From NCBI RefSeq assembly GCF_001633165.1, contig NZ_CP015418.1, forward strand, positions 558,001 to 622,000: a stretch of DNA of 64,000 bases, read 5' to 3'. Shown piece by piece: positions 1 to 64,000 of the stretch (positions are counted from its first letter, which is position 1; each line of letters begins with the position of its first letter). This stretch comes from Rhodovulum sulfidophilum DSM 1374. GTDB lineage: Bacteria; Pseudomonadota; Alphaproteobacteria; Rhodobacterales; Rhodobacteraceae. The notes below the pieces were generated by a model that was not told the DNA's origin, ran no database searches, and saw only the letters and a list, made by a program, of their open reading frames with translations. The position numbers were made by a program, and so were the translations under genes.

Positions 1-264
1 CGGGAGGGCCGGGCTCGCCATCTCGAGCCAGTCATCCTGCCACATCCGGATTTCGGCCTCCCAGCCGGGGTGGCGCGCCGCCAGCGCCGCGACCGCAGCC
101 CCGAAATCGTCGCCCCGGTCGACGCCCTCGTTCATGCCGTAAAGATCGACTTCGGCGAACAGGGCGCGGCGGCGATCCGGGCCGATGCGGCGGTCGTAGA
201 AGGCTTCGGGCTGCCAGTCGATCAGCACGCGACCGATATCGAAAACGACGGCGTCGATGGGCAT
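1..264 (-). CDS. HAD-family hydrolase, N-terminal part (cut by window edge)
   Basis: Only the first 88 codons are inside the window; the gene continues beyond base 1. The N-terminus reads MPIDAVVFDIGRVLIDW, the HAD motif I with Asp9 as the likely nucleophile. The DIGxV form with Gly two residues on is the YihX-like branch of HAD subfamily I rather than the classic DxDxT. Members are mostly small sugar-phosphate phosphatases or dehalogenase-like enzymes, but the substrate cannot be told from this fragment. The following residues (YDRRIG, FAEVDLYGMNEGVDRG) fit the helical cap region of the same branch. The ATG follows a GGAGA-like ribosome site. Confidence 0.75.
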   Translation of the reverse strand, partial: MPIDAVVFDIGRVLIDWQPEAFYDRRIGPDRRRALFAEVDLYGMNEGVDRGDDFGAAVAALAARHPGWEAEIRMWQDDWLEMASPALP

Positions 265-336
265 GATGTCTCCTGAAGGCCGGACCTGCGCGGGCAGGCT
301 ACCCCCCGACCGCGGATTGTTGAAGCCCGAAGCGCC

Positions 337-359
337 GTCAGCGGCGTGTCGCCGCTGAC
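337..359 (-). terminator. hairpin overlapping the stop of the UPF0178 gene
   Basis: A perfect 10-base stem (GTCAGCGGCG / CGCCGCTGAC) with a 3-base loop includes the stop codon and last codons of the UPF0178 gene. No T-run follows, so it may stabilise the message end or act as a weak terminator. Confidence 0.5.
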
Positions 360-787
360 AGCTCGCGTTCCAGCGCATCGAGAAAGCGCGACCGGTCGGC
401 CTTGCCGAAGCCCTTGCCACCGCCCTGCCGGAACGGATCGGCGGCGCGCAGATCGGCCATCAGGTCGCGGGTGGCAAGCTTCTGGCCGATATTGGCCTGG
501 GTGAACGCCTCGCCGGTATGGTTCAGCACCCGCGCCCCCGCCGCCACGGCCTTCGCGGCCAGCGGGATATCGGCGGTGATCACCACATCGCCGGGCCCGG
601 CGCGCTCGGCGATCCACTTGTCGGCCTCGTCGGGCCCCTCGGGCACATAGACCATGCGCGCCAGCGGATGATCGACGGGGCGCAGCCCGCCATTGGCGAC
701 ATAAAGCACCTCGGCGCCGTGGCGCTCGGCCACGCGCAGCGCCTCGGCCTTGACCGGGCAGGCATCGGCATCGACATAAACCGTCAC
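338..787 (-). CDS. UPF0178 (YaiI/YqxD, DUF188) family protein
   Basis: The 149-residue protein starts [13 protein letters not shown], the hallmark of the UPF0178 family, whose fold resembles PIN/NYN nucleases with acidic residues near the N-terminus (Asp6, Asp8). It continues with [14 protein letters not shown] and [12 protein letters not shown], both typical of the family. Length matches the usual 145-160 residues. The biological role is not established; a metal-dependent nuclease-like function is an inference from the fold. The last codons lie inside a perfect hairpin that probably ends the transcript. Confidence 0.85.
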
Positions 788-805
788 GACCGCCCCTCCG
801 CGCCC

Positions 806-1636
806 TCAGCGATAGAGCGCCTCGGCATGGAAGGCGACATGGTCCTCCATGAAGGTCGAGATGAAGAAATAGCTGTGATCATAGCCCTTCTGCATCCGGA
901 AAAAGCCGGGATGGCGGGTCTCGGTCATGGCTGCGGCCAGCGCCTCGGGCATCAGCGCATCGATGAACTGGTCGCCCGTGCCCTGGTCGATCAGCATCGG
1001 CCCGGCATAGCCGTTGGCGCGCAGCGACAGGCAGGCATCGTGGCGGGTCCAGTCGACCTTGCCCTCGCCCAGATAGGCATGGATCGGCTTCCTGGCCCAG
1101 TCGGACTGGCTGGGATGGGTGATCGGGGCAAATGCCGATACGGCGGCATAGCGCTCGGGATAGGCCATCGCCAGCGTCAGCGCGCCATGGCCGCCCATCG
1201 AATGGCCGCAGATCGACTGCCGTTCGGCGTCGATGGCGAAATTCGCGGTCAGGACACGGGGCAGTTCCTCGGCGATATAATCCCACATCCGGTAGTTCTT
1301 CGACCACGGCTCTTCGGTCGCGTTGACGTAAAAGCCCGCACCGGTGCCGAGATTGTACATCGGATCGTCGGCGATGCCCTCGCCGCGGGGCGAGGTGTCG
1401 GGGAAGACCAGCGCGATGCCCTGCTCGGCCGCCCATTGCTGGGCCCCGGCCTTGGTCATCGCGTTCTCATGGGTGCAGGTCAGCCCCGAAAGATACCACA
1501 GGACCGGCACCGGGCCGAGAGTGGCCTCTTCCGGCAGGAACAGCCCGAAGGTCATGTCGCAGCCGCAGGCCTCGGACGCATGACGATAGACGCCCTGCAC
1601 CCCGTTGTAACATCTGTTCTCGGAAACCGTTTCCAT
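806..1636 (-). CDS. fghA: S-formylglutathione hydrolase
   Basis: The enzyme hydrolyses S-formylglutathione to formate and glutathione, the last step of glutathione-dependent formaldehyde oxidation in the cytoplasm. The 276-residue protein has the esterase D alpha/beta-hydrolase layout: WYLSGLTCTHEN near residue 50, the nucleophile elbow GHSMGGHGAL with Ser146, an acidic residue in the DQGTGDQFID region and the C-terminal His in GYDHSYFFI. This length is normal for the family. The ATG lies behind a GGGGAGT site. No glutathione-dependent formaldehyde dehydrogenase gene lies next to it, so the pathway genes are dispersed here. It ends 18 bases before the start of the UPF0178 gene and may be co-transcribed with it. 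Confidence 0.93.
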   Translation of the reverse strand: METVSENRCYNGVQGVYRHASEACGCDMTFGLFLPEEATLGPVPVLWYLSGLTCTHENAMTKAGAQQWAAEQGIALVFPDTSPRGEGIADDPMYNLGTGAGFYVNATEEPWSKNYRMWDYIAEELPRVLTANFAIDAERQSICGHSMGGHGALTLAMAYPERYAAVSAFAPITHPSQSDWARKPIHAYLGEGKVDWTRHDACLSLRANGYAGPMLIDQGTGDQFIDALMPEALAAAMTETRHPGFFRMQKGYDHSYFFISTFMEDHVAFHAEALYR

Positions 1637-1748
1637 TCGGCATACTCCCCTCGCTCGCTGCCAACAGGGCTAGCGCGGCACGGCAGGCAGGGCAAGCGCC
1701 CCGCACCGACCGCCGCCGCCCTGCCGGCGAAACGCGTGCCACGGGCCC

Positions 1749-1769
1749 CGACTTTTCGCAGAAAAGTCG
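1749..1769 (-). terminator. hairpin after mbfA
   Basis: A 9-base perfect stem (CGACTTTTC / GAAAAGTCG) with the loop GCA lies just downstream of the mbfA stop codon. A likely transcription end or mRNA-stabilising hairpin, without a long T-run. Confidence 0.5.
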
Positions 1770-1776
1770 CGCGCGC

Positions 1777-2754
1777 TCAGCCCGAGCCGATCAGCACCCC
1801 GGCGGCGAAGACCAGCGCCCCACCCAGCACAACCTGGAAGGCGGCGCGGAAGAACGGCGTGTCCATGTATTTCTTCTGGATCCAGGCAATCGCCCAGAGT
1901 TCGCAGAACACCACCGCCATGGCGATGCCGGTCGCGGTCCAGAAATGCGGGATCAGATAGGGCAGCGCATGGCCAAGCCCGCCCAGCGCCGTCATCACGC
2001 CCGAGGCGATCCCGCGTTTCAGCGGCGAGCCCCGCCCCGAGATCGCACCGTCATCCGAGGCGGCCTCGGTGAAGCCCATCGAGATCCCGGCCCCGACCGA
2101 GGCCGCCAGCCCGACAAGGAACGTGGTGCCGGTATCATGGGTCGCGAAGGCGGTGGCGAAGATCGGCGCCAGGGTCGAGACCGAGCCGTCCATCAGCCCG
2201 GCCAGCCCCGGCTGGACCCAGGTCAGCACGAACTGGCGATGGGCGGTCCGGCGCTCCCGCTCGACCGCATCGGTATCGAGCTGGGTCTCGACCAGCCGGT
2301 CGGCGGCGGCCTCGTGCCCGGCCTCGGCGGCGGCCAGATCGCCCAGCAGCTTGCGCGTCGCCGCATCCGTCGCCCGCCCGGCCGCGCGCATGTAGAAGTC
2401 ATGCGCCTCGCGCTCCATCCTCTCGGCCTCTTCGCGGATGCGCTCGATGCCGAGATTGCGCATCAGCCAGACCGGTCGCCGCGCATAATATCCGGCGACA
2501 TGCTCGCGCCGCAAAAGCGGGATCGCCTCGCCGAACCGGGCGCGGTGGGTGTCGATCAGGCGGCGGCGATGGCCGTCCTCCTCCTCGGCCATGGCATCGA
2601 AGACCCGGGCGGAATCGGGATAATCGGCGCGCAGCTGCTCGGCATAGCTGCGATAGATGCGGGCATCGTCCTCTTCGGAGGAAATCGCGAGCGCCAGGAC
2701 TTCCTGTTCGCTCAGGTCTGAAAAGCGGCGGCGCTGGGAAAGGCCGGGGATCAT
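1777..2754 (-). CDS. mbfA: MbfA-type membrane ferritin / VIT1-CCC1 iron exporter
   Basis: The 325-residue protein has two parts. Residues about 15-155 are a ferritin/rubrerythrin-like four-helix domain with regularly spaced acidic and His residues (SSEEDDARIYRSYAE, MAEEEDGHRRR, EREAHDFY, AAEAGHE). Residues about 185-325 form a VIT1/CCC1 membrane domain (GLAGLMDGSVSTLAPIFATAFA, GFTEAASDDGAISGRGSPLKRG). This fusion is the MbfA family, which exports iron across the inner membrane and protects against iron and peroxide stress in Bradyrhizobium and Agrobacterium. In those bacteria it is repressed by Irr, and an Irr-like inverted repeat stands just upstream here. It is transcribed alone. Confidence 0.9.
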   Translation of the reverse strand: MIPGLSQRRRFSDLSEQEVLALAISSEEDDARIYRSYAEQLRADYPDSARVFDAMAEEEDGHRRRLIDTHRARFGEAIPLLRREHVAGYYARRPVWLMRNLGIERIREEAERMEREAHDFYMRAAGRATDAATRKLLGDLAAAEAGHEAAADRLVETQLDTDAVERERRTAHRQFVLTWVQPGLAGLMDGSVSTLAPIFATAFATHDTGTTFLVGLAASVGAGISMGFTEAASDDGAISGRGSPLKRGIASGVMTALGGLGHALPYLIPHFWTATGIAMAVVFCELWAIAWIQKKYMDTPFFRAAFQVVLGGALVFAAGVLIGSG

Positions 2755-2768
2755 CGGGAGGCTCCAGT

Positions 2769-2783
2769 TTATAATAGTTCTAA
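2769..2783. promoter_or_regulatory. Irr-like iron control element upstream of mbfA
   Basis: On the mbfA strand the sequence reads TTAGAA-CTA-TTATAA, an imperfect inverted repeat close to the alphaproteobacterial Irr/ICE box type (TTAGAA, short spacer, TTCTAA). It lies about 15 bases before the mbfA ATG, in the AT-rich promoter stretch. The match is by eye, with one mismatch in the second arm. Confidence 0.55.
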
Positions 2784-2887
2784 TCTATAGCATTCCGCCC
2801 TCCCCCCGCAAGAGCAGGAATGCCGCAGCCTCCGCCTGTGCGACCTGACCCAGCCCGCCTGGCATGACCCCGAAACCGCAGGTCCCC

Positions 2888-3480
2888 ATGACCGCCAAAA
2901 CCGACCGGATCCACAAGAAACGCAAATTCGACCAGGGGCTCGAAGGGGCCCGGGAAGCGTTTCTGCGCGACGGCTTCAAGCCTGCCTCGGTCGCCCCCAT
3001 CCTGCGCCGCGCCGGGGTCTCGAAAGCCACGCTTTACAGCGACGTCCCCGACAAGCGACGGCTGTTCTCCGAGGTGATGCAGCGTGAATGCGACCGCCTG
3101 ACCGGCGCGGCACGAGATCGACCTTAGCACCCCGGCGGAAACCGTGCTGAAGACAGCAGCCCGGCATATTTCCTCGGCGCTGCTCTCTAGGCTCTACCAG
3201 GCGGTGTTCCGGATCTGCGGAGGCGTCTCCGGCCGCTTCCCGGATCTCGGCGAGACCTGCCACCGCTCCGCCCCGATGCGGTTGCTCAGCGATCCGGCAG
3301 CGCAATCTCGCGATCGGGGACGAGGCATTGGCCGCAGACCGGGTCGTCGTACTCTGCAAGGTCAATCCTTACACCCGCCGGGTGCTCCGGCGCGACAACG
3401 ACTTCAAAAAGGTCGAGATCTTCGGGGGATCGAGGGCGCGGTGGCGACGTTCCTTGCGCGCTGTGGCACCGGCCGCCCGG
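2888..3480 (+). pseudogene. TetR/AcrR-family regulator, decayed by frameshifts
   Basis: The first frame carries a clear TetR helix-turn-helix (FLRDGFKPASVAPILRR, then AGVSKATLYSDVPDKRRLF) but stops at 3127 after RLTGAARDRP. The protein resumes in the next frame as EIDLSTPAETVLKTAARHIS, continues with LYQAVFRICGG and GRFPDLGE, then shifts again to DEALAADRVVVLCKVNPYTR and a final piece IEGAVATFLARCG. All are recognisable stretches of a TetR_C domain of one AcrR-like family. At least two or three shifts mean no full-length protein can be made. It is divergent from mbfA and ends where the NYN gene ends on the other strand. The exact shift points are estimates. Confidence 0.75.
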
Positions 3481-3482
3481 GC

Positions 3483-4211
3483 TCAGTCGAGCCGCCGGAC
3501 CAGAAGCTGGTTGCCGACCTGTCTGGTCTCGAAGCGCTTGAGTTCGCGCACCAGATCCGAGAGCTTGCGCTTGCCATAGGTCCGGGTATCGAAATCGGGA
3601 TTGTCCGCCGTGATGAACTGGCCGATCTGACCCAGCGTGAACCAGTCGTCCTCCTGGTTGATCTTGTCCATGGCGCGGATGATCAGCTCGGACACTTCCT
3701 GCGGCGGGCGCTTGCCTGCGGCTGTCGGAGCCGGTTGTGCCTTGTCGCGGGGGGCGGCAGGCGCGGGCTCCTCGACGATGTTCTCGATCAGCACGAAGCG
3801 GTTGCAGACATTGCGCAACGAAACCGGCGTCTTGGCCTCGCCGATCCCGATTACGTCCAGCCCGTGTTCCCGGATCCGGCTGGCCAGGCGGGTGAAATCG
3901 CTGTCGGACGAGACCAGCACGAACCCGTCGAAGCGGCCCGAATGCAGAATGTCCATCGCGTCGATCACCAGCCCGATATCGGAGGCGTTCTTGCCCTTGG
4001 TATTGGCGGTTTCCTGATGCGCGACCAGCCCCAGGGTCAGGACCTTGTCGGCCCAGGGCTTGAGCCGGTCCGAGGACCAGTCGCCATAGACCCGGCGCAG
4101 CGCGGGCTCGCCGAAGCCGGTGATCTCCTTGAGGATCGGCTCGGCATGGCGGGCGGGGATATTGTCGGCGTCGATCAGGACGGCCAGAAGCGGCGGCTTG
4201 GTCTCGGGCAT
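3483..4211 (-). CDS. NYN-domain (LabA/DUF88-like) protein with C-terminal OST-HTH/LOTUS domain
   Basis: Residues about 8-140 form a NYN/PIN-like nuclease domain: LLAVLIDADNIPARH (first acidic residues), RRVYGDWSS, the ASDIGLVIDAMD motif and DGFVLVSSDSDFTRLA with the last acidic cluster. A linker rich in Ala and Pro (about 145-170) leads to a C-terminal domain (VSELIIRAMDKI through LVRRLD) that looks like an OST-HTH/LOTUS RNA-binding fold. Such proteins are thought to bind or cut RNA; a specific target is unknown. The start MPETKPPL is preferred over a longer in-frame ATG 21 codons upstream because family homology begins there. Confidence 0.8.
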   Translation of the reverse strand: MPETKPPLLAVLIDADNIPARHAEPILKEITGFGEPALRRVYGDWSSDRLKPWADKVLTLGLVAHQETANTKGKNASDIGLVIDAMDILHSGRFDGFVLVSSDSDFTRLASRIREHGLDVIGIGEAKTPVSLRNVCNRFVLIENIVEEPAPAAPRDKAQPAPTAAGKRPPQEVSELIIRAMDKINQEDDWFTLGQIGQFITADNPDFDTRTYGKRKLSDLVRELKRFETRQVGNQLLVRRLD

Positions 4212-4322
4212 GGCTGTCTCTGGGTCCTGGTTGCGATCCGGGCGCTGTATCGCCCGGACCGACCTATAGTTCAACCGGCTCGGAGACGAAAGCCGGGGCC
4301 GGGCCGGCCCCGGCGCAAGCGG

Positions 4323-4769
4323 TCAGTTCTTGACGCGGTAATCGTCATGGCAGGATTTGCAGGTCCTGCCGATCTCGCCGACCGAATTGCGCAGCGCGTC
4401 CAGCGAGGCCATGTCGGCCGATCCGGCCGCTGCCTGCAGCGCCTCCGACTTTTCGGTGAAATCGCCGAAATCGTCCCAGATCGCGGGTTTGGCCTCCGAT
4501 TCCGGATCGTCGGCCCGGGTCTCGAACAGGCCGGGCACCTTGTCGGCGGTCTCGGCAATGACCGCCGCCGCGGCCCCTGCGGCCTGGGCGTCGAAGTCGG
4601 CCTTTCCCTTGGCCATGTCGGCGATGGATTTCATGTTCTTGCCGATTGTCTCCATGGCTTCCTGCCGGGCCTTCACGGCCGGATCGGTGGCATCGGCCGC
4701 ATGGGCCAGCGTGGCCGCCGCGGCGGCCAGCGCGAAGATCGTCACTCGGGTCATACGCCTTGTGGTCAT
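4323..4769 (-). CDS. cycP: cytochrome c' (periplasmic c-type cytochrome)
   Basis: The 148-residue protein has a signal peptide (TRVTIFALAAAAATLAHA, cut after about residue 24) and a four-helix body with the single heme site CKSCH close to the C-terminus (residues about 137-141), the layout of class II cytochromes c. Expected mature length of about 125 residues fits cytochrome c'. In purple bacteria such proteins bind NO and relieve nitrosative stress in the periplasm. The ATG has a GGAGG site about 8 bases upstream. A longer in-frame extension exists but lacks any similarity. Homology to cytochrome c-556-like proteins cannot be excluded. Confidence 0.85.
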   Translation of the reverse strand: MTTRRMTRVTIFALAAAAATLAHAADATDPAVKARQEAMETIGKNMKSIADMAKGKADFDAQAAGAAAAVIAETADKVPGLFETRADDPESEAKPAIWDDFGDFTEKSEALQAAAGSADMASLDALRNSVGEIGRTCKSCHDDYRVKN

Positions 4770-5010
4770 TCGGGTCCTCCTGATTGACCTGCCCAGCCTA
4801 AGCCGGATTTGTGACAAAGGTCGGTCACATCGCCGTGGGGTCAACCGGAGGGTGCGGCCCGAATCGGCACGATGCAGCCGCCCGCCGCCCCCGGCCGGGG
4901 GAAGCCCGGGCCCATTCGGCAGTCGCCGGAATGGCGGCAGGAGGTTGCCCCTGAGCGATCCGGACCGGACAGCGGCGGGCCCGTCAAACCCGCCGGGCGG
5001 CGAAGAGACC

Positions 5011-5033
5011 GAAAATTCCTGCAAGGAATTTTC
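5011..5033. repeat. AT-rich hairpin repeat, copy 1
   Basis: A perfect 10-base inverted repeat (GAAAATTCCT / AGGAATTTTC) with a GCA loop. It resembles copy 2, about 115 bases away, and stands out as AT-rich in GC-rich surroundings. It could be a REP-like element, a protein-binding palindrome or a terminator. Confidence 0.7.
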
Positions 5034-5145
5034 TGCCCAGGGCCTGCGATCCGGGGCCTGCGATGGGCCCGGGAGACGATGCCATAGCGTCTGACCAAAA
5101 ACTGGCGTCTGACCGCAAGTCGAGAAGAAACGGCCGGCCAGGGGA

Positions 5146-5168
5146 CAAAATTCTTTGCAAGAATTTTG
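5146..5168. repeat. AT-rich hairpin repeat, copy 2
   Basis: A perfect 10-base inverted repeat (CAAAATTCTT / AAGAATTTTG) with a TGC loop, related to copy 1 in sequence and build (AAAATTC core, 3-base loop). Confidence 0.7.
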
Positions 5169-5381
5169 ACATGGCCGACCGGAGTGGGAGGCATTTCCTC
5201 GGCGCCGCAAGCTGGGTGGGGGCTGTATCGCCGCGACACCGGGTCCAGCATTTCGCTGTGACGCCGTTATGGACAGGGTTCCGGGCACCGTCGCGATGCC
5301 GGGACGCCGAAGCCCGGGTCTTTTCGGGGCAAAACCCGGGCGGCTCTTGATTTGCGCCCGGCGCGGCGGCACCTTCGGGAC

Positions 5382-5726
5382 ATGAGCGTCATTCCCCCCA
5401 TGCCAACCCCGGCCGAACGCCCTTCCGAACAGGTCGCCTTTCACCGCAGCGAGCTGGGGGTCATCCTCCCCCTTTACGGACGGATGGTCGCCGCGGGCGA
5501 GTGGCGCGATTACGGTATTTCCTGCCTGCGCGACGTCGCGATCTTCTCGATCTTCCGGCGCACCGCCGAACACCCGCTTTACCGCATCGAGAAGCGCCCG
5601 CGGCTGCGCAGCCGACAGGGCATGTATTCGGTGATCGGCATGGACGGCCGGATCCTCAAGCGCGGCCATGACCTGCCCGGCGTGCTGCGGGTTCTCGAAC
5701 GCAAGCTGATCCGGCCGGTCGACTAG
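5382..5726 (+). CDS. DUF2794 domain protein
   Basis: The 114-residue product (MSVIPPMPTP...) contains the DUF2794 signature: FHRSELGVILPLYGRMVAAGEWRDY, FSIFRR, YRIEKRPRLRSRQGMYSV, then ILKRGHDLPGVLRVLERKL. DUF2794 proteins are short, soluble and widespread in alphaproteobacteria; their function is unknown. An earlier in-frame ATG would add ten residues but the family starts near the chosen one. Its stop codon shares the bases CTAG with the stop codon of the convergent NlpC/P60 gene. Confidence 0.85.
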   Translation: MSVIPPMPTPAERPSEQVAFHRSELGVILPLYGRMVAAGEWRDYGISCLRDVAIFSIFRRTAEHPLYRIEKRPRLRSRQGMYSVIGMDGRILKRGHDLPGVLRVLERKLIRPVD

Positions 5727-6583
5727 TCCGCGCCGACGGGCATGCGGCGATGCGCGGTCGGGCGGCCCTCGCCTTGGGCCTCGATCCGGGCCACGGCATC
5801 GGCGATCCGCTCATAGGCCACCGACATCGTGTGCCCGTTGGCATGGATCAGCACCTCGGCATCGACCGCCAGCGCGACATGTCCGCGCCAGAACAGCAGA
5901 TCGCCGCGCTGAAACGGCATGCCCTCGGGCAGGGCCTCGCCCAATACCCGTTCCTGCTGGTCGCTGTCGCCCGGGCAGTCCAGCCCGGCCGCGCGCCAGG
6001 CGGCCTGGACCAGCCCAGAGCAGTCGATGCCCCAGACCGAATTGCCGCCCCAGAGATAGGGCACGCCGAAAAAGAGCTGCGCCACCGTCACCGGATCGCG
6101 GAACGGCACGTTCAGCGGCCGCAGATGCGGCCGTGGCACGAACCAGCCCTCGGCGGTCTCGAAGAACCCGCCCGCGGCCGAGACCACGCGCAGTTCGGAG
6201 CCGAAGGACAGGCCCATCAGCTCGGGCGCCTTGAGGTCGGGCGCCGAATAGGCGTGGCTTGCCGGCACCGCCACGCGATGGGTGGGCGCGGGTCCGTCCG
6301 CCGCCAGCGCCGCCTCGGCGACATAGCCGACGAAACCGTCGCGCGCGGCCCAGCCGAAGGCGAACCCGTCATGCATCTCGAGCAGCTCGAAGGCCTCGCC
6401 CAGCACAAGCTGGCGCTCGCGCGGGCCCTCCGGCGCGCGCAGCAGATCTGTCACCGGCCGGGTCACCCGCCAGCGCTCGGGCTCCGCATAGCGCGGCGCC
6501 TCGACCACGCCCCTCAGCCGGGCCGCCGCGACCCGGTCATTGGCCGGGGTCTCGCGCCGGTCGCGGCCAGCCGGACCGCTCAC
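5723..6583 (-). CDS. NlpC/P60-family peptidase with SH3-like domains
   Basis: The 286-residue protein probably cuts gamma-D-glutamyl-diamino acid bonds in cell-wall peptides. Residues about 35-155 contain two SH3b-like segments (VTDLLRAPEGP...GFVGYV; ASHAYSAPDL...WFVPR). The catalytic domain follows: PYLWGGNSVWGIDCSGLVQ with Cys188, HVALA with His235 and HANG with His247, the complete NlpC/P60 triad pattern. No signal peptide is evident, so it may act on recycled peptides in the cytoplasm, like dipeptidyl-peptidase VI of Bacillus. It starts inside the end of the upstream leucyl aminopeptidase-like gene (ATGA overlap), so the two peptidases are one operon. Confidence 0.88.
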   Translation of the reverse strand: MSGPAGRDRRETPANDRVAAARLRGVVEAPRYAEPERWRVTRPVTDLLRAPEGPRERQLVLGEAFELLEMHDGFAFGWAARDGFVGYVAEAALAADGPAPTHRVAVPASHAYSAPDLKAPELMGLSFGSELRVVSAAGGFFETAEGWFVPRPHLRPLNVPFRDPVTVAQLFFGVPYLWGGNSVWGIDCSGLVQAAWRAAGLDCPGDSDQQERVLGEALPEGMPFQRGDLLFWRGHVALAVDAEVLIHANGHTMSVAYERIADAVARIEAQGEGRPTAHRRMPVGAD

Positions 6584-7965
6584 AGCTCCAGAACCCCGGG
6601 CAGCGCCCCGAGGATCGCCCGCGCGCCCTGTCCGACACCCCCCTTGGGACGGGCCGGGGCATCGGCGGGCTGCCAGCCATAGATGTCGAAATGGGTGTAG
6701 CGCGCCGCGCCGACAAAACGGCGCAGGAACAGCGCGGCGGTGATCGACCCGGCAAAGCCGCCTTTCGGCGCATTGTCGAGATCGGCGATGCCCGGCTCGA
6801 TCATCGTCTCGTAGGGGGCATGGAAGGGCATCCGCCAGACCGGATCGGCCAGAAGCCCGCCCGCCCGGCCAAGCGCCCCGGCCACGGCCTCGTCATCGGT
6901 ATAGAAGGGCGCGATGTCGGGCCCCACGGCAACCCGGGCGGCCCCGGTCAGCGTCGCCATCGAGATCAGGGCGTCGCTCTCTTCCTCGGCGGCATAGGCC
7001 AGCGCATCGGCCAGCACCAGCCGCCCCTCGGCATCGGTATTGTTGATCTCGACCGTCAGCCCGTTGCGCGCGGTCAGGATGTCCTGCGGCCGCATCGCAT
7101 TGCCCGCGATGCTGTTCTCGACCGCCGGGATCAGCACCCGCAGCCGCAACGGCAGGTCCAGCGCCATGATCATCGAGGCCAGCCCCAGCACCGTGGCCGC
7201 GCCGCCCATATCCTTCTTCATCAGCCCCATCGAGCTGGCGGGCTTGACGTTCAGCCCGCCGGTATCGAAGCAGACCCCCTTGCCGACCAGCGTCAGCCGC
7301 GGCCCGGACGTGCCCCAGTGCAGATCGAGCAGCCGCGGCGGCTGGGCGGCGGCGCGGCCCACGGCATGGATCATCGGGAAGTTCCGCGCCAGAAGCGCCT
7401 CGCCCCGGATCGCCTCGAGCGTCCCGCCATGGCGCGCGGCCAGCTCGGCCACCGCCTCTTCCAGCGCCTCGGGCCCCATATCCGAGGCCGGGGTGTTGAT
7501 CAGGTCGCAGGTCAGCACCTCGCCCGCCGCCATCGCCTCGAGCCGGGCCGCATCGACGCCCGAAGGCGCCGTGAAGCTGGCGCGGGGGGCTGCGGATTGC
7601 GCCCGGTAGCGGTCGAAGCGATAGCCCGAGAGCAGCAGCCCTAGCGCCTCGGCCTCGAGATCGGCGCCGGTCAGCGCCGTTTCGAGATGCCAGGCGCCTT
7701 CGGGCAGGCGGCCCGCAATCGCGGCCAGGTGGAACCGGCCGCGGGCCCGGGCCGCGGCCGTGCCATGGCCCGCGACCGCCCCCGCGACGCTACCGTCCGG
7801 ACCGGGCAAAAGCTGCAACTCGCCCAGACCGGCGGCAAAGCCCGTGGCTTCGAGCCAGGCAGCTTCGGCCGCGGGCCGACCGGATCGCCAGGTCTCAAAA
7901 GCCGTCTCATCGACGACGAAAAGCGGGCGCGACGGTGCGGCGGGGTCGGCAAAGCGGGGGCACAT
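6580..7965 (-). CDS. M17-family leucyl aminopeptidase-like peptidase
   Basis: A cytoplasmic metallo-aminopeptidase of 461 residues. The C-terminal catalytic domain carries all expected ligands: VGKGVCFDTGG (Lys229, Asp234), MKKDMGGAA (Asp252) and the family signature NTDAEGRL (Asp311, Glu313, with Arg315). The N-terminal domain is weakly conserved, as usual. It is closer to the shorter PepB-like/alphaproteobacterial paralogue than to PepA, so the symbol is left open. The gene overlaps the NlpC/P60 gene by four bases; the pair probably completes breakdown of small cell-wall or cytoplasmic peptides. Confidence 0.9.
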   Translation of the reverse strand: MCPRFADPAAPSRPLFVVDETAFETWRSGRPAAEAAWLEATGFAAGLGELQLLPGPDGSVAGAVAGHGTAAARARGRFHLAAIAGRLPEGAWHLETALTGADLEAEALGLLLSGYRFDRYRAQSAAPRASFTAPSGVDAARLEAMAAGEVLTCDLINTPASDMGPEALEEAVAELAARHGGTLEAIRGEALLARNFPMIHAVGRAAAQPPRLLDLHWGTSGPRLTLVGKGVCFDTGGLNVKPASSMGLMKKDMGGAATVLGLASMIMALDLPLRLRVLIPAVENSIAGNAMRPQDILTARNGLTVEINNTDAEGRLVLADALAYAAEEESDALISMATLTGAARVAVGPDIAPFYTDDEAVAGALGRAGGLLADPVWRMPFHAPYETMIEPGIADLDNAPKGGFAGSITAALFLRRFVGAARYTHFDIYGWQPADAPARPKGGVGQGARAILGALPGVLEL

Positions 7966-8035
7966 GGAGCGGTCCTTCGGGTCTGATCGGGATGTGCCCA
8001 GACCCTAGCCTCTTCCGCGCGCCCCGCAAGCGGGT

Positions 8036-8398
8036 TCAACCCGAGCGGTGCTGAAGTTCCTCGGCCAGCCGGAACGACCGCACGGCGACCCGCTTGAGCC
8101 GGGCCAGCGTGGCGTCGATGGCAACCGGGTCGCCCGATTGCGCCGCGCGCGACACGTTGCGGGCGGCGGAAGACAGGCTGATCATCCCCATCGCATCGCC
8201 AAGGGCGCGAATCTGCCCGGTCAGATCGATGCAATCGCCCGGGGGCATCTGGCCTATCGCCAGATGCAATCCCTCGATCAGCGTCTCGAGCCGGTCGATC
8301 GACAGGACGATCAGATGAGACGCCCTTACCTCGCCCAAATCGACGAACATGTCAGCCAGGCGCTCGGAATCCAGCCGCAAGGGCTCGTCCTGGCGCAT
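8036..8398 (-). CDS. conserved hypothetical protein, helical
   Basis: About 120 residues, mostly amphipathic helices (LDSERLADMFVDLGEVRASHLIVLSIDRLETLIEGLHLAI; IDLTGQIRALGDAMGMISLSSAARNVSRAA; ATLARLKRVAVRSFRLAEELQ). The helical pattern and length recall a four-helix Hpt-like module, but no phosphorylatable His sits in the expected place, so this is a guess. The start is uncertain: the chosen ATG reads MRQDEPLRL; a GTG six codons upstream (VSNVVTM...) and a longer ATG are also open. It is divergent from the carbonic anhydrase gene. Confidence 0.6.
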   Translation of the reverse strand: MRQDEPLRLDSERLADMFVDLGEVRASHLIVLSIDRLETLIEGLHLAIGQMPPGDCIDLTGQIRALGDAMGMISLSSAARNVSRAAQSGDPVAIDATLARLKRVAVRSFRLAEELQHRSG

Positions 8399-8564
8399 CG
8401 TTACGACGTTGGACACCTTGCGCACCCTCCGGTCACCACACCTCTGGCCCGCAGCCTCGCGCAGCAGCGTCAAGAAAGCGTTGCCAGCGGCACCGGAAAT
8501 AGCTCGAATTTCCGGAAATTGCGCCTTATGCAGCCGGATAGGAAATCGGGGAGAAGCCGCAGAG

Positions 8565-9215
8565 ATGAAGAACGCACGCCCGCTGCCCAGCTATCTTGTC
8601 CAGCGCTATCACGGCTGGAAAGCCACCACCCATGCCGAGAACAAGGCCTGGTACCGCCGCCTTGCCGAGGAAGGTCAGCGCCCCCGCGCGATGATCATTT
8701 CCTGTTGCGACTCGCGCATCCATGTCACCTCGATCTTCGGGGCCGACGAAGGCGAGTTCTTCATTCACCGCAACATCGCCGGCCTGGTACCGCCCTATGC
8801 GCCCGACGGCGACCATCACGGCACCTCGGCCGCGCTCGAATACGCGGTGACGGTGCTCAAGGTCGCCAACCTGCTGGTGGTCGGCCATTCCAATTGCGGC
8901 GGGATCCGCGGCTGCCATGACATGTGCGCGGGGCTCGCGCCGCAGCTGGAGGAAAAGACCAGCTTCATCGGCCGCTGGATGGACCTTCTGCGCCCCAGCT
9001 ACGAGCGTCAGGCCGGGATCGCCGACGAAACCGAGCGGCTGCGGGCGATGGAAAAGGAGGCGGTGCTGGTCTCGATCGAGAACCTGATGACCTTCCCCTT
9101 CGTCCAGGCCGCGGTCGAGTCCGAATCGCTGACCCTGCACGGGCTCTGGAACGATATCGGCGAGGGCGTGGTGGAATGCTACGACCCGGACAGCGCCCGG
9201 TTCCTGCCGGTCTGA
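8565..9215 (+). CDS. beta-class carbonic anhydrase
   Basis: The 216-residue zinc enzyme interconverts CO2 and bicarbonate in the cytoplasm. The zinc and catalytic set is complete: CCDSR with Cys48, Asp49 and Arg51, and HSNCGG with His108 and Cys111. FFIHRNIAGLVPPY and GTSAALEYAV are further family landmarks. The start MKNARPLPSYL is chosen because the longer open frame upstream reads unrelated sequence. Transcribed alone; the convergent DUF4139 gene is separated by a strong bidirectional hairpin. Confidence 0.93.
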   Translation: MKNARPLPSYLVQRYHGWKATTHAENKAWYRRLAEEGQRPRAMIISCCDSRIHVTSIFGADEGEFFIHRNIAGLVPPYAPDGDHHGTSAALEYAVTVLKVANLLVVGHSNCGGIRGCHDMCAGLAPQLEEKTSFIGRWMDLLRPSYERQAGIADETERLRAMEKEAVLVSIENLMTFPFVQAAVESESLTLHGLWNDIGEGVVECYDPDSARFLPV

Positions 9216-9222
9216 TCCCGGC

Positions 9223-9255
9223 CGCCGGGCGCGCCCCGCAATCGCGCGCCCGGCG
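9223..9255. terminator. bidirectional terminator between carbonic anhydrase and DUF4139 genes
   Basis: A perfect 12-base GC stem (CGCCGGGCGCGC / GCGCGCCCGGCG) with a 9-base loop between two convergent genes. Confidence 0.65.
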
Positions 9256-9266
9256 ACACACAAGGC

Positions 9267-10907
9267 CTAGTCGAGAACCTTGCCCTCGGGCCAGACCATG
9301 CGGTGGCTCAGCGCCACCTCGCGGGTCGCGCCGGGGGCAAGCTCGAAACGCCATTCCAGAATGCCGCGCCGCCCGTCGGGATCGGTCTCCGAGGGCGCCG
9401 GATCGGCCTGCCAGGAGATCTTCAGATCCTCCTGTTCCGAATAAGGCACCCGGTCGAGAAGCCGCAGCGGCCAGGTCTCGTCGGTCAGGTTCTCGACCGC
9501 GATCCGCACCACCTCGGAGCGTTCGTTGGATTTCGTCAGAACGCCACGGTCGCCCTCGTTCCGGTCCTGCACTGTGCGGGTCAGCCGAAGCCCGTCGATC
9601 GGGCCGAAGGGCAGCAGGGCCTTGCCGCCCGCCGGGATCAGCTCGATCGGCTGCTGGCCGACGAAGCGGCCGTCGAGATAGAACATCGCCTGTGCGCTCG
9701 GCAGCACGATCTCGTCCGAGCCGTTGACGATGGAGGCCATCAGATAGGCGCTGTCGTCGCGTTCGGGCACGGCCTCGGCCAGCAGGTCGGCGGGCATCTC
9801 GAGATCGCCAAGCGCGAGCCGCAGATTGTCGGCGCCGGTCGCGATATCAACGGCCACCGGATAGTCGTAATGGACCGCGAGCCCGTCGAAGGCGGTCGCC
9901 CTGGCCCGCACCGGCGGCGCCGCCGCTGCGATTGCCCCCCTGCCCGTTGCCAGGCGCAATACTTCGCCGGCCACGATCGACGCCTCGGCTTCCTCGCCCG
10001 GGTCCGAGATCCGGCGCAAGAGCGGCCGCAGCTCGCTCGGCCCGGTCTGCCCGCCTGGACGCGCCGTCGACAGGCCCAGCGCGACCTCTGTCCAGCTCTC
10101 GCCGGTCTCCTGCGACACCAGCGCCCCGCGCTCGATGGTGACCCTGCTTTCGGCGCGGTCGAGCCGGATATCGTAGACCGGCATCCAGCGCGCCGTGTTG
10201 ACGGTGTAGCCGACCGTGACCTTGCCCTCGGTCGACCCCTCCGCCGGGCCATCCGCGGCCGTCACCGTGATCGCCAGCATCGCCCGCGCCTCCTCCTCGG
10301 GCACCAGCGCGGCCAGCGCCTGCCGGGCCTCGGCCAGCGCCTCGCGAAGCGGCTCGAGCCCCCGCTCGGCCGCGGCGGCGCGGCCCCGGGCGGCAATCGA
10401 ATCGGTCAGCGCCGTCTCGGTCTCGGCCCCGATCATCCGCGCCAGCGCCTGCAGATCCTCGACGCCCATCGCCGCCGCGCCCTCGCCCTGGCCCAGCCGT
10501 CCGAGGAAGGCCGCGCGCGCCTCGGCGCCCTGCGCCCCGGCCCGGATCCGCGAGATCTCGGCCATGGCGGCGTCCAGCGCGGTGCGGCGGCGCTCGACCT
10601 CGGCCTCGGCTTCCGCGACTTCGGGCGATGTCTCCGCGCCGCGCGGCAGCACGAAATCGCGCCGAGACGAGACGCTGCCCAGCGTCGCCCCCTCGACCGA
10701 GACCCGGACCGTGGCCAGCGGCGTGGTTCTGGGCAAATCCGCCAGGATCAGGCGATGGGTCCCGGCCGGAAGCTCGAAATCCGCGCTGCGCGTCACCGCC
10801 GCGCCGTCGGGAAAGAGCGTGACCGCCTCGACCCGACTGGAAACGAGAATGTCATCGGCCCAGCCCGGCAGGGGGACGAGGATCAGGCAAAGGGCAAGGG
10901 CTCGCAT
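9267..10907 (-). CDS. exported DUF4139/DUF4140 (mucoidy-inhibitor MuiA-like) protein
   Basis: The 546-residue protein starts with a clear signal peptide (MRALALCLILVPLPGWA). Residues about 20-120 match the DUF4140 N-terminal domain (VSSRVEAVTLFPDGAAVTRSADF, then RLILADLP). A coiled-coil stretch rich in Ala and Glu follows (about 85-220). The C-terminal half is DUF4139, with VGYTVNTARWMPVYDIRLD, GLSTARP, MFYLDGRFVGQQPIELIPAGGK and YSEQEDLKISWQADP. The family is widespread and exported, with no agreed function; the MuiA name is historical. A longer open frame upstream of the chosen ATG lacks a signal peptide and is not used. Confidence 0.85.
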   Translation of the reverse strand: MRALALCLILVPLPGWADDILVSSRVEAVTLFPDGAAVTRSADFELPAGTHRLILADLPRTTPLATVRVSVEGATLGSVSSRRDFVLPRGAETSPEVAEAEAEVERRRTALDAAMAEISRIRAGAQGAEARAAFLGRLGQGEGAAAMGVEDLQALARMIGAETETALTDSIAARGRAAAAERGLEPLREALAEARQALAALVPEEEARAMLAITVTAADGPAEGSTEGKVTVGYTVNTARWMPVYDIRLDRAESRVTIERGALVSQETGESWTEVALGLSTARPGGQTGPSELRPLLRRISDPGEEAEASIVAGEVLRLATGRGAIAAAAPPVRARATAFDGLAVHYDYPVAVDIATGADNLRLALGDLEMPADLLAEAVPERDDSAYLMASIVNGSDEIVLPSAQAMFYLDGRFVGQQPIELIPAGGKALLPFGPIDGLRLTRTVQDRNEGDRGVLTKSNERSEVVRIAVENLTDETWPLRLLDRVPYSEQEDLKISWQADPAPSETDPDGRRGILEWRFELAPGATREVALSHRMVWPEGKVLD

Positions 10908-11289
10908 CGTGTCGCTCCGAAAGCTGGGGATCCGAGAGAAGACTGCGGCACAGGCGGGGGCGGGCGCAAGCGAAACGCAAGCATCGGCAAAGCGCCGCCG
11001 GCAAGGCAGACCGGAATCCCGGCCGCGTGGTGCGCAAGGCCAGAAACCGGTCCTGTTACGGGTGACACCGAACGGTGCCCCTGACCGCGCCACGGGGATG
11101 GCGCGGGAATACGGGCGTCCCGGCCGGGACGGAGTATTGCTGGAACTCCGCCCCTTCGCCGTCCGAGTGTTTTACCGGTGCTTTCGGAGGAGCGGATGCC
11201 CCGGATCGCGGCCTGGCCGGGGCTCCGCCCGTTCGCCGCTCAAACGCTCCGCCGGAGCGTTTGCCGGGGCTCATGCCCCGGATCGCGGC
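10908..11289. other. 382-base intergenic stretch with short repeats
   Basis: No gene is visible. A 17-base direct repeat (ATGCCCCGGATCGCGGC) occurs at 11196 and 11273, the second copy ending exactly at the asd stop codon, and it brackets the asd hairpin. The upstream half holds the DUF4139 promoter region. Confidence 0.6.
11241..11263 (-). terminator. hairpin after asd
   Basis: Perfect 10-base stem (CAAACGCTCC / GGAGCGTTTG) with loop GCC, 27 bases past the asd stop codon. No T-run on the asd strand. Confidence 0.55.
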
Positions 11290-12312
11290 TCACCCCTTCT
11301 TGAGCACCCGCTGGCCGAGGACTTCGGCGATCTGAACCGCGTTCAGCGCCGCGCCCTTGCGCAGGTTGTCCGAGACGCACCACAGGTTCAGACCGTTCTC
11401 GATGGTCGAATCCTGCCGGATGCGGCTGATGAAGGTGGCGAAATCGCCCACGCATTCGGCCGGCGTCACGTAGCCGCCATCCTCGCGCTTGTCGACGACC
11501 ATGATCCCGGGCGCCTCGCGAAGGATGTCGCGCGCCTCGTCCTCGTCGAGGAACTCCTCGAACTCGATATTGATCGCCTCGGCATGGCCGACAAAGACCG
11601 GCACCCGGACGCAGGTCGCGGTGACCTTGATCGCGGTATCGACGATCTTCTTGGTCTCGGCGACCATCTTCCACTCTTCCTTGGTCGAGCCGTCATCGAG
11701 GAAGACGTCGATATGCGGGATCACGTTGAAGGCGATCTGCTTGGGATAGACCGAGGGCTCGACCTCCTGACCCGGCACATACATGCCCTTGGTCTGGTTC
11801 CAGAGCTCGTCCATCGCCTCTTTCCCCGAGCCCGACACCGACTGGTAGGTCGAGACCACGACGCGCTTGATCTTCGCGCGGTCATGCAGGGGCTTCAGCG
11901 CCACCACCATCTGCGCGGTCGAGCAGTTCGGATTGGCGATGATGTTCTTCTTCGAATAGCCCTCGATCGCGTCGGCATTCACCTCGGGCACGATCAGCGG
12001 CACATCCGGGTCGTAGCGGTAGAGCGAGCTGTTATCGATCACGATGCAGCCGGCCTTGGCGGCCTTGGGCGCATATTCCTTGGTCGCATCCGAACCGATA
12101 GCGAACAGCGCGATATCCCAGCCGGTGAAGTCGAAGGTGGCCAGATCCTGGGTCTTGACGATCTTGTCGCCGAAGCTGCATTCGGTGCCGAGAGAGCGGC
12201 GCGAGGCAAGCGCGGCGATCTCGTCCACCGGAAACTCGCGCTCGGCGAGGATGTTCAGCATTTCGCGGCCCACGTTCCCCGTGGCGCCGACGACAGCGAC
12301 CTTGTAGCCCAT
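11290..12312 (-). CDS. asd: aspartate-semialdehyde dehydrogenase
   Basis: Converts aspartyl phosphate to aspartate semialdehyde with NADPH, the branch point to lysine/diaminopimelate, threonine and methionine. The 340-residue protein has the N-terminal nucleotide-binding motif VVGATGNVGREML, the active site NPNCST with Cys130, and SVSGSGKEAMDEL, the expected substrate-binding region; a family His sits in the VGHAEAINIEFE segment. Length is typical. The gene stands alone with a hairpin behind it. Confidence 0.96.
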   Translation of the reverse strand: MGYKVAVVGATGNVGREMLNILAEREFPVDEIAALASRRSLGTECSFGDKIVKTQDLATFDFTGWDIALFAIGSDATKEYAPKAAKAGCIVIDNSSLYRYDPDVPLIVPEVNADAIEGYSKKNIIANPNCSTAQMVVALKPLHDRAKIKRVVVSTYQSVSGSGKEAMDELWNQTKGMYVPGQEVEPSVYPKQIAFNVIPHIDVFLDDGSTKEEWKMVAETKKIVDTAIKVTATCVRVPVFVGHAEAINIEFEEFLDEDEARDILREAPGIMVVDKREDGGYVTPAECVGDFATFISRIRQDSTIENGLNLWCVSDNLRKGAALNAVQIAEVLGQRVLKKG

Positions 12313-12390
12313 GTCTGGCTCCCTTCAGGCAAGTCCTGATTTCAGTGCGTGGGAGCCATACAGGAAAGCCGGATGGCGCGAAAGGCCCGT

Positions 12391-13518
12391 TCAGGACCGC
12401 GCCGCAGCCAGGATGCGGGCCAGCGCGGCCGCGTCGATATGGACGCCGTCGGGGGTCTCCTCGATCTTCGGGTAATAGACCCGGTCGAGATAGGTCATGA
12501 AGGCGGCCCGCAGCGCCGGGTCGAAATCCAGATCGCCGGGCGCGGCCAGCAGCGCGGCCAGCGCGGCCTCGCTTTCGGCGGGCGAGGTCAGCCCCGGAAT
12601 GGCGAAGAAGGCCTCGCCCAGCACGATCACCGGCTTGTCATGGAAGAAGGCCTGCAGCCCCATCGAGGAATTGATGGTGATGACCCCTTGCGAGGCGGCA
12701 AGCTGGGCAAAGCTGTCGGTGGCATTGTCGATCACCAGCCGCCCGCCCGCATCGGCAAGGGCCGCAGCCAGCGGCTCGGCCAGCGAGGTCTTCGCCGAAG
12801 GGTGCTCCTTAAGCCGGATATGCCAGCCCGGGGGCAGCGCCGCCGATGCGCGGGCAAGCGCCGCGATCATGCCCTCGACGCTTTCCACCCAGCCCGCGAA
12901 CATCGTGATCTGGCTATCATTGGGCACTTGCAGCGGACAGAACAGGAACGGCCCCGTATCGCTCAGGGCCCCGGCCCCCGCCTGCCCGACATCGGCCCGA
13001 CGCGAGGCCCGCGCCACCAGCCCCCGGCCCAGCCCGCGCCACGCCTCGCCCTGCCGCGAGGGATCGGCGGCGGCCCAGTCGAGATAGAAGCCGGGATCGC
13101 GCGGCAGGCCATTGCGCGCATTGACCCCCGCCGGGTCCAGCGTCACCCGCCCCGGAAACGGCGCCAGTTCCGCGAAGATCCGCCCGGCACCGGCATCGGC
13201 CGCGCCCTCCATGAACGCCCGGCGCGAGCCGGTCAGCCCGTTCCAGCAGACCGCGAGCCGCTCGGGATGGCGGGAGAAATAGCGCCGCGACCAGTTATAT
13301 TGCGCCGCGATCAGCGCCCGCTTCAGCGCGCGGCCCAAACGTCCCTTCGGCTGGCGCTTGGCCACGGCCAGCGCCTCGGCGGTGCGGGTGCGGGTTTCGG
13401 GAAAGCCGCGAAAGGACAGCCCGATCAGCGGCAGCCTGTGGCCGCCGCCGGCGGCAGCGGCGATGGCGCGGAAGATCGCGTCCTTGCGGCGGGTCCAGCC
13501 GGCCAGATAGGCGATCAT
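12391..13518 (-). CDS. capsular polysaccharide KpsS/LipB-like protein
   Basis: A 375-residue cytoplasmic protein of the Capsule_synth type. Landmarks are FLFCPLQVPNDSQI, GWHIRLKEHPSAKTSL and the carbohydrate-transferase-like stretch VITINSSMGLQAFFHDKPVIVLGEAFFAIPGL. KpsS and KpsC family members add Kdo residues to a lipid anchor for capsule export. Whether this one is a Kdo transferase or a related surface-polysaccharide enzyme cannot be decided. It carries no signal peptide or membrane helix. Later polysaccharide genes lie upstream (galE, GT2), and an arabinose-5-phosphate isomerase gene, which would feed Kdo synthesis, starts at the far end of the window. Confidence 0.8.
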   Translation of the reverse strand: MIAYLAGWTRRKDAIFRAIAAAAGGGHRLPLIGLSFRGFPETRTRTAEALAVAKRQPKGRLGRALKRALIAAQYNWSRRYFSRHPERLAVCWNGLTGSRRAFMEGAADAGAGRIFAELAPFPGRVTLDPAGVNARNGLPRDPGFYLDWAAADPSRQGEAWRGLGRGLVARASRRADVGQAGAGALSDTGPFLFCPLQVPNDSQITMFAGWVESVEGMIAALARASAALPPGWHIRLKEHPSAKTSLAEPLAAALADAGGRLVIDNATDSFAQLAASQGVITINSSMGLQAFFHDKPVIVLGEAFFAIPGLTSPAESEAALAALLAAPGDLDFDPALRAAFMTYLDRVYYPKIEETPDGVHIDAAALARILAAARS

Positions 13519-13657
13519 CGGCCGGGCTCCGGACCTGCGCGTCTGTCGGCTGTCATCGGGGGCCCCCTTTCAGATCCTCGCGCCCCGGGCATAGACCAGC
13601 TCTGGCGCGGCGGCAAAGGGGCAGCGCTTGCCAAGGCTCCACTCCGGCGGGAAATGA

Positions 13658-14026
13658 TCAGCGGGCGACGCAGCGGGGGCGCTGACCGAAGCCCGAGGCC
13701 GAACAGATATGCGAGCCGCGACCCAGGCGGCGATCCAGCACCAGAGCGGCCGCCTTGCGCCCGGACTTGCTCGACCGCGAGGGCTTTGACTTCGGTTCCG
13801 GGGCGAGCCAGCGCATTGCCGACGCGCCGACAATAGCCTGTTCCGAACGGACGCCCTCGCGGACACCCTCGGACGAAGCCGCTCCGGCAAGGCCCGAGAT
13901 CGCCACCCCAAGCAGCAATACAGCGCAAGCCGAGCGCAACCCTGCCAGATACGAACCTGCCAGACGCCGGGCCGCAGTCAATCGGCCCGCCGGACGCAAG
14001 AAAGAAGCGTGTTCGCGACACGACAT
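13658..14026 (-). CDS. small secreted basic protein with C-terminal Cys pair
   Basis: The 122-residue product begins MSCREHASFLRPAG and has a hydrophobic export segment at about 30-48 (SACAVLLLGVAISGLAGAA). The mature part is basic (SKPSRSSKSGRKAAAL) and ends with GRGSHICSASGFGQRPRCVAR, a two-cysteine tail that could form a disulfide in the periplasm. The chosen ATG lies behind AGGGGGACGAG. The function is unknown. Compared with neighbouring open frames, the signal peptide plus patterned tail make it the one convincing gene in this gap. It lies between the KpsS-like gene and the polysaccharide operon on the same strand. Confidence 0.6.
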   Translation of the reverse strand: MSCREHASFLRPAGRLTAARRLAGSYLAGLRSACAVLLLGVAISGLAGAASSEGVREGVRSEQAIVGASAMRWLAPEPKSKPSRSSKSGRKAAALVLDRRLGRGSHICSASGFGQRPRCVAR

Positions 14027-14297
14027 GACTCGTCCCCCTCGCCTTCTGGACACCCACCACCCGTGCCCACCACCCTTGACCGCCCGACACCTCCGGAGCC
14101 GACACGCATGCGGCGCACCGGGCTGAAGGTCCCACAGTCGCGAAGCAGGCTATCCGGTAAACGGTTCGTTTCTGTGGCACCGGGAGGGCAAAGAGCGGAT
14201 CCAGACCGCATCCGGCGCTCTCCGGGACGAACCCGGGCAGGCCGAATGCGTCAGCTTCCGCCGAAAACGACGCCTGGACAGCCGGTTGGAAATCCTC

Positions 14298-15224
14298 TCA
14301 GGGCGCGATGATGCGGTCGCCGACCTTCCAGTCGGGCAGGCCGTAACCGTCGGGCCAAGGATAGACCTCGATCTGGTTGAAATAGATCACCGCAACCAGA
14401 TTGGGGAATTCGGGAAAGATCTGGCGGACCTCCGAGGTCCATTTCGCGACATAGTCCTCCCGCCCCGAATAGCCGAGCTCGGCCACCACCACCGGCTTGC
14501 CGAAAGCTGCGACCCGGGCATAACGCGGCGCCAGGATCGACCGGAACGACTGTTCCTCGCCGAGGATCGCGGTTTCCCAGGGCTGGAGCCCGAAGACCGA
14601 GAGCCCGACGATATCGACATAATCGTCGCCCGGGTAATAGGCCTCGAGCCCCTCCTCGCCCAGCGGCGACCACATATAGGCCACCTCGGGCGCCGTCTCG
14701 CGGCAGATATCGACCATCCGGCGATAGGCCGCCTTGTAGGTTTCGGGGTCCCAGCCCGCCCAGATGAACTGGCCGCTATCGTCTTCCATCTCCTGCGCCC
14801 AGCGCACGGTGACCGGGCTTTCGAACAGGTTCAGCACGGCGCAGATCGAGGCCATGTAGCGATCGTAATCGCCCGAGGCGATGCCCTCCTGCAGCATGTC
14901 GGGCGTGTTGCGCTCGGACCGGTTCCAGGTCCAAGGCTCGATCGTGGCCAAAACCGAGCGGCCACGCGCCCGGGCATAGGCATCGGCGTCGATCAGGCTG
15001 GGCAGGTACACGTCTTCCCAGGGCAGGAACAGGTGCTCGATCGACACCTCGGGATCGTCGGCAAAGGCGCCGTCGGGATCGTAGACACCGAAGGGCATCT
15101 CGCCCGGCGGTGCCTCGACCGGTTCGGCCGGCGCGGCGGTCGCAAGGATCAGGGCGGCCAGGCCCAGCGCGGCAAGTCTCGGGGCAACAAGGCCCGGGGT
15201 GGCAATGACCGGGTCAGGTCTCAT
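14298..15224 (-). CDS. exported glycoside hydrolase, GH26/beta-mannanase-like
   Basis: A 308-residue protein with an N-terminal signal segment (PRLAALGLAALILATAAPAEP). The body fits a TIM-barrel glycosidase of clan A: Glu145 in TVRWAQEMEDDSG as proton donor and Glu249 in KPVVVAELGYSG as nucleophile, with TIEPWTWNR and YMWSPLG aligning with substrate-binding strands. The specificity is not known. It starts 12 bases after the stop of the GT2 gene and is the last gene of the galE-GT2-glycosidase operon, which suggests it trims or releases the polymer made by the GT2 enzyme. Confidence 0.75.
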   Translation of the reverse strand: MRPDPVIATPGLVAPRLAALGLAALILATAAPAEPVEAPPGEMPFGVYDPDGAFADDPEVSIEHLFLPWEDVYLPSLIDADAYARARGRSVLATIEPWTWNRSERNTPDMLQEGIASGDYDRYMASICAVLNLFESPVTVRWAQEMEDDSGQFIWAGWDPETYKAAYRRMVDICRETAPEVAYMWSPLGEEGLEAYYPGDDYVDIVGLSVFGLQPWETAILGEEQSFRSILAPRYARVAAFGKPVVVAELGYSGREDYVAKWTSEVRQIFPEFPNLVAVIYFNQIEVYPWPDGYGLPDWKVGDRIIAP

Positions 15225-15236
15225 CGATGCTGGTCC

Positions 15237-17102
15237 TCATGGTCGCCGGGCTCCAGAGCTGCGGCCGAAATCCAGAACGTAATGCAGCCTCTTGCGCCCC
15301 CCCTGCCCCGCTCCCGAAACAATATGCTGGGCCGAGGTGACCTGAAACCGGCCGAGACCGACAGTCAGGAAATGCAGACTCTCCACCCCCCGCGCCCAGA
15401 CCGCGCCCGCGTTCAGCATCGCCAGCACCGCCAATATGCCGACATGGGGTCCGTAGGCCCGCCATCCCGTCCTCAGCCGGATCCGGTTCTCGGTCAGGTG
15501 ATGCCGCAGGACGGCCGCGACGAGGAGGACATAGATCGCGCCGTTCAGCAGCGACAGCAGGTAAAAGCCCGCGGCCTCCTGTACATTCGACCGCGCAAGC
15601 ACCGGGGCCAGCGCCAGCGCCGCGAGCATGAAATAGGGCGCGAGCAGCCGCAGCGGCAGCCGCGCCTCGGCCGCCGCGCCCTTGGGCGTGATCCGGAAAT
15701 CGACGAAGCCGCCCCATAACCGGTCGCGCAGCGCCATCAGCATGCCCCAGGCCGCCCAGGGCCATTGCGCGCAGGGAAACAGGACCCGCTCCCATCCCAG
15801 CACCGGCGCATCGGAAGGCCGGTAATACCCGTCGCGACGCAGCATCGCGCCGATGCCCAGAAAGATGCCGAGGATCGGCAGGCTGTGGCCGAAAAAGGCG
15901 GGATAGGTCACCCCGACGAAGCGCATGTCGAAGACCAGCGCCACGGCCGGAAGCAGGCTCCCGGCCAGCATGAAGGCGGCGAGGCCCGGATAGATGCTCT
16001 GGGTGAACAGGAATTGCAGCCGCAGCCGCAGCGGCAGGTCCGACAGGCAGCCCGGGGTGTGGCGCAGCAGGATCGTCACGAGGCTCCGCGACCACTGGAA
16101 TTCCTGGGTCAGCATGTCGGCGAAATTGGCCGGCCCGGCGCCGATCGCGATGGCGTCGATGGCATGCACCCCGCGCCAGCCCCCGGCATTCATCAAAAGC
16201 GAGGTGGAATGGTCCTCGGCCAGCTCGGGCCCGAGCCCGCCGATCTGCCGCAGCGCCCGGGTCCGGACCGCGTAATGCGAGCCGATGCAAAGCGGCGCCC
16301 AGCCGTTGGAATATCCCGCCTGCAGGACGCCGTGAAACGCCGCCTCGGCATGAAGCCGGGCCCGTGCCGACCAGCTGTCGGCGGCGTTCGAGGAACAGAT
16401 CGAGGGCGCGCTGACATAACCCACGCGCGGATCGAGGAAGGGGCGCAGCATCTCGCGCAGATAGCCCGGCTGCGGCACGTGATCGGCATCGAGCTGGACC
16501 ACGAAATCGTAGCGCTCATAGCCGATGCTGTCATAGAAGAAGGCAAGGTTGCCCTCCTTGCAGCGGGTCCGGCGCGGCCAGTCCGGACGATGATAATCGG
16601 CCCGGCCCTTGCGGGTCGAGACCTGCACGCCATGGGCCGCGCACCAGGCCAGAGTCTCGGGCGCGGGATCCTCGTCGGCCAGCCAGGTGTCATGAGGCCA
16701 ATCCCGGCACCAGTCCTGGGCCAGCATCGCGCTCAGCGTGCCGCGCAGGATATCGAAGGGCTCGGAGGGGCTTTTCGTCACCACCATGGCGACGCGGGCG
16801 CCTTTCAGCCCGGCCGGATCGCCCACCGGCCGCCGGGCCTGCAGCAAGAAGATCAGGAAATAGGCCTGCAGGAAGGTCAGCCAGCCCAGAAGCGCCGAGC
16901 AGATCGCGAAGCGGATCGCGCCGATATCATGCGCGGGCTGCAGCCACCAGCCCCAGAAGAAGACGGCGGCCCCGAGCCAGGCCAGCGCCGCCAGCCCGTA
17001 GCGCCAGCGCTGGCCGCGGGTGAAGAGCGAGACCAGAAACGGGCCGCCATTACCGGCCCCCGGCGGCGGCCCGCCCTGCCTCGCCTCAGGCGCTCCCGGC
17101 AT
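15237..17102 (-). CDS. membrane glycosyltransferase family 2 (cellulose-synthase-like)
   Basis: A 621-residue inner-membrane polymerase or transferase. Two membrane helices precede the catalytic domain (YGLAALAWLGAAVFFWGWWL; FAICSALLGWLTFLQAYFLIFLL). The GT-A core shows ADEDP, QLDADHVPQ with the metal-binding DxD, the AEDHSTS catalytic acid and QEFQWSRS in place of the usual Q-x-x-R-W motif (Gln instead of Arg). Several helices follow, but there is no C-terminal PilZ domain. It overlaps the end of galE by 17 bases, so translation is coupled. The start MPGAPEARQG is preferred to an upstream ATG lying inside galE. The polymer is unidentified. Confidence 0.82.
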   Translation of the reverse strand: MPGAPEARQGGPPPGAGNGGPFLVSLFTRGQRWRYGLAALAWLGAAVFFWGWWLQPAHDIGAIRFAICSALLGWLTFLQAYFLIFLLQARRPVGDPAGLKGARVAMVVTKSPSEPFDILRGTLSAMLAQDWCRDWPHDTWLADEDPAPETLAWCAAHGVQVSTRKGRADYHRPDWPRRTRCKEGNLAFFYDSIGYERYDFVVQLDADHVPQPGYLREMLRPFLDPRVGYVSAPSICSSNAADSWSARARLHAEAAFHGVLQAGYSNGWAPLCIGSHYAVRTRALRQIGGLGPELAEDHSTSLLMNAGGWRGVHAIDAIAIGAGPANFADMLTQEFQWSRSLVTILLRHTPGCLSDLPLRLRLQFLFTQSIYPGLAAFMLAGSLLPAVALVFDMRFVGVTYPAFFGHSLPILGIFLGIGAMLRRDGYYRPSDAPVLGWERVLFPCAQWPWAAWGMLMALRDRLWGGFVDFRITPKGAAAEARLPLRLLAPYFMLAALALAPVLARSNVQEAAGFYLLSLLNGAIYVLLVAAVLRHHLTENRIRLRTGWRAYGPHVGILAVLAMLNAGAVWARGVESLHFLTVGLGRFQVTSAQHIVSGAGQGGRKRLHYVLDFGRSSGARRP

Positions 17103-18087
17103 CGGCCACCTCCAGTCCCAAGGCCAGCGCCGCGTCGCGCAGGATGCCGTCGAGATCGCGGTGCCGGGCCTCGAAGCCCAGCGCCGCACGCGCCCGGCTC
17201 GGATCGGCCACCAGCGCGGGCGGATCGCCCGGCCGGCGCGGATGCAGGCTCACCGGCACCGGGCGACCGGTGACCCGTTCGACCGCCGCCAGCACCTCGC
17301 GGATCGACTGCCCGCGCCCGGTGCCCAGATTGACCTGCAGATCGCCGCCGCCGCGTTCCAGATGGCGAAGTGCCAGCAGATGGCCCTCGGCCAGATCGGC
17401 GACATGGATGTAGTCGCGAATGCAGGTGCCGTCGGGCGTCGGATAGTCGGTGCCGTAAATCTTGAGCGCAGGCCCCCGCCCGGCCGCCGCGAACAGCGCC
17501 AGCGGCAGCAGATGGGTTTCGGGGTCGTGGCGCTCGCTCAGCCCGGCCGCGGGATCGGCGCCGCAGGCGTTGAAATAGCGCAGCGCGACATGGCGCAGCC
17601 CATGGGCACGGCCGAAATCGGCCAGCATCTGCTCGCCGATCAGCTTGGTCCGGCCATAGGGGTTGATCGGCGCCTGCGGCGTCGCCTCGGTGATCGGCAG
17701 CGCCGCGGGCAGGCCATAGCTCGCGCAGCTCGAACTGAAGATCACGCGGCCCAGCCCGGTCTCGGCACAGGCGGACAGCAGCCCCGTCATGCCGCCGACA
17801 TTGTTGTCGTAATAGAAGCCCGGATCGCGCATCGACTGGCCGACATAGGCGGCGGCCGCGAAATGGATCACCGCCACCGGCGCATGGCTGCGGATCGCCC
17901 GCACCAGCGCCGCGCGGTCGCGGGTGTCGCCCTCGACCAGCGGCCCCCAGCGCACCGCGTCGGCATGACCTGTGCTGAGATTGTCAAAGACGACAGGACG
18001 GTATCCGGCGTCCGACAGGCGCCGGCAGGTGTGACTTCCGATATATCCCGCCCCACCCGTGACGAGAACGGGAACCGGCTTCGACAC
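17086..18087 (-). CDS. galE: UDP-glucose 4-epimerase
   Basis: Interconverts UDP-glucose and UDP-galactose for surface polysaccharides. The 333-residue short-chain dehydrogenase-type enzyme has the NAD motif VTGGAGYIGSH, DNLSTGH, HFAAAAYVGQS, the SSSCASYG serine region, the catalytic YGRTK and RYFNACGADP, all typical of GalE. It is first in an operon with the GT2 gene and the glycosidase, supporting a role in supplying a UDP-hexose for the polymer. Confidence 0.93.
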   Translation of the reverse strand: MSKPVPVLVTGGAGYIGSHTCRRLSDAGYRPVVFDNLSTGHADAVRWGPLVEGDTRDRAALVRAIRSHAPVAVIHFAAAAYVGQSMRDPGFYYDNNVGGMTGLLSACAETGLGRVIFSSSCASYGLPAALPITEATPQAPINPYGRTKLIGEQMLADFGRAHGLRHVALRYFNACGADPAAGLSERHDPETHLLPLALFAAAGRGPALKIYGTDYPTPDGTCIRDYIHVADLAEGHLLALRHLERGGGDLQVNLGTGRGQSIREVLAAVERVTGRPVPVSLHPRRPGDPPALVADPSRARAALGFEARHRDLDGILRDAALALGLEVADAGSA

Positions 18088-18560
18088 GGCGCGTCAGGCT
18101 CCGGAAATGGTCAGCGTCATCGCTTCCTCGAAACAGGGTATCGTCCGGGCGCGCTCCGCGTCGAGCAAAATCCTCGGCCTTCGGCGCCCGGCCCGCCCGA
18201 TACCGGGGTGGCGCTGGCGGGGATCGTCGACGGGCAGCCTCCGGTTTGACCCGCCCCGGCCCCCAGTCGGGCGCCGCCCTCAGCCGGACCGGAACGCCGA
18301 CCGGATCGTCGGCACGGGAAAGGACCGGGTCCGGCGGCCCACCTCGGCGGCGGCGCAGGCAAGGCGCGCCGCGGCTGACGGGGATCGATTGGCCAGAGGC
18401 AGACCATCGGAAGGCGCTTGCCACAGACGGGTCCGGAAACCGGCGCGGCGATGGGCCGACGCCCGCCTGTTGCCTTCGCCATTGGCAGGGGGGCAATCAC
18501 CCGGCGGGGCGCGCCCTCCTGCACGGCGGGCGGACGGTTGCGGGGATCAGGGCCTGTCCT
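18088..18560. other. 473-base stretch without a gene
   Basis: It contains the upstream region of galE and the 3' side of the alpha/beta hydrolase gene. Open frames here are GC-rich and have no protein-like pattern on either strand. Confidence 0.6.
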
Positions 18561-19367
18561 TCATTCGGGCTGCGACGACAGAAATCTCAGCAGGCGGGCC
18601 GTGAAGTCCTCCGGAGAATCCGCATTGGAGATATGGGCCGCCCCCTCGATGACGCAGAGTTTCGCCTGCGGCGTCTTTTCCGCCATGCGCCGGCTCAGAT
18701 CCGGCGGAGACATCCTGTCGAGCTCTCCGGCAATGAAGAGCGTCGGCATGGCAAGCTCGGCCAGACGCCCGGAGATGTCGAAACCGGCGATGCCGCGCGC
18801 GACATGCGCAAGCGAGGGGCCATGCGAGGTCGCTGCGATGCCGTGCCAGACCTGATAGGTCCGCATCCCCTCCGGCGTATTCCGGAAAGCCTCCGAGACC
18901 GAAACCAGCCAGTTCTGCTCAAGGCGCGTCACCGGGCCATGCGGCTGCTCGAAGACGATGGCCCAGCCCTCGCTCATCGCCCTGAACTCGGGCGTCGCGG
19001 TGTTCTCGAAGCTGTTGGCCACAACGAGGCGCCCTATCCCGGTCGGACGCCGAAGCGCGAGCTCGAACGCGACCATGCCGCCGAGAGACAACCCCACGAC
19101 ATCGAGCGTCTCGATGCCAAGCCGGGCCAGCAGCTGTTCGGTATCGTCGGCAATATCCGCGACCCCGAATGGCGCGGTCAGGGGATCGGAGGCCCCGTGC
19201 CCGGCGTGATCGGGAACAATGACGCGATATCCCGCTGCGACCAGTGCCGGGATTTGCGGCCCCCAGGCCCGGCCGGAATTGCTGATGCCGTGCAAAAGCA
19301 GGATCGGCCGACCTTGCCCGAACTCGATGTAGTAGTTGTTGCGCCCCTTTACCTCATAACAGGCCAT
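18561..19367 (-). CDS. alpha/beta hydrolase
   Basis: A 268-residue hydrolase with LLLHGISNSGRAWGPQ (oxyanion region), DHAGHGASD, the nucleophile elbow VGLSLGGM with Ser near residue 98, an acidic residue in LFIAGELDRMSPP and a C-terminal His in IEGAAHISNADSPEDF. This resembles 3-oxoadipate enol-lactonase and other small-ester hydrolases, but the substrate is unknown. GAGGAG lies just before the ATG. It follows the MFS transporter gene by 23 bases (counted from its stop) and is presumably under the same MarR-type control, so it may act on the compound that the transporter handles. Confidence 0.85.
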   Translation of the reverse strand: MACYEVKGRNNYYIEFGQGRPILLLHGISNSGRAWGPQIPALVAAGYRVIVPDHAGHGASDPLTAPFGVADIADDTEQLLARLGIETLDVVGLSLGGMVAFELALRRPTGIGRLVVANSFENTATPEFRAMSEGWAIVFEQPHGPVTRLEQNWLVSVSEAFRNTPEGMRTYQVWHGIAATSHGPSLAHVARGIAGFDISGRLAELAMPTLFIAGELDRMSPPDLSRRMAEKTPQAKLCVIEGAAHISNADSPEDFTARLLRFLSSQPE

Positions 19368-19390
19368 GGGAAGGCTCCTCGTCGATGGTT

Positions 19391-20551
19391 TCAGAAGGTG
19401 ATGCGCTGGCCGGGCCGAAGCCGGATCGCGATCAGCCAGAGCACGACGCAGAGCCCTGCCATCAGCCCCCAGGCCAGCGTGAGATCGGACAGGTATTCGC
19501 GCAGCAGCCCCGCGATGAGCGGAAGCGCGGCCGCAACCAGGTAGCCGCCGCCCTGGACGAAACCCGCGATGGCCCCGGCGGCGCTTGCATTGTCTCCGTG
19601 ATCCATGGCGACGATCAGGCTCAGGGGGAAAAGCGCTCCGATCCCGAGGCCCGCGAAGACCGCTGCCGGCCAGGCGAGCGCAAGCGGGGCGAAGATCAAC
19701 CCGAGGAGGCCCGCGAACAAGGCCCCTATGGCGGTGAAGATTGCCGGGCGGCGGTCGGTCGATCGGCTGACCCAGCAGGATACGACAAGACCGGCGACGA
19801 CCTCGGCAAGCGTCACCACGCCAAGCATCAACCCCGCCGTCTCGGCCGAGCGGCCCAGACCGGTATAGAAGGGCGGCAACCATGCCAGAACGAGCGTGTA
19901 GGCCCCCGTTCCAAGTCCGAAAAACGCCAGCAGCAGCCATGCGCGCGGCGCCCGCGAGACCGGGAAATACGGCCTGTCTTCCGGCACACGCGCGCGCGGG
20001 TCGGTCACACGCCACCAGATCAGGCCGCCGAGCAGGGCGGGAACGGCCCAGATCCCCAGGGCCGGTTGCCAGTCCGAGGCCTGGGCGATCCAGGGGCTGA
20101 AGGTTCCCGACAGGAAGGCCCCAGCCATGATCGCGGTCGAATAGAGCCCCATCAGCCCGGCGGCAGACGCGCCTGCGCGGTGCCTGATCATGATCGGCAG
20201 CAATGCCTGCACCATCGCGATGCCGATCCCGCCGAGAATGGCGGTCACCAGCAGCAAGGCTGCGCTCGACCAGGGCCAGCGCAGCAGGTTGCCGAGAAGG
20301 ATCAGCGCCAGACCGAGGATGATGCCGTTCCGTGCGCCGAACAGGGTCTTCAGCCGGGACGTGAAAAGCAGGCAGATCCCCATCAGGGCCACCGGCAGCG
20401 TGGTCAGCAGGCTGGCGCCGGTATCGCTCAGGCCGGTATCGCGCTGAATGACGTCAAGCATCGGCCCGATGGCCGCCATCGTCGGCCGCAGATTGATACC
20501 GACCACGAGAATGGCGGCCGAGAACAGGAACCGCTCTGAAAACCTGGACAA
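19391..20551 (-). CDS. MFS transporter of the CynX/NimT type
   Basis: A 386-residue inner-membrane protein with about 12 helices. Early sequence ILVVGINLRPTMAAIGPMLDVI and LLTTLPVALMGI are characteristic of the CynX/NimT (cyanate/nitroimidazole) branch of the major facilitator superfamily. The TTG start is chosen because AAGGAGG sits five bases before it; an ATG five codons upstream would put this ribosome site inside the gene. First gene of a two-gene operon with the hydrolase, divergent from marR, so it probably exports or imports the compound sensed by the MarR protein. The substrate is not known. Confidence 0.85.
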   Translation of the reverse strand: MSRFSERFLFSAAILVVGINLRPTMAAIGPMLDVIQRDTGLSDTGASLLTTLPVALMGICLLFTSRLKTLFGARNGIILGLALILLGNLLRWPWSSAALLLVTAILGGIGIAMVQALLPIMIRHRAGASAAGLMGLYSTAIMAGAFLSGTFSPWIAQASDWQPALGIWAVPALLGGLIWWRVTDPRARVPEDRPYFPVSRAPRAWLLLAFFGLGTGAYTLVLAWLPPFYTGLGRSAETAGLMLGVVTLAEVVAGLVVSCWVSRSTDRRPAIFTAIGALFAGLLGLIFAPLALAWPAAVFAGLGIGALFPLSLIVAMDHGDNASAAGAIAGFVQGGGYLVAAALPLIAGLLREYLSDLTLAWGLMAGLCVVLWLIAIRLRPGQRITF

Positions 20552-20596
20552 GTTACCTCCTTCCATGGCGGCTTGCCACGGAACAGAATTCCGAAT

Positions 20597-20616
20597 ATAT
20601 CTCTACGTAGAGATAT
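20597..20616. promoter_or_regulatory. perfect palindromic operator between marR and the MFS gene
   Basis: ATATCTCTACGTAGAGATAT is a perfect 20-base palindrome centred between the two divergent genes, 31 bases before marR and 46 before the MFS start. This is the expected size and place of a MarR-dimer site controlling both directions. Confidence 0.75.
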
Positions 20617-20646
20617 TATTATCTTGATGTCAAGACAGGTGCAGGG

Positions 20647-21135
20647 ATGGACAGAGCACGCAAAGCTGCCGGGCAATGGGCACGGGAAAAGCCTCATCTC
20701 GATATCGGGCCGATGGTGCTTCTTGGCCGGCTGGGGGAGGCGGCGCTTGTCATTTCCCGCGACCGGCTCAACCCGGTCTTTGCCGAGTTCGACCTTCAGC
20801 CGGGCGAGTTCGATGTCCTGGCGACGCTACGCCGGAGCGGAGCGCCCTACGCCATGACGCCGACCCATCTCTACGAGGCGGCGATGATCTCCTCCGGGAG
20901 CATGACGAACCGTCTGAACCGGCTCGAACAGGCTGGCTGGGTGAAACGGCAGCCCAATCCCGAGGACAGGCGGGGAACGCTTGTCGCGCTGACACCGGGC
21001 GGCCTTGCCCTGATCGACAAGGCGGTCGAGAGCCATGTCGCCAATATGCGCACCATCGTTTCCGGTCTGACAGAGCGAGAGCAGGACCAGCTTTCCCAGC
21101 TATTGGAAAAGTTGCTGGCGTCTCAGGGCTCCTAG
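20647..21135 (+). CDS. MarR-family transcriptional regulator
   Basis: The 162-residue protein has the winged helix of the family: FDLQPGEFDVLATLRRSG, TPTHLYEAAMISSGSMTNRLNRLEQAGWVKRQPNPEDRRGTLVALTPGG, followed by a dimerisation helix (IVSGLTEREQDQLSQLLEKLL). The DRRGTLV wing is typical. It is divergent from the MFS-hydrolase operon and separated by a perfect palindrome, so it most likely represses both itself and the operon and lets go on binding a small phenolic or similar ligand. Confidence 0.9.
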   Translation: MDRARKAAGQWAREKPHLDIGPMVLLGRLGEAALVISRDRLNPVFAEFDLQPGEFDVLATLRRSGAPYAMTPTHLYEAAMISSGSMTNRLNRLEQAGWVKRQPNPEDRRGTLVALTPGGLALIDKAVESHVANMRTIVSGLTEREQDQLSQLLEKLLASQGS

Positions 21136-21365
21136 CGGCTCAGCCCGGCATCGGCCGGATCGGGGCGAGGATGCCTCCGATCTGCCCGGACGCCCGGATC
21201 TTGCAGATATATGCGCATGGCGCGGGCCCGCTGCGGGTCGTGAGCCTGCGCCCGAGGTTGCAGGAGCGAAGGGACCCTGCGGCAGTCCGGTGGACGGCTG
21301 CGCCCGAGGCAGGAGGGCGTCCGCGGGGTGGGGTCGTGGCCGTGGTCGTTGTAGCGCGTGACAGC

Positions 21366-21477
21366 GGCAGAACGAATGGCGTTTGTACTCGAACCGGACG
21401 AGGCAGGTCTTCCAGACCGCCGGCGGCACGGCGTGGAAACCGTCGAACGGGTCGGCACAGGGACAAGCCGGGGGCAC
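21366..21477 (-). mobile_element. relic of an IS21-family IstA transposase
   Basis: One minus-strand frame reads CADPFDGFHAVPPAVWKTC followed directly by LVRFEYKRHSF. This matches the conserved IstA pattern PFDGF(x)nVSxTCLVRFxxNRYSV in spacing and key residues. The frame breaks on both sides and no terminal repeats or istB piece are seen, so it is a scrap of a degraded element rather than an active one. Confidence 0.5.
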
Positions 21478-21868
21478 TCTGCCCCGAACGCCTTCCGGAT
21501 CCTCCTGCCCGGGAAGGCGCGATGGGGGGAGGCACCGCTACGGGACACTGTTGCAGGCCGAGACCACGGCCGGGCGGGATCTGCCGCCGCCAGACGGGCT
21601 GCAGCCGGGCCATCGCCGCCCGGCGCCGCGACAGGGCCGCCATGTCGTACCGCCGACGCTTGCGGACCGACCGAAGAGCCACTTGCCTGCCCGCTGCCAC
21701 AAGGGCGACGCATGACCCTGTCGAAGGCGCGCCCAGCCTTCCGGCGCGAGACCGGCCGGCCTGCAACCGCCCGCGTCCTCGGCCGCGATACCGGCGGCCC
21801 CGACCGAGCCCATTTGCCAGGGCCGCGACGCTGAGCATTTGACATGGCGGCGCCGCGATGAGATGAAA

Positions 21869-21896
21869 GTATGATAAATCTTGTTCTTTATCATAT
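21869..21896. promoter_or_regulatory. NikR-like operator upstream of nikA
   Basis: GTATGA, 16 bases, TCATAT: the spacing and sequence fit the NikR consensus GTATGA-N16-TCATAC with one mismatch. The inverted repeat is in fact longer, ATGATAAA / TTTATCAT with eight bases between. It lies 11 bases before the nikA start. Confidence 0.65.
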
Positions 21897-21907
21897 CGGA
21901 GAGGGCC

Positions 21908-23497
21908 GTGCTGTCCCGTCGTTCCCTTCTGGCCCTGCCCTTCTACGGTGCCTGTCTGACCACGCCACTGACCGCCCTGGCCGCCGGGCGCAGCGGCGAG
22001 ACCGTCTTGCGCTTTGCCTGGCCGCTGAATGCCGGGCCGCTGAACCCGCATCTTTATTCGCCGAACCAGATGTTCGCGCAGAACATGCTCTACGACCCGC
22101 TCGTGCGCTACAGGGCCGACGGCCGCGTGGTGCCCTGGCTGGCCCGCTCCTGGACGGTCTCGGAGGATGGCCGGGAGTACACTTTCGCGCTGCGCGAGGA
22201 TGTCGTCTTCTCGAATGGCGAGATCTTCGACGCGGCCGCGGCCAAGGCCAATTTCGACGCGGTGCTGGCCAACCGGTCGCGCCATGCCTGGCTGGAACTG
22301 GCCAACCAGATCGTGGCGGCCGAGGTCGTCGCGCCCTTCACGCTGAGACTGCGCCTGAAGGACGCCTATTATCCCACGCTGCAGGAACTGGCCCTGCCCC
22401 GCCCGTTCCGCTTCATCGCGCCGTCGCAATTCGTGGATGGCGGGACCAGGGACGGCATCCTGGCCCCGATCGGCACCGGGCCCTGGGTCCTGACCGAAAC
22501 GTCGCTGGGCGAACATGACGTCTTCCGCCGCAACGACCGCTACTGGGGCGCGCGCCCGGCCTTTGCTGGGGTCACGGTCAAGGTCATTCCCGACCCCAAT
22601 ACCCGCGCCATCGCGCTTCGCACCGGGCAGATCGACATGGTCTACGGCATCGACGGGCCGCTGTCGCCCGACACGTTCGCAGAGCTGGCGCGCTCTGGAG
22701 ATTTCAAGGCCGGCCTGTCGGCACCGATGGAAACCAGCTCGCTGGCGCTGAACACCGCCCGGGGCGGGACACGGGATCTTTCCGTGCGCCGGGCCATCAA
22801 CCATGCCGTCGACAAGGATGCCCTGATCGCGGCCGTCCTGCACGGCACCGAGAAGCGCGCCGATACCCTGTTCGCGCCCAACGTGCCCTATGCCGATATC
22901 GGGCTCGAGCCCTACCGCTTCGATCCCGCCGCCGCGGCCGGGCTGCTGGAGGCCGATGGCTGGGTCGCGACCCGGGCCGGCCAGCCCCGGCAGAAGGACG
23001 GCCAGCCGCTGATCCTGGATCTGTGCTTCGTCGGCACCGATGCGGTGGCCAAGGCCAAGGCCGAGATCCTGCAGGCCGACCTGGCCGCCGTCGGCATCGG
23101 CGTCAGCCTGATCGGCGAGGAGGAAAGCAGCATCTATGCCCGCCAGCGCGACGGCCGGTTCCACATGATCTTCAACCGGACCTGGGGCGCGCCCTACGAC
23201 CCCCATGCCTTCCTCAGCGCGATGCGGGTGCCCGCGCATGCCGATTACCAGGCGCAGCTGGGCCTGCCCGACAAGGCCGAGATCGACCGCCGGATCGGCG
23301 AGGTTCTGATCTCGACCGACGAGGCCACGCGGCAGGCGCTGTATCGCGACCTGCTGACCCGGTTCCACGAGGCCGCGGTCTATCTGCCCCTGACCCATCT
23401 GACGGCGATGGCCGTGGCGCGGCCCGGGATCGGGCCGCTGCGCTTCGGCGCCATGTCGAGCGAGATCCCCTTCGAGATGCTGACCCCGGACGCCTGA
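21908..23497 (+). CDS. nikA: nickel-type ABC transporter substrate-binding protein
   Basis: A 529-residue periplasmic binding protein of the peptide/nickel class. The GTG start follows GGAGAGGG; the signal peptide is [24 protein letters not shown] with a twin-Arg-like pair. The domain order is that of Nik[35 protein letters not shown] at the front, then [31 protein letters not shown] and [14 protein letters not shown]. Both the resemblance to NikA, and the operator upstream, point to nickel (or a metal chelate). Cobalt is an alternative, since a B12-dependent lyase operon lies downstream. First gene of nikABCDE. Confidence 0.82.
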
Positions 23498-23501
23498 CCC
23501 C

Positions 23502-24446
23502 ATGAAAGCCTTCATCCTGCGACGGTTGCTCCTGCTGATCCCGATGCTGTTCGGGGCCTCGCTGGTGATCTTCCTGATGCTCAGGCTGGGCCCCAGCGAC
23601 CCGGCGCTGGACTATCTGCGCCTGTCCAAGCTGCCGCCGACGCCGCAGGCGCTGGCCGATGCGCGCGAGATGCTGGGGCTCGACCGGCCGCTGGCGACGC
23701 AATATCTCGACTGGATCGGCCGCGCGCTGCGGGGCGATTTCGGAACCTCCTACGCCCTGCAGCGTCCGGTGCTGCCGGATATCCTGCATTTCCTGCCGGC
23801 GACGATGCAGCTGGCCGGGACGGCGCTGGCCTTCACCTTGCTGGTATCGGTGCCCTTGGGGATCTGGGCCGCGCGCTACCGCGACCGCTGGCCCGACCAT
23901 GCGGTGCGGCTGGTCGCCTTCCTGGGCGTCTCGGTGCCGAATTTCTGGCTGGGCTTCCTGCTGGTGCTGGTCTTCTCGGTCCATCTGGGCTGGCTGCCGC
24001 CGATGGGGCGCGAGGGTCCGGCAAGCCTGGTGATGCCGGTCATCGCCGTGGCGCTGATGTCGCTGGCCGTGAATGCCCGGCTGCTGCGCGCCAGCATGCT
24101 CGAGGTCGCGGGCCAGCGCCATGTCCGCTATGCCCGGCTGCGCGGCCTGCCGCCGCGCATGGTCGAACGCCGCCACGTGCTGCGCAATGCCTGGCTGCCG
24201 GTCATCACCGCGACCGGCATGCATATCGGAGAGCTTCTGGGCGGCACCCTGGTGATCGAGAGCATCTTCGGCTGGCCCGGCCTCGGGCGCTACGCGGTCT
24301 CGGCGATCCTGAACCGGGACTATCCGGTGATCCAGTGCTTCACCCTCCTGATGGTGGTCATCTTCGTGCTCTGCAATCTCATCGTCGACATTCTCTACGC
24401 CCTGGCCGATCCGCGCATCCGCCAGGCCACGCAGGCGCCGCAATGA
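23502..24446 (+). CDS. nikB: nickel-type ABC transporter permease NikB
   Basis: A 314-residue inner-membrane permease of the DppB/NikB class with six predicted helices. [29 protein letters not shown] is the usual first helix, [17 protein letters not shown] lies in the middle, and the ATPase-contact loop reads [25 protein letters not shown]. It begins four bases after the nikA stop and its stop overlaps the nikC start (ATGA), so translation is coupled. Confidence 0.88.
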
Positions 24447-25300
24447 GCCTGGCGCTGAACCGCCGACAGGCCGGGCCGGTCTGGCGCAGGCTGCGTCTGG
24501 GCGCGGCCTGCCTGATCGTCGCGCTGCTGGTGCTGGCCGCGCTGGTCGGCCCGGCGCTCGCGCCGTTCGAGCCCGACGCGGTCGACATCGTCCACAGGCT
24601 GCAACCGCCCGGCGAAGGCCACCTTCTGGGGACCGACCATCTCGGGCGGGACATCTTCTCGCGGCTGATCGCGGGCACCCGGACCTCGCTTGGCTGCGTC
24701 GCGGCGACGCTGGTGCTGATCCTGATCATGGGGCTCGGGCTGGGCGGACTGTCGGGCTATGCGGGCGGGCGGATCGACCAGGCGATCATGCGCGTCGCCG
24801 ACATCTTCATGACCTTCCCGACGCTGATCCTGGCGCTTTTCATGATCGGCATGCTGGGCACCGGGCTGGTCAATGTCATCATCGCCATCGCCCTGTCCCA
24901 CTGGGCCTGGTATGCGCGGATCGCGCGCGGCATCGTCATGTCGATGCGTCACCGCGATTTCCTGCTGGCGGCGCGGCTGGCCGGGGCAAGCCGCGCCCGC
25001 ATCTTCATCGAGCACCTGCTGCCCGCGACCTTCTCGCAGATGATCGTTCTGGCCACGCTCGATGTCGGGCACATGATGCTGCATGTCTCGGGGCTGTCCT
25101 TCCTGGGGCTGGGCGTGCAGGCGCCGACCGCGGAATGGGGGGTGATGATCGCCGATGCCCGCCAATTCGTCTGGACCGCGCCGATGCTGATCTTCTGGCC
25201 CGGGCTCGCGCTGTTTCTGACCGTCATGGCCTTCAACATGCTGGGCGACGCGCTGCGCGACCGGCTGGATCCCGGCCTGGTCGGGGAGGCCGCCCATTGA
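24443..25300 (+). CDS. nikC: nickel-type ABC transporter permease NikC
   Basis: A 285-residue permease of the DppC/NikC class. The periplasmic entry loop [23 protein letters not shown] is diagnostic, and the coupling loop [24 protein letters not shown] contacts the ATPases. The end [18 protein letters not shown] is also typical. The ATG overlaps the nikB stop and the stop overlaps the TTG start of nikD. Confidence 0.88.
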
Positions 25301-26061
25301 CCCGGGTTCTCACGATCGAGGGGCTGAGCGTTTCCGCCGCCGCCCGGCCGCTGCTGCGCGACCTCAGCCTCGAGATCGCGCAGGGCCGCACGCTTGCGCT
25401 GGTCGGCGCCAGCGGATCGGGCAAGTCCACCGCCTGCGCCGCGGCGCTGGGGGTGCAGGCAGGCAATCTCGAGGTCAGCGGACAGGTCTGCCTGGACGGC
25501 AATCCGGTGCCGCCCGACCGGCTGCGGGGGCGGGTCGTGGCCTCGATCCTGCAGAACCCGCGCAGCGGCTTCAACCCGCTCCGGACCATGCGCGACCACA
25601 TGCGCGAGACCTGCCGGGCGCTGGAGCGGCCCTGGGCCGAGGATACCGCGCGGCACCTGCTGGCCGAGGTGGGTCTCGAAGACCCCGACCGGGTGCTCGG
25701 CCTTTATGCCTTCGAGATGAGCGGCGGCATGCTGCAGCGCGTGGCCATCGCGCTGGCGCTGCTCGGCGGGGCGCCGTTCCTCTTCGCCGACGAGCCGACG
25801 ACGGATCTCGATCTGGTGGTACAGGCGCGCATCCTCGATCTGCTGGAACGCAGCCGCGACCGGGCGAGGCTGGGGCTGCTGCTGATCACCCATGACATGG
25901 GCGTCGTCGCGCGGCTGGCCGATGAGGTGGCCGTGCTGGAGGCCGGGATCGTGGTCGAGCGCGGCCCGGTCGGACAGATCTTCCACGCTCCGCGCCATCC
26001 GGTGACGCGGATGCTGGTCGCGGCGCATCTTGCCCTTTACGGAAAGGAGCTGCCGGCATGA
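25297..26061 (+). CDS. nikD: nickel-type ABC transporter ATP-binding protein NikD
   Basis: A 254-residue ATPase with Walker A GASGSGKST, Q-loop LQNPRSGFNP, a slightly odd signature MSGGMLQR, Walker B FLFADEPTTDLD and H-loop ITHDMG, all catalytic residues present. No ATG fits; TTG at the nikC stop (TTGA overlap) gives [12 protein letters not shown], the normal family start, so TTG is chosen. Confidence 0.85.
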   Translation: MTRVLTIEGLSVSAAARPLLRDLSLEIAQGRTLALVGASGSGKSTACAAALGVQAGNLEVSGQVCLDGNPVPPDRLRGRVVASILQNPRSGFNPLRTMRDHMRETCRALERPWAEDTARHLLAEVGLEDPDRVLGLYAFEMSGGMLQRVAIALALLGGAPFLFADEPTTDLDLVVQARILDLLERSRDRARLGLLLITHDMGVVARLADEVAVLEAGIVVERGPVGQIFHAPRHPVTRMLVAAHLALYGKELPA

Positions 26062-26942
26062 GCCTGCTTGCCGCCCGTGGCCTGTCGCACAGCTATCGCA
26101 GCCATCCGCTGCTGGGCCCGGCAAGAACGCATGAGGCGCTGTCGGATATCTCGCTGGAGATCGCCGAAGGCGAGACCGTGGCCCTGCTCGGACGCTCGGG
26201 CTGCGGCAAGAGCACCCTCGCGCGGCTGATTTCGGGGCTCGAGCGGCCGACGGAGGGCGAGATCCTGTTCCGGGGTACGCCGCTGGCCGCGGCACGCGGC
26301 GCGGCGCGGCTGAAGATGCGGCGCGCGGTGCAGATGGTGTTTCAGGATTCGCCCGATGCCACCAATCCCCGCCATACCGTCGGCCGGATCGTCGCCGAGC
26401 CGCTGCGCCATCTGACCCGGCTGGACCGCAAGGGCCGCGAGGCGCGCGTCGCCGAGCTGCTCGATCTGGTCGAGCTGCCGCCCCGGACCGCCGGAATGCG
26501 CCCCGGCCAGCTGAGCGGCGGCCAGTTGCAGCGGGTCTGCATCGCCCGCGCCCTTGCCCCCGAACCCCGGCTGGTCATTCTCGACGAGGCGGTGTCGAAC
26601 CTCGATCTGCACCTGCAGGCCAGCACGCTGGCCTTCCTCGGCGACATCCGCCGCCAAAGCGGCATCGCCTGCCTCTTCATCACCCATGACCTGCGTCTGG
26701 TGAGCCGTTTCGCCGACCGCGTGCTGGTGATGGACCGGGGCCGGATCGTCGAGGAAGCCCCCTCCGGAGAGCTCGCGACGCTGTCGCATCCCGCCTCGCG
26801 CGCCCTCCGCGAGGCCATTCTGCCGCCATTTCCCGGCCGCCCGGCCGCCAGCAAGGCCGTGACCCTGCCTGAAAACCCGCGCGAAATCCCGACGGCGCCT
26901 GTCGAGGCCGACGCTGTCCCCAGCCCGATCCCCGTCCCCTGA
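26058..26942 (+). CDS. nikE: nickel-type ABC transporter ATP-binding protein NikE
   Basis: A 294-residue ATPase, last gene of the operon. It has Walker A GRSGCGKST, Q-loop VFQDSPDATNP, signature LSGGQLQR, Walker B VILDEAVSNLD and H-loop ITHDLR. The last 30 residues (ASKAVTLPENPREIPTAPVE...) are a low-complexity tail beyond the usual end. ATGA overlap with nikD. No nikR gene follows, so the proposed regulator must be elsewhere. Confidence 0.86.
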   Translation: MSLLAARGLSHSYRSHPLLGPARTHEALSDISLEIAEGETVALLGRSGCGKSTLARLISGLERPTEGEILFRGTPLAAARGAARLKMRRAVQMVFQDSPDATNPRHTVGRIVAEPLRHLTRLDRKGREARVAELLDLVELPPRTAGMRPGQLSGGQLQRVCIARALAPEPRLVILDEAVSNLDLHLQASTLAFLGDIRRQSGIACLFITHDLRLVSRFADRVLVMDRGRIVEEAPSGELATLSHPASRALREAILPPFPGRPAASKAVTLPENPREIPTAPVEADAVPSPIPVP

Positions 26943-27362
26943 GCGCCGCGAGCCGGGCTGCAAATCCTATCCCCAGAATCTGGGGAAGAACCTGTGGGTA
27001 ACCTGCCGCAAACGACCTCTTCCTTAACCATTGCTGGCCTGACTAAAAATTAGGCAGTCGCCGAGGCCCGCCCAGCGGACGCAACCACAACGGGACATCC
27101 CGAACATTCCCTCCGGAGGCGCCTCCGTCTGCGATTGACCCCACGCGCTTGCCCGGCCCATCCGTCCTGCCCGGCGGTATCGGCGCCAAGTCGCCCGGCA
27201 GCGCGCCGCGCCGAACCGTTTTCGCCGGGCGGTGACGGAGATCGCCGCGACAGAAGCCCGGGCGACGGCATGAGAGAGGCACACCTCCAAGCGCGCGATC
27301 TTGCGACGGACCGGCCTCGCGGAACAGGATCCGGACGCCCCGGCCCTCACCGGGCGGCGGCG
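26943..27362. other. 420-base stretch between nikE and eutC
   Basis: The two operons converge here. A palindrome CCCCAGA-A-TCTGGGG at 26971-26985, just after nikE, could serve as terminator. It is followed by an AT-rich patch (TTAACCATT, CTAAAAATTAG). The part near eutC has only GC-rich frames; a minus-strand Arg/Ala-rich frame there may be a transposase scrap but cannot be supported. Confidence 0.55.
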
Positions 27363-28100
27363 CTAGGGGGCAAGTGTCCCGACCGGGCGCGTCCCGCTTT
27401 CATCCTTCAGCGCGACGCCGGTCCGGCCCAGCTTGCGGGCAGCGTCGATCAGCCAGGCGATGCGCGCGGCCGCCGCCTCGGGCGAAAGCCCGCCCATGCG
27501 GTGGATATTCGACACGCAGTTCCGGGCGCTGTCCCTTGTGCCGGGCACAGGGTTGGCGGTGAGATAGGCCCCGAGACTGTCGGAGACGCTGAGCCCCGGG
27601 CGCTCTCCGATCAGCATCAGGCACATCGCGGCCCCCATCCGGCGGGCGATGTCGTCGCCAAGCGCCACCCGCGCGCCCTCGGCGAGGATGACGGGCGTGG
27701 TGTCCAGCTCGGGCAGCGCCGGGCGCAGGGCCGCAATCACCGGCGCCGCATGGGCAAGCGCGGGGGCCGACAGCCCGTCTCCGACCACCACGACCAGCGG
27801 ATGGCCCGCCCGGGGCAGATCCACCGGCTCGGCCAGACGGCGGCCCAGATCGGGACGGCGCAGATAGATGCTGCGCTCGACCGCCTGACTTTGCACCCGG
27901 ATCGTGGCAAGCGGGGCCAGCGCCGCCGCAAGCGCGTCCCAGTCGGGCCGGGCGTGGATCGCGTCGCGGGCACCGGCATGCGCCTCCTGGAAATCGAGAA
28001 GAGCGCCAAGCGGCGTGGGGCCCGCCGCCGCATCCAGCCGCACCCGGGCGGGCGTCATCGCCCGCAGCCGTCCGAACCCCGTGCTGACGCTGTCGCTCAT
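27363..28100 (-). CDS. eutC: ethanolamine ammonia-lyase small subunit
   Basis: With EutB it splits ethanolamine into acetaldehyde and ammonia using adenosylcobalamin. The 245-residue protein shows the EutC core: TPARVRLDAAAGPTP, FQEAHAGARDAIH, VGDGLSAPAL, LIGERPGLSVSDSLGAYLT and NCVSNIHRMGGLSPEAAAARI. It lacks the longer N-terminal extension of the enterobacterial protein, as in many other bacteria. Last gene of a ten-gene operon; its ATG overlaps the eutB stop. No microcompartment or eutA genes are nearby. Confidence 0.93.
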   Translation of the reverse strand: MSDSVSTGFGRLRAMTPARVRLDAAAGPTPLGALLDFQEAHAGARDAIHARPDWDALAAALAPLATIRVQSQAVERSIYLRRPDLGRRLAEPVDLPRAGHPLVVVVGDGLSAPALAHAAPVIAALRPALPELDTTPVILAEGARVALGDDIARRMGAAMCLMLIGERPGLSVSDSLGAYLTANPVPGTRDSARNCVSNIHRMGGLSPEAAAARIAWLIDAARKLGRTGVALKDESGTRPVGTLAP

Positions 28101-29476
28101 GTCAGGATCCCCATCCGTTTGCCAAGCGCCGCCGGGTCGGGCAGCGCGGCCGCCCCCTGCGCCAGCCCCATCCGCGCCAGCCAGGCCTCGAATTCGGGCG
28201 CCGGCCGCAGCCCCGTCACCTCGCGCAGATAGCCGATATCCTCGAAGGCGAGGCTCTGATAACCCAGCATCACGTCATCCGCCCCGGGCACGGTGATCAG
28301 GAAAGTCACCCCCGCCCGGGTCAGCAGCGTCATCAGCACGTCCATGTCGTCCTGATCGGCCTCGACATGGTTGGTATAGCAGACATCGACCCCCATCGGC
28401 AGGCCCAGCAGCTTGCCGCAGAAATGGTCCTCGAGCCCGGCGCGGATGATCTGCTTGCCGTCATAAAGATATTCCGGCCCGATGAAGCCCACGACGGTGT
28501 TGACCAAAAGCGGCCGGAAGGCCCGCGCGACGCCATAGGCCCGGGCCTCCAGCGTCTGCTGATCGACGCCGTGATGGGCCTCGGCCGACAGCGCCGCACC
28601 CTGCCCGGTCTCGAAATACATCACATTGTCGCCGACCGTGCCGCGCCCCAGCGCGCGGCCCGCCTCATGCGCCTCGGCAAGCACCGACAGGCTGACGCCG
28701 AAGCCCTCATTGGCGGCCTCGGTCCCGGCCACCGACTGGAAGATCAGATCGACCGGCGCGCCCCCCTCGATCAGGCGGAGCGCGTTGGTGACATGGGTCA
28801 GCACGCAGGTCTGGGTCGGGATGGCGAGGCTGGCGACCATCTCGTCCAGCGCCGACAGAAGGCCCGCGCAATTCTCCAGATTGTCAGAGGCCGGGTTGAT
28901 CCCGATCACCGCGTCGCCTGCCCCGAACAGCAGCCCGTCAAGGGTCGCGACCGCGATGCCGCGCGCGTCGTCGGCCGGGTGATTGGGCTGCAACCGGGTC
29001 GAAAGCGTCCCCGACCGACCGATGGTGTTGCGAAAGCCGGTCACCACCTCGACCTTCCGCGCCACCCGGATCAGGTCCTGGTTGCGCATCAGCTTCGACA
29101 CCGCGGCAACCATCTCGGGCGTCAGCCCCGGCGCGGCCTCGGCAAGACGCGCGGCATCGGCCGCAGGCGACAAGAGCCAGGCGCGGAAATCGCCCAGCGT
29201 CATCGCCGCGAAGGGCGCGAAGGCGGCGCGGTCATGGGTATCGAGGATCAGCCGCGTGACCTCGTCCTCCTCATAGGGCACGACCGCCTCGGTGAGGAAC
29301 TCGGCCAGCGGCAGATCGGCCAGCGCCCGCCGCGCCGCGACGCGTTCGGTCGCGCTTTCGGCCGCGATGCTCGCAAGCTGGTCGCCCGAGCGCTCGGGCG
29401 TGGCCGCGGCCAGAAGCCGGGCCAGAGACCCGAAGACGAACCGCTCGCCCCCGGCTGTGGCACTGTATCGGGGCAT
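28097..29476 (-). CDS. eutB: ethanolamine ammonia-lyase large subunit
   Basis: The catalytic, B12-binding barrel subunit, 459 residues, close to the normal 450-465. Landmarks are NTIGRSGTLSTRLQPNHPADD, GDAVIGINPASDN, PTQTCVLTHVTNALRLI, FQSVAGTEAANEGFGVSL, YFETGQGAALSAEAHHGVDQQT and the end GLRPAPEFEAWL. All are well kept, so an active enzyme is expected. No reactivating factor (EutA) and no acetaldehyde dehydrogenase lie beside it; these must be supplied elsewhere. It starts 17 bases after the phosphotransferase gene. Confidence 0.95.
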   Translation of the reverse strand: MPRYSATAGGERFVFGSLARLLAAATPERSGDQLASIAAESATERVAARRALADLPLAEFLTEAVVPYEEDEVTRLILDTHDRAAFAPFAAMTLGDFRAWLLSPAADAARLAEAAPGLTPEMVAAVSKLMRNQDLIRVARKVEVVTGFRNTIGRSGTLSTRLQPNHPADDARGIAVATLDGLLFGAGDAVIGINPASDNLENCAGLLSALDEMVASLAIPTQTCVLTHVTNALRLIEGGAPVDLIFQSVAGTEAANEGFGVSLSVLAEAHEAGRALGRGTVGDNVMYFETGQGAALSAEAHHGVDQQTLEARAYGVARAFRPLLVNTVVGFIGPEYLYDGKQIIRAGLEDHFCGKLLGLPMGVDVCYTNHVEADQDDMDVLMTLLTRAGVTFLITVPGADDVMLGYQSLAFEDIGYLREVTGLRPAPEFEAWLARMGLAQGAAALPDPAALGKRMGILT

Positions 29477-29493
29477 ATTTCCGCCCTCCCGTT

Positions 29494-30438
29494 TCAGACC
29501 GTCCGCAGATGCTTCGGCCAGTCCTGATGGCCGGTGATCTGGCGGAACCGCATCAGCTTCCACATCCCGTATTTGTGGAAATCGAAGGCCAGCCGCGACA
29601 CCCGCAGCTGTACCATGGACCAAAGCGCCCATTTCACATCGGCCAGCGCCTTGTGGAGGATGACGCGCGACACGATCTCGGGGCGGACCTCGCCGAAATA
29701 CGCCTCGATCAGCTCCAGCTCCTGTTCGGGGGTGAAGAACATCTCGCCGAAGAGCAGGCCGAAATCATAGCATCGATCGTTCATCGAGGCATATTCATAG
29801 TCGATCAGCAGGATCGAACCGTCCTCGCCCACCATGAAATTGCCCGGCATCGGATCGTTGAAACAGGGTACAAGATCGAGCCCGGAAGCCATCAATGCCT
29901 CGCGCGCCAGCCGCTCGTTCAGCATGATCCAGTCATGGTCGGGAAAGCGCGGCGCGCCCAGATCGGCGGCCTGCGCGGCATGTTCGTCGATCATGTCGAA
30001 GACGGTCTTGGTCGCGGCCAGCCCGGGCATGCCATGCAGCTTGCGATAGGCGGCGATGGCCGCGCGCCGCTTGGCGGGATCGGCGAAATCGCTATGGGTC
30101 GCGGGGCGGCGGTCGGCCATGAAATCGTTGATCTCGACGCCCTCGGCCGCCAGATCGCCATAGACGCCCGGCCCGAGCCCCGCCGCCGCCGCCTTCTGCG
30201 AGGCCTCGAAGGCGGCCTTGCGGTCGATGAACATCTCGGTGCCGTTGCCGGGGATCTTGACGAACCAGTCGCCGCTGCCATCGGTCGCCGTGACCCGCCA
30301 GTTCTCGTTGCTGATCCCGCCCGAGACCGGGCCATAGACCATGCCCGCCCCGCCCCGGAACAAGGGCGCCTTGCGGATCACCGCCTCGATCGCCTCTTCC
30401 ATCGGATGCGAGGCACAGCCCAGCGTCTTCATGCTCAT
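29494..30438 (-). CDS. choline/ethanolamine-kinase-like phosphotransferase A (APH fold)
   Basis: A 314-residue protein of the aminoglycoside/choline kinase fold. VYGPVSGGISNENWRV is the nucleotide loop, WFVKIPGNGTE has the ATP-binding Lys, and the catalytic loop reads PCFNDPMPGNFM followed by LLIDYEYASMND. The Brenner motif HxDxxxxN is therefore FxDxxxxN: catalytic Asp195 and Asn200 and metal-binding Asp213 remain but the His is Phe193. It could phosphorylate an amino alcohol; next to eutBC, ethanolamine or a derivative is the natural guess. ATGA overlap with phosphotransferase B. Confidence 0.82.
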   Translation of the reverse strand: MSMKTLGCASHPMEEAIEAVIRKAPLFRGGAGMVYGPVSGGISNENWRVTATDGSGDWFVKIPGNGTEMFIDRKAAFEASQKAAAAGLGPGVYGDLAAEGVEINDFMADRRPATHSDFADPAKRRAAIAAYRKLHGMPGLAATKTVFDMIDEHAAQAADLGAPRFPDHDWIMLNERLAREALMASGLDLVPCFNDPMPGNFMVGEDGSILLIDYEYASMNDRCYDFGLLFGEMFFTPEQELELIEAYFGEVRPEIVSRVILHKALADVKWALWSMVQLRVSRLAFDFHKYGMWKLMRFRQITGHQDWPKHLRTV

Positions 30439-31379
30439 GCCGCCCCTCCTGCCAGCCGGATCTTCTGCTCGAAGCCGGGATGGTTCAGCGCCATCCGCAG
30501 CCGCATCAGCCGCCATTCGCCGTATTTCAGCCATTCGACGCCGCCCCGGACCGAGGTCCGCGCCTTCAGCCTAGACCAGAGCGCATGCAGCATGTCGTCG
30601 ACGAAGGACCAGAGCCGGGCACGGGCAAAGCCGGTCTCGTCGAAGCACCCCGCATAGGCGACGAAGCCCGCCTGCATGTCGCGTTCGAAATCGGTGGTTT
30701 CGGCCAGCAGCGCGCCCAGGTCGTAAAGCGGGTCGTTCATCCCCGCCCGGTCGTAATCCACCAGCAGGACGGCGCCGTCCGGCCCCAGCATCAGGTTCGA
30801 GGCGGACCCGTCATTCCGGCAGGGCGCCAGCGTGGCACCCGCCCTCAGCACCGGCTCGGCGGCGCCGATCAGACGGCGCAGCCAGTCGATATCGTCGGGC
30901 AGGGGCGCGCCGAGGCGACGATACTCGGCGATCAGGGCGTCGATCTGCGCGAAGGGATCGAAGCGGTTGGAAAGCGCAGGCGTCGCGTGCAGCGCCTTCA
31001 GCGCGGCCATTGCCCCGGCCAGAACCGGCGCCTCCTGCAAGTCCTTCTGCATCGCGCGCCGCCAGCCCCCGGCCTCGGTCAGCGCCTCCATGGCGATGGC
31101 GCCCTGCCCGGCGTCCGACCACAGCACCCTGGGCCCAACCCCCGCCGCGCCCGCCTGCCGGGCCAGCGTCATGGCAGCGTCGAGATCGAAACCTTCCCGC
31201 ATCTCGGGATGCATGACCTTGAGAAAGACGCCCCCGGCGGTCAGGATCGAGGCGCTTTCAAGCGCCAGGTAGCTGGGCGAGGCCAGCGGCGCGGGCCCGG
31301 GCCGGGCGTCTGCATCCGACAGGCCCGCAGCGGCACAGGCGGCGGCCATCATCTGGTCTGTGACAAGCGCCCCGGTCAT
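30435..31379 (-). CDS. choline/ethanolamine-kinase-like phosphotransferase B (APH fold)
   Basis: A second, diverged 314-residue APH-fold protein. The front end SYLALESASILTAGGVFLKVMHPEM gives the kinase Lys; the catalytic loop is APCRNDGSASNLM and the metal site LLVDYDRAGMNDPLYDLGALLAE. Asp190, Asn195 and Asp208 are present, but Arg188 replaces the Brenner His. The same replaced position in both neighbouring kinases is notable. The two may form a heterodimer or act on successive substrates. Overlaps by four bases with genes on both sides, so it is tightly bound into the operon. Confidence 0.8.
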   Translation of the reverse strand: MTGALVTDQMMAAACAAAGLSDADARPGPAPLASPSYLALESASILTAGGVFLKVMHPEMREGFDLDAAMTLARQAGAAGVGPRVLWSDAGQGAIAMEALTEAGGWRRAMQKDLQEAPVLAGAMAALKALHATPALSNRFDPFAQIDALIAEYRRLGAPLPDDIDWLRRLIGAAEPVLRAGATLAPCRNDGSASNLMLGPDGAVLLVDYDRAGMNDPLYDLGALLAETTDFERDMQAGFVAYAGCFDETGFARARLWSFVDDMLHALWSRLKARTSVRGGVEWLKYGEWRLMRLRMALNHPGFEQKIRLAGGAA

Positions 31380-32650
31380 GCATTCGCCCCCAGGGCAAAA
31401 TCCAGATCGCCGCCCGCGCGGTCGATCCGGCGGACCATGTCGGTCAGCACGTCGCCGCCCGCGGCCAGATCCTCGGGGCTGGTATATTCGTCATTGCGGT
31501 GGATCACGCCGCCGACCGAGGGCACCGCGAAGACGAGGCTGGGCAGGATCGCGTTCACCGCCACCGCGTCATGGCCGCCGATGGTGTCAAGCTGCATCCG
31601 GGGCAGCCCGAAATCGTCGGCAACGCGTTCGGTCAGCCGGGCGAGGCGCGGATCGAACTTTCCGGCCGGGCGACGGTCGATCGAGACGATCTCGGCATGG
31701 GTCGCGGCCTTCGCGGCCAGTTCCGGCAAGGCGGCGCGCAGGCTGGCCTCGGACCAGTCCAGCATCGCCGGTTCGGGCGCCCGAAGCTCGCAGAAAAGCA
31801 CGGCTTTCCCGGGCACGATATTGGGTGAATTGGGCGAGATGTCGACCCGCGCCACCGAGGTATAAAGCGTGTCCTCGGCGATATCGGCCAGCCGCCGTAT
31901 CTCGGCGATGATATGGGCCGCGCCCAGAACCGCATCCTTGCGGTCCTCCATCGGCGTCGGGCCGGTATGGTTCTGCTCGCCTGTGACCTCGATCCGCACC
32001 TTCAGCGCGCCCCAATGGCGCAGGAAGGGGGCGATGCGGGCGCCCGCTGTCTCCATCTTGGCATCGCCCTCGATATGGATCTCGAGATACAGATCGGGGC
32101 GCGGGGCGGGGTCGGTGCCCTTGTAGCCGGTCCGGACCAGCTCTTCGCCGACGCTTTTCCCGTCGCGGTCGCGCCGCGCCAGCGCCCAGTCGAGATCGAC
32201 AAGCCCGGCAAAAACCGACGAGCCCAGAAGGCTGGGCTGGAACCGCGCGCCCTCCTCGTTCATCCAGTCGGCGATGACATAGTTGCAGCGCGGCTTCCTG
32301 ACATCGCGGCGGAAACTCTCGATCGCGGCCAGTGCCGCCATCACCCCATAGGCGCCGTCGAACCGCCCGCCCCTGGGCTGGCTGTCGAGATGCGAACCGA
32401 TCATCACCAGGGGCGCGTCCGGCCCCGCGAGGTCGATCCGCCCGAACAGGTTGCCGATCGCGTCGACCAGCACGGTATAGCCGCGGGCGGTCAGCTCGGA
32501 GCGGAACCAGTCGCGGGCGGCCTTGTGGGCATCGGTCAGGACCGGGCGGTCGACACCGCCATCGCCGGTCGAGCCGAATTCCGACACCTTCTCCATGAGC
32601 CCGTGCAGAAGATCGGCGTCGATGCGGGCAAGGCTGGGCATTTCAGGCAT
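31376..32650 (-). CDS. M20-family Zn-dependent amidohydrolase (hydantoinase/carbamoylase type)
   Basis: A 424-residue cytoplasmic metalloenzyme related to AllC, HyuC and beta-ureidopropionase, which cut N-carbamoyl or ureido amides. The metal-binding pattern is complete: GSHLDSQPRGGRFDG (His87, Asp98), WMNEEGARF (Glu132, Glu133), EIHIEGD (His192) and the late VIHRNDEYTS His. The dimer-site GEQNHTGPTPMEDRKDA is also present. HIEGD replaces the common HIEQG, which may mark a different substrate. It lies between the importer and the kinases, suggesting that the imported compound is first freed from an amide. Confidence 0.85.
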   Translation of the reverse strand: MPEMPSLARIDADLLHGLMEKVSEFGSTGDGGVDRPVLTDAHKAARDWFRSELTARGYTVLVDAIGNLFGRIDLAGPDAPLVMIGSHLDSQPRGGRFDGAYGVMAALAAIESFRRDVRKPRCNYVIADWMNEEGARFQPSLLGSSVFAGLVDLDWALARRDRDGKSVGEELVRTGYKGTDPAPRPDLYLEIHIEGDAKMETAGARIAPFLRHWGALKVRIEVTGEQNHTGPTPMEDRKDAVLGAAHIIAEIRRLADIAEDTLYTSVARVDISPNSPNIVPGKAVLFCELRAPEPAMLDWSEASLRAALPELAAKAATHAEIVSIDRRPAGKFDPRLARLTERVADDFGLPRMQLDTIGGHDAVAVNAILPSLVFAVPSVGGVIHRNDEYTSPEDLAAGGDVLTDMVRRIDRAGGDLDFALGANA

Positions 32651-34526
32651 GGGGGGTCTCCGTGGCAGTCTCGGGCAGGGCATTTTCGGGCAGGGCGATG
32701 TCGGGTTCGGGGTTCAGGAAGCAGGCGGCCAGCGCATGACCGCCGCGCGCGCGCAGGGCCGGGTTCTCGGCCCGGCAGCGGTCGAAGGCCTGCGGGCAGC
32801 GGCTGGCGAAGGCGCAGCCCGGGGGCAGGTCGATGGGGCTTGGGGGTTCGCCTTCCAGCAGGCAGTCCTCGGGCCGGTAGCGGCGTTCCTCCAGCGTCGG
32901 CGCGGCCGAAAGCAGCGCGCGGCTATAGGGATGGCCCGGGTCGAAGAACAGCCGCTCATTGGGCGCGACCTCGACCGTCTCGCCCAGATACATCACCGCG
33001 ATCCGCGAACAGACCTGCCGCACCATGGTCAGGTCATGCGAGATGAAGATATAGGTAAAGCCGTGCTGGGCCTGCAGCTTGTCGAACAGATCCAGAAGCT
33101 TGCCCTGTTCGGTCTGGTCAAGCGCCGACAGCGTCTCGTCCATGATCAGAAGCCGGGGTTCCAGGATCATCGCGCGGGCCACGTTCAGCCGCTGGCGCTG
33201 GCCGGCCGAAAGCCCGGTGGGCAGCGACCGGTACAGGCTGTCGTCAAGCCCCACCTCGGCCATCACCGCCCGCGCCCGGTCGCGCCGCTCGGCCGCATTG
33301 CCGATCCGGTGGATCTTCAGGGGCTCCTCGAGGATCGCGCCGATCGCGGATTGCGGCGGCAGGCAGCCGTAAGGGTCCTGCAGCACCAGCTGGAACCTGC
33401 GGCGCAGTTCGCGCAGGCGTCTGGGGCTGGCGGCGGCGACATTCTCGCCCTCGAAGAAGACCGAGCCCGCATCGGGCCGTTCCAGCCCGGTCAGAAGCCG
33501 CATCAGCGAGGATTTCCCGCAGCCGGATTCGCCGACGACACCGAAATTGTCGCCCGGAAAGACGTCGAATTCGACATTGCGGACCGCCTGCACCCGCGAC
33601 ACGCCGGCCTGGCCGCGCGCGCGCACCTCATAGGCCTTGGCCAACCCCCGGACCGACATGATCGCGCGCCGGTTCCGGTCGATATCGCGACCCGCGCCGG
33701 TCTGCCCGTCCTGCCAGAGCGTGGGCAGCTCGGCGATCAGCGCGCGCGTGTAGCTGTGTTCCGGACCTGCCACCAGCGCCGCCGGGGTCTGGCGTTCGAC
33801 CACCCGGCCCTCATGCAGCACCATCACCTCGTCCGAGGCATCGCAGGCCACCGGCAGCGAGGAACAGATGAACAGGATCGCCGTCGAGAATTCGGAATTC
33901 AGCTCGCGCATCAGCTTGAGGATCTGGGCGGCCACGGTCACGTCCAGCGGCTGGGTGATGTTGTCGGCGATCAGAAGCGCGGGGTCCGAGATCAGCGCAT
34001 CGACGATCATCGCCCGCTGCATCATGCCGCCCGAATACTGGAACGGATATTCGTGAAAGCGGCGCGCGGCCGAGGGGATATGCACCGCCTCCAGCAGCCG
34101 GATCGCCTTTTGCCGCGCCGCCTCGGCAGAGATGTCGGGCCGGACCGCGCGGAGCTTTTCCACCAGCTGCGCGCCCACCGTCATGGTCGGGTCGAGCGCG
34201 CCCGCCGGGTTGCCGCCGACATAGGCGATCTCGCGCCCGGCAAGATTGCGGGCATGCGCGGGGTCGGCCACGAGGTCGCGGCCGCGAAACCGGATCTCGC
34301 CCCCCGTCACCCGGAGCGGCGCCGACAGCCAGCTGGCAAGCGCACGGGCCAGCACGGTCTTGCCCGCGCCGGTGGCGCCGATCACCGACAGGATCGAGCG
34401 CGGCGCCAGATCGAAGGAGATGTCGGTCAGGATCGGCCTGTCGCCGGCGACGACATTCAGGCCACGCACGCTGAGCAGGGTATCGGGCAGCAGCCTGTCG
34501 GGGGTTGCGGTCATGTCCAGGGCCAT
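32643..34526 (-). CDS. fused double ATP-binding protein of a peptide-type ABC importer, first half degenerate
   Basis: A 627-residue fusion of two DppD/DppF-like ATPases. Half 1 (about 15-275) keeps Walker A GATGAGKT and YSGGMMQR but has YVGGNPAG instead of the Q-loop, LLIADNITQPLD in place of DEPT (catalytic Glu replaced by Asn189) and LFICSSLPV in place of ITHDL (His replaced by Ser). Half 2 (about 290-600) is complete: GESGCGKSS, LVLQDPYG, LSAGQRQR, LLIMDETLSALD, ISHDLT, then the Cys-rich oligopeptide-family tail CAFASRCPQAFDRC. So only one of the two ATP sites of the importer should turn over normally. One base separates it from the permease gene. Confidence 0.88.
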   Translation of the reverse strand: MALDMTATPDRLLPDTLLSVRGLNVVAGDRPILTDISFDLAPRSILSVIGATGAGKTVLARALASWLSAPLRVTGGEIRFRGRDLVADPAHARNLAGREIAYVGGNPAGALDPTMTVGAQLVEKLRAVRPDISAEAARQKAIRLLEAVHIPSAARRFHEYPFQYSGGMMQRAMIVDALISDPALLIADNITQPLDVTVAAQILKLMRELNSEFSTAILFICSSLPVACDASDEVMVLHEGRVVERQTPAALVAGPEHSYTRALIAELPTLWQDGQTGAGRDIDRNRRAIMSVRGLAKAYEVRARGQAGVSRVQAVRNVEFDVFPGDNFGVVGESGCGKSSLMRLLTGLERPDAGSVFFEGENVAAASPRRLRELRRRFQLVLQDPYGCLPPQSAIGAILEEPLKIHRIGNAAERRDRARAVMAEVGLDDSLYRSLPTGLSAGQRQRLNVARAMILEPRLLIMDETLSALDQTEQGKLLDLFDKLQAQHGFTYIFISHDLTMVRQVCSRIAVMYLGETVEVAPNERLFFDPGHPYSRALLSAAPTLEERRYRPEDCLLEGEPPSPIDLPPGCAFASRCPQAFDRCRAENPALRARGGHALAACFLNPEPDIALPENALPETATETPHA

Positions 34527-34527
34527 C

Positions 34528-35439
34528 TCACGCTCCTCCGTAGATCGCGTTCCGGGCGCGTTCGAGAGAGGCACCCATCAGGTTGATGCTGGTCAGGGTC
34601 AGCACCAGAAAGACGCCGGGCATGGTGGCGATCCACCAGGCGTTCATCAGGTACTTGCGCCCGTCGGCGATGACATTGCCGAAGGTGGGGGTGGGCGGCT
34701 GCACGCCCAGACCCAGAAAGCCCAGCACGCTTTCGAAGATCATCATCCGCGCGATATCCAAGACCGCTACGAAGGCCATCGGCGGCAGCACCAGCGGCAG
34801 CAGCAGCGTGAACATGATCCGCAGATCGGTGGCCCCCAGCACCATCGCGCCGCGCACATATTCCTTCTTGCGCTCGGACATCACGGTCGAGCGCATCACC
34901 CGCGCATAGACCGGCCAGCCCGCCAGCCCCAGCACCAGGATGATCGAGGGGATCGTGGGCCGCGAGACGCCCAAGATGGTGATCGCGAGGATGATCATCG
35001 GGATCGACAGCTGGGCATCGGTCAGCCGCATCAGGACGGTATCGGTGCGGCCGCCGAAATAGCCCGAGAACAGCCCGATCATCGCCCCCGCCAGCAGCAT
35101 CAGGACCGTGGTCGAGACCCCGATCAGAAGCGAATAGCGCAAGCCCACAAGTGCGCGCGAAAGCATGTCGCGGCCAAGCTGGTCGGTGCCCAGCGGATGC
35201 GCCCAGCTCCAGCCCTCGCCCATGAAGACGGGCGGGGTCAGCTTGGCGCGGATGTTCATCTTGGTCGGGTCGATGCCGCTGAGCTCGGGATACAGCAGCG
35301 CCGCCAGCAGAAGCAGAACGAAGACGGTCAGCCCGATCCGGAACTCGACCGAGGCGAAGGCGGTCTGCCAGATCCGGGTGGACACGCGGCGCCCGGTCTC
35401 GGGGCCGGTCATGGCAAGGGGCATATCGGTGCTGGTCAT
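34528..35439 (-). CDS. peptide-type ABC importer permease (DppC class)
   Basis: A 303-residue inner-membrane protein with the DppC landmarks: PLGTDQLGRDMLSRALVGLRYSL after the first helix and periplasmic loop, the coupling stretch GAMVLGATDLRIMFTLLLPLV, and SVLGFLGLGVQPPTPTFGNVIADGR near the end. About six helices. Its ATG shares one base with the stop of the upstream permease (TGATG), so translation is coupled. It works with the DppB-class permease, the fused ATPase and the Tat-type binding protein. Confidence 0.88.
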   Translation of the reverse strand: MTSTDMPLAMTGPETGRRVSTRIWQTAFASVEFRIGLTVFVLLLLAALLYPELSGIDPTKMNIRAKLTPPVFMGEGWSWAHPLGTDQLGRDMLSRALVGLRYSLLIGVSTTVLMLLAGAMIGLFSGYFGGRTDTVLMRLTDAQLSIPMIILAITILGVSRPTIPSIILVLGLAGWPVYARVMRSTVMSERKKEYVRGAMVLGATDLRIMFTLLLPLVLPPMAFVAVLDIARMMIFESVLGFLGLGVQPPTPTFGNVIADGRKYLMNAWWIATMPGVFLVLTLTSINLMGASLERARNAIYGGA

Positions 35440-36419
35440 CAGTAGTCGAGCCTCGGATCGATGGCGGTGGCCAGAAGGTCCACGGCGATGTTGATCAGGA
35501 CGAAGACGGCGGCGGTGACGATGGCGATGCCCTGGATCAGCGGGAAATCGCGCTGCATCACGGCATTGATGGTCAGAAGGCCGAGCCCCGGGTAGTCGAA
35601 GATGAACTCGATCACGAGAACCCCGCCCAGAAGCATCGAGAACTGCACGCCCAGCAGGTTCAGAAGCGGCACTGCCGAATTCTTCAGCGCATGGCGAAAG
35701 ACGATCTGGTTGCGCGACAGGCCACGCACGCGGGCGATGTCGATGAAGCTCTGCCCCATCACCCCCGCCACCGAGACGGTCAGGGTGCGGATGATGAAGG
35801 GCGCGATCTCGACCGCCAGAACCAGCGCCGGCAGGATGGTGTAGGAAAACCCCTTGTAGCCGATGGCGGGCAGCAGGTTCAGCTTGACCGACAACAAGAG
35901 CGCCAGAACGATCCCCAGCCAGAAATTGGGCAGGCTCACGAACAGGGACGAGCTATAAAGCGCCAGCCGGTCGGGCAGCCGCCCCGGGTAAAGCCCGCCC
36001 CAGACGCCGATGGGCACCCCGATCATCAGGGCAAAGACCATCGCCAGCAGCGCCAGCTGCAGCGTCATCGGCGCGGTCTCGGCGATCAGGTCAAGCACCT
36101 TGGCGCGCTCGCCGCGGGTGGAATCGTCGAAGCTTGCGCCCCCCACGGCAGCGCCGCTGGCGGGCCGCACGAAGGATTCGCCCAGATCGCCCTGCAGCAC
36201 ATTGCCCATGTAGCGGCCGAACTGGACGTAGATCGGATCGCGCAGCCCCATTTCGGCGGCGATCTCCTCGACCAGGGTATCGGGGGCCATGCCCCCCACC
36301 ATCAGCCGGACCGGATCGCCCGGCACGACGCGCAACAGCGTGAAGATCAGGGCAGAGACCAGAAAGATGATGATCGCGCCCTGCCCCAGCCGTCGCGCGA
36401 GGAATCTTAGGATGAACAT
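35439..36419 (-). CDS. peptide-type ABC importer permease (DppB class)
   Basis: A 326-residue permease starting MFILRFLARRLGQGAIIIFLVSALIFTLLRV, the standard first helix, then LPNFWLGIVLALLL and the coupling loop DIARVRGLSRNQIVFRHALKNSAVPL. A periplasmic insertion (about 85-110, RPASGAAVGGASFDDSTRGE) is longer than usual. An upstream in-frame extension exists but overlaps the binding-protein gene antisense-like and is rejected. The gene follows the binding-protein gene after a strong hairpin. Confidence 0.87.
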   Translation of the reverse strand: MFILRFLARRLGQGAIIIFLVSALIFTLLRVVPGDPVRLMVGGMAPDTLVEEIAAEMGLRDPIYVQFGRYMGNVLQGDLGESFVRPASGAAVGGASFDDSTRGERAKVLDLIAETAPMTLQLALLAMVFALMIGVPIGVWGGLYPGRLPDRLALYSSSLFVSLPNFWLGIVLALLLSVKLNLLPAIGYKGFSYTILPALVLAVEIAPFIIRTLTVSVAGVMGQSFIDIARVRGLSRNQIVFRHALKNSAVPLLNLLGVQFSMLLGGVLVIEFIFDYPGLGLLTINAVMQRDFPLIQGIAIVTAAVFVLINIAVDLLATAIDPRLDY

Positions 36420-36454
36420 CGGCAAGCTCCCGGATGCGTGGCGTTCCCGTCGAT

Positions 36455-36490
36455 GGCCGGAGCCCCCGGATGAGTGGCGGGGCTCCGGCC
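36455..36490 (-). promoter_or_regulatory. intercistronic hairpin between binding protein and permease
   Basis: A perfect 12-base stem (GGCCGGAGCCCC / GGGGCTCCGGCC) with a 12-base loop lies between the binding-protein stop and the permease start. In ABC operons such hairpins protect the upstream message and let the binding protein be made in excess. Confidence 0.7.
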
Positions 36491-36496
36491 GGCCGA

Positions 36497-38071
36497 TCAG
36501 CTCAGCGTCGTCCGGGATGCGTCCGACTGGCCATCCGGATAGATGAAGAGCCCGTCCACATTGCTTCGCATCCCGTGGATCAGCACCGAGGTGAACAGGC
36601 TCAGCGCCGGGGCCTTGTCGGCCAGCATCGGCATCAGGTTGGTCTGCAGGCTTTCCTTGCGCGCCTCGAGCGAGGGCGCGTCGCGTTCGGCATCGAGCGC
36701 GGCGTCGATCTCGGGATCGACGATGCCGCAGATCCGCTTGGCGCTGGAATGGAAATGCGTGCGCAGGACCAGATCGGGCTCGGGCGAGCCGGTGGACCAG
36801 CCGCAATCGACCATATGGCCCGGGCCGCCGCCTGGGCGGTCGTAGAGCCGCTCGTTCCAGGCCGCGACCTCCATCACGTTCAGCTTGACCGGGAAGCCCT
36901 GTTCCTGCAGCAGCGCCGCGATCAGCTCGCCATATTCCTTGGTCTTGGGATAGAAGCCGGTCGAGGTGATGTATTCCAGCTCGGGCAGCCCCTCGCCGCC
37001 CGGATAGCCCGCCTCGGCCAGCAGGCGCTGGCATTCGTCGGGATCGTATTCGGGGTAATTCTCCAGATCGATATAGCCGAACTTGATCGGCGAGATGAAA
37101 TTCGACGAGGCCTCGCCGGCCGAGCCCATGATCTCCATGATCATGCTGCGGTCGATGGCATGGCAGGCGGCCCTGCGCACGCGCCAGTCGTCGAAGGGCG
37201 GCTTCGAGCAGCGGAACCACAGGTACTTGTTCTCGACCGAGACCAGCCGCGAGATCTTGATGTCGTCGCGCGCCTCCAGCGTCTCGACCTGTTCGGGCTC
37301 CAGCCGTTCGATGACATCGGCCTGCCCGTTCATCAGCGACAGCATCCGGGTCGTGGCATCGCCCACAAACGAGAAGGTGACGCCCGTGACCTTGGGCGCG
37401 CCGCGGAAATAGCCCTCATAGGCTTCCATCACGGTGTCGTTGCCGCGCTGCTCGACAAAGCGGAAGGGGCCGGTGCCGTTCAGCCGCTGCGACAGCGGCC
37501 CCTTGGGGCCCCCGGCCACGTCCTTCGCCGACAGGATCGGCAGATAGGAGGCAAGGAAGATGAACAGCGAGGCGCCATAGCCGCCCTTCGAGGTGTCGAC
37601 GATCACGGTATGATCGTCGGGGGTCTCGACCGCGAAAGTGTCGGGGCCGCCCGGATAGACCTGCTTGGGCCGGTCGAGCTGGGCGCCATATTCGAAGGTC
37701 GCCTTGACGTCCTCGGCGGTGAAGGGCTTGCCGTCATGGAAGGTGATGCCGTCCCGCAGCTTGATCTGCAGCCGGTGGGCATCCAGTTCGGTGATCTCGG
37801 TGGCGAGCTCGTAGACCACCTTTTCGGGATCGTCGGGGCGCATCGGGGCCCGGGTCAGGTAACCCATGACGAAGCCCTCGATATTGGTCTGGGACAGCGT
37901 CGTATGCGCGGTCGGGTCCCAGTTGCCGGTGATGTTCTCGGCCGAGAGGAACACCAGCGGGCGGGCCTCCTGCGCAAAGGCCGAGCTGAAGAAGAAGTCG
38001 GGATTGATGCGCGCCGCGCCCAGGGCCGTTCCGGCCAGGGCGCCGTATCGAAGGAAACTCCGTCTGTCCAT
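36497..38071 (-). CDS. Tat-exported substrate-binding protein of a peptide-type ABC importer
   Basis: A 524-residue periplasmic protein. MDRRSFLRYGALAGTALGAA is a twin-arginine signal; export is expected at about residue 33. The body fits SBP_bac_5: TTLSQTNIEGFVMGYLTRAP, LRDGITFHDGKPFTAEDVKATFEY, GTGPFRFVEQRGNDTVM, VTFSFVGDATTRMLSLMNGQADVIE and VRRAACHAIDRSMIM. The ligand is not known. A folded, Tat-exported binding protein and neighbouring amidohydrolase and ethanolamine genes suggest a small amide or amino-alcohol conjugate rather than a peptide. It is the second gene of the operon, after the IMPase-like phosphatase. Confidence 0.87.
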   Translation of the reverse strand: MDRRSFLRYGALAGTALGAARINPDFFFSSAFAQEARPLVFLSAENITGNWDPTAHTTLSQTNIEGFVMGYLTRAPMRPDDPEKVVYELATEITELDAHRLQIKLRDGITFHDGKPFTAEDVKATFEYGAQLDRPKQVYPGGPDTFAVETPDDHTVIVDTSKGGYGASLFIFLASYLPILSAKDVAGGPKGPLSQRLNGTGPFRFVEQRGNDTVMEAYEGYFRGAPKVTGVTFSFVGDATTRMLSLMNGQADVIERLEPEQVETLEARDDIKISRLVSVENKYLWFRCSKPPFDDWRVRRAACHAIDRSMIMEIMGSAGEASSNFISPIKFGYIDLENYPEYDPDECQRLLAEAGYPGGEGLPELEYITSTGFYPKTKEYGELIAALLQEQGFPVKLNVMEVAAWNERLYDRPGGGPGHMVDCGWSTGSPEPDLVLRTHFHSSAKRICGIVDPEIDAALDAERDAPSLEARKESLQTNLMPMLADKAPALSLFTSVLIHGMRSNVDGLFIYPDGQSDASRTTLS

Positions 38072-38143
38072 GGTGGTGCTCTCCTTGTTGGTCTGTCTGT
38101 TGTCGTGATGACGGCAGGCCCCGGTTGATCCGGGATCGCTGCC

Positions 38144-38938
38144 TCAGGCCGCCTGGCCTGCCCGCAGCCTCGCGATCCGGTCCAGCATGGCCCGGTGCAG
38201 CTCGGGCGTGGCCGCAGCCAGCACCTCGCCGGCCGAGCCGACGCCAAGCGCCTGCCCCTGCCAGTCGGTGATGACCCCGCCCGCGCCGCGGATGACCTGC
38301 ACCAGCGGCAGGTAGTCGTAAGGCTGCAGCCCGGTTTCCAGCACCAGATCGCAATGGCCCGAGGCCAGAAGCGCATAGGCATAGCAATCGCCGCCGAAGC
38401 GCAGCATCCGGACCGACCGGCGCAGCATCTCCAGCACCTCGCTATCGGCGCCCGAGAACAGCATGGGATCGGTGGTATAGGCGAAGGCCTCGGCCGGATC
38501 GGTGCAGGCGCTGGTGCGGCAAGGCCGACCGTTCAGGGTGGTGGCCTGGCCCTCGACCCCGCACCAGCGCTCGCCGAGCGCGGGCATGTCGATCTGCCCC
38601 AGACAGGGCGCGCCATCCTTCAGAAGCGCCATCAGCCCGCCGAACAGCGGATTGCCGGTGACATAGCTCTTGGTGCCGTCGATCGGATCGACGACCCACA
38701 GGTGGTCGCTGTCGGGGCGCAGCGGCGCCTGTTCCTCGCCGAAGATGCCATGGCCGGGAAAGCGCGCCATGATCCGGTCGCGCATCAGCGCCTCGACGGC
38801 GCGGTCGGCCAGGGTGACGGGACTGTCATCGGCCTTGCTCTCGACATCCAGCGCCTGACGGAAATGCTTCAGCGCGACGCGGCCCGCCTCGTCTGCCGTG
38901 TCATTCGCGAAACGCAGCGCATCGCCCAACTCGCCCAT
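38144..38938 (-). CDS. inositol monophosphatase-family phosphatase
   Basis: A 264-residue Mg-dependent phosphatase. Metal-site motifs are SPVTLADRAVEALMRD, GIFGEE (Glu68/69), WVVDPIDGTKSY (Asp84, Asp87) and the late LETGLQPYDYLPL in place of the usual WD motif. The close resemblance is to the HisN/histidinol-phosphatase and IMPase-like branch. In this operon it may dephosphorylate a product of the kinases, or a phosphorylated substrate; a histidine-biosynthesis role is possible but the context does not favour it. The ATG reads MGELGDAL; a longer frame runs into the promoter. First gene of the operon, divergent from the DeoR gene. Confidence 0.85.
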   Translation of the reverse strand: MGELGDALRFANDTADEAGRVALKHFRQALDVESKADDSPVTLADRAVEALMRDRIMARFPGHGIFGEEQAPLRPDSDHLWVVDPIDGTKSYVTGNPLFGGLMALLKDGAPCLGQIDMPALGERWCGVEGQATTLNGRPCRTSACTDPAEAFAYTTDPMLFSGADSEVLEMLRRSVRMLRFGGDCYAYALLASGHCDLVLETGLQPYDYLPLVQVIRGAGGVITDWQGQALGVGSAGEVLAAATPELHRAMLDRIARLRAGQAA

Positions 38939-39211
38939 AAGTACCAACCCCGGCCTTGCAATTCGACATGTTCTTTCTCCAGCTTCCACAGTCAGGACGG
39001 AAAACGTCAAGAAAAACGCACATAAATCCCCATAATTCACAAATAGCCTAGATGATAAGCGTGCTGCACGCCCGAAAGCGTGTGGAATACGCGATTAAAC
39101 AGGCAAGCTCCGCGACATTCCGCCCCCAGGTCCCACAAATTTCCCACGCAAATGTGGCGAATCCCGCAGGGCCTGCTAAAAAGACACAAGGGATATGAGG
39201 AGAGTTCCGGG
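38939..39211. promoter_or_regulatory. divergent control region of the ABC-eut operon and its DeoR regulator
   Basis: A 273-base AT-richer gap between two divergent genes. It holds CATAA repeats (near 39022 and 39034), a GCGTG-CTG-CACGC hairpin at 39059-39071, and an imperfect inverted repeat CCACA(A)ATTT...AAATGTGG at 39133-39157. One or more of these could be the DeoR site; none is a clear consensus match. No cobalamin riboswitch was recognised. Confidence 0.45.
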
Positions 39212-39982
39212 ATGCAGCCTTACGAAAGACACGCGAAGATCCTGGAGCGGCTCGGCCATGACCGCCGGGTCTTCACCGCCCAGCTGGCGCGGATGTTCGA
39301 CGTCTCGCATGAAACCGTGCGCCGCGACCTTCTCGAGATGGAACAGAGCGGCAGCCTGACCCGGGTCCATGGCGGCGCCGTCGCGGCGGATCGCGAGATC
39401 CTGCCAGAGCCCGCCTTCTCGGAACGCCGCGTCGTCCATGCGGACAAGAAGGCCGCCATCGGCGCGCTGGCCGCGACCCTGATCCCGCCGGGTTCGACCG
39501 TCTTCATCGACGCGGGCACCACGACCTGCGCCTTCGCCCGGGCGCTGGCGCGGGAGGGCGAGATGCGGATCATCACCAATTCCATCGAGATCGCACAGCT
39601 CGCCGGCCCCGCCCGGGACTGCGACACGCTTCTGCTGGGCGGACGCCCCCATACCGACGTGCCCGCCACCTATGGCGAGATGACCCTGTCCGAGATCGAC
39701 CGCTTCCTTGCCGATTACGCCGTGCTTTCGCCGGTCGGACTGCATGCCGACCGGGGCGCGACCGATTACGCACTGCACGAGGCCGAGGTCGCCCGCGCCA
39801 TGATGCGGCGCTCGCGCGATTGCATCATGCTGTGCCATTCGGAGAAGATCGGCACCGAAAGCCGGGTCTCGATCTGCCGTCTCGACGAAATCGACCATCT
39901 GGTCACCGATGACGCCGCCGACCGCAGCCTGCGCCTGCCCCGCGGCGAGATCCATTACGCAGAGACGCGCCCGGGCCTCTGA
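39212..39982 (+). CDS. DeoR/GlpR-family transcriptional regulator
   Basis: A 256-residue repressor type. The N-terminal helix-turn-helix reads RVFTAQLARMFDVSHETVRRDLLEMEQSGSLTRVHGGAV, the family signature. The C-terminal effector domain has VFIDAGTTTCAFARAL, IITNSIEIAQL and LLLGGR, the phosphorylated-ligand pocket of the DeoR C-domain. GAGGAG precedes the ATG. It is divergent from the ten-gene operon, so local control is likely; a phosphorylated metabolite as inducer would fit the two kinase genes in the operon. Confidence 0.9.
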   Translation: MQPYERHAKILERLGHDRRVFTAQLARMFDVSHETVRRDLLEMEQSGSLTRVHGGAVAADREILPEPAFSERRVVHADKKAAIGALAATLIPPGSTVFIDAGTTTCAFARALAREGEMRIITNSIEIAQLAGPARDCDTLLLGGRPHTDVPATYGEMTLSEIDRFLADYAVLSPVGLHADRGATDYALHEAEVARAMMRRSRDCIMLCHSEKIGTESRVSICRLDEIDHLVTDDAADRSLRLPRGEIHYAETRPGL

Positions 39983-40166
39983 GTCCTTCCCGGTCAGGCC
40001 ACGGGCAACAGCGCGGAAACGCCTGAAAGGGCCTTTCATCAGGGTCTTGACAGGCTACCTGCCGACCGGCGGTTTCGCCGCCCGTCCTGCCAACCCGGGG
40101 CATGGGGTTCCGGCCATCAGGGTCGCCATGTCGCGACCTGTCACCCCCGGACCTTGCCCAAACGAA

Positions 40167-40189
40167 AGGGCCGCCCCCTGGGCGGCCCT
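40167..40189 (-). terminator. terminator of the HU gene
   Basis: Perfect 10-base stem (AGGGCCGCCC / GGGCGGCCCT), 3-base loop, followed on the minus strand by TTTCGTTT. It lies 32 bases after the HU stop codon. Best-formed intrinsic terminator in the window. Confidence 0.75.
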
Positions 40190-40221
40190 GAACCGTAAAC
40201 TATCGACCTGACGCTGGTGGA

Positions 40222-40509
40222 TCAGCCGTTCACGCTGTCCTTCAGGGCCTTCGCGATGGTGACCTTCACCACCTTGTCGGCGTCCTTCTTGAACTGCTCG
40301 CCGGTGGCCGGGTTGCGCACCATGCGCTCGGGGCGCTCGCGGCAGTAGATCTTGCCCACGCTGGGCAGGGTCACCGAGCCGCCGGCCGCCACCTCACGGG
40401 TGATAATCGCGGTCATCGCTTCGAGGGCGGCGGAGGCGGTTTTCTTGTCGGCCTCCATCTCCTCGGCGAGGGCCGCAACCAGCTGGGTCTTGGTCATGGG
40501 TTTGGCCAT
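40222..40509 (-). CDS. HU-family DNA-binding protein
   Basis: A 95-residue nucleoid protein. It starts MAKPMTKTQLVAALAEEMEADKKTASAALEAMTAII and ends with the arm region KIYCRERPERMVRNPATGEQFKKDADKVVKVTIAKALKD, including the R-x-x-R-N-P-x-T-G-E motif that intercalates in the minor groove. The ATG has a GAGGAGA site. A longer frame upstream is not part of the protein. It is a single-gene unit with its own terminator. IHF is less likely because the sequence is closer to HU. Confidence 0.93.
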   Translation of the reverse strand: MAKPMTKTQLVAALAEEMEADKKTASAALEAMTAIITREVAAGGSVTLPSVGKIYCRERPERMVRNPATGEQFKKDADKVVKVTIAKALKDSVNG

Positions 40510-40855
40510 GTATGGTCTCCTCGTTCCTGCCCTCTGTGGGGGCGTGTCGCGTGTATTTAACTCAGTATTGCGGGCCCACACAACCATTTGTGGGGCAAAC
40601 AACCGTATTTCATAGCGTTCTGCGACCGTTTTTCGGCCCATCGGAGGCAATGCGCAAGCCGAAGCCGACCGCACCGGCGCTTTTCCCCCTATCGGGGGCC
40701 CGAACGCCTCATCCGGGGCCGGGAACGGCGGATCCCGATACCGGCTCCGGCCCATAGCGGCGCCGTCCCGCAACGCGGCTCCCGGGCACCGGCGCCGGGC
40801 GATCCCTGCGCGGTCCAAGCACGGTTAAAGCCCGGGCCCGGGCGTTGCGCCGATG
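40510..40855. other. 346-base stretch between HU and amn
   Basis: It holds the HU promoter region, with an AT-rich patch and an inverted repeat CCCACA-N8-TGTGGG at 40575-40594. The rest is GC-rich and without a supported gene. Confidence 0.55.
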
Positions 40856-42334
40856 TCAGAGAAAGGCGGTTTCCTCGAAGCTGCGCAGCTTGCGGCTGTG
40901 AATGCGTTCCAGCGGCATGTCACGCAGAAGCTCCATCGCCCGCACCCCGATCGCCAGATGCCGCGCGACTTGGGTCTTGTAGAAATCAGACGCCATGCCC
41001 GGCAGCTTCAGCTCGCCATGCAAAGGCCGGTCGGACACGCAAAGCAGCGTGCCGTAGGGCACCCGGAAACGAAAGCCGTTGGCGGCGATGGTGGCGCTTT
41101 CCATGTCGAGCGCGATGGCGCGGGACTGCGACAGCCGCTGCACCGGGCCGGTCTGGTCCGACAGTTCCCAGTTGCGGTTGTCGATGGTGGCGACCGTGCC
41201 CGTGCGCATGATCCGCTTGAGCCCGTAGCCCTCGAGCCGGGTCACCTCCTCGACCGCATCCTCCAGCGCGACCTGGATCTCGGCCAGCGCCGGGATCGGC
41301 ACCCAGAGCGGCAGGTCGTTGTCCAGCACATGATCCTCGCGCAGATAGCCATGGGCCAGCACGAAATCGCCCAGCCGCTGCGAATTGCGCAGGCCCGCGC
41401 AATGGCCCACCATCAGCCAGGCATGCGGGCGCAGCACCGCGATATGGTCGGTCGCGGTCTTCGCATTCGAGGGGCCGACGCCGATATTGACCAGCGTGAT
41501 GCCCTGCCCGTCGGCGCGCTTGAGGTGATAGGAGGGCATCTGCGGCAGCTTGAGCGGCACCGGCAGCTGGGTCTCGGGCGCCCGGATCTCGGCATTGCCG
41601 GGACCGACCAGCGCGGTATAGCCGCTGTCGGGATCGGCCAGCGCCCGCCGCGCCAGCGCCTCGAATTCCTCGACATAGAACTGGTAGTTGGTGAACAGGA
41701 CGTGGTTCTGGAAATGCTCGGGCGCGGTCGCGGTGTAATGCGCGAGCCGGGCCAGCGAATAATCCACGCGCTGCGCGGTAAAGGGTGCCAGCGGCCGGGC
41801 CGCGCCCTCGGGCATGGTCCAGGTGCCGTTGACGATGTCGTCATTGGTCGTGGTCAGGTCCGGCACGTCGAAGAGATCGCGCAAGGGCACCTCCAGCGCG
41901 CCGTCCTGGGGCACGGTGACCCCGGCGCTGCCCATCGCGAAATGAATCGGGATCGGCGTGGTCGAGGGGCCGATCATCACCGGCTGGCCGTGGTTTTCCA
42001 GAAGCAGCCCGATCTGCTGGCGCAGGTAATTGGCGAAAAGATCGGGCCGGGTGACGGTGGTGACATAGGTGCCGGGCTCGGCGACATGACCGAAAGACAG
42101 GCGGCTGTCGACCAGGGCATGGCTGACCGTGGTGAAGCGGATCTCGGGATAGACCGCGCGGAACCGGGCATGGGGGGCCGATCCGGACAGCACCTCGGCG
42201 AAGCGGGCCCGAAGAAAACCGGTTGCGGTCTCATAAAGCTCGACCAGCCGTCCGACGGCTGCGGCCGCATCCGTGAAGGCTTCGGCGTCGGGCAGGCTGG
42301 GGCTGGAAAGCGGAAGGTCGCTCTGGTCCGGCAT
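40856..42334 (-). CDS. amn: AMP nucleosidase
   Basis: Splits AMP into adenine and ribose 5-phosphate, adjusting adenylate pools. The 492-residue enzyme has an N-terminal regulatory domain (about 15-190: FRAVYPEIRFTTVSHALVDSRLSFGHVAEPGTYVTTVTRP) and a C-terminal nucleoside-phosphorylase-like domain (LVNIGVGPSNAKTATDHIAVLRPHAWLMVGHCAGLRNSQRLGDFVLAHGY; IALDMESATIAANGFRFRVPYGTLLCVSDRP). Length matches the family. The start MPDQSDLPLSS is preferred over a frame that would extend into the repeat region upstream. Confidence 0.95.
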   Translation of the reverse strand: MPDQSDLPLSSPSLPDAEAFTDAAAAVGRLVELYETATGFLRARFAEVLSGSAPHARFRAVYPEIRFTTVSHALVDSRLSFGHVAEPGTYVTTVTRPDLFANYLRQQIGLLLENHGQPVMIGPSTTPIPIHFAMGSAGVTVPQDGALEVPLRDLFDVPDLTTTNDDIVNGTWTMPEGAARPLAPFTAQRVDYSLARLAHYTATAPEHFQNHVLFTNYQFYVEEFEALARRALADPDSGYTALVGPGNAEIRAPETQLPVPLKLPQMPSYHLKRADGQGITLVNIGVGPSNAKTATDHIAVLRPHAWLMVGHCAGLRNSQRLGDFVLAHGYLREDHVLDNDLPLWVPIPALAEIQVALEDAVEEVTRLEGYGLKRIMRTGTVATIDNRNWELSDQTGPVQRLSQSRAIALDMESATIAANGFRFRVPYGTLLCVSDRPLHGELKLPGMASDFYKTQVARHLAIGVRAMELLRDMPLERIHSRKLRSFEETAFL

Positions 42335-42388
42335 GGGCAGGTCTCCGGTCGGCTGGGGCGGGGTTGGGCCAAGTGTCACGCTTTGCCC

Positions 42389-42478
42389 GCGAGGCGCAAG
42401 CCTCGCCCGTCGCAAACACGGGGCGCAAGCCTCGCCGTTACCAGACACGGGGCGAAGCCTCGCCCCTGGCAAACGCGG
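42389..42478. repeat. three tandem 28-29-base repeats upstream of amn
   Basis: Units start at 42393, 42422 and 42451 and share the core GGCGCAAGCCTCGCC (the third lacks one base) and a tail CAAACACGG or similar. In the first, GCGAGGC-GCAA-GCCTCGC forms a 7-base stem with a GNRA-type tetraloop. They fill the gap between the divergent amn and epimerase genes. Confidence 0.7.
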
Positions 42479-42556
42479 GGCCGCCCACCCAAGGCCCGGG
42501 ACCTCGACAGACCCCGCCCCCTTGCCAGCGGCGCCGCGCGGAACAATCTATGGGAC

Positions 42557-43417
42557 ATGACAGGGACACTTCTTTCCATCGGGCATGGATATTCCGCCCG
42601 CGAGCTTGCGCAGAGCCTCGAACCGGGCTGGCGCGTGATCGGCACCAGCCGCAGCGCCGAGGGCGCCGAGGCGCTCCGCCGGACCGGCATCGAGGCCCGG
42701 ATCTGGCCCGGAGACGATCTCGGCCCCGATCTGGCCGCGGCCACGCATCTCATGACCTCGGTGCCGCCCGGCGCCTCGGGCGATCCGGTGCTGGCCGCCC
42801 TCGGCGAGACGTTGCGCGCGGCGCGGCACCTGCGCTGGGTCGGCTATCTCTCGACCACCGGGGTCTATGGCGATCATGGCGGCGACTGGGTCGACGAGAC
42901 GGCGCCGCTGACCCCCGCGACCTCGCGCGGCGAGGCCCGGGTCGCGGCCGAGGCGGGCTGGGCCGCGCTGGGTCTGCCGCTGCATATCTTCCGGCTGGCG
43001 GGGATCTACGGGCCGGGCCGCTCGCCGCTCGATCGGGTGCGCGAGGGCCGCGCCCAGCGCATCGTCAAGGAGGGCCAGGTGTTCTCGCGCATCCATGTCG
43101 CGGATATCGCCCAGGTGCTGGCCGCCTCGATGGCCGCGCCCGATCCCGGCGCGATCTACAACCTCGCCGATGACGAGCCCGCCCCGCCCGACGAGGTAAT
43201 CGCCTTCGCCGCCGAGATGCTGGGCCTGCCGGTGCCGCCCGCCATTCCCTTCGAAAAGGCCGAGCTGAGCCCGATGGCCCGAAGCTTCTACGCGGAATCG
43301 AAGCGGGTCCGGAACGACCGGATCAAGACCGAGCTCGGGGTCCATCTGCGCCATCCCGACTATCGCGCCGGTCTGGCCGCTCTGCTGGAGACGGAACGCG
43401 CCGCAATGATCCGCTGA
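42557..43417 (+). CDS. NAD(P)-dependent epimerase (YeeZ-like short SDR)
   Basis: A 286-residue extended short-chain-dehydrogenase-type protein. LLSIGHGYSARELAQSL is the nucleotide-binding turn (atypical GHGYSA), GYLSTTGVYGDHGGDWVDE the substrate region, and RLAGIYGPGRSPLDRVREGRAQRI, SRIHVADIAQVLAASM and YNLADDEP the later family landmarks. YeeZ-like proteins have no proven function. The usual catalytic YxxxK is not evident, so it may bind rather than turn over. Transcribed alone. Confidence 0.82.
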   Translation: MTGTLLSIGHGYSARELAQSLEPGWRVIGTSRSAEGAEALRRTGIEARIWPGDDLGPDLAAATHLMTSVPPGASGDPVLAALGETLRAARHLRWVGYLSTTGVYGDHGGDWVDETAPLTPATSRGEARVAAEAGWAALGLPLHIFRLAGIYGPGRSPLDRVREGRAQRIVKEGQVFSRIHVADIAQVLAASMAAPDPGAIYNLADDEPAPPDEVIAFAAEMLGLPVPPAIPFEKAELSPMARSFYAESKRVRNDRIKTELGVHLRHPDYRAGLAALLETERAAMIR

Positions 43418-43438
43418 CGTCAGCGCCGGGATCGGCAC

Positions 43439-43457
43439 GGGTGCCCCGCGGGCACCC
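43439..43457. terminator. bidirectional terminator between epimerase and dxs
   Basis: Perfect 8-base stem (GGGTGCCC / GGGCACCC) with loop CGC between two convergent genes. Confidence 0.6.
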
Positions 43458-43516
43458 GCCTTGCGGGCCGGTTCTCCGGCCCTGGTTCTCAGGCCCGTGT
43501 TTTCAAACCCGGTTTA

Positions 43517-45448
43517 TCAGGCCCGAAGCGCGGCCTGCGCCGCACCGCCGGCCAGAACCTCGCGCAGCTTGGCCTCGATATCGGCCGCATTCAGCCGGGC
43601 ATCGGCATACATCGCCTCGGCGCTGGCATGGTCGATGAAGGTATCCGGAAGCACCATCGAGCGGAACTTGAGCCCGTTGTCGAAGACGCCCCGCTCGGCC
43701 AGAAGCTGCGCCACATGGCTGCCGAAGCCGCCGATGGCGCCCTCCTCGATGGTGATCAGCGCCTCATGCTCGCGGGCAAGCCGCAGGATCAGATCCTCGT
43801 CCAGCGGCTTGGCGAAACGGGCATCGGCGATGGTGGGCTCGATCCCTTCGGCGGCCAGCGCCTGGGCGGCCTCGCGGACCTCCTTCAGCCGGGTGCCGAA
43901 GCTCAGAAGCGCGACGCGCTTGCCCTCCTGGATGATGCGGCCCTTGCCGATTTCAAGCGGCACGCCCTTCTCGGGCAGCTCGACGCCGACGCCCTCGCCG
44001 CGCGGATAGCGGAAGGCGATGGGACCCTCGTCATGGGCGACGGCGGTGGCAACCATATGCACAAGCTCGGCCTCGTCGGCGGCGGCCATCACCACCATCC
44101 CCGGCAGGTTCGCGAGGAAAGCGGTATCGAAGGCGCCCGCATGGGTCGCCCCGTCGGCGCCCACAAGCCCGGCGCGGTCGATGGCAAAGCGCACCGGCAG
44201 GCGCTGGATCGCGACGTCATGGACGATCTGGTCATAGCCGCGCTGCAGGAAGGTCGAATAGATCGCGCAGAAGGGCTTCTGCCCGCCCGCCGCCAGCCCG
44301 GCCGAGAAGGTGACGGCGTGCTGCTCGGCGATGCCGACATCGAAGATCCGTTCGGGGAAGCGCTCGGCAAAGAGGTTCAGACCGGTGCCGTCGGGCATTG
44401 CCGCGGTGACCGCCACGATCTTGCGCTCGGTGCGGGCCTCGCGGATCAGCGCCTCGGCGAAGACCTTGGTATAGCTCGGGGCATTGGCGGGGGTCTTCTT
44501 CTGGACCCCGGTCTCGATGTCGAATTTCGAGACGCCATGGCCGCAATCGGGCGCGTTCTCGGCGGGCGCATAGCCCTTGCCCTTCTTGGTGATGGCGTGG
44601 ATCAGCATCGGCCCGGTGGCGCGGGTCTTGACCGTGCGCAAGATCGCCAGCAGCTGGTCGAGATCGTGACCGTCGACCGGGCCGACATAGGAAAAGCCCA
44701 GCTCCTCGAACAGCGTGCCGCCGACGGTGACCTGCTTGACCAGATCCTTGGCGCGCTTGGCGCCCTCCTGGAACGGCTCGGGCAGGTGGCGGATCGCACC
44801 CTTGGCGATGGACTTGAATTCCTGGAACGGGGCGCCCGCGTAAAGCCGGTTCAGATAGCGCGACATGGCGCCGACGGGCGGTGCGATCGACATCTCGTTG
44901 TCGTTCAGGATCACGATCAGCCGCTTGCCCAGATGGCCCGCATGGTTCAGCGCCTCATAGGCCATGCCGGCCGAGAGCGAGCCGTCGCCGATCACCGCGA
45001 TGGCATCGCCCACCCCCGCCTCGGGCGCGGTGCCCAGGTCGCGGGCGACGGCAAAGCCCAGCGCCGCCGAGATCGAGGTCGAGCTGTGGCCCGCGCCGAA
45101 CGGGTCGTATTCGCTTTCCGAGCGCTTGCAGAAGCCCGACAGCCCGCCCTGCTGGCGCAGGGTCCGGATGCGGTCGCGGCGCCCGGTCAGGATCTTGTGC
45201 GGATAGCACTGATGGCTGACATCCCAGATCAGCTTGTCGCGCGGCGTGTCGAAGACCGCATGCAGCGCCACCGTCAGCTCGACCACGCCCAGCCCCGCGC
45301 CCAGATGCCCGCCGGTTTCCGAGACCGCCGAGATCACCTCCTGCCGGAGTTCCTGCGCGACCTGCCCAAGCTGGGCATCCGAGAGCGCCTTGAGATCCGA
45401 AGGGCTGACGATCCCGTCGAGAAGCGGGGTATTCGGGCGTTTATTCAC
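43517..45448 (-). CDS. dxs: 1-deoxy-D-xylulose-5-phosphate synthase
   Basis: First enzyme of the MEP isoprenoid pathway; joins pyruvate and glyceraldehyde 3-phosphate with thiamine diphosphate. The 643-residue protein has SQLLWDVSHQ-like [16 protein letters not shown], the cofactor motif [42 protein letters not shown] with the catalytic Glu, and [16 protein letters not shown]. The start is GTG (GTG AAT AAA), eight bases behind AAGGAGGG. It follows ispA, so precursors and prenyl chain synthesis are co-expressed, as for carotenoid and quinone production in related phototrophs. Confidence 0.96.
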
Positions 45449-45477
45449 TGGGGCAGCCCTCCTTGGGCGTTACCTGA

Positions 45478-46347
45478 TTACGACTCTCGGGAAATGACGA
45501 AACGGGCGGCGGCCTTCAACGGATCGGCCCGCCCGCCAAAGGGATCCAGCGCGGCCTCGGCCTCTTCGACCAGGGCCAGGGCCCGGGCGCGGGCGCCGTC
45601 GAGCCCCAGAAGCGACACGAAGGTCGCCTTGCCGGCCTCGGCATCCTTGTGGACCCGCTTGCCGGTCTTGGCGGCATCGCCCTCGACGTCGAGAATGTCG
45701 TCGGCGATCTGGAAGGCAAGGCCCAGCGCGGTGGAATAGGCGGTGAGCGGCGCGATATCGGCGCGGGCCAGACGCGCGCCCGCCTCGGCCGACCAGCGGA
45801 TCAGCGCACCGGTCTTGTTGGCCTGCAGCTCGGTGATCTCATCGAGCGTCAGCGACCGGCCGGCGGTCTCGGCGGCGATGTCCTGGGCCTGGCCCAGCAC
45901 CATGCCGTCGATGCCCGAGGCCCGGGCCAGAGAGGCCACCAGATCGATCCGCACCGCCGGGTCGGGATGGCAGGCGGGCGCGGACAGCAGCTCGAAGGCC
46001 AGCGTCTGCAGCGCGTCGCCGGTCAACAGCGCGGTGCCGTCATCCCATTTCACATGCACGGTCGGCTGCCCGCGGCGCAGGTCGTCATCATCCATGCAGG
46101 GCATGTCGTCATGAACAAGGCTGTAGGCATGCAGCGCCTCGACCGCGGCCGCGGCATCGACCGCCGCCTCGGGCGCGATGTCGTAAAGCGCGGCCGACTC
46201 GAGCACCAGGAACCCGCGCAGCCGCTTGCCGCCCGAGACGGCATAGCGCATCGCCTGCGTGACGGGCTGGTCGGCGGCGCCGGCCAAAGCCTCGGTCAAA
46301 CGCGTCTCGATCCGCTCGGCGGCGGATTTCAGGCTGGACTGGAACAT
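45478..46347 (-). CDS. ispA: farnesyl/geranyl diphosphate synthase
   Basis: A 289-residue short-chain prenyl transferase. The first Asp-rich motif sits in LVHDDMPCMDDDDLRRG and the second in AFQIADDILDVEGD. GGKRLRGFLV and KTGALIRWSAEAGARL are further landmarks. The ATG (MFQSSLKS) is chosen; a TTG three codons upstream overlaps the xseB stop and is also possible. It is in one operon with xseB before it and dxs 29 bases after it. Confidence 0.93.
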   Translation of the reverse strand: MFQSSLKSAAERIETRLTEALAGAADQPVTQAMRYAVSGGKRLRGFLVLESAALYDIAPEAAVDAAAAVEALHAYSLVHDDMPCMDDDDLRRGQPTVHVKWDDGTALLTGDALQTLAFELLSAPACHPDPAVRIDLVASLARASGIDGMVLGQAQDIAAETAGRSLTLDEITELQANKTGALIRWSAEAGARLARADIAPLTAYSTALGLAFQIADDILDVEGDAAKTGKRVHKDAEAGKATFVSLLGLDGARARALALVEEAEAALDPFGGRADPLKAAARFVISRES

Positions 46348-46352
46348 CGCTG

Positions 46353-46595
46353 TCAAAGACCTTCGGCCGGTTTCGTCCCGGTGGGGTTGCCCGCGCCGTC
46401 AAGCGTCATCGCCTCGATCTTGGCCTCGGCATCCCGCAGCTTGGCTTCGCAATGCTGCCGCAGCTTCATCGCGCGTTCCGAGAGCGCAATCGACTCTTCC
46501 AGCGGCACCTCGCCGCGTTCGAGCGCGGCCACGGCCTCTTCCAGAGCCCGCATCGCATCCTCGAAGGTCATTTCCCCGATCGGTTTTTCCGTCAT
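46353..46595 (-). CDS. xseB: exodeoxyribonuclease VII small subunit
   Basis: An 80-residue protein with the XseB pattern: MTFEDAMRALEEAVAALERGEVPLEESIALSERAMKLRQHCEAKLRDAEAKI. It binds the large XseA subunit to form the single-strand DNase. Its ATG overlaps the stop of the HDAC-like gene and its stop is next to the ispA start, the common alphaproteobacterial order xseB-ispA-dxs. Confidence 0.95.
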   Translation of the reverse strand: MTEKPIGEMTFEDAMRALEEAVAALERGEVPLEESIALSERAMKLRQHCEAKLRDAEAKIEAMTLDGAGNPTGTKPAEGL

Positions 46596-47527
46596 GCCCC
46601 CCGCTCCATCAGCACCGCCACATGGGCCGCCGCAGAGGCCCCAAGGGCTTCAAGATCATATCCGCCCTCCAGTGTCGAGACCAGCCGCCCCCCCGAATGG
46701 GTCTCCGCGATGTCGCAGAGCCGGTGGGTGATCCAGGCGAAATCCTCGGTCCGCCAGGCCAGTTCGGCCAGCGGATCGGCGGCATGGGCGTCGAACCCGG
46801 CCGAGACCAGCACCAGCTCGGGCGCGAAGGCCTCGAGCCGGGGCAGCGCATGGGCCTCGAAGGCGGCGCGGAAGGCCCGCCCGTCGCTGCGGGGCGCCAG
46901 CGGCAGGTTCAGCACGTTGTTCGCGGCCCCGGTCTCGGCCGCCTCGCCGGTGCCGGGATAAAGCGGCATCTGATGGCTCGAGACGAACAGCGTGCGCGGC
47001 TCGGACCAAAGCAGATCCTGGGTGCCGTTGCCGTGATGCACATCGAAATCGACCACCGCGACCCGCGCCAGCCCGTACCGGTCAAGCGCGTATTTCGCGG
47101 CGATGGCGATGTTGGAAAACAGGCAGAAGCCCATGGCGCGGGCGGCCTCGGCGTGATGTCCGGGCGGGCGCATCGCGACGAAGGCATTGGCGGCCGCGCC
47201 CGCCATCACCATGTCGACCGCGCGCAGCGTGCCGCCCAGCGCCCGGAGCGCGGCCCGGAACGAGCCCGGCGAGACATGGGTATCGGGGTCGAGCGGCACC
47301 GTGCCCTCGGCCGGGATCGCCGCCTTCACCGCGTCGATATAGTCTTGCGGATGGGCGCGCAGCAGCTCGGCCTCGTCGGCCAGCGGCGCCTCCTCGCGCA
47401 GCAGACCGGCGAAGCCTTCGGTCGTCAGCGCCCCGGTCACGGCGCGCAGCCGGTCGGCGCATTCGGCATGGCCGGGCGGTGTCGCATGGTCGAGGCCGTC
47501 GGGATGGGTCAGGAACGCCGTGGTCAT
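46592..47527 (-). CDS. histone-deacetylase-superfamily protein (AcuC/APAH-like)
   Basis: A 311-residue zinc deacetylase type. Metal and catalytic residues are present in MRPPGHHAEAARAMGFCLF (tandem His), VVDFDVHHGNGTQD (Asp, His) and LVSAGFDAHAADPLA (second Asp). The bacterial substrates are small acetylated amines or proteins; the specific one is unknown. Genes of this family often sit before xseB-ispA-dxs in Rhodobacterales. Four-base overlap with xseB. Confidence 0.92.
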   Translation of the reverse strand: MTTAFLTHPDGLDHATPPGHAECADRLRAVTGALTTEGFAGLLREEAPLADEAELLRAHPQDYIDAVKAAIPAEGTVPLDPDTHVSPGSFRAALRALGGTLRAVDMVMAGAAANAFVAMRPPGHHAEAARAMGFCLFSNIAIAAKYALDRYGLARVAVVDFDVHHGNGTQDLLWSEPRTLFVSSHQMPLYPGTGEAAETGAANNVLNLPLAPRSDGRAFRAAFEAHALPRLEAFAPELVLVSAGFDAHAADPLAELAWRTEDFAWITHRLCDIAETHSGGRLVSTLEGGYDLEALGASAAAHVAVLMERGA

Positions 47528-47630
47528 GTCCGAAGGCTACGCGGGCGCGCCGCCTTCGGGCAAGCCCCGCGCGCAGGCGGCCTCTGTCGGGCCAGGGTGG
47601 ACGCGGACGGACCGGGCACCGGGTGCGGGA

Positions 47631-48335
47631 TCAGTCGGGCGCCAGCATGTAGCCCTCGCCCCGCACGGTCTGCAGGTAGCGGGGCTGTTTCGGGTCGTTC
47701 TCGATCTTGCGCCGAAGCCGGGTGATCTGCACATCGACCGCACGCTCCTGCGCCTGCCCGCCATCGCGGCCCAGTTCCTCGACCAGCCGGGTCCGGCTGA
47801 CCGCCTCGCCCGGATTGGCCGAGAAGATCTTCATCAGCTGGGCCTCGGTCGCGGTCAGCCGGACCCGCTCCTCGCCCTGCCAGAGCTCGCCCCGGCCGAC
47901 ATCGTAGCGCACCGGGCCCAGTTGCAGCACCTGCGGCAGCTCGATCTCGGAGCGCACCTGCGGCACCCGGCGCAGGATGGCGTTGATCCTGAGCAGGAGT
48001 TCCTTCGGCTCGAAGGGCTTGGGCAGATAGTCGTCGGCCCCGGCCTCGAGCCCCCGGATCCGGTCCGAGGTCTCGCCGCGCGCGGTCAGCAACAGGATCG
48101 GCGTCGCGATCTCCTGCCGAAGCGCGCGGGTCAGCGCGATGCCATCCTCGCCCGGCATCATCACGTCCAGCACGATCAGGTCGAATTCGAGCCCCTGCAA
48201 CAGCTTGCGGGCATGATCGGCATCGCGCGCGGTGCTGATCCAGAAGCCCTGCCGCATCAGGAACTTGCGCAACAACTCGCGGATCCGCTCATCGTCGTCG
48301 ACGATCAGCAGATGAAGCTCGGCCTCGCCCGTCAT
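47631..48335 (-). CDS. petR: PetR-like OmpR-family response regulator
   Basis: A 234-residue regulator. The receiver domain has IVDDDERIRE, the phospho-acceptor LIVLDVMMP at Asp57, LLLTAR and the Lys in YLPKPFEPKELLLR. The C-terminal winged helix reads VRLTATEAQLMKIFSANPGEAVSRTRLVEEL and VDVQITRLRRKIENDP. In Rhodobacter capsulatus petR lies next to petP upstream of the cytochrome bc1 genes and is needed for growth; the same pair occurs here, but the bc1 genes are not in the window. Overlaps petP by four bases. No sensor kinase gene is nearby. Confidence 0.83.
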   Translation of the reverse strand: MTGEAELHLLIVDDDERIRELLRKFLMRQGFWISTARDADHARKLLQGLEFDLIVLDVMMPGEDGIALTRALRQEIATPILLLTARGETSDRIRGLEAGADDYLPKPFEPKELLLRINAILRRVPQVRSEIELPQVLQLGPVRYDVGRGELWQGEERVRLTATEAQLMKIFSANPGEAVSRTRLVEELGRDGGQAQERAVDVQITRLRRKIENDPKQPRYLQTVRGEGYMLAPD

Positions 48336-48847
48336 GCCCCGCGCTCGGTGATCCTGTGGAAATGACGGCGCATCTCGGGATCCATCATCGCCTCGAGCAC
48401 CTGGCGGAAGCCGGCCACCGCGGCGGGACCCGCGGCGCGATAGGCATCGCGCATCCGCGCGCGCTGCGCGTCGGAGAGATGATGTTCGAGATCGAGCCCG
48501 GCCTCGGTCAGATACAGGTGGCGTTCGCGCTTGTCGCGATGCCCGACCCGGCTTTCGACCAGCCCGTCCTCGATCAGCGCGCGCAGCACCCGGTTGAGCG
48601 ACTGCTTGGTCACGCCGAGGATCGAGAGCAGGTTGTTCACGGTGGTCCCGGGCGCCTGGTGGATGAAATGGACCGCCCGATGATGCGCCCGGCCATACCC
48701 CCGTTCCTCGAGAATCCTGTCGGGATCCGCGGTGAAGCCGCGATAGGCGAAGAACATCGCCTCGATTCCCTTTCGCAACTGTTCATCTGTCAGAAACAGC
48801 AGGCTTTCACCGCTCTTCTGGGTAACCGCCGGGGCGATCTGGGCCAT
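48332..48847 (-). CDS. petP: PetP-like MarR-family regulator
   Basis: A 171-residue protein with a winged-helix core: RAHHRAVHFIHQAPGTTVNNLLSILGVTKQSLNRVLRALIEDGLVESRVGHRDKRERHLYLTEAG. The DKRERHLYLT wing is MarR-like. The front, ESLLFLTDEQLRKGIEAMFFAYRGF, matches the PetP type. The ATG (MAQIAPAV) has GGGAGG upstream. Co-translated with petR (ATGA), divergent from ilvE. An inverted repeat GTTGA-N11-TCAAC at 48905-48925 in the gap could be its site. Confidence 0.83.
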   Translation of the reverse strand: MAQIAPAVTQKSGESLLFLTDEQLRKGIEAMFFAYRGFTADPDRILEERGYGRAHHRAVHFIHQAPGTTVNNLLSILGVTKQSLNRVLRALIEDGLVESRVGHRDKRERHLYLTEAGLDLEHHLSDAQRARMRDAYRAAGPAAVAGFRQVLEAMMDPEMRRHFHRITERGA

Positions 48848-48904
48848 CGCGACCTCCCGTCCTTCGCATCGTGACCGAATTTTCAGCAATCTTATGTCAG
48901 CCTT

Positions 48905-48925
48905 GTTGACTTTCCAAGACTCAAC
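48905..48925. promoter_or_regulatory. inverted repeat in the petP-ilvE gap
   Basis: GTTGA-N11-TCAAC, about 58 bases before petP, covering a TTGACT that could be a -35 box for ilvE. A possible site for the MarR-type PetP; no consensus is known to me. Confidence 0.35.
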
Positions 48926-49031
48926 TGCTAGCCAGCGCTGAAATTTGCGCAACATTATGTCCGAAGCGGACTTAAGATTGGCAATTTTCGCAAATCGAAA
49001 CCCCGGAGGGGAAAAGAAAAGGACGAAGGCC

Positions 49032-49898
49032 ATGACTGGCTACGACGACCGCGACGGCGTTATCTGGATGGACGGGAAACTGGTGCCCTGGCGCGACGCC
49101 AATGTGCACATCCTGACCCACGCCATGCACTACGCCTCGGCGGTATTCGAAGGCGAGCGGGCCTATGGCGGAAAGATCTTCAAGTCGCACGAGCATTCCG
49201 AGCGCCTGAAACGTTCGGCGAACATGATCGACTTCGAGATCCCCTATTCGGTCGAGGAGATCGACGCCGCCAAGGCCGAGGTGATGAAGGCGAACGGGCT
49301 GACCGACTGCTATGTGCGTCCGCTGGCCTGGCGCGGATCGGGTCCGGACATGGGCGTGGCCGCGGCACAGAACCCGGTCAGGATGGCGATCGCCGTCTGG
49401 GAATGGGGTGCCTATTACGGCGCGGCCAAGATGAAGGGCGCCAAGCTCGACATTGCCAAATGGAAGCGGCCCGATCCGGCGACCGCGCCGAGCCAGGCCA
49501 AGGCGTCCGGGCTTTACATGATCTGCACCATGTCCAAGCATGCGGCGCAGGCCAAGGGCTGTTCCGACGCGATGATGTTCGACTATCGCGGCTATGTGGC
49601 CGAGGCGACCGGGGCGAACATCTTCTTCGTCAAGGATGGCGAGGTGCATACGCCCAAGGCCGACTGCTTCCTGAACGGGATCACCCGGCAGACCGTGATC
49701 GGCCTGCTGAAGGACAAGCAGATCAAGGTGCATGAGCGCCATATCGAGCCCGCGGAACTGGAAGGCTTCCAGCAATGCTGGCTGACCGGCACCGCGGCCG
49801 AGGTGACCCCGGTGGCCGAGATCGGCGATTACAATTTCGAGGTCGGCGCACTGACCCATGACATCGCCGAAACCTACGAGACCTTCGTCCGGGCCTGA
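49032..49898 (+). CDS. ilvE: branched-chain amino acid aminotransferase
   Basis: A 288-residue PLP enzyme of fold type IV that makes valine, leucine and isoleucine from their oxo acids. Landmarks are WMDGKLVPWRDANVHILTHAMHYASAVFEGERAY, YVRPLAWRG, PSQAKASGLYM with the PLP Lys157, MFDYRGYVAEATGANIFFV and the end EVTPVAEIGDYNF. AAGGA lies before the chosen ATG; an earlier ATG in the gap would add an unrelated stretch. Confidence 0.93.
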   Translation: MTGYDDRDGVIWMDGKLVPWRDANVHILTHAMHYASAVFEGERAYGGKIFKSHEHSERLKRSANMIDFEIPYSVEEIDAAKAEVMKANGLTDCYVRPLAWRGSGPDMGVAAAQNPVRMAIAVWEWGAYYGAAKMKGAKLDIAKWKRPDPATAPSQAKASGLYMICTMSKHAAQAKGCSDAMMFDYRGYVAEATGANIFFVKDGEVHTPKADCFLNGITRQTVIGLLKDKQIKVHERHIEPAELEGFQQCWLTGTAAEVTPVAEIGDYNFEVGALTHDIAETYETFVRA

Positions 49899-49931
49899 TC
49901 CGGACGAACCGGCCGGACCGGCGGCCGCGCG

Positions 49932-50858
49932 TCAGCCCTGGGGCGTGATCCCCTTGCGCGCGCGGCCCCTCTCCAGCCCAAGCTGGCGTTCGCGCCAGAT
50001 GATGAAGACGCCAGCCGAGATGATCAGACCGGCACCGATCAGCACCATCGGGGTCGGCACCTCGGCAAAGACGAAATAGCCGATCACCAGCGCCAGCAAT
50101 ATCGAGGCATAGTCGAAGGGCGCCACCAGCCCGGCCTCGGCATGGCGATAGGCAGAGGTCAGGCAGATCTGGGCCAGCCCGCCGACAAGCCCGGCCAGGA
50201 TCAGCATCGCGGCCGCCCCGGGCGAGGGCATGACCCAGCCGAAGGGGATGGTGAACAGCGACAGGACCGTCGCGACCACCGAGAACCAGAACACGATGGC
50301 CGAGGTCCGTTCGGTCTGGACCAGCTTGCGCACGAAGACCTGGGCCAGCGCCGCGCAACTGGCCCCGCCCAGCGCCACCACCGCGCCAAGCGTCGCCCGC
50401 GCGTCCACGGCATCGGTGCCGAAGGAGGACAGCCGGGGGCTGATCACGACCAGAACCCCCAGCAGCCCCAGCGCCACCGCCGACAGCCGGAACAGCCGCA
50501 CCTTCTCGCCCAGGAACATCGCCGCGAAGATCACCACCAGCAGCGGCGAGGAATAGCTGATCGCCGTCGCCTCGGGCAGCGGAAGGATGCCCAGCGCCGC
50601 GAAGTTCAGCACCATCGCCGTGCCGCCCACCAGCCCGCGCCAGAACTGGCCCAGCGGGTCCTTCGTTCTCAGCCCAGCGCCCAGCTGCCCGGTCCAGACC
50701 AGCCAGACCAGGATCACCGGCAGCGCGAAGAACGACCGGAAGAACACCGTCTCACCGGGCGGGACCCCCTGTTCGGAGGCGGCCTTGATCAGGGCCGACA
50801 TCACCACGAAAAGCGTGACGGAGGTAAGTTTCAGGCCGATGGCGCGGGACGGGTTCAT
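49932..50858 (-). CDS. EamA/DMT-family transporter
   Basis: A 308-residue inner-membrane protein with ten predicted helices in two EamA repeats (first: SVTLFVVMSALIKAASEQGVPPGETVFFRSFFALPVIL...EKVRLFRLSAVALGLLGVLVVISP; second: ALGGASCAALAQVFVRKLVQTE...YFVFAEVPTPMVLIGAGLIISAGVFIIWRER). DMT members export amino acids, metabolites or drugs; the substrate here is not known. It is last in a same-strand run with queG, a GST and mtgA. Confidence 0.9.
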   Translation of the reverse strand: MNPSRAIGLKLTSVTLFVVMSALIKAASEQGVPPGETVFFRSFFALPVILVWLVWTGQLGAGLRTKDPLGQFWRGLVGGTAMVLNFAALGILPLPEATAISYSSPLLVVIFAAMFLGEKVRLFRLSAVALGLLGVLVVISPRLSSFGTDAVDARATLGAVVALGGASCAALAQVFVRKLVQTERTSAIVFWFSVVATVLSLFTIPFGWVMPSPGAAAMLILAGLVGGLAQICLTSAYRHAEAGLVAPFDYASILLALVIGYFVFAEVPTPMVLIGAGLIISAGVFIIWRERQLGLERGRARKGITPQG

Positions 50859-50934
50859 GAAAGGCTCGGATCTTGAGGGGGGACCGCGTCGTCCATAAGC
50901 CCGCCCGCACGTTTTGCAAGGGCGGTTCGGCGGC

Positions 50935-51975
50935 TCAGCCCCGAGACAGCCGCGCCACGGCCCAGCGCGCGGCCTCGGCCACGACCGGGTCGGCATCCTC
51001 CGAAAGTCGCGCCACCGCGCCCCGCAGCCGGCTGTCGCCCGAATTGCCGATCGCATAGCAGACATTGCGCACGAAACGGCCGCGCCCGATGCGCTTGATC
51101 GGCGAGCCCGAGAAGCGCGCGCGGAAGGCGGCATCGTCCAGCCCGGCCAGCTCGGCCAGGGGCGGCTCGATCAGATCGGGGCGGGCGGCATATTTCGTCT
51201 CGGTCGCGGCGACGGCGAACTTGTTCCAGGGACAGATGCCGAGGCAGTCGTCGCAGCCATAGATCCGGTTGCCCAGAAGCGGCCTGAGCTCCGGATCGAC
51301 CGGGCCCTTGTGCTCGATCGTCAGGTAGGAAACGCAGCGCCGCGCATCGAGCTGGAAGGGCGCGGGGAAGGCACCGGTCGGGCAGGCGTCGAGACAGGCG
51401 GTGCAATTGCCGCAATGCCCGGTCTCGGGGGCATCGGCGGGCAGCTCGACGGTGGTAAAGATCACGCCGAGGAAGAACCAGTTGCCGAGGCGCCGGCCCA
51501 GCAGGTTGGTATGCTTGCCCTGCCAGCCCAGCCCAGCGGCCTGGGCCAGCGGCTTTTCCATCACCGGGGCGGTATCGACGAAGACCTTGATCTCATGGCC
51601 CGGCGCCTGTTCGAGGAACCAGCGCCCGAGCCGTTTCAGCCGCTTCTTCAGCACGTCGTGATAGTCGCGGTTCTGGGCATAGACCGAGATCGCGGCGCGG
51701 TCGGGCCGGTCCAGCGCCGCCAGCGGGTCATGGGCCTGGGTATAGGGCTCGGCGAACATCACGACCGACCGCGCCTCGGGCCAGAGCGCCGCCGGATTGC
51801 CGCGCCAGGACATTCGCTCGGCCATCCAGCCCATCTGGCCATGGCGCTCCTTGGCCACGAACTCGGCCAGCCGCCCGGCCGCCTCGGGGATCGCGTCGGG
51901 CCGACAGACCCCCATCGCCGCCAGCCCCTCTTCGCGGGCCCGGGCGGCGAGGCGGTCTTTCAGCGCCGCGGTCAA
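50935..51975 (-). CDS. queG: epoxyqueuosine reductase
   Basis: The last enzyme of queuosine synthesis in tRNA, an iron-sulfur and cobalamin-dependent reductase. The 346-residue protein has the two ferredoxin-like clusters [17 protein letters not shown] and [15 protein letters not shown] and the domain before them ([29 protein letters not shown]). The start is TTG, overlapping the GST stop (TTGA). It is the second B12-using enzyme coded in this window, besides EutBC. Confidence 0.93.
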
Positions 51976-52637
51976 AAGTCGAGATTCGCGTAATGCCTGG
52001 GCGGCGGGAAGCCCGGCACCTGATCGGCGAGGATATTGCGGAAGGCCGGCCGCGACTTGATCTTGGCATACCAGTCCTTGACCGCCGCGTTGCGGTTCCA
52101 GTCGACATCCGAGATGTAGTCGAGACAGGACAGATGCGCAGCCGCCGCGAAATCGGCCAGTGTCATCACATCGCCCGCCAGCCAGCGGCGCTGATCCAGG
52201 AGCCAGCCCATGTAATCGAGATGGTACTTGATCGCCGTCGCCCCGGCCTTGACGTTGCGGCTGTCGGGATAGCCCGACTTGGTGACCTTCTTGTTCACCC
52301 GCTCATACAAGAGCTTCGAGGTCACCTCGTGGTGGAACTTGTCGTCGAACCAGAACACCAGCCGCCGCGCCTCGCAGCGTTCGGCCGGGCTGCCGGGCAA
52401 CAGACAGGGGTCGGGGAAACTCTCGTCGAGATATTCGCAGATCGCCTGGCTTTCGGCCATGATGCGCCCGTCCATCCGCAGCACCGGCACCTTTCCGGCC
52501 GGATTGCGGCGCATGAAATCGGCGTCGCGCTCCCAGTAGCGCTCTTCGACCAGCTCGACCTCGATGCGCTTCTCGGCAAGCACCAGGCGAACCTTGCGGC
52601 AGAAGGGCGACAGCGGCATGTGGTAGAGGCGGTTCAT
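51972..52637 (-). CDS. glutathione S-transferase family protein
   Basis: A 221-residue protein with an N-terminal thioredoxin-like domain ([53 protein letters not shown], with a cis-Pro in KVPVL and [11 protein letters not shown]) and an alpha-helical C-terminal domain ([24 protein letters not shown]). The Cys near residue 13 may be the reactive residue. The substrate is unknown. It is placed before queG and overlaps it by four bases. Confidence 0.9.
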
Positions 52638-52692
52638 GCGGACTCCCTGACGGTTGACCTGTCGGTCTTCATGGCCCCTCGGATCCGGATTT

Positions 52693-53484
52693 TCAATGGT
52701 CGAAACAATCCGATCGGCCGTCGGCAAGAATCGTCGCAGCGCCCTCCTCGACCTGATCGGCCCGGCGCAACAGCGTCGGCGACAGATGATTCGGATCGCG
52801 GTCCTTCGGGTTCGGCAGCAGCACAGCCAGCCGCGCGGCCTGCGAGCGCGACAGCTTCGAGGGCGGGATGCCGTAATAATGCCAGGCGGCGGCGTCGACG
52901 CCGAACACACCCTCGCCGAATTCGGCCACGTTGAGATAGACCTCGAGGATGCGCCGCTTGGACCAGGTCAGTTCGACCATCGGCGTCAGCACCGCCTCGA
53001 GCGCCTTGCGCGGCCAGCTGCGCCCCTGCCAGAGATAGACATTCTTGACCGTCTGCTGGCTGATGGTCGAGGCGCCGTAGCGCCCGCCGGCTTCAAGCGC
53101 GCCGCGGATCGCGCCCATGTCGAAGCCCCAGTGGCGGCAGAAATTCGCGTCTTCAGCGGCCACGGCCGCGCGCTGCATGGCCGGTGCGATCTCGCGCATC
53201 GGGGCCCATTGCTGGTCGATATCGCCAAGCCGCATCCGCTCCGCCATCATGGTGGGCGTGGTTGGCGGGTTGACGAGACTTGGTGCGATCAGCACCAGGG
53301 CCACGAGCGCGAGGACCGCCAGCGCCCCGCGCCGGGCCGCCCGACGCAGCCTCTGGGCCAGCGGCAGGGGGACGCTGTCGCGCCGCGCGGGCTTCTTTCC
53401 GGCAGCTTTCGCCCCGGCATTCCTGGTTCCGGTAGTCTTGGTTCCGGAACGTCTCGTCCCGGTGCTTTTCGTCGGTTTCGCCAT
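52693..53484 (-). CDS. mtgA: monofunctional biosynthetic peptidoglycan transglycosylase
   Basis: A 263-residue GT51 enzyme that polymerises lipid II glycan strands. A basic N-terminus ([22 protein letters not shown]) and one membrane anchor ([17 protein letters not shown]) precede the catalytic domain. Its motifs are complete: [14 protein letters not shown] with the catalytic Glu, [21 protein letters not shown] and [30 protein letters not shown]. The repeated TGT(R/K) tail at the start is unusual but low in complexity. Confidence 0.94.
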
Positions 53485-53582
53485 GCCCGGGTGATAGCCG
53501 AGGCCGCGGCGCTTGACCACCGCTCCGCAGCCCCGGAAAGCTCAGCCGGTCCGCGCCCGGCCGTCGCAGCAGGCGGGCCGGA

Positions 53583-54089
53583 TCACTCCGCCGTCGCGCG
53601 GCTTTTTTCCAGCACCTCGCGCAGCGTCGCCTCGTCTTCCTTCGACAGCGAGGTCCGCAGGATGCGCCCCTCGACATTGACCTCGCGCAGCCGCTCGATC
53701 ACGCGGTCGCCGGTGGCCTTGCGCACCAGCACGAACAGCGCCGAACTGCCGGGGGTCAGGGTCTCGCCCAGCTCCTTCATGAAGCCGTCGTCGATACCGA
53801 TATCGCTGAGCGCACCGCTGATGGCGCCCGCCCCCGCCCCGACCGCAAGGCCAAGCAGCGGATTGAGGAACAGAAGCCCGATCAAGAGGCCCCAGAACGA
53901 CCCGCCCACGGCGCCCGCCGCGGTCAGGTTCACCGCCTGGTGCAGCTTGACCTTGCCCTCGGCGTCGCGGGTCACGACGACCACATCCTCCATGTCGAGA
54001 AGATAGTCCTTCTGCATCCGGACCATCTCGCCCCGCATGTCGAAGGCCTTGCTTTCATCGTCGAAGGCCACGGCAATCAGATCGGCCAT
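53583..54089 (-). CDS. DUF1269 membrane-associated protein
   Basis: A 168-residue protein with the DUF1269 order: DLIAVAFDDESKAFDMRGEMVRMQKDYLLDMEDVVVVTRD, a Gly-rich hydrophobic centre (GAVGGSFWGLLIGLLFLNPLLGLAVGAGAGAISGAL) and GIDDGFMKELGETLTPGSSALFVLVRKATGDRV. The hydrophobic centre may insert into or lie on a membrane. The function is unknown. Confidence 0.88.
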   Translation of the reverse strand: MADLIAVAFDDESKAFDMRGEMVRMQKDYLLDMEDVVVVTRDAEGKVKLHQAVNLTAAGAVGGSFWGLLIGLLFLNPLLGLAVGAGAGAISGALSDIGIDDGFMKELGETLTPGSSALFVLVRKATGDRVIERLREVNVEGRILRTSLSKEDEATLREVLEKSRATAE

Positions 54090-54159
54090 ATCGCCCTCCT
54101 TGCTTGGTTTCGGTTACCAGGAAAGGTGGGGTTCCGCGGGCCCCCGAATAACCCCCCGC

Positions 54160-54181
54160 GGGGTCAAAAACGAGTGACCCC
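54160..54181 (-). terminator. hairpin after gltB
   Basis: Stem GGGGTCA / TGACCCC with an 8-base loop containing AAAA, 50 bases past the gltB stop; next to a CCCCGCGGGG palindrome. A weak candidate transcription end for the glt operon. Confidence 0.4.
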
Positions 54182-54230
54182 CGCGCACCTCTCGGCGGCA
54201 GGGGTCGAAGCTTTCAGGCCGGAACAGGCT

Positions 54231-58768
<4,538 letters not shown>

Positions 58769-58772
<4 letters not shown>

Positions 58773-59233
58773 TGCTGTTCTCCTTCGGAGCCCGTCGAGC
58801 CCATGCTCATTCCGTCTGCGGCAGAGGCCATCATCTGGACCTCGGTCAACCGCACGTGATCGCCGGCGAAGGCATAGCCGGCGGGTTTGCTCTCGATATA
58901 GACCTCCGAGTTCAGCGGCAGGTCGAGGGTGCCCTCGAACAGCCCGGCCGACACGAAGCCATGCCCCTTATGCGCGCCTTCGGCGGTGAAGGCGTACCAG
59001 AGCGACGAGCCGCATTCCGAACAGAAGGCGCGCTCGGCCCATTGCGACGAGGCATAGGTCTTGACCGGACCCTCGGCCCGGATCGGCTGCGTGGTATGGA
59101 CCGCCATCAGCGGCCCCGAGGTCCATTTGCGGCACATTCCGCAATGACAGGCGCCAAGCACCCGATGCGCCAGGTCGATCTCGACCGTGACGGCGCCGCA
59201 GAGACAGTGCCCCTTCAGAGTGGTGTCGGACAT
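58769..59233 (-). CDS. GFA (CENP-V/Gfa) family protein
   Basis: A 154-residue zinc protein of the family named for glutathione-dependent formaldehyde-activating enzyme. The zinc ligands are in GHCLCGAV, ACHCGMCRKWTSGPL and FCSECGSSLWY. Most members do not act on formaldehyde and have unknown roles, so the name should be used with care. It sits exactly between gltD and gltB, 11 bases after gltD and overlapping gltB by four bases, so it is translated with the glutamate synthase genes. Confidence 0.9.
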
Positions 59234-59244
59234 CGGCTTGCCTC

Positions 59245-60678
59245 CTATTCCGCGGCGACCTGGGCGGGCTGCGCCAGAAAGTCGAGAATGCTGTCGGCCG
59301 CCTCGCGCCCGTCGCGGATCGCCCAGACCACGAGGCTTGCGCCGCGCACGATGTCGCCGACCGCGAAAACGCCCGGCAGCGAGGTCTCGTGGCTGCGGAA
59401 ATCGGCCTTCACGGTACCCCAGCGGGTCACTTCCAGCGCCTCCTCGCCCCATAGCGCGGGCAGATCCTCGGGCTCGAAGCCCAGCGCCTTGATCACCAGA
59501 TCGGCGGGCTCGGCATAATCGGCGCCCTCGATCACCTCGGGCGATTGCCGCCCCGAGGCATCCGGCGGGCCAAGCCGCATCTTCTGCACCATGACCGAGC
59601 TCACCGGATCGCCGGCAAAACCGTTCGGCGCCGAGAGCCAGACGAAATCGACGCCCTCTTCCTCGGCATTCTGCACCTCGCGCTGCGAGCCCGGCATGTT
59701 GGCGCGGTCGCGGCGGTAAAGGCATTTGACGCTGACCGCGCCCTGACGGATCGCGGTGCGCACGCAGTCCATGGCGGTATCGCCGCCGCCGACCACGATC
59801 ACCCGCTTGCCCTCGGCATTGAGCGCGCCCGACAGGTATTCCGGCACCTCGTCGCCGAAGCTGACCCGGTTCGAGGCGGTCAGGTAATCCAGCGCGGCAA
59901 CGATGCCCTGCGCGCCCGCGCCCGGGCCGGTCAGGTCGCGGCCCTTGTAGACGCCGGTCGCGATCAGGACCGCGTCATGCTTGCCGCGGATCGCGTCGAA
60001 GCTGATATCGGTGCCCACATTGCAGTTCAGCACGAATTCGACGCCGCCCTTCTCAAGCTGCTCGACCCGGCGCATGACCACGTCCTTTTCCAGCTTGAAG
60101 CCGGGAATGCCATAGGTCAGCAGCCCGCCCGCCCGGTCATGCCGGTCATAGACGGTCACCTGCAGGCCCGCGCGCCGCAGCCGGTCGGCCGCCGCCAGCC
60201 CGCCCGGGCCGGCGCCGATGATGGCCACGCTTTCGCTGCGCTCCTCGACGGGTGCGATCGGCGGCACCCAGCCTTCTTCCCAGGCGGTGTCGGTGATGTA
60301 TTTCTCGACCGCGCCGATGGTCACGGTGCCATGGCCCGACTGCTCGATCACGCAATTGCCTTCGCAAAGCCGGTCCTGCGGGCAGATCCGTCCGCAGATC
60401 TCGGGGAAGGTATTGGTGGCCTGGCTCATCGCATAGGCCTCTTCCAGACGACCCTCGGCGGTCAGCCGCAGCCAGTCGGGGATGTTGTTGTGCAACGGAC
60501 AGTGCGACTGGCAGAACGGCACGCCGCACTGGCTGCAGCGCGAGGCCTGTTCGGCGGCCTTCTCGGCCGCGAATTCGGCGTAGATCTCGCCGAAATCCTG
60601 TGCACGGTCATCGGCCTCGCGTTTTTCCGGCGTCTCTTTCGCCACACGGACGAACTGAAGCATCTTTTGCTGCGCCAT
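59245..60678 (-). CDS. gltD: glutamate synthase (NADPH) small subunit
   Basis: The 477-residue subunit that passes electrons from NADPH to GltB. The N-terminal region carries the cluster motif CSQCGVPFCQSHCPLHN and CGRICPQDRLCEGNCV. The two nucleotide sites are AIIGAGPGGLAAADRLRRAG (FAD) and VVGGGDTAMDCVRTAIRQGA (NADPH). First gene of the gltD-GFA-gltB operon and divergent from uppP. Confidence 0.96.
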   Translation of the reverse strand: MAQQKMLQFVRVAKETPEKREADDRAQDFGEIYAEFAAEKAAEQASRCSQCGVPFCQSHCPLHNNIPDWLRLTAEGRLEEAYAMSQATNTFPEICGRICPQDRLCEGNCVIEQSGHGTVTIGAVEKYITDTAWEEGWVPPIAPVEERSESVAIIGAGPGGLAAADRLRRAGLQVTVYDRHDRAGGLLTYGIPGFKLEKDVVMRRVEQLEKGGVEFVLNCNVGTDISFDAIRGKHDAVLIATGVYKGRDLTGPGAGAQGIVAALDYLTASNRVSFGDEVPEYLSGALNAEGKRVIVVGGGDTAMDCVRTAIRQGAVSVKCLYRRDRANMPGSQREVQNAEEEGVDFVWLSAPNGFAGDPVSSVMVQKMRLGPPDASGRQSPEVIEGADYAEPADLVIKALGFEPEDLPALWGEEALEVTRWGTVKADFRSHETSLPGVFAVGDIVRGASLVVWAIRDGREAADSILDFLAQPAQVAAE

Positions 60679-60907
60679 TGCCTTTCCTTCCAGGATGGGT
60701 CGGGACCTTCGGGACGCTTCTATACGAAGGACGCCCCATCATGAAAAGTCAGTATTGCTGTCTTATTTGCAAGAAATTTCGACCTCAGCGCCCCCGGAGG
60801 CAAAAAAATCTGCGCTTTTAGGTCAGCACAGTTTCCATATGCTGGAGTCTTCCCTTTCCGAATCACGCCCCTATGCTGAGCGCGAACCTGAACCTCCGGG
60901 CCATCCC

Positions 60908-61711
60908 ATGACGCTTTTCCACCTGTTTCTGATCGCGGTGATCCAGGGCATCACCGAGTTTCTTCCGATTTCCTCATCGGGCCACCTGATTCTTCTGCCC
61001 GGCCTGACCGGCATGGCCGATCAGGGCCATATCATCGACGTGGCGGTGCATGTGGGCACGCTTGCCGCCGTCATCCTCTATTTCCGCAAGGACGCGATGC
61101 TGGCTCTTGGCGGGCTGACCCGGGTCGCCCGGGGCCAGATCGACACGCCCGGCGCCTTTCTGGCGTTGTGCCTGATCATCGCCACCATCCCGGTGATGGC
61201 GGTCGGGCTGGTGCTGGAGCTGACCGGGCTCGAGGACATGATGCGCAGCATCGCGGTGATCGGCTGGACGATGCTGATCTTCGGCCTCGTGCTCTGGGTC
61301 GCCGACACCCGTTTCCCCGCGACCCGAAAGGCCAATAGCTGGACGCTGAAACACGCCCTGATCATGGGGCTATGGCAGGTTCTGGCGCTGATCCCGGGCA
61401 CCTCGCGCTCGGGCATCACCATCACCGGGGCGCGGATGCTGGGCTATGACCGGGTCGGCGCCGCGCGGCTGTCGATGCTGATGTCGATCCCGACGATCCT
61501 GGCCTCGGCGGTGCTGGTCGGCGGAAAGGCCGCGACCGAGGCCGACATGGCGGTGCTGCGCGACGGCGCCATCGCCGCCGGCTTCACCTTCGTCGCGGCG
61601 CTGGCCGCGCTGGCCGTGATGATGCGGCTCGCCCGGTCGGTCAGCTTCACGCCCTATGTGATCTACCGGGTGATCCTCGGCCTCGTCCTGCTCTGGATCG
61701 CATATACCTGA
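60908..61711 (+). CDS. uppP: undecaprenyl-diphosphatase
   Basis: Recycles the lipid carrier for cell-wall and polysaccharide synthesis by removing one phosphate of C55-PP. The 267-residue membrane protein has both active-site motifs: AVIQGITEFLPISSSGHL (about 10-27) and ALIPGTSRSGITITGARMLG. About eight helices. The start MTLFHLFLIAV is preferred to longer frames. Its stop codon directly abuts the stop of the convergent epimerase gene. Confidence 0.95.
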   Translation: MTLFHLFLIAVIQGITEFLPISSSGHLILLPGLTGMADQGHIIDVAVHVGTLAAVILYFRKDAMLALGGLTRVARGQIDTPGAFLALCLIIATIPVMAVGLVLELTGLEDMMRSIAVIGWTMLIFGLVLWVADTRFPATRKANSWTLKHALIMGLWQVLALIPGTSRSGITITGARMLGYDRVGAARLSMLMSIPTILASAVLVGGKAATEADMAVLRDGAIAAGFTFVAALAALAVMMRLARSVSFTPYVIYRVILGLVLLWIAYT

Positions 61712-62698
61712 TCAGGACTTGAGCCGCTTGGCCGCCTCGCGGACGTCGTAGAACTGACCCGCGGGGCGGTAGCGCCACAGATATTCCGGCAGCACCGCCT
61801 CCATCGCGGTGGGCTGGATGCCAAGCTCTGCCAGCCCCGGCAGCCCCTCGCCGACGACATTGTCGCGCCCGAGATTGCGGACCTGGTCGCGGGTCACGAC
61901 CTTGTTCTCGATCAGCCCCAGCGACAGCGACTGCACCAGGTCGAAGACCGTCCCCATCGCGGCGCCCAGCGCCAGCGGCAGCGGCAGCACGATCCGGTTC
62001 GGACGGCCGATCACGGTGAACATCTCTTCCATCAGCTCGCCGAAGGTGCGGATCTCGGGGCCGCCGAGCTCGTAGATGCCGGGCGCGGCCTCGCCCATCG
62101 CGGCCTTCGCCGCGGCGGCCGCCACATCGTCGACATAGACCGGCTGGAACCGGGTGTAGCAGCCCACCACCGGCAGGACCGGCGAGAACCGGGCCATCTG
62201 CGCGAATCGGTTGAAGAACTGGTCCTCGGGGCCGAAGACCAGCGAGGGCCGCAGGATCACCGCGTCGGGGAAGCTTTCGCGCACCGCCGCCTCGCCGCGA
62301 CCCTTGGTCTCGGCATAGCCGCTGTCCGATTCGATGTCGGCGCCGATCGCCGAGATCTGTACCAGCCGTTCCACACCGGCGGCCCGCGCCTCCTCGGCGA
62401 TATGAAGCGCGCCGTAATGCTGCACCAGCCCGAAGGTGTTGCGCCCGGTTTCGGCGAGAATGCCGACGCAGTTCACCGCGGCCTCGGCCCCCTGCAGCGC
62501 CCGCCGGACCGACTCGCGGTCGCGGACATTGCACAATACCGGCTCGACCTGGCCGACGGCGCCATAGGTGCGGACGAACAGCGCCTCGTTGGGGCGCCGC
62601 ACCGCCACGCGCACCCGCCAGCCGGCGCGGGCCATGCGCCGCGCGACATAGCGGCCGACAAAGCCCGACCCGCCGAAGATGGTGACAAGCTTGGACAT
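61712..62698 (-). CDS. NAD(P)-binding epimerase of the NDUFA9/complex I-associated type
   Basis: A 328-residue atypical short-chain dehydrogenase. It starts MSKLVTIFGGSGFVGRYVARRMARAGWRVRVAVRRPNEA, then VNCVGILAETGRNTFG, LVQISAIGADIESDSGYAETKGRGEAAVRE and VILRPSLVFGPEDQFFNRFAQMARFSPVLPVVG, all close to mitochondrial NDUFA9 and its alphaproteobacterial relatives. Y-x-x-x-K is seen as YAETK. The C-terminal half (LGLIENKVVTRDQVRNLGRDNVVGEGLPGLAELGI) is also typical. A role next to respiratory complex I is inferred from the eukaryotic homologue only. Confidence 0.88.
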   Translation of the reverse strand: MSKLVTIFGGSGFVGRYVARRMARAGWRVRVAVRRPNEALFVRTYGAVGQVEPVLCNVRDRESVRRALQGAEAAVNCVGILAETGRNTFGLVQHYGALHIAEEARAAGVERLVQISAIGADIESDSGYAETKGRGEAAVRESFPDAVILRPSLVFGPEDQFFNRFAQMARFSPVLPVVGCYTRFQPVYVDDVAAAAAKAAMGEAAPGIYELGGPEIRTFGELMEEMFTVIGRPNRIVLPLPLALGAAMGTVFDLVQSLSLGLIENKVVTRDQVRNLGRDNVVGEGLPGLAELGIQPTAMEAVLPEYLWRYRPAGQFYDVREAAKRLKS

Positions 62699-62792
62699 GG
62701 AGAGACGCCTCCCTGGCATATGATGGTATGCAACCGAATATAGGGGCCGGGCGCCCCAAGCAAGAGATCGTATCGCGAGGCGAAAATCGTCG

Positions 62793-62819
62793 TTGACACC
62801 GTCTGCGGGCACCTATAGA
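62793..62819 (+). promoter_or_regulatory. candidate promoter of tRNA-Leu
   Basis: TTGACA at 62793 and TATAGA at 62814, 15 bases apart, ending 19 bases before the tRNA. The spacer is short of the usual 17, so the match is imperfect. Confidence 0.5.
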
Positions 62820-62838
62820 TCACCGCCTCACGACACCT

Positions 62839-62925
62839 GCCCAGGTGGCGGAATTGGTAGACGCGCTAGCTTCAGGTGCTAGTGTTCGCAAGGACGTGGA
62901 GGTTCGAGTCCTCTCCTGGGCACCA
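62839..62925 (+). tRNA. tRNA-Leu (anticodon CAG)
   Basis: A full cloverleaf of 87 bases with encoded CCA. The acceptor stem is GCCCAGG / CCTGGGC, the D-arm GGCGGAATTGGTAGAC, the anticodon stem CTAGC / GCTAG around TTCAGGT (anticodon CAG), then a long class II variable arm and the T-arm GGAGGTTCGAGTCCTC. This is typical of leucine tRNA. Confidence 0.97.
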
Positions 62926-62967
62926 ACCCCAATAGCCAGGGGATTTCCCCTAAAGTCAGGGGAAGAC

Positions 62968-63579
62968 GTGGCGAATTTCCTTCATAAGAACGACCTGCCC
63001 GACGATCTCGATCTCGGGCCGATGGTGGCCATCGACTGCGAGACGATGGGCCTCAACCCGCATCGCGACCGGCTCTGCCTCGTGCAGATGTCGGCGGGCG
63101 ACGGCGACGCCCATATGGTGCAGATCGCCCAGGGCCAGACCGAGGCGCCGAATCTGACGCGGATGCTGGCCGACCCGGACACGCTGAAGCTGTTCCATTT
63201 CGGCCGATTCGACATCGCGATTCTCGAACATACCTTCGGCGTGACCACCGCGCCGGTCTATTGCACCAAGATCGCCTCGAAGCTGGTGCGCACCTATACC
63301 GACCGGCACGGGCTGAAATACCTGCTGCAGGAGCTGCTGGCGATCGACATCTCGAAACAGCAGCAAAGCTCGGACTGGGGCGCGGCCGCGCTGAGCCCGG
63401 CGCAGCTCGACTATGCCGCCTCGGACGTGCTTTACCTGCACCGTCTGAAAGAGGTGCTGGACGGCATGCTGGCCCGCGAGGGCCGCAGCGAGATCGCCCG
63501 GGCCTGTTTCGATTTCCTGCCCACCCGGGCCCGGCTCGACCTTTCCGGTTGGCCCGAGACCGACATCTTCGCACATTGA
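62968..63579 (+). CDS. short ribonuclease D-type 3'-5' exonuclease
   Basis: A 203-residue DEDDy exonuclease domain: AIDCETMG (Asp23, Glu25), FHFGRFDIAIL (second Asp) and YAASDVLYLHRL (Tyr and last Asp). It lacks the HRDC domains of full RNase D, as in the common alphaproteobacterial short form, which trims structured RNA 3' ends. The GTG start at MANFLHKNDL, with AGGGGA before it, is chosen. A longer frame from 62845 would translate the tRNA gene and is an artefact. Four bases separate it from the next gene. Confidence 0.9.
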   Translation: MANFLHKNDLPDDLDLGPMVAIDCETMGLNPHRDRLCLVQMSAGDGDAHMVQIAQGQTEAPNLTRMLADPDTLKLFHFGRFDIAILEHTFGVTTAPVYCTKIASKLVRTYTDRHGLKYLLQELLAIDISKQQQSSDWGAAALSPAQLDYAASDVLYLHRLKEVLDGMLAREGRSEIARACFDFLPTRARLDLSGWPETDIFAH

Positions 63580-63583
63580 GACC

Positions 63584-64000
63584 ATGACACCCGAAACCTG
63601 CCTGTCCATCGGCCGCCGCGTCCTGCGGATCGAGGCCGACGCCGTCCATCGCCTGGCCGAGGGCCTCGACCAGGAGTTCATCCGCGCCGTCGAGACCATC
63701 CTCGGCGCCACCGGCCGGGTCATCGTCTCGGGCATGGGCAAGTCGGGCCATGTGGCGCGCAAGATCGCGGCGACCTTCGCCTCGACCGGAACGCCCGCCC
63801 ATTTCGTCCACCCTGCCGAAGCCAGCCATGGCGATCTGGGCATGGTGGCGCGGGGCGATGTCTGCCTCGTCCTGTCGAATTCGGGCGAGACGCCCGAGCT
63901 GGCCGATATCGTGGCCTATACCCGCCGCTTCGGCATTCCGCTGATCGGGGTCGCGGGCCGGCCCCGCAGCACGCTGTTGCGGCAGGCCGATGTGGCACTG
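63584..64000 (+). CDS. arabinose-5-phosphate isomerase, KpsF/KdsD family (cut by window edge)
   Basis: The first 139 residues of an SIS-domain sugar isomerase that makes arabinose 5-phosphate for Kdo. The frame reads MTPETCLSIGRRVLRIEADAV, then VIVSGMGKSGHVARKIAATFASTGTPAHFVHPAEASHGDLGMVARGDVCLVLSNSGETPEL, the exact KdsD/KpsF pattern. It runs off the window end, so the CBS domains are not seen. Starting four bases after the RNase D stop, it is probably co-transcribed with it. Confidence 0.92.
   Translation, partial: MTPETCLSIGRRVLRIEADAVHRLAEGLDQEFIRAVETILGATGRVIVSGMGKSGHVARKIAATFASTGTPAHFVHPAEASHGDLGMVARGDVCLVLSNSGETPELADIVAYTRRFGIPLIGVAGRPRSTLLRQADVAL

Follow-up and report, generated by a model that had tools for sequence, protein, structure and literature searches.

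What would a bacterium consume with an operon that joins an oligopeptide-type importer, a hydrolase, two kinases and a phosphatase to ethanolamine ammonia-lyase (EutBC)? The question was raised by a locus of Rhodovulum sulfidophilum DSM 1374, within the 64,000-nucleotide stretch analysed here (the window; positions 558,001 to 622,000 of NZ_CP015418.1). As an earlier note had described, profile searches and open reading frames gave a ten-gene minus-strand operon at 27363-38938, comprising EutC, EutB, two kinases, an M20 hydrolase, a fused ABC ATPase, two permeases, a family-5 solute-binding protein (SBP) and an IMPase/HisN phosphatase, with a divergent DeoR-family gene. The statement that the genes mostly overlapped by 1-8 bases held for five of the nine junctions and was otherwise overstated, the remainder being gaps of 1, 17, 77 and 72 bases.

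27363..28100, minus strand: EutC, ethanolamine ammonia-lyase light chain, an optional part of the locus (PF05985, 235 bits; NF003971, 234.9 against a cut-off of 230)
28097..29476, minus strand: EutB, ethanolamine ammonia-lyase heavy chain (PF06751, 693 bits; NF011649, 683.5 against a cut-off of 554)
29494..30438, minus strand: K1, choline/ethanolamine-kinase-like kinase (PF01633, 80 bits against a cut-off of 29; 3dxq, LicA 4r77)
30435..31379, minus strand: K2, diverged second kinase with the K1 fold
31376..32650, minus strand: M20 hydrolase, hydantoinase/carbamoylase group, allantoate amidohydrolase-like (NF006772, 659 bits against a cut-off of 424)
32643..34526, minus strand: importer ATPase with two fused ATPase domains, oligopeptide/dipeptide type (PF00005 twice, PF08352)
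34528..35439, minus strand: importer permease (PF00528)
35439..36419, minus strand: importer permease (PF00528, PF19300)
36497..38071, minus strand: family-5 SBP (PF00496, 230 bits)
38144..38938, minus strand: HisN/IMPase-type phosphatase (TIGR02067, 277.6 bits, barely over the cut-off of 275.15)
39133..39157, no strand: putative DeoR operator CCACA-N15-TGTGG (recurrence of the pattern in Rhodobacterales)
39212..39982, plus strand: divergent DeoR/GlpR-family regulator, ATG start taken at 39212 (GlpR/AgaR-type models, all below cut-off)

The start of EutB was taken as the ATG at 29476, the longest frame beginning at 29632. A scan for sigma-70 promoters found none where 1.0 was expected, and terminator-like sites numbered 6 against 5.2 expected. 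Riboswitch control was considered and rejected, as a tRNA alone matched within the window at gathering thresholds.

Both lyase subunits exceeded the curated cut-offs for ethanolamine ammonia-lyase; the EutB was the sole EutB match in the genome, and its best solved relative was 2qez. The motifs R[LN]QPN, NPA[ST]D, ETGQG, VVGFIGPE and VDVCYTNH, which we take to have the active-site roles of their counterparts in the E. coli enzyme, were retained in all 17 EutBs found at loci of this kind. A genome search for the reactivase gene eutA gave one partial match elsewhere (19.6 bits, below the cut-off of 27), and neither shell proteins nor EutE were found among the ten operon genes, so that this was not a canonical eut operon, with eutA in the genome and shell and EutE genes in the operon. 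The absence reported by the earlier note therefore stood, but it was not unusual: according to the available part of the published account, EutBC of Acinetobacter baumannii functions without shell, EutA or EutE (PMC9426561), and EutBC without shell genes is to that extent already known.

The two kinases had been described as APH-fold; more narrowly, their nearest relatives were choline/ethanolamine kinases. K1 belonged to that family by its PF01633 match and its catalytic residues, Asp195, Asn200, Asp213 and Glu215 being kept in 98-100% of 50 rows; its solved relatives included 3dxq and LicA, and its predicted structure had a pLDDT of 75.6. K2 had the choline/ethanolamine-kinase fold and the catalytic residues, with no sequence match to PF01633; because PF01636 (APH) was the sole family reported, at E 0.001, we filed K2 by fold and not as a named member. 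Naming both kinases as the guanitoxin kinase GntI was rejected (115 and 76 bits against a cut-off of 357). The M20 enzyme was placed among the hydantoinase/carbamoylase hydrolases by NF006772 together with five positions that we take to be metal ligands, kept in 47 of 47 relatives. At 164.7 bits against a TIGR03176 cut-off of 597.75, its sequence did not qualify as the allantoate deiminase AllC, and neither the M20 nor the amidase family is narrow enough for the amide to be named from it. The best solved relative of the HisN-type phosphatase was 5eq7.

The gene-order comparison proposed by the earlier note changed the picture of the operon. Loci came from a K2 scan of genome contigs (12 loci), from whole-genome searches with K1 or K2, and from 22 plasmid regions picked by hand out of 93 records matching K1 at 1e-20. 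Of the sixty loci in the resulting table, ten with near-identical K1 (L021, L047, L061-L066, L090, L095) were dropped, and L057 was omitted as lying on the same contig as L010; gene presence was called by tblastn with identity thresholds that we set. Near-identical gene order was found again in other genera, with EutB in 17 of the 50 distinct loci, and the arrangement was therefore not due to chance. The constant part was not EutBC but a core of tandem kinases and M20 hydrolase: K1, K2 and M20 occurred together in 48/50 loci and were joined by an Opp-type importer in 38/50. All 38 of these carried DeoR, and 32 carried HisN. A sodium:solute symporter replaced the importer in 3/50 loci, which favoured a small solute as substrate. 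The core was also present on plasmids pRi1724, pRi2659 and pAoF64/95, the last described in the available text as opine-catabolic (PMC6341043); a term search of the main text found the word "ethanolamine" neither in two papers on Ti plasmids nor in the one on pAoF64/95. Near the core lay genes of purine/urea type, namely a nucleoside deaminase and molybdopterin-binding proteins in Shinella, allophanate hydrolase and HpxZ in Pseudomonas, and urease in Paracoccus methylovorus; these neighbours varied between the loci inspected.

EutBC, by contrast with this core, was missing from 31-33 of the 50 loci (two further EutB loci, cut by contig ends, would bring its count to 19/50). It is an optional add-on and not the heart of the operon, and the central position that the earlier note had given it was not upheld. 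Its link to the importer, hydrolase and kinases was nevertheless recurrent. The EutBs at these loci did not form a single clade (rejected at AU p 4e-6), and their tree, built without the long-branched, non-module L146 and L147 and without protein-database rows, needed four changes, three of them forced by supported branches; on these grounds the core seems to have acquired EutBC on several occasions. With L146, L147 and the database rows included, six changes were counted, some from rows of unknown context. For L099, whose EutB was split into two tblastn pieces, one piece was used in the trees. On the K1 tree, EutB presence changed nine times, with EutB set present by hand at L048 (a 22-bit EutB start at a contig end, below cut-off) and at L104 (EutB on the contig with the other part of K1). 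Four arrangements were seen: K1-eutBC, HisN-eutBC, eutBC divergent beside an N-formylglutamate-amidohydrolase-family gene (Ri-type plasmids), and eutBC divergent from the SBP. The membership of one EutB locus, L097, was doubtful: it had no M20 at our threshold, its K1 was only 37% identical and on a very long branch, and its relative of the class III aminotransferases, at 31%, fell short of our 40% threshold.

All 17 EutB loci carried HisN (Fisher p 7e-4, uncorrected), an association to which we gave little weight because it lost significance once kinship was corrected for (2-3 pairs in favour and none against, p 0.25). In family f70, EutB occurred somewhere in the genome in 8/8 K1-bearing members against 13/42 others (p 4e-4, uncorrected for kinship). 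Four of the 16 core genomes without local EutBC (G051, G125, G135, G523) had no EutB at all, and the product of the core can therefore be used without it.

A class III PLP enzyme lay near the core in 4/50 loci, none with local EutB. Those at L025 and L094, the two covered by our comparison (L054 and L103 were grouped with them at 73-74% identity), were closest to the phospholyase 5g4i and the human ethanolamine-phosphate phospho-lyase 6tor, with phospho-lyases at 338 and 263 bits against 158 for the next entry at L025, and at 382 and 375 against 203 at L094. Within class III their closest kin are thus the phospho-lyases, and phospho-lyase is their predicted activity. Any replacement of EutBC by these enzymes was local only, because the whole-genome representatives (G715, G1152, G1175, G1267) carried EutB elsewhere.

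The importer did not appear to be an ordinary dipeptide carrier, which agrees with the uptake of a conjugate proposed by the earlier note. In the alignment, the position of DppA Asp408, a residue that presumably holds the amino group of the peptide, was Gly or Ala in all 39 binding proteins read, which makes ordinary dipeptide transport (Dpp) unlikely. The SBP begins MDRRSFLR, which looks like a twin-arginine signal. Between the DeoR gene and the operon, CCACA-N15-TGTGG, a pattern picked after viewing the alignment, recurred in 11 of the 18 corresponding regions compared from Rhodobacterales, all of them intergenic, against a shuffle mean of 0.06. In 20 other loci, searched upstream of the SBP and in the ATPase-DeoR interval, there was no match upstream of any SBP, and the single match (L094) lay within a 7-kb non-intergenic stretch. 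The conserved inverted repeat fits the suggestion that DeoR regulates the operon.

Tentatively, and with somewhat less than even confidence, we read the operon as a mobile catabolic module that feeds EutBC and whose substrate would be an amino alcohol in the form of a small conjugate of amide type (N-acyl or N-carbamoyl). The Opp-type importer would take up the conjugate, K1 and K2 would add phosphate to it or to the amino alcohol derived from it, the M20 hydrolase would cleave the amide bond, and the HisN-type phosphatase would release the amino alcohol, which EutBC would convert to an aldehyde and ammonia (acetaldehyde if the amino alcohol is ethanolamine rather than an analogue). DeoR would repress the divergent operon, probably sensing a phosphorylated intermediate. 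The gene content, the conserved core, its repeated link to phylogenetically separate EutBCs, the kept catalytic residues and the candidate operator were observed directly; the substrate class, the order of steps, the purpose of phosphorylation and the effector of DeoR are what we infer. Against this reading count the 31-33 loci without EutBC, the genomes that keep EutB elsewhere beside phospho-lyase-type loci, and the wastefulness, for no proven reason, of a kinase and a phosphatase on one path.

The frequent lack of EutBC could also mean that what the core breaks down has nothing to do with ethanolamine, being for instance an opine, a purine-breakdown ureide or a plant hydroxy-amide, with EutBC joined for a minor ethanolamine product or as a nitrogen source of the same habitat. 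We consider this possible but doubtful. The M20 enzyme belongs to the allantoate-amidohydrolase group, purine/urea-type genes lie nearby in Shinella, Pseudomonas and P. methylovorus, and the core occurs on pRi1724, pRi2659 and pAoF64/95, the last of which is opine-catabolic by the available description (PMC6341043). Those neighbours, however, differed among the loci inspected, and the recruitment of phylogenetically separate EutBCs together with local phospho-lyase-type enzymes points to an amino alcohol as a main product. Plain uptake of free ethanolamine or a choline-like amino alcohol, with the kinases making a phospho-amine for lipids or for DeoR induction and EutBC degrading the excess, would suit the resemblance of K1 to choline/ethanolamine kinases and the intactness of EutBC at the motifs checked, but it gives no role to the M20 hydrolase, which is nearly as constant as the kinases (48/50). 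A family-5 binding protein would also be unusual for a molecule the size of ethanolamine, and we judged this explanation improbable. A resistance or detoxification cassette, in which an incoming toxic amide is rendered harmless by the kinases and hydrolase, seemed very improbable.

A more specific form of the amino-alcohol-conjugate reading, speculative and rather unlikely as a whole, is a pathway spread by plasmids and so far undescribed: a conjugate from plants or algae would be imported, handled as a phosphorylated (protected) intermediate by the paired kinases and M20, dephosphorylated, and passed to whichever ethanolamine-consuming enzyme the host has recruited, EutBC, a phospho-lyase or a gamma-glutamyl ligase. 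If so, the substrate would count as a new opine-like nutrient, given that the module sits on Ri-type and opine-catabolic plasmids. The module also offers a natural test of whether a breakdown pathway can use phosphorylation for protection. The attachment, more than once, of an ethanolamine-consuming enzyme to one import-and-cleave module offers a handle on an apparently unnamed bacterial nutrient, and since the module is carried by plasmids, root-inducing and opine plasmids among them, in plant-associated bacteria and in others, this nutrient may matter in plant-microbe exchange. The earlier remark that no described pathway had this gene set agreed with the open-licence PMC literature, in whose incomplete listings no account of it was found; taken singly, the genes are ordinary, but their combination appears undescribed.

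Among known systems, agrocinopine (Acc) operons contain a family-5 binding protein, a DeoR-type regulator and an IMPase-type phosphatase. These and other opine operons, often plasmid-borne, share those parts with the module, and AccA was among the PDB relatives found; the ten genes of the window, however, have two kinases, M20 and EutBC instead of a phosphodiesterase. The route by ethanolamine kinase and phospho-lyase (6tor, 5g4i; microcompartment aminopropanol kinase 6ef6) would have amino-alcohol kinase chemistry in common with the module, and a phospho-lyase-type gene near the core, with no local EutBC, was the arrangement at the four loci described above. The gamma-glutamylethanolamide pathway of Streptomyces coelicolor (GlnA4), as far as its available description goes, likewise uses ethanolamine without a microcompartment, and the formylglutamate-amidohydrolase family proposed there for the last step (PMC6529630) is the one whose gene adjoins eutBC on Ri-type plasmids. 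At two related module loci, L050 and L054, a gene resembling glutamine synthetase and one for an iron alcohol dehydrogenase lay in the vicinity, which may loosely resemble that route, the Streptomyces cluster having, in the same text, a short-chain dehydrogenase instead (PMC6529630); the operon of the window differs in being without a glutamine-synthetase-like gene. A close parallel for the lyase itself is A. baumannii, where, in the part of the account available, EutBC likewise works without shell genes, EutA or EutE (PMC9426561). There it belongs to a short eut operon and acts on free ethanolamine, whereas in R. sulfidophilum it is attached to an importer, a hydrolase and two kinases.

The earlier note's claim of a ten-gene operon with a divergent DeoR gene was borne out. 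The minus-strand genes occupied positions 27363-38938, with overlaps of 1-8 bases at five of the nine junctions and gaps of 1, 17, 72, and 77 bases at the others. They encoded EutC, EutB, the tandem kinases K1 (choline/ethanolamine kinase family) and K2 (APH family), an M20 hydrolase, a fused double ABC ATPase, two permeases, a family-5 solute-binding protein (SBP), and an IMPase-family phosphatase that passed the HisN model by a narrow margin. The operon's EutB was the only copy in the genome, and no EutA over cut-off was found there. With 99% identity to P0004, this EutB would place the window within or close to Rhodovulum sulfidophilum. Two features lay beyond the run:

39133-39157, candidate DeoR operator, window copy of the pattern CCAC[AG]-N14-16-[TC]GTGG
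39212-39982, opposite strand, DeoR gene, divergent from the ten-gene run

The operator pattern, picked after the alignment had been inspected, occurred in the DeoR-HisN intergenic region of 11 of 18 Rhodobacterales loci, some of them closely related (shuffles, mean 0.06), and TGTGG/CCACA half-sites in these regions numbered 58 vs. 11.9. No match to it was found upstream of the SBP gene in 20 other loci. A nickel importer at 21881-26942 (plus strand) was convergent with the operon and outside the module; NikA, NikB, and NikE exceeded model cut-offs, with NikD slightly under (284.9 vs. 318.7). An AMP nucleosidase gene (40856-42472, minus strand; TIGR01717, 668 bits) lay past the DeoR gene.

Related loci were gathered through K1 and K2 matches, and 60 were tabulated, of which 10 near-identical ones were removed. 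K1, K2, and M20 were jointly present in 48 of the 50 distinct loci, M20 being missing at L059 and L097. An Opp-type importer accompanied this core in 38, all with DeoR and 32 with HisN. In Pseudomonas and Pantoea, the importer position was taken by a sodium:solute symporter and an amidase, and in some genomes an amidase and a putative branched-chain-type ABC set, with weak ATPase matches, adjoined the core. Among 47 readable M20 sequences, the Q position of the HIEQG segment, typical of carbamoylases, was occupied by G in 31 and by C in 2, with Q retained in 14; this variation is possibly a substrate marker.

Distribution of the core was patchy, with K1 matches in 3/16 genomes of the genus, 6/198 of the family, 3/385 of the class, and 6/398 of the phylum, and in 11/248 and 8/119 genomes of two other families. 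Plasmid-borne copies included those of pRi1724, pRi2659, and pAoF64/95, where genes for GDSL hydrolases and a sugar-type ABC importer came after the core together with glpK and glpD (also acs on pAoF64/95), suggesting a second, neighboring nutrient system. A PxpA/biotin carboxylase/urea-carboxylase-like gene set adjoined the core on three Rhizobium and Sinorhizobium plasmids (L037, 14369-18624; L060; L063). A reduced copy on a Paracoccus yeei plasmid (L062; NZ_CP020441.2, 12550-16767) retained DeoR, a phosphatase-gene remnant, about two-thirds of K1, EutB, and EutC; importer, M20, and K2 were not seen in it. K1 of a Cereibacter copy (L009), near-identical to that of L047 (G051), fell inside Rhodovulum on the K1 tree, and no EutBC was found downstream, which suggested transfer and EutBC loss.

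EutB lay within 17 of the 50 distinct loci, and contig ends interrupted two further cases: in G046, EutB residues 1-28 followed K1 (22 bits, under cut-off), and in G1168, EutB shared a contig with the other part of K1. EutB followed K1 in Rhodobacterales and HisN in several Rhizobium-type loci; in L099 it was divergent from the SBP gene, and on the Ri-type plasmids it was divergent and adjoined an N-formylglutamate-amidohydrolase-family gene. In a tree of 51 EutB sequences, the 21 from module loci required four changes, of which supported branches forced three; a single-clade constraint was rejected (p = 4e-6). EutB presence switched nine times over the K1 tree, where gains and losses were indistinguishable; we therefore only infer that EutBC, an optional add-on to the core, was recruited several times. 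EutBC stood at the core in 12 of 28 core-bearing genomes; among the other 16, EutB was elsewhere in 12 and absent from 4. EutB exceeded the cut-off in 19/176 relatives of the window and, in one family (f70), occurred in 8/8 K1-bearing genomes vs. 13/42 others (p = 4e-4, uncorrected for kinship).

A simple swap of EutBC for a phospho-lyase-type enzyme was also considered. At four loci (L025, L054, L094, L103), a class III PLP enzyme lay near the core and EutB was locally absent. The enzyme was searched for two of these, L025 and L094, and in both cases 5g4i, a phospholyase, and 6tor, the human ethanolamine-phosphate phospho-lyase, scored far above any transaminase. L025 was a weak case because its gene was convergent and missing from the close relative L066. 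The whole genomes arranged in this way (G715, G1152, G1175, G1267) all carried EutB elsewhere, which counts against a simple swap and also lowered our confidence in the best overall explanation, a catabolic module for an amide-type conjugate of an amino alcohol, which we regard as plausible but somewhat short of probable. The conjugate would be imported, and the core would release the amino alcohol or its phosphate, the simplest account given the near-constant hydrolase and two-kinase core, the importer, and the interchangeable ethanolamine-type enzymes adjoining it. Phosphorylation may serve to trap the conjugate, to protect it while it is cleaved, or to produce the DeoR inducer. HisN would free the amino alcohol for EutBC, a role that its position directly before EutBC in several loci would fit; a kinship-corrected test did not uphold the HisN-EutBC association.

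Kinase plus phospho-lyase routes are known. EutBC without a shell was already known (PMC9426561), and the phospho-lyase is mentioned in PMC8154272. No description of M20 combined with paired choline-kinase-fold kinases, HisN, and an importer was found in open PMC text; we class the module as a catabolic operon assembled from known families. In L050 and L054, an iron alcohol dehydrogenase lay nearby together with a glutamine-synthetase-like gene that scored under the cut-offs of named models. The pair loosely resembles the gamma-glutamylethanolamide route that has been proposed in Streptomyces, where a short-chain dehydrogenase takes the place of the iron alcohol dehydrogenase (PMC6529630).
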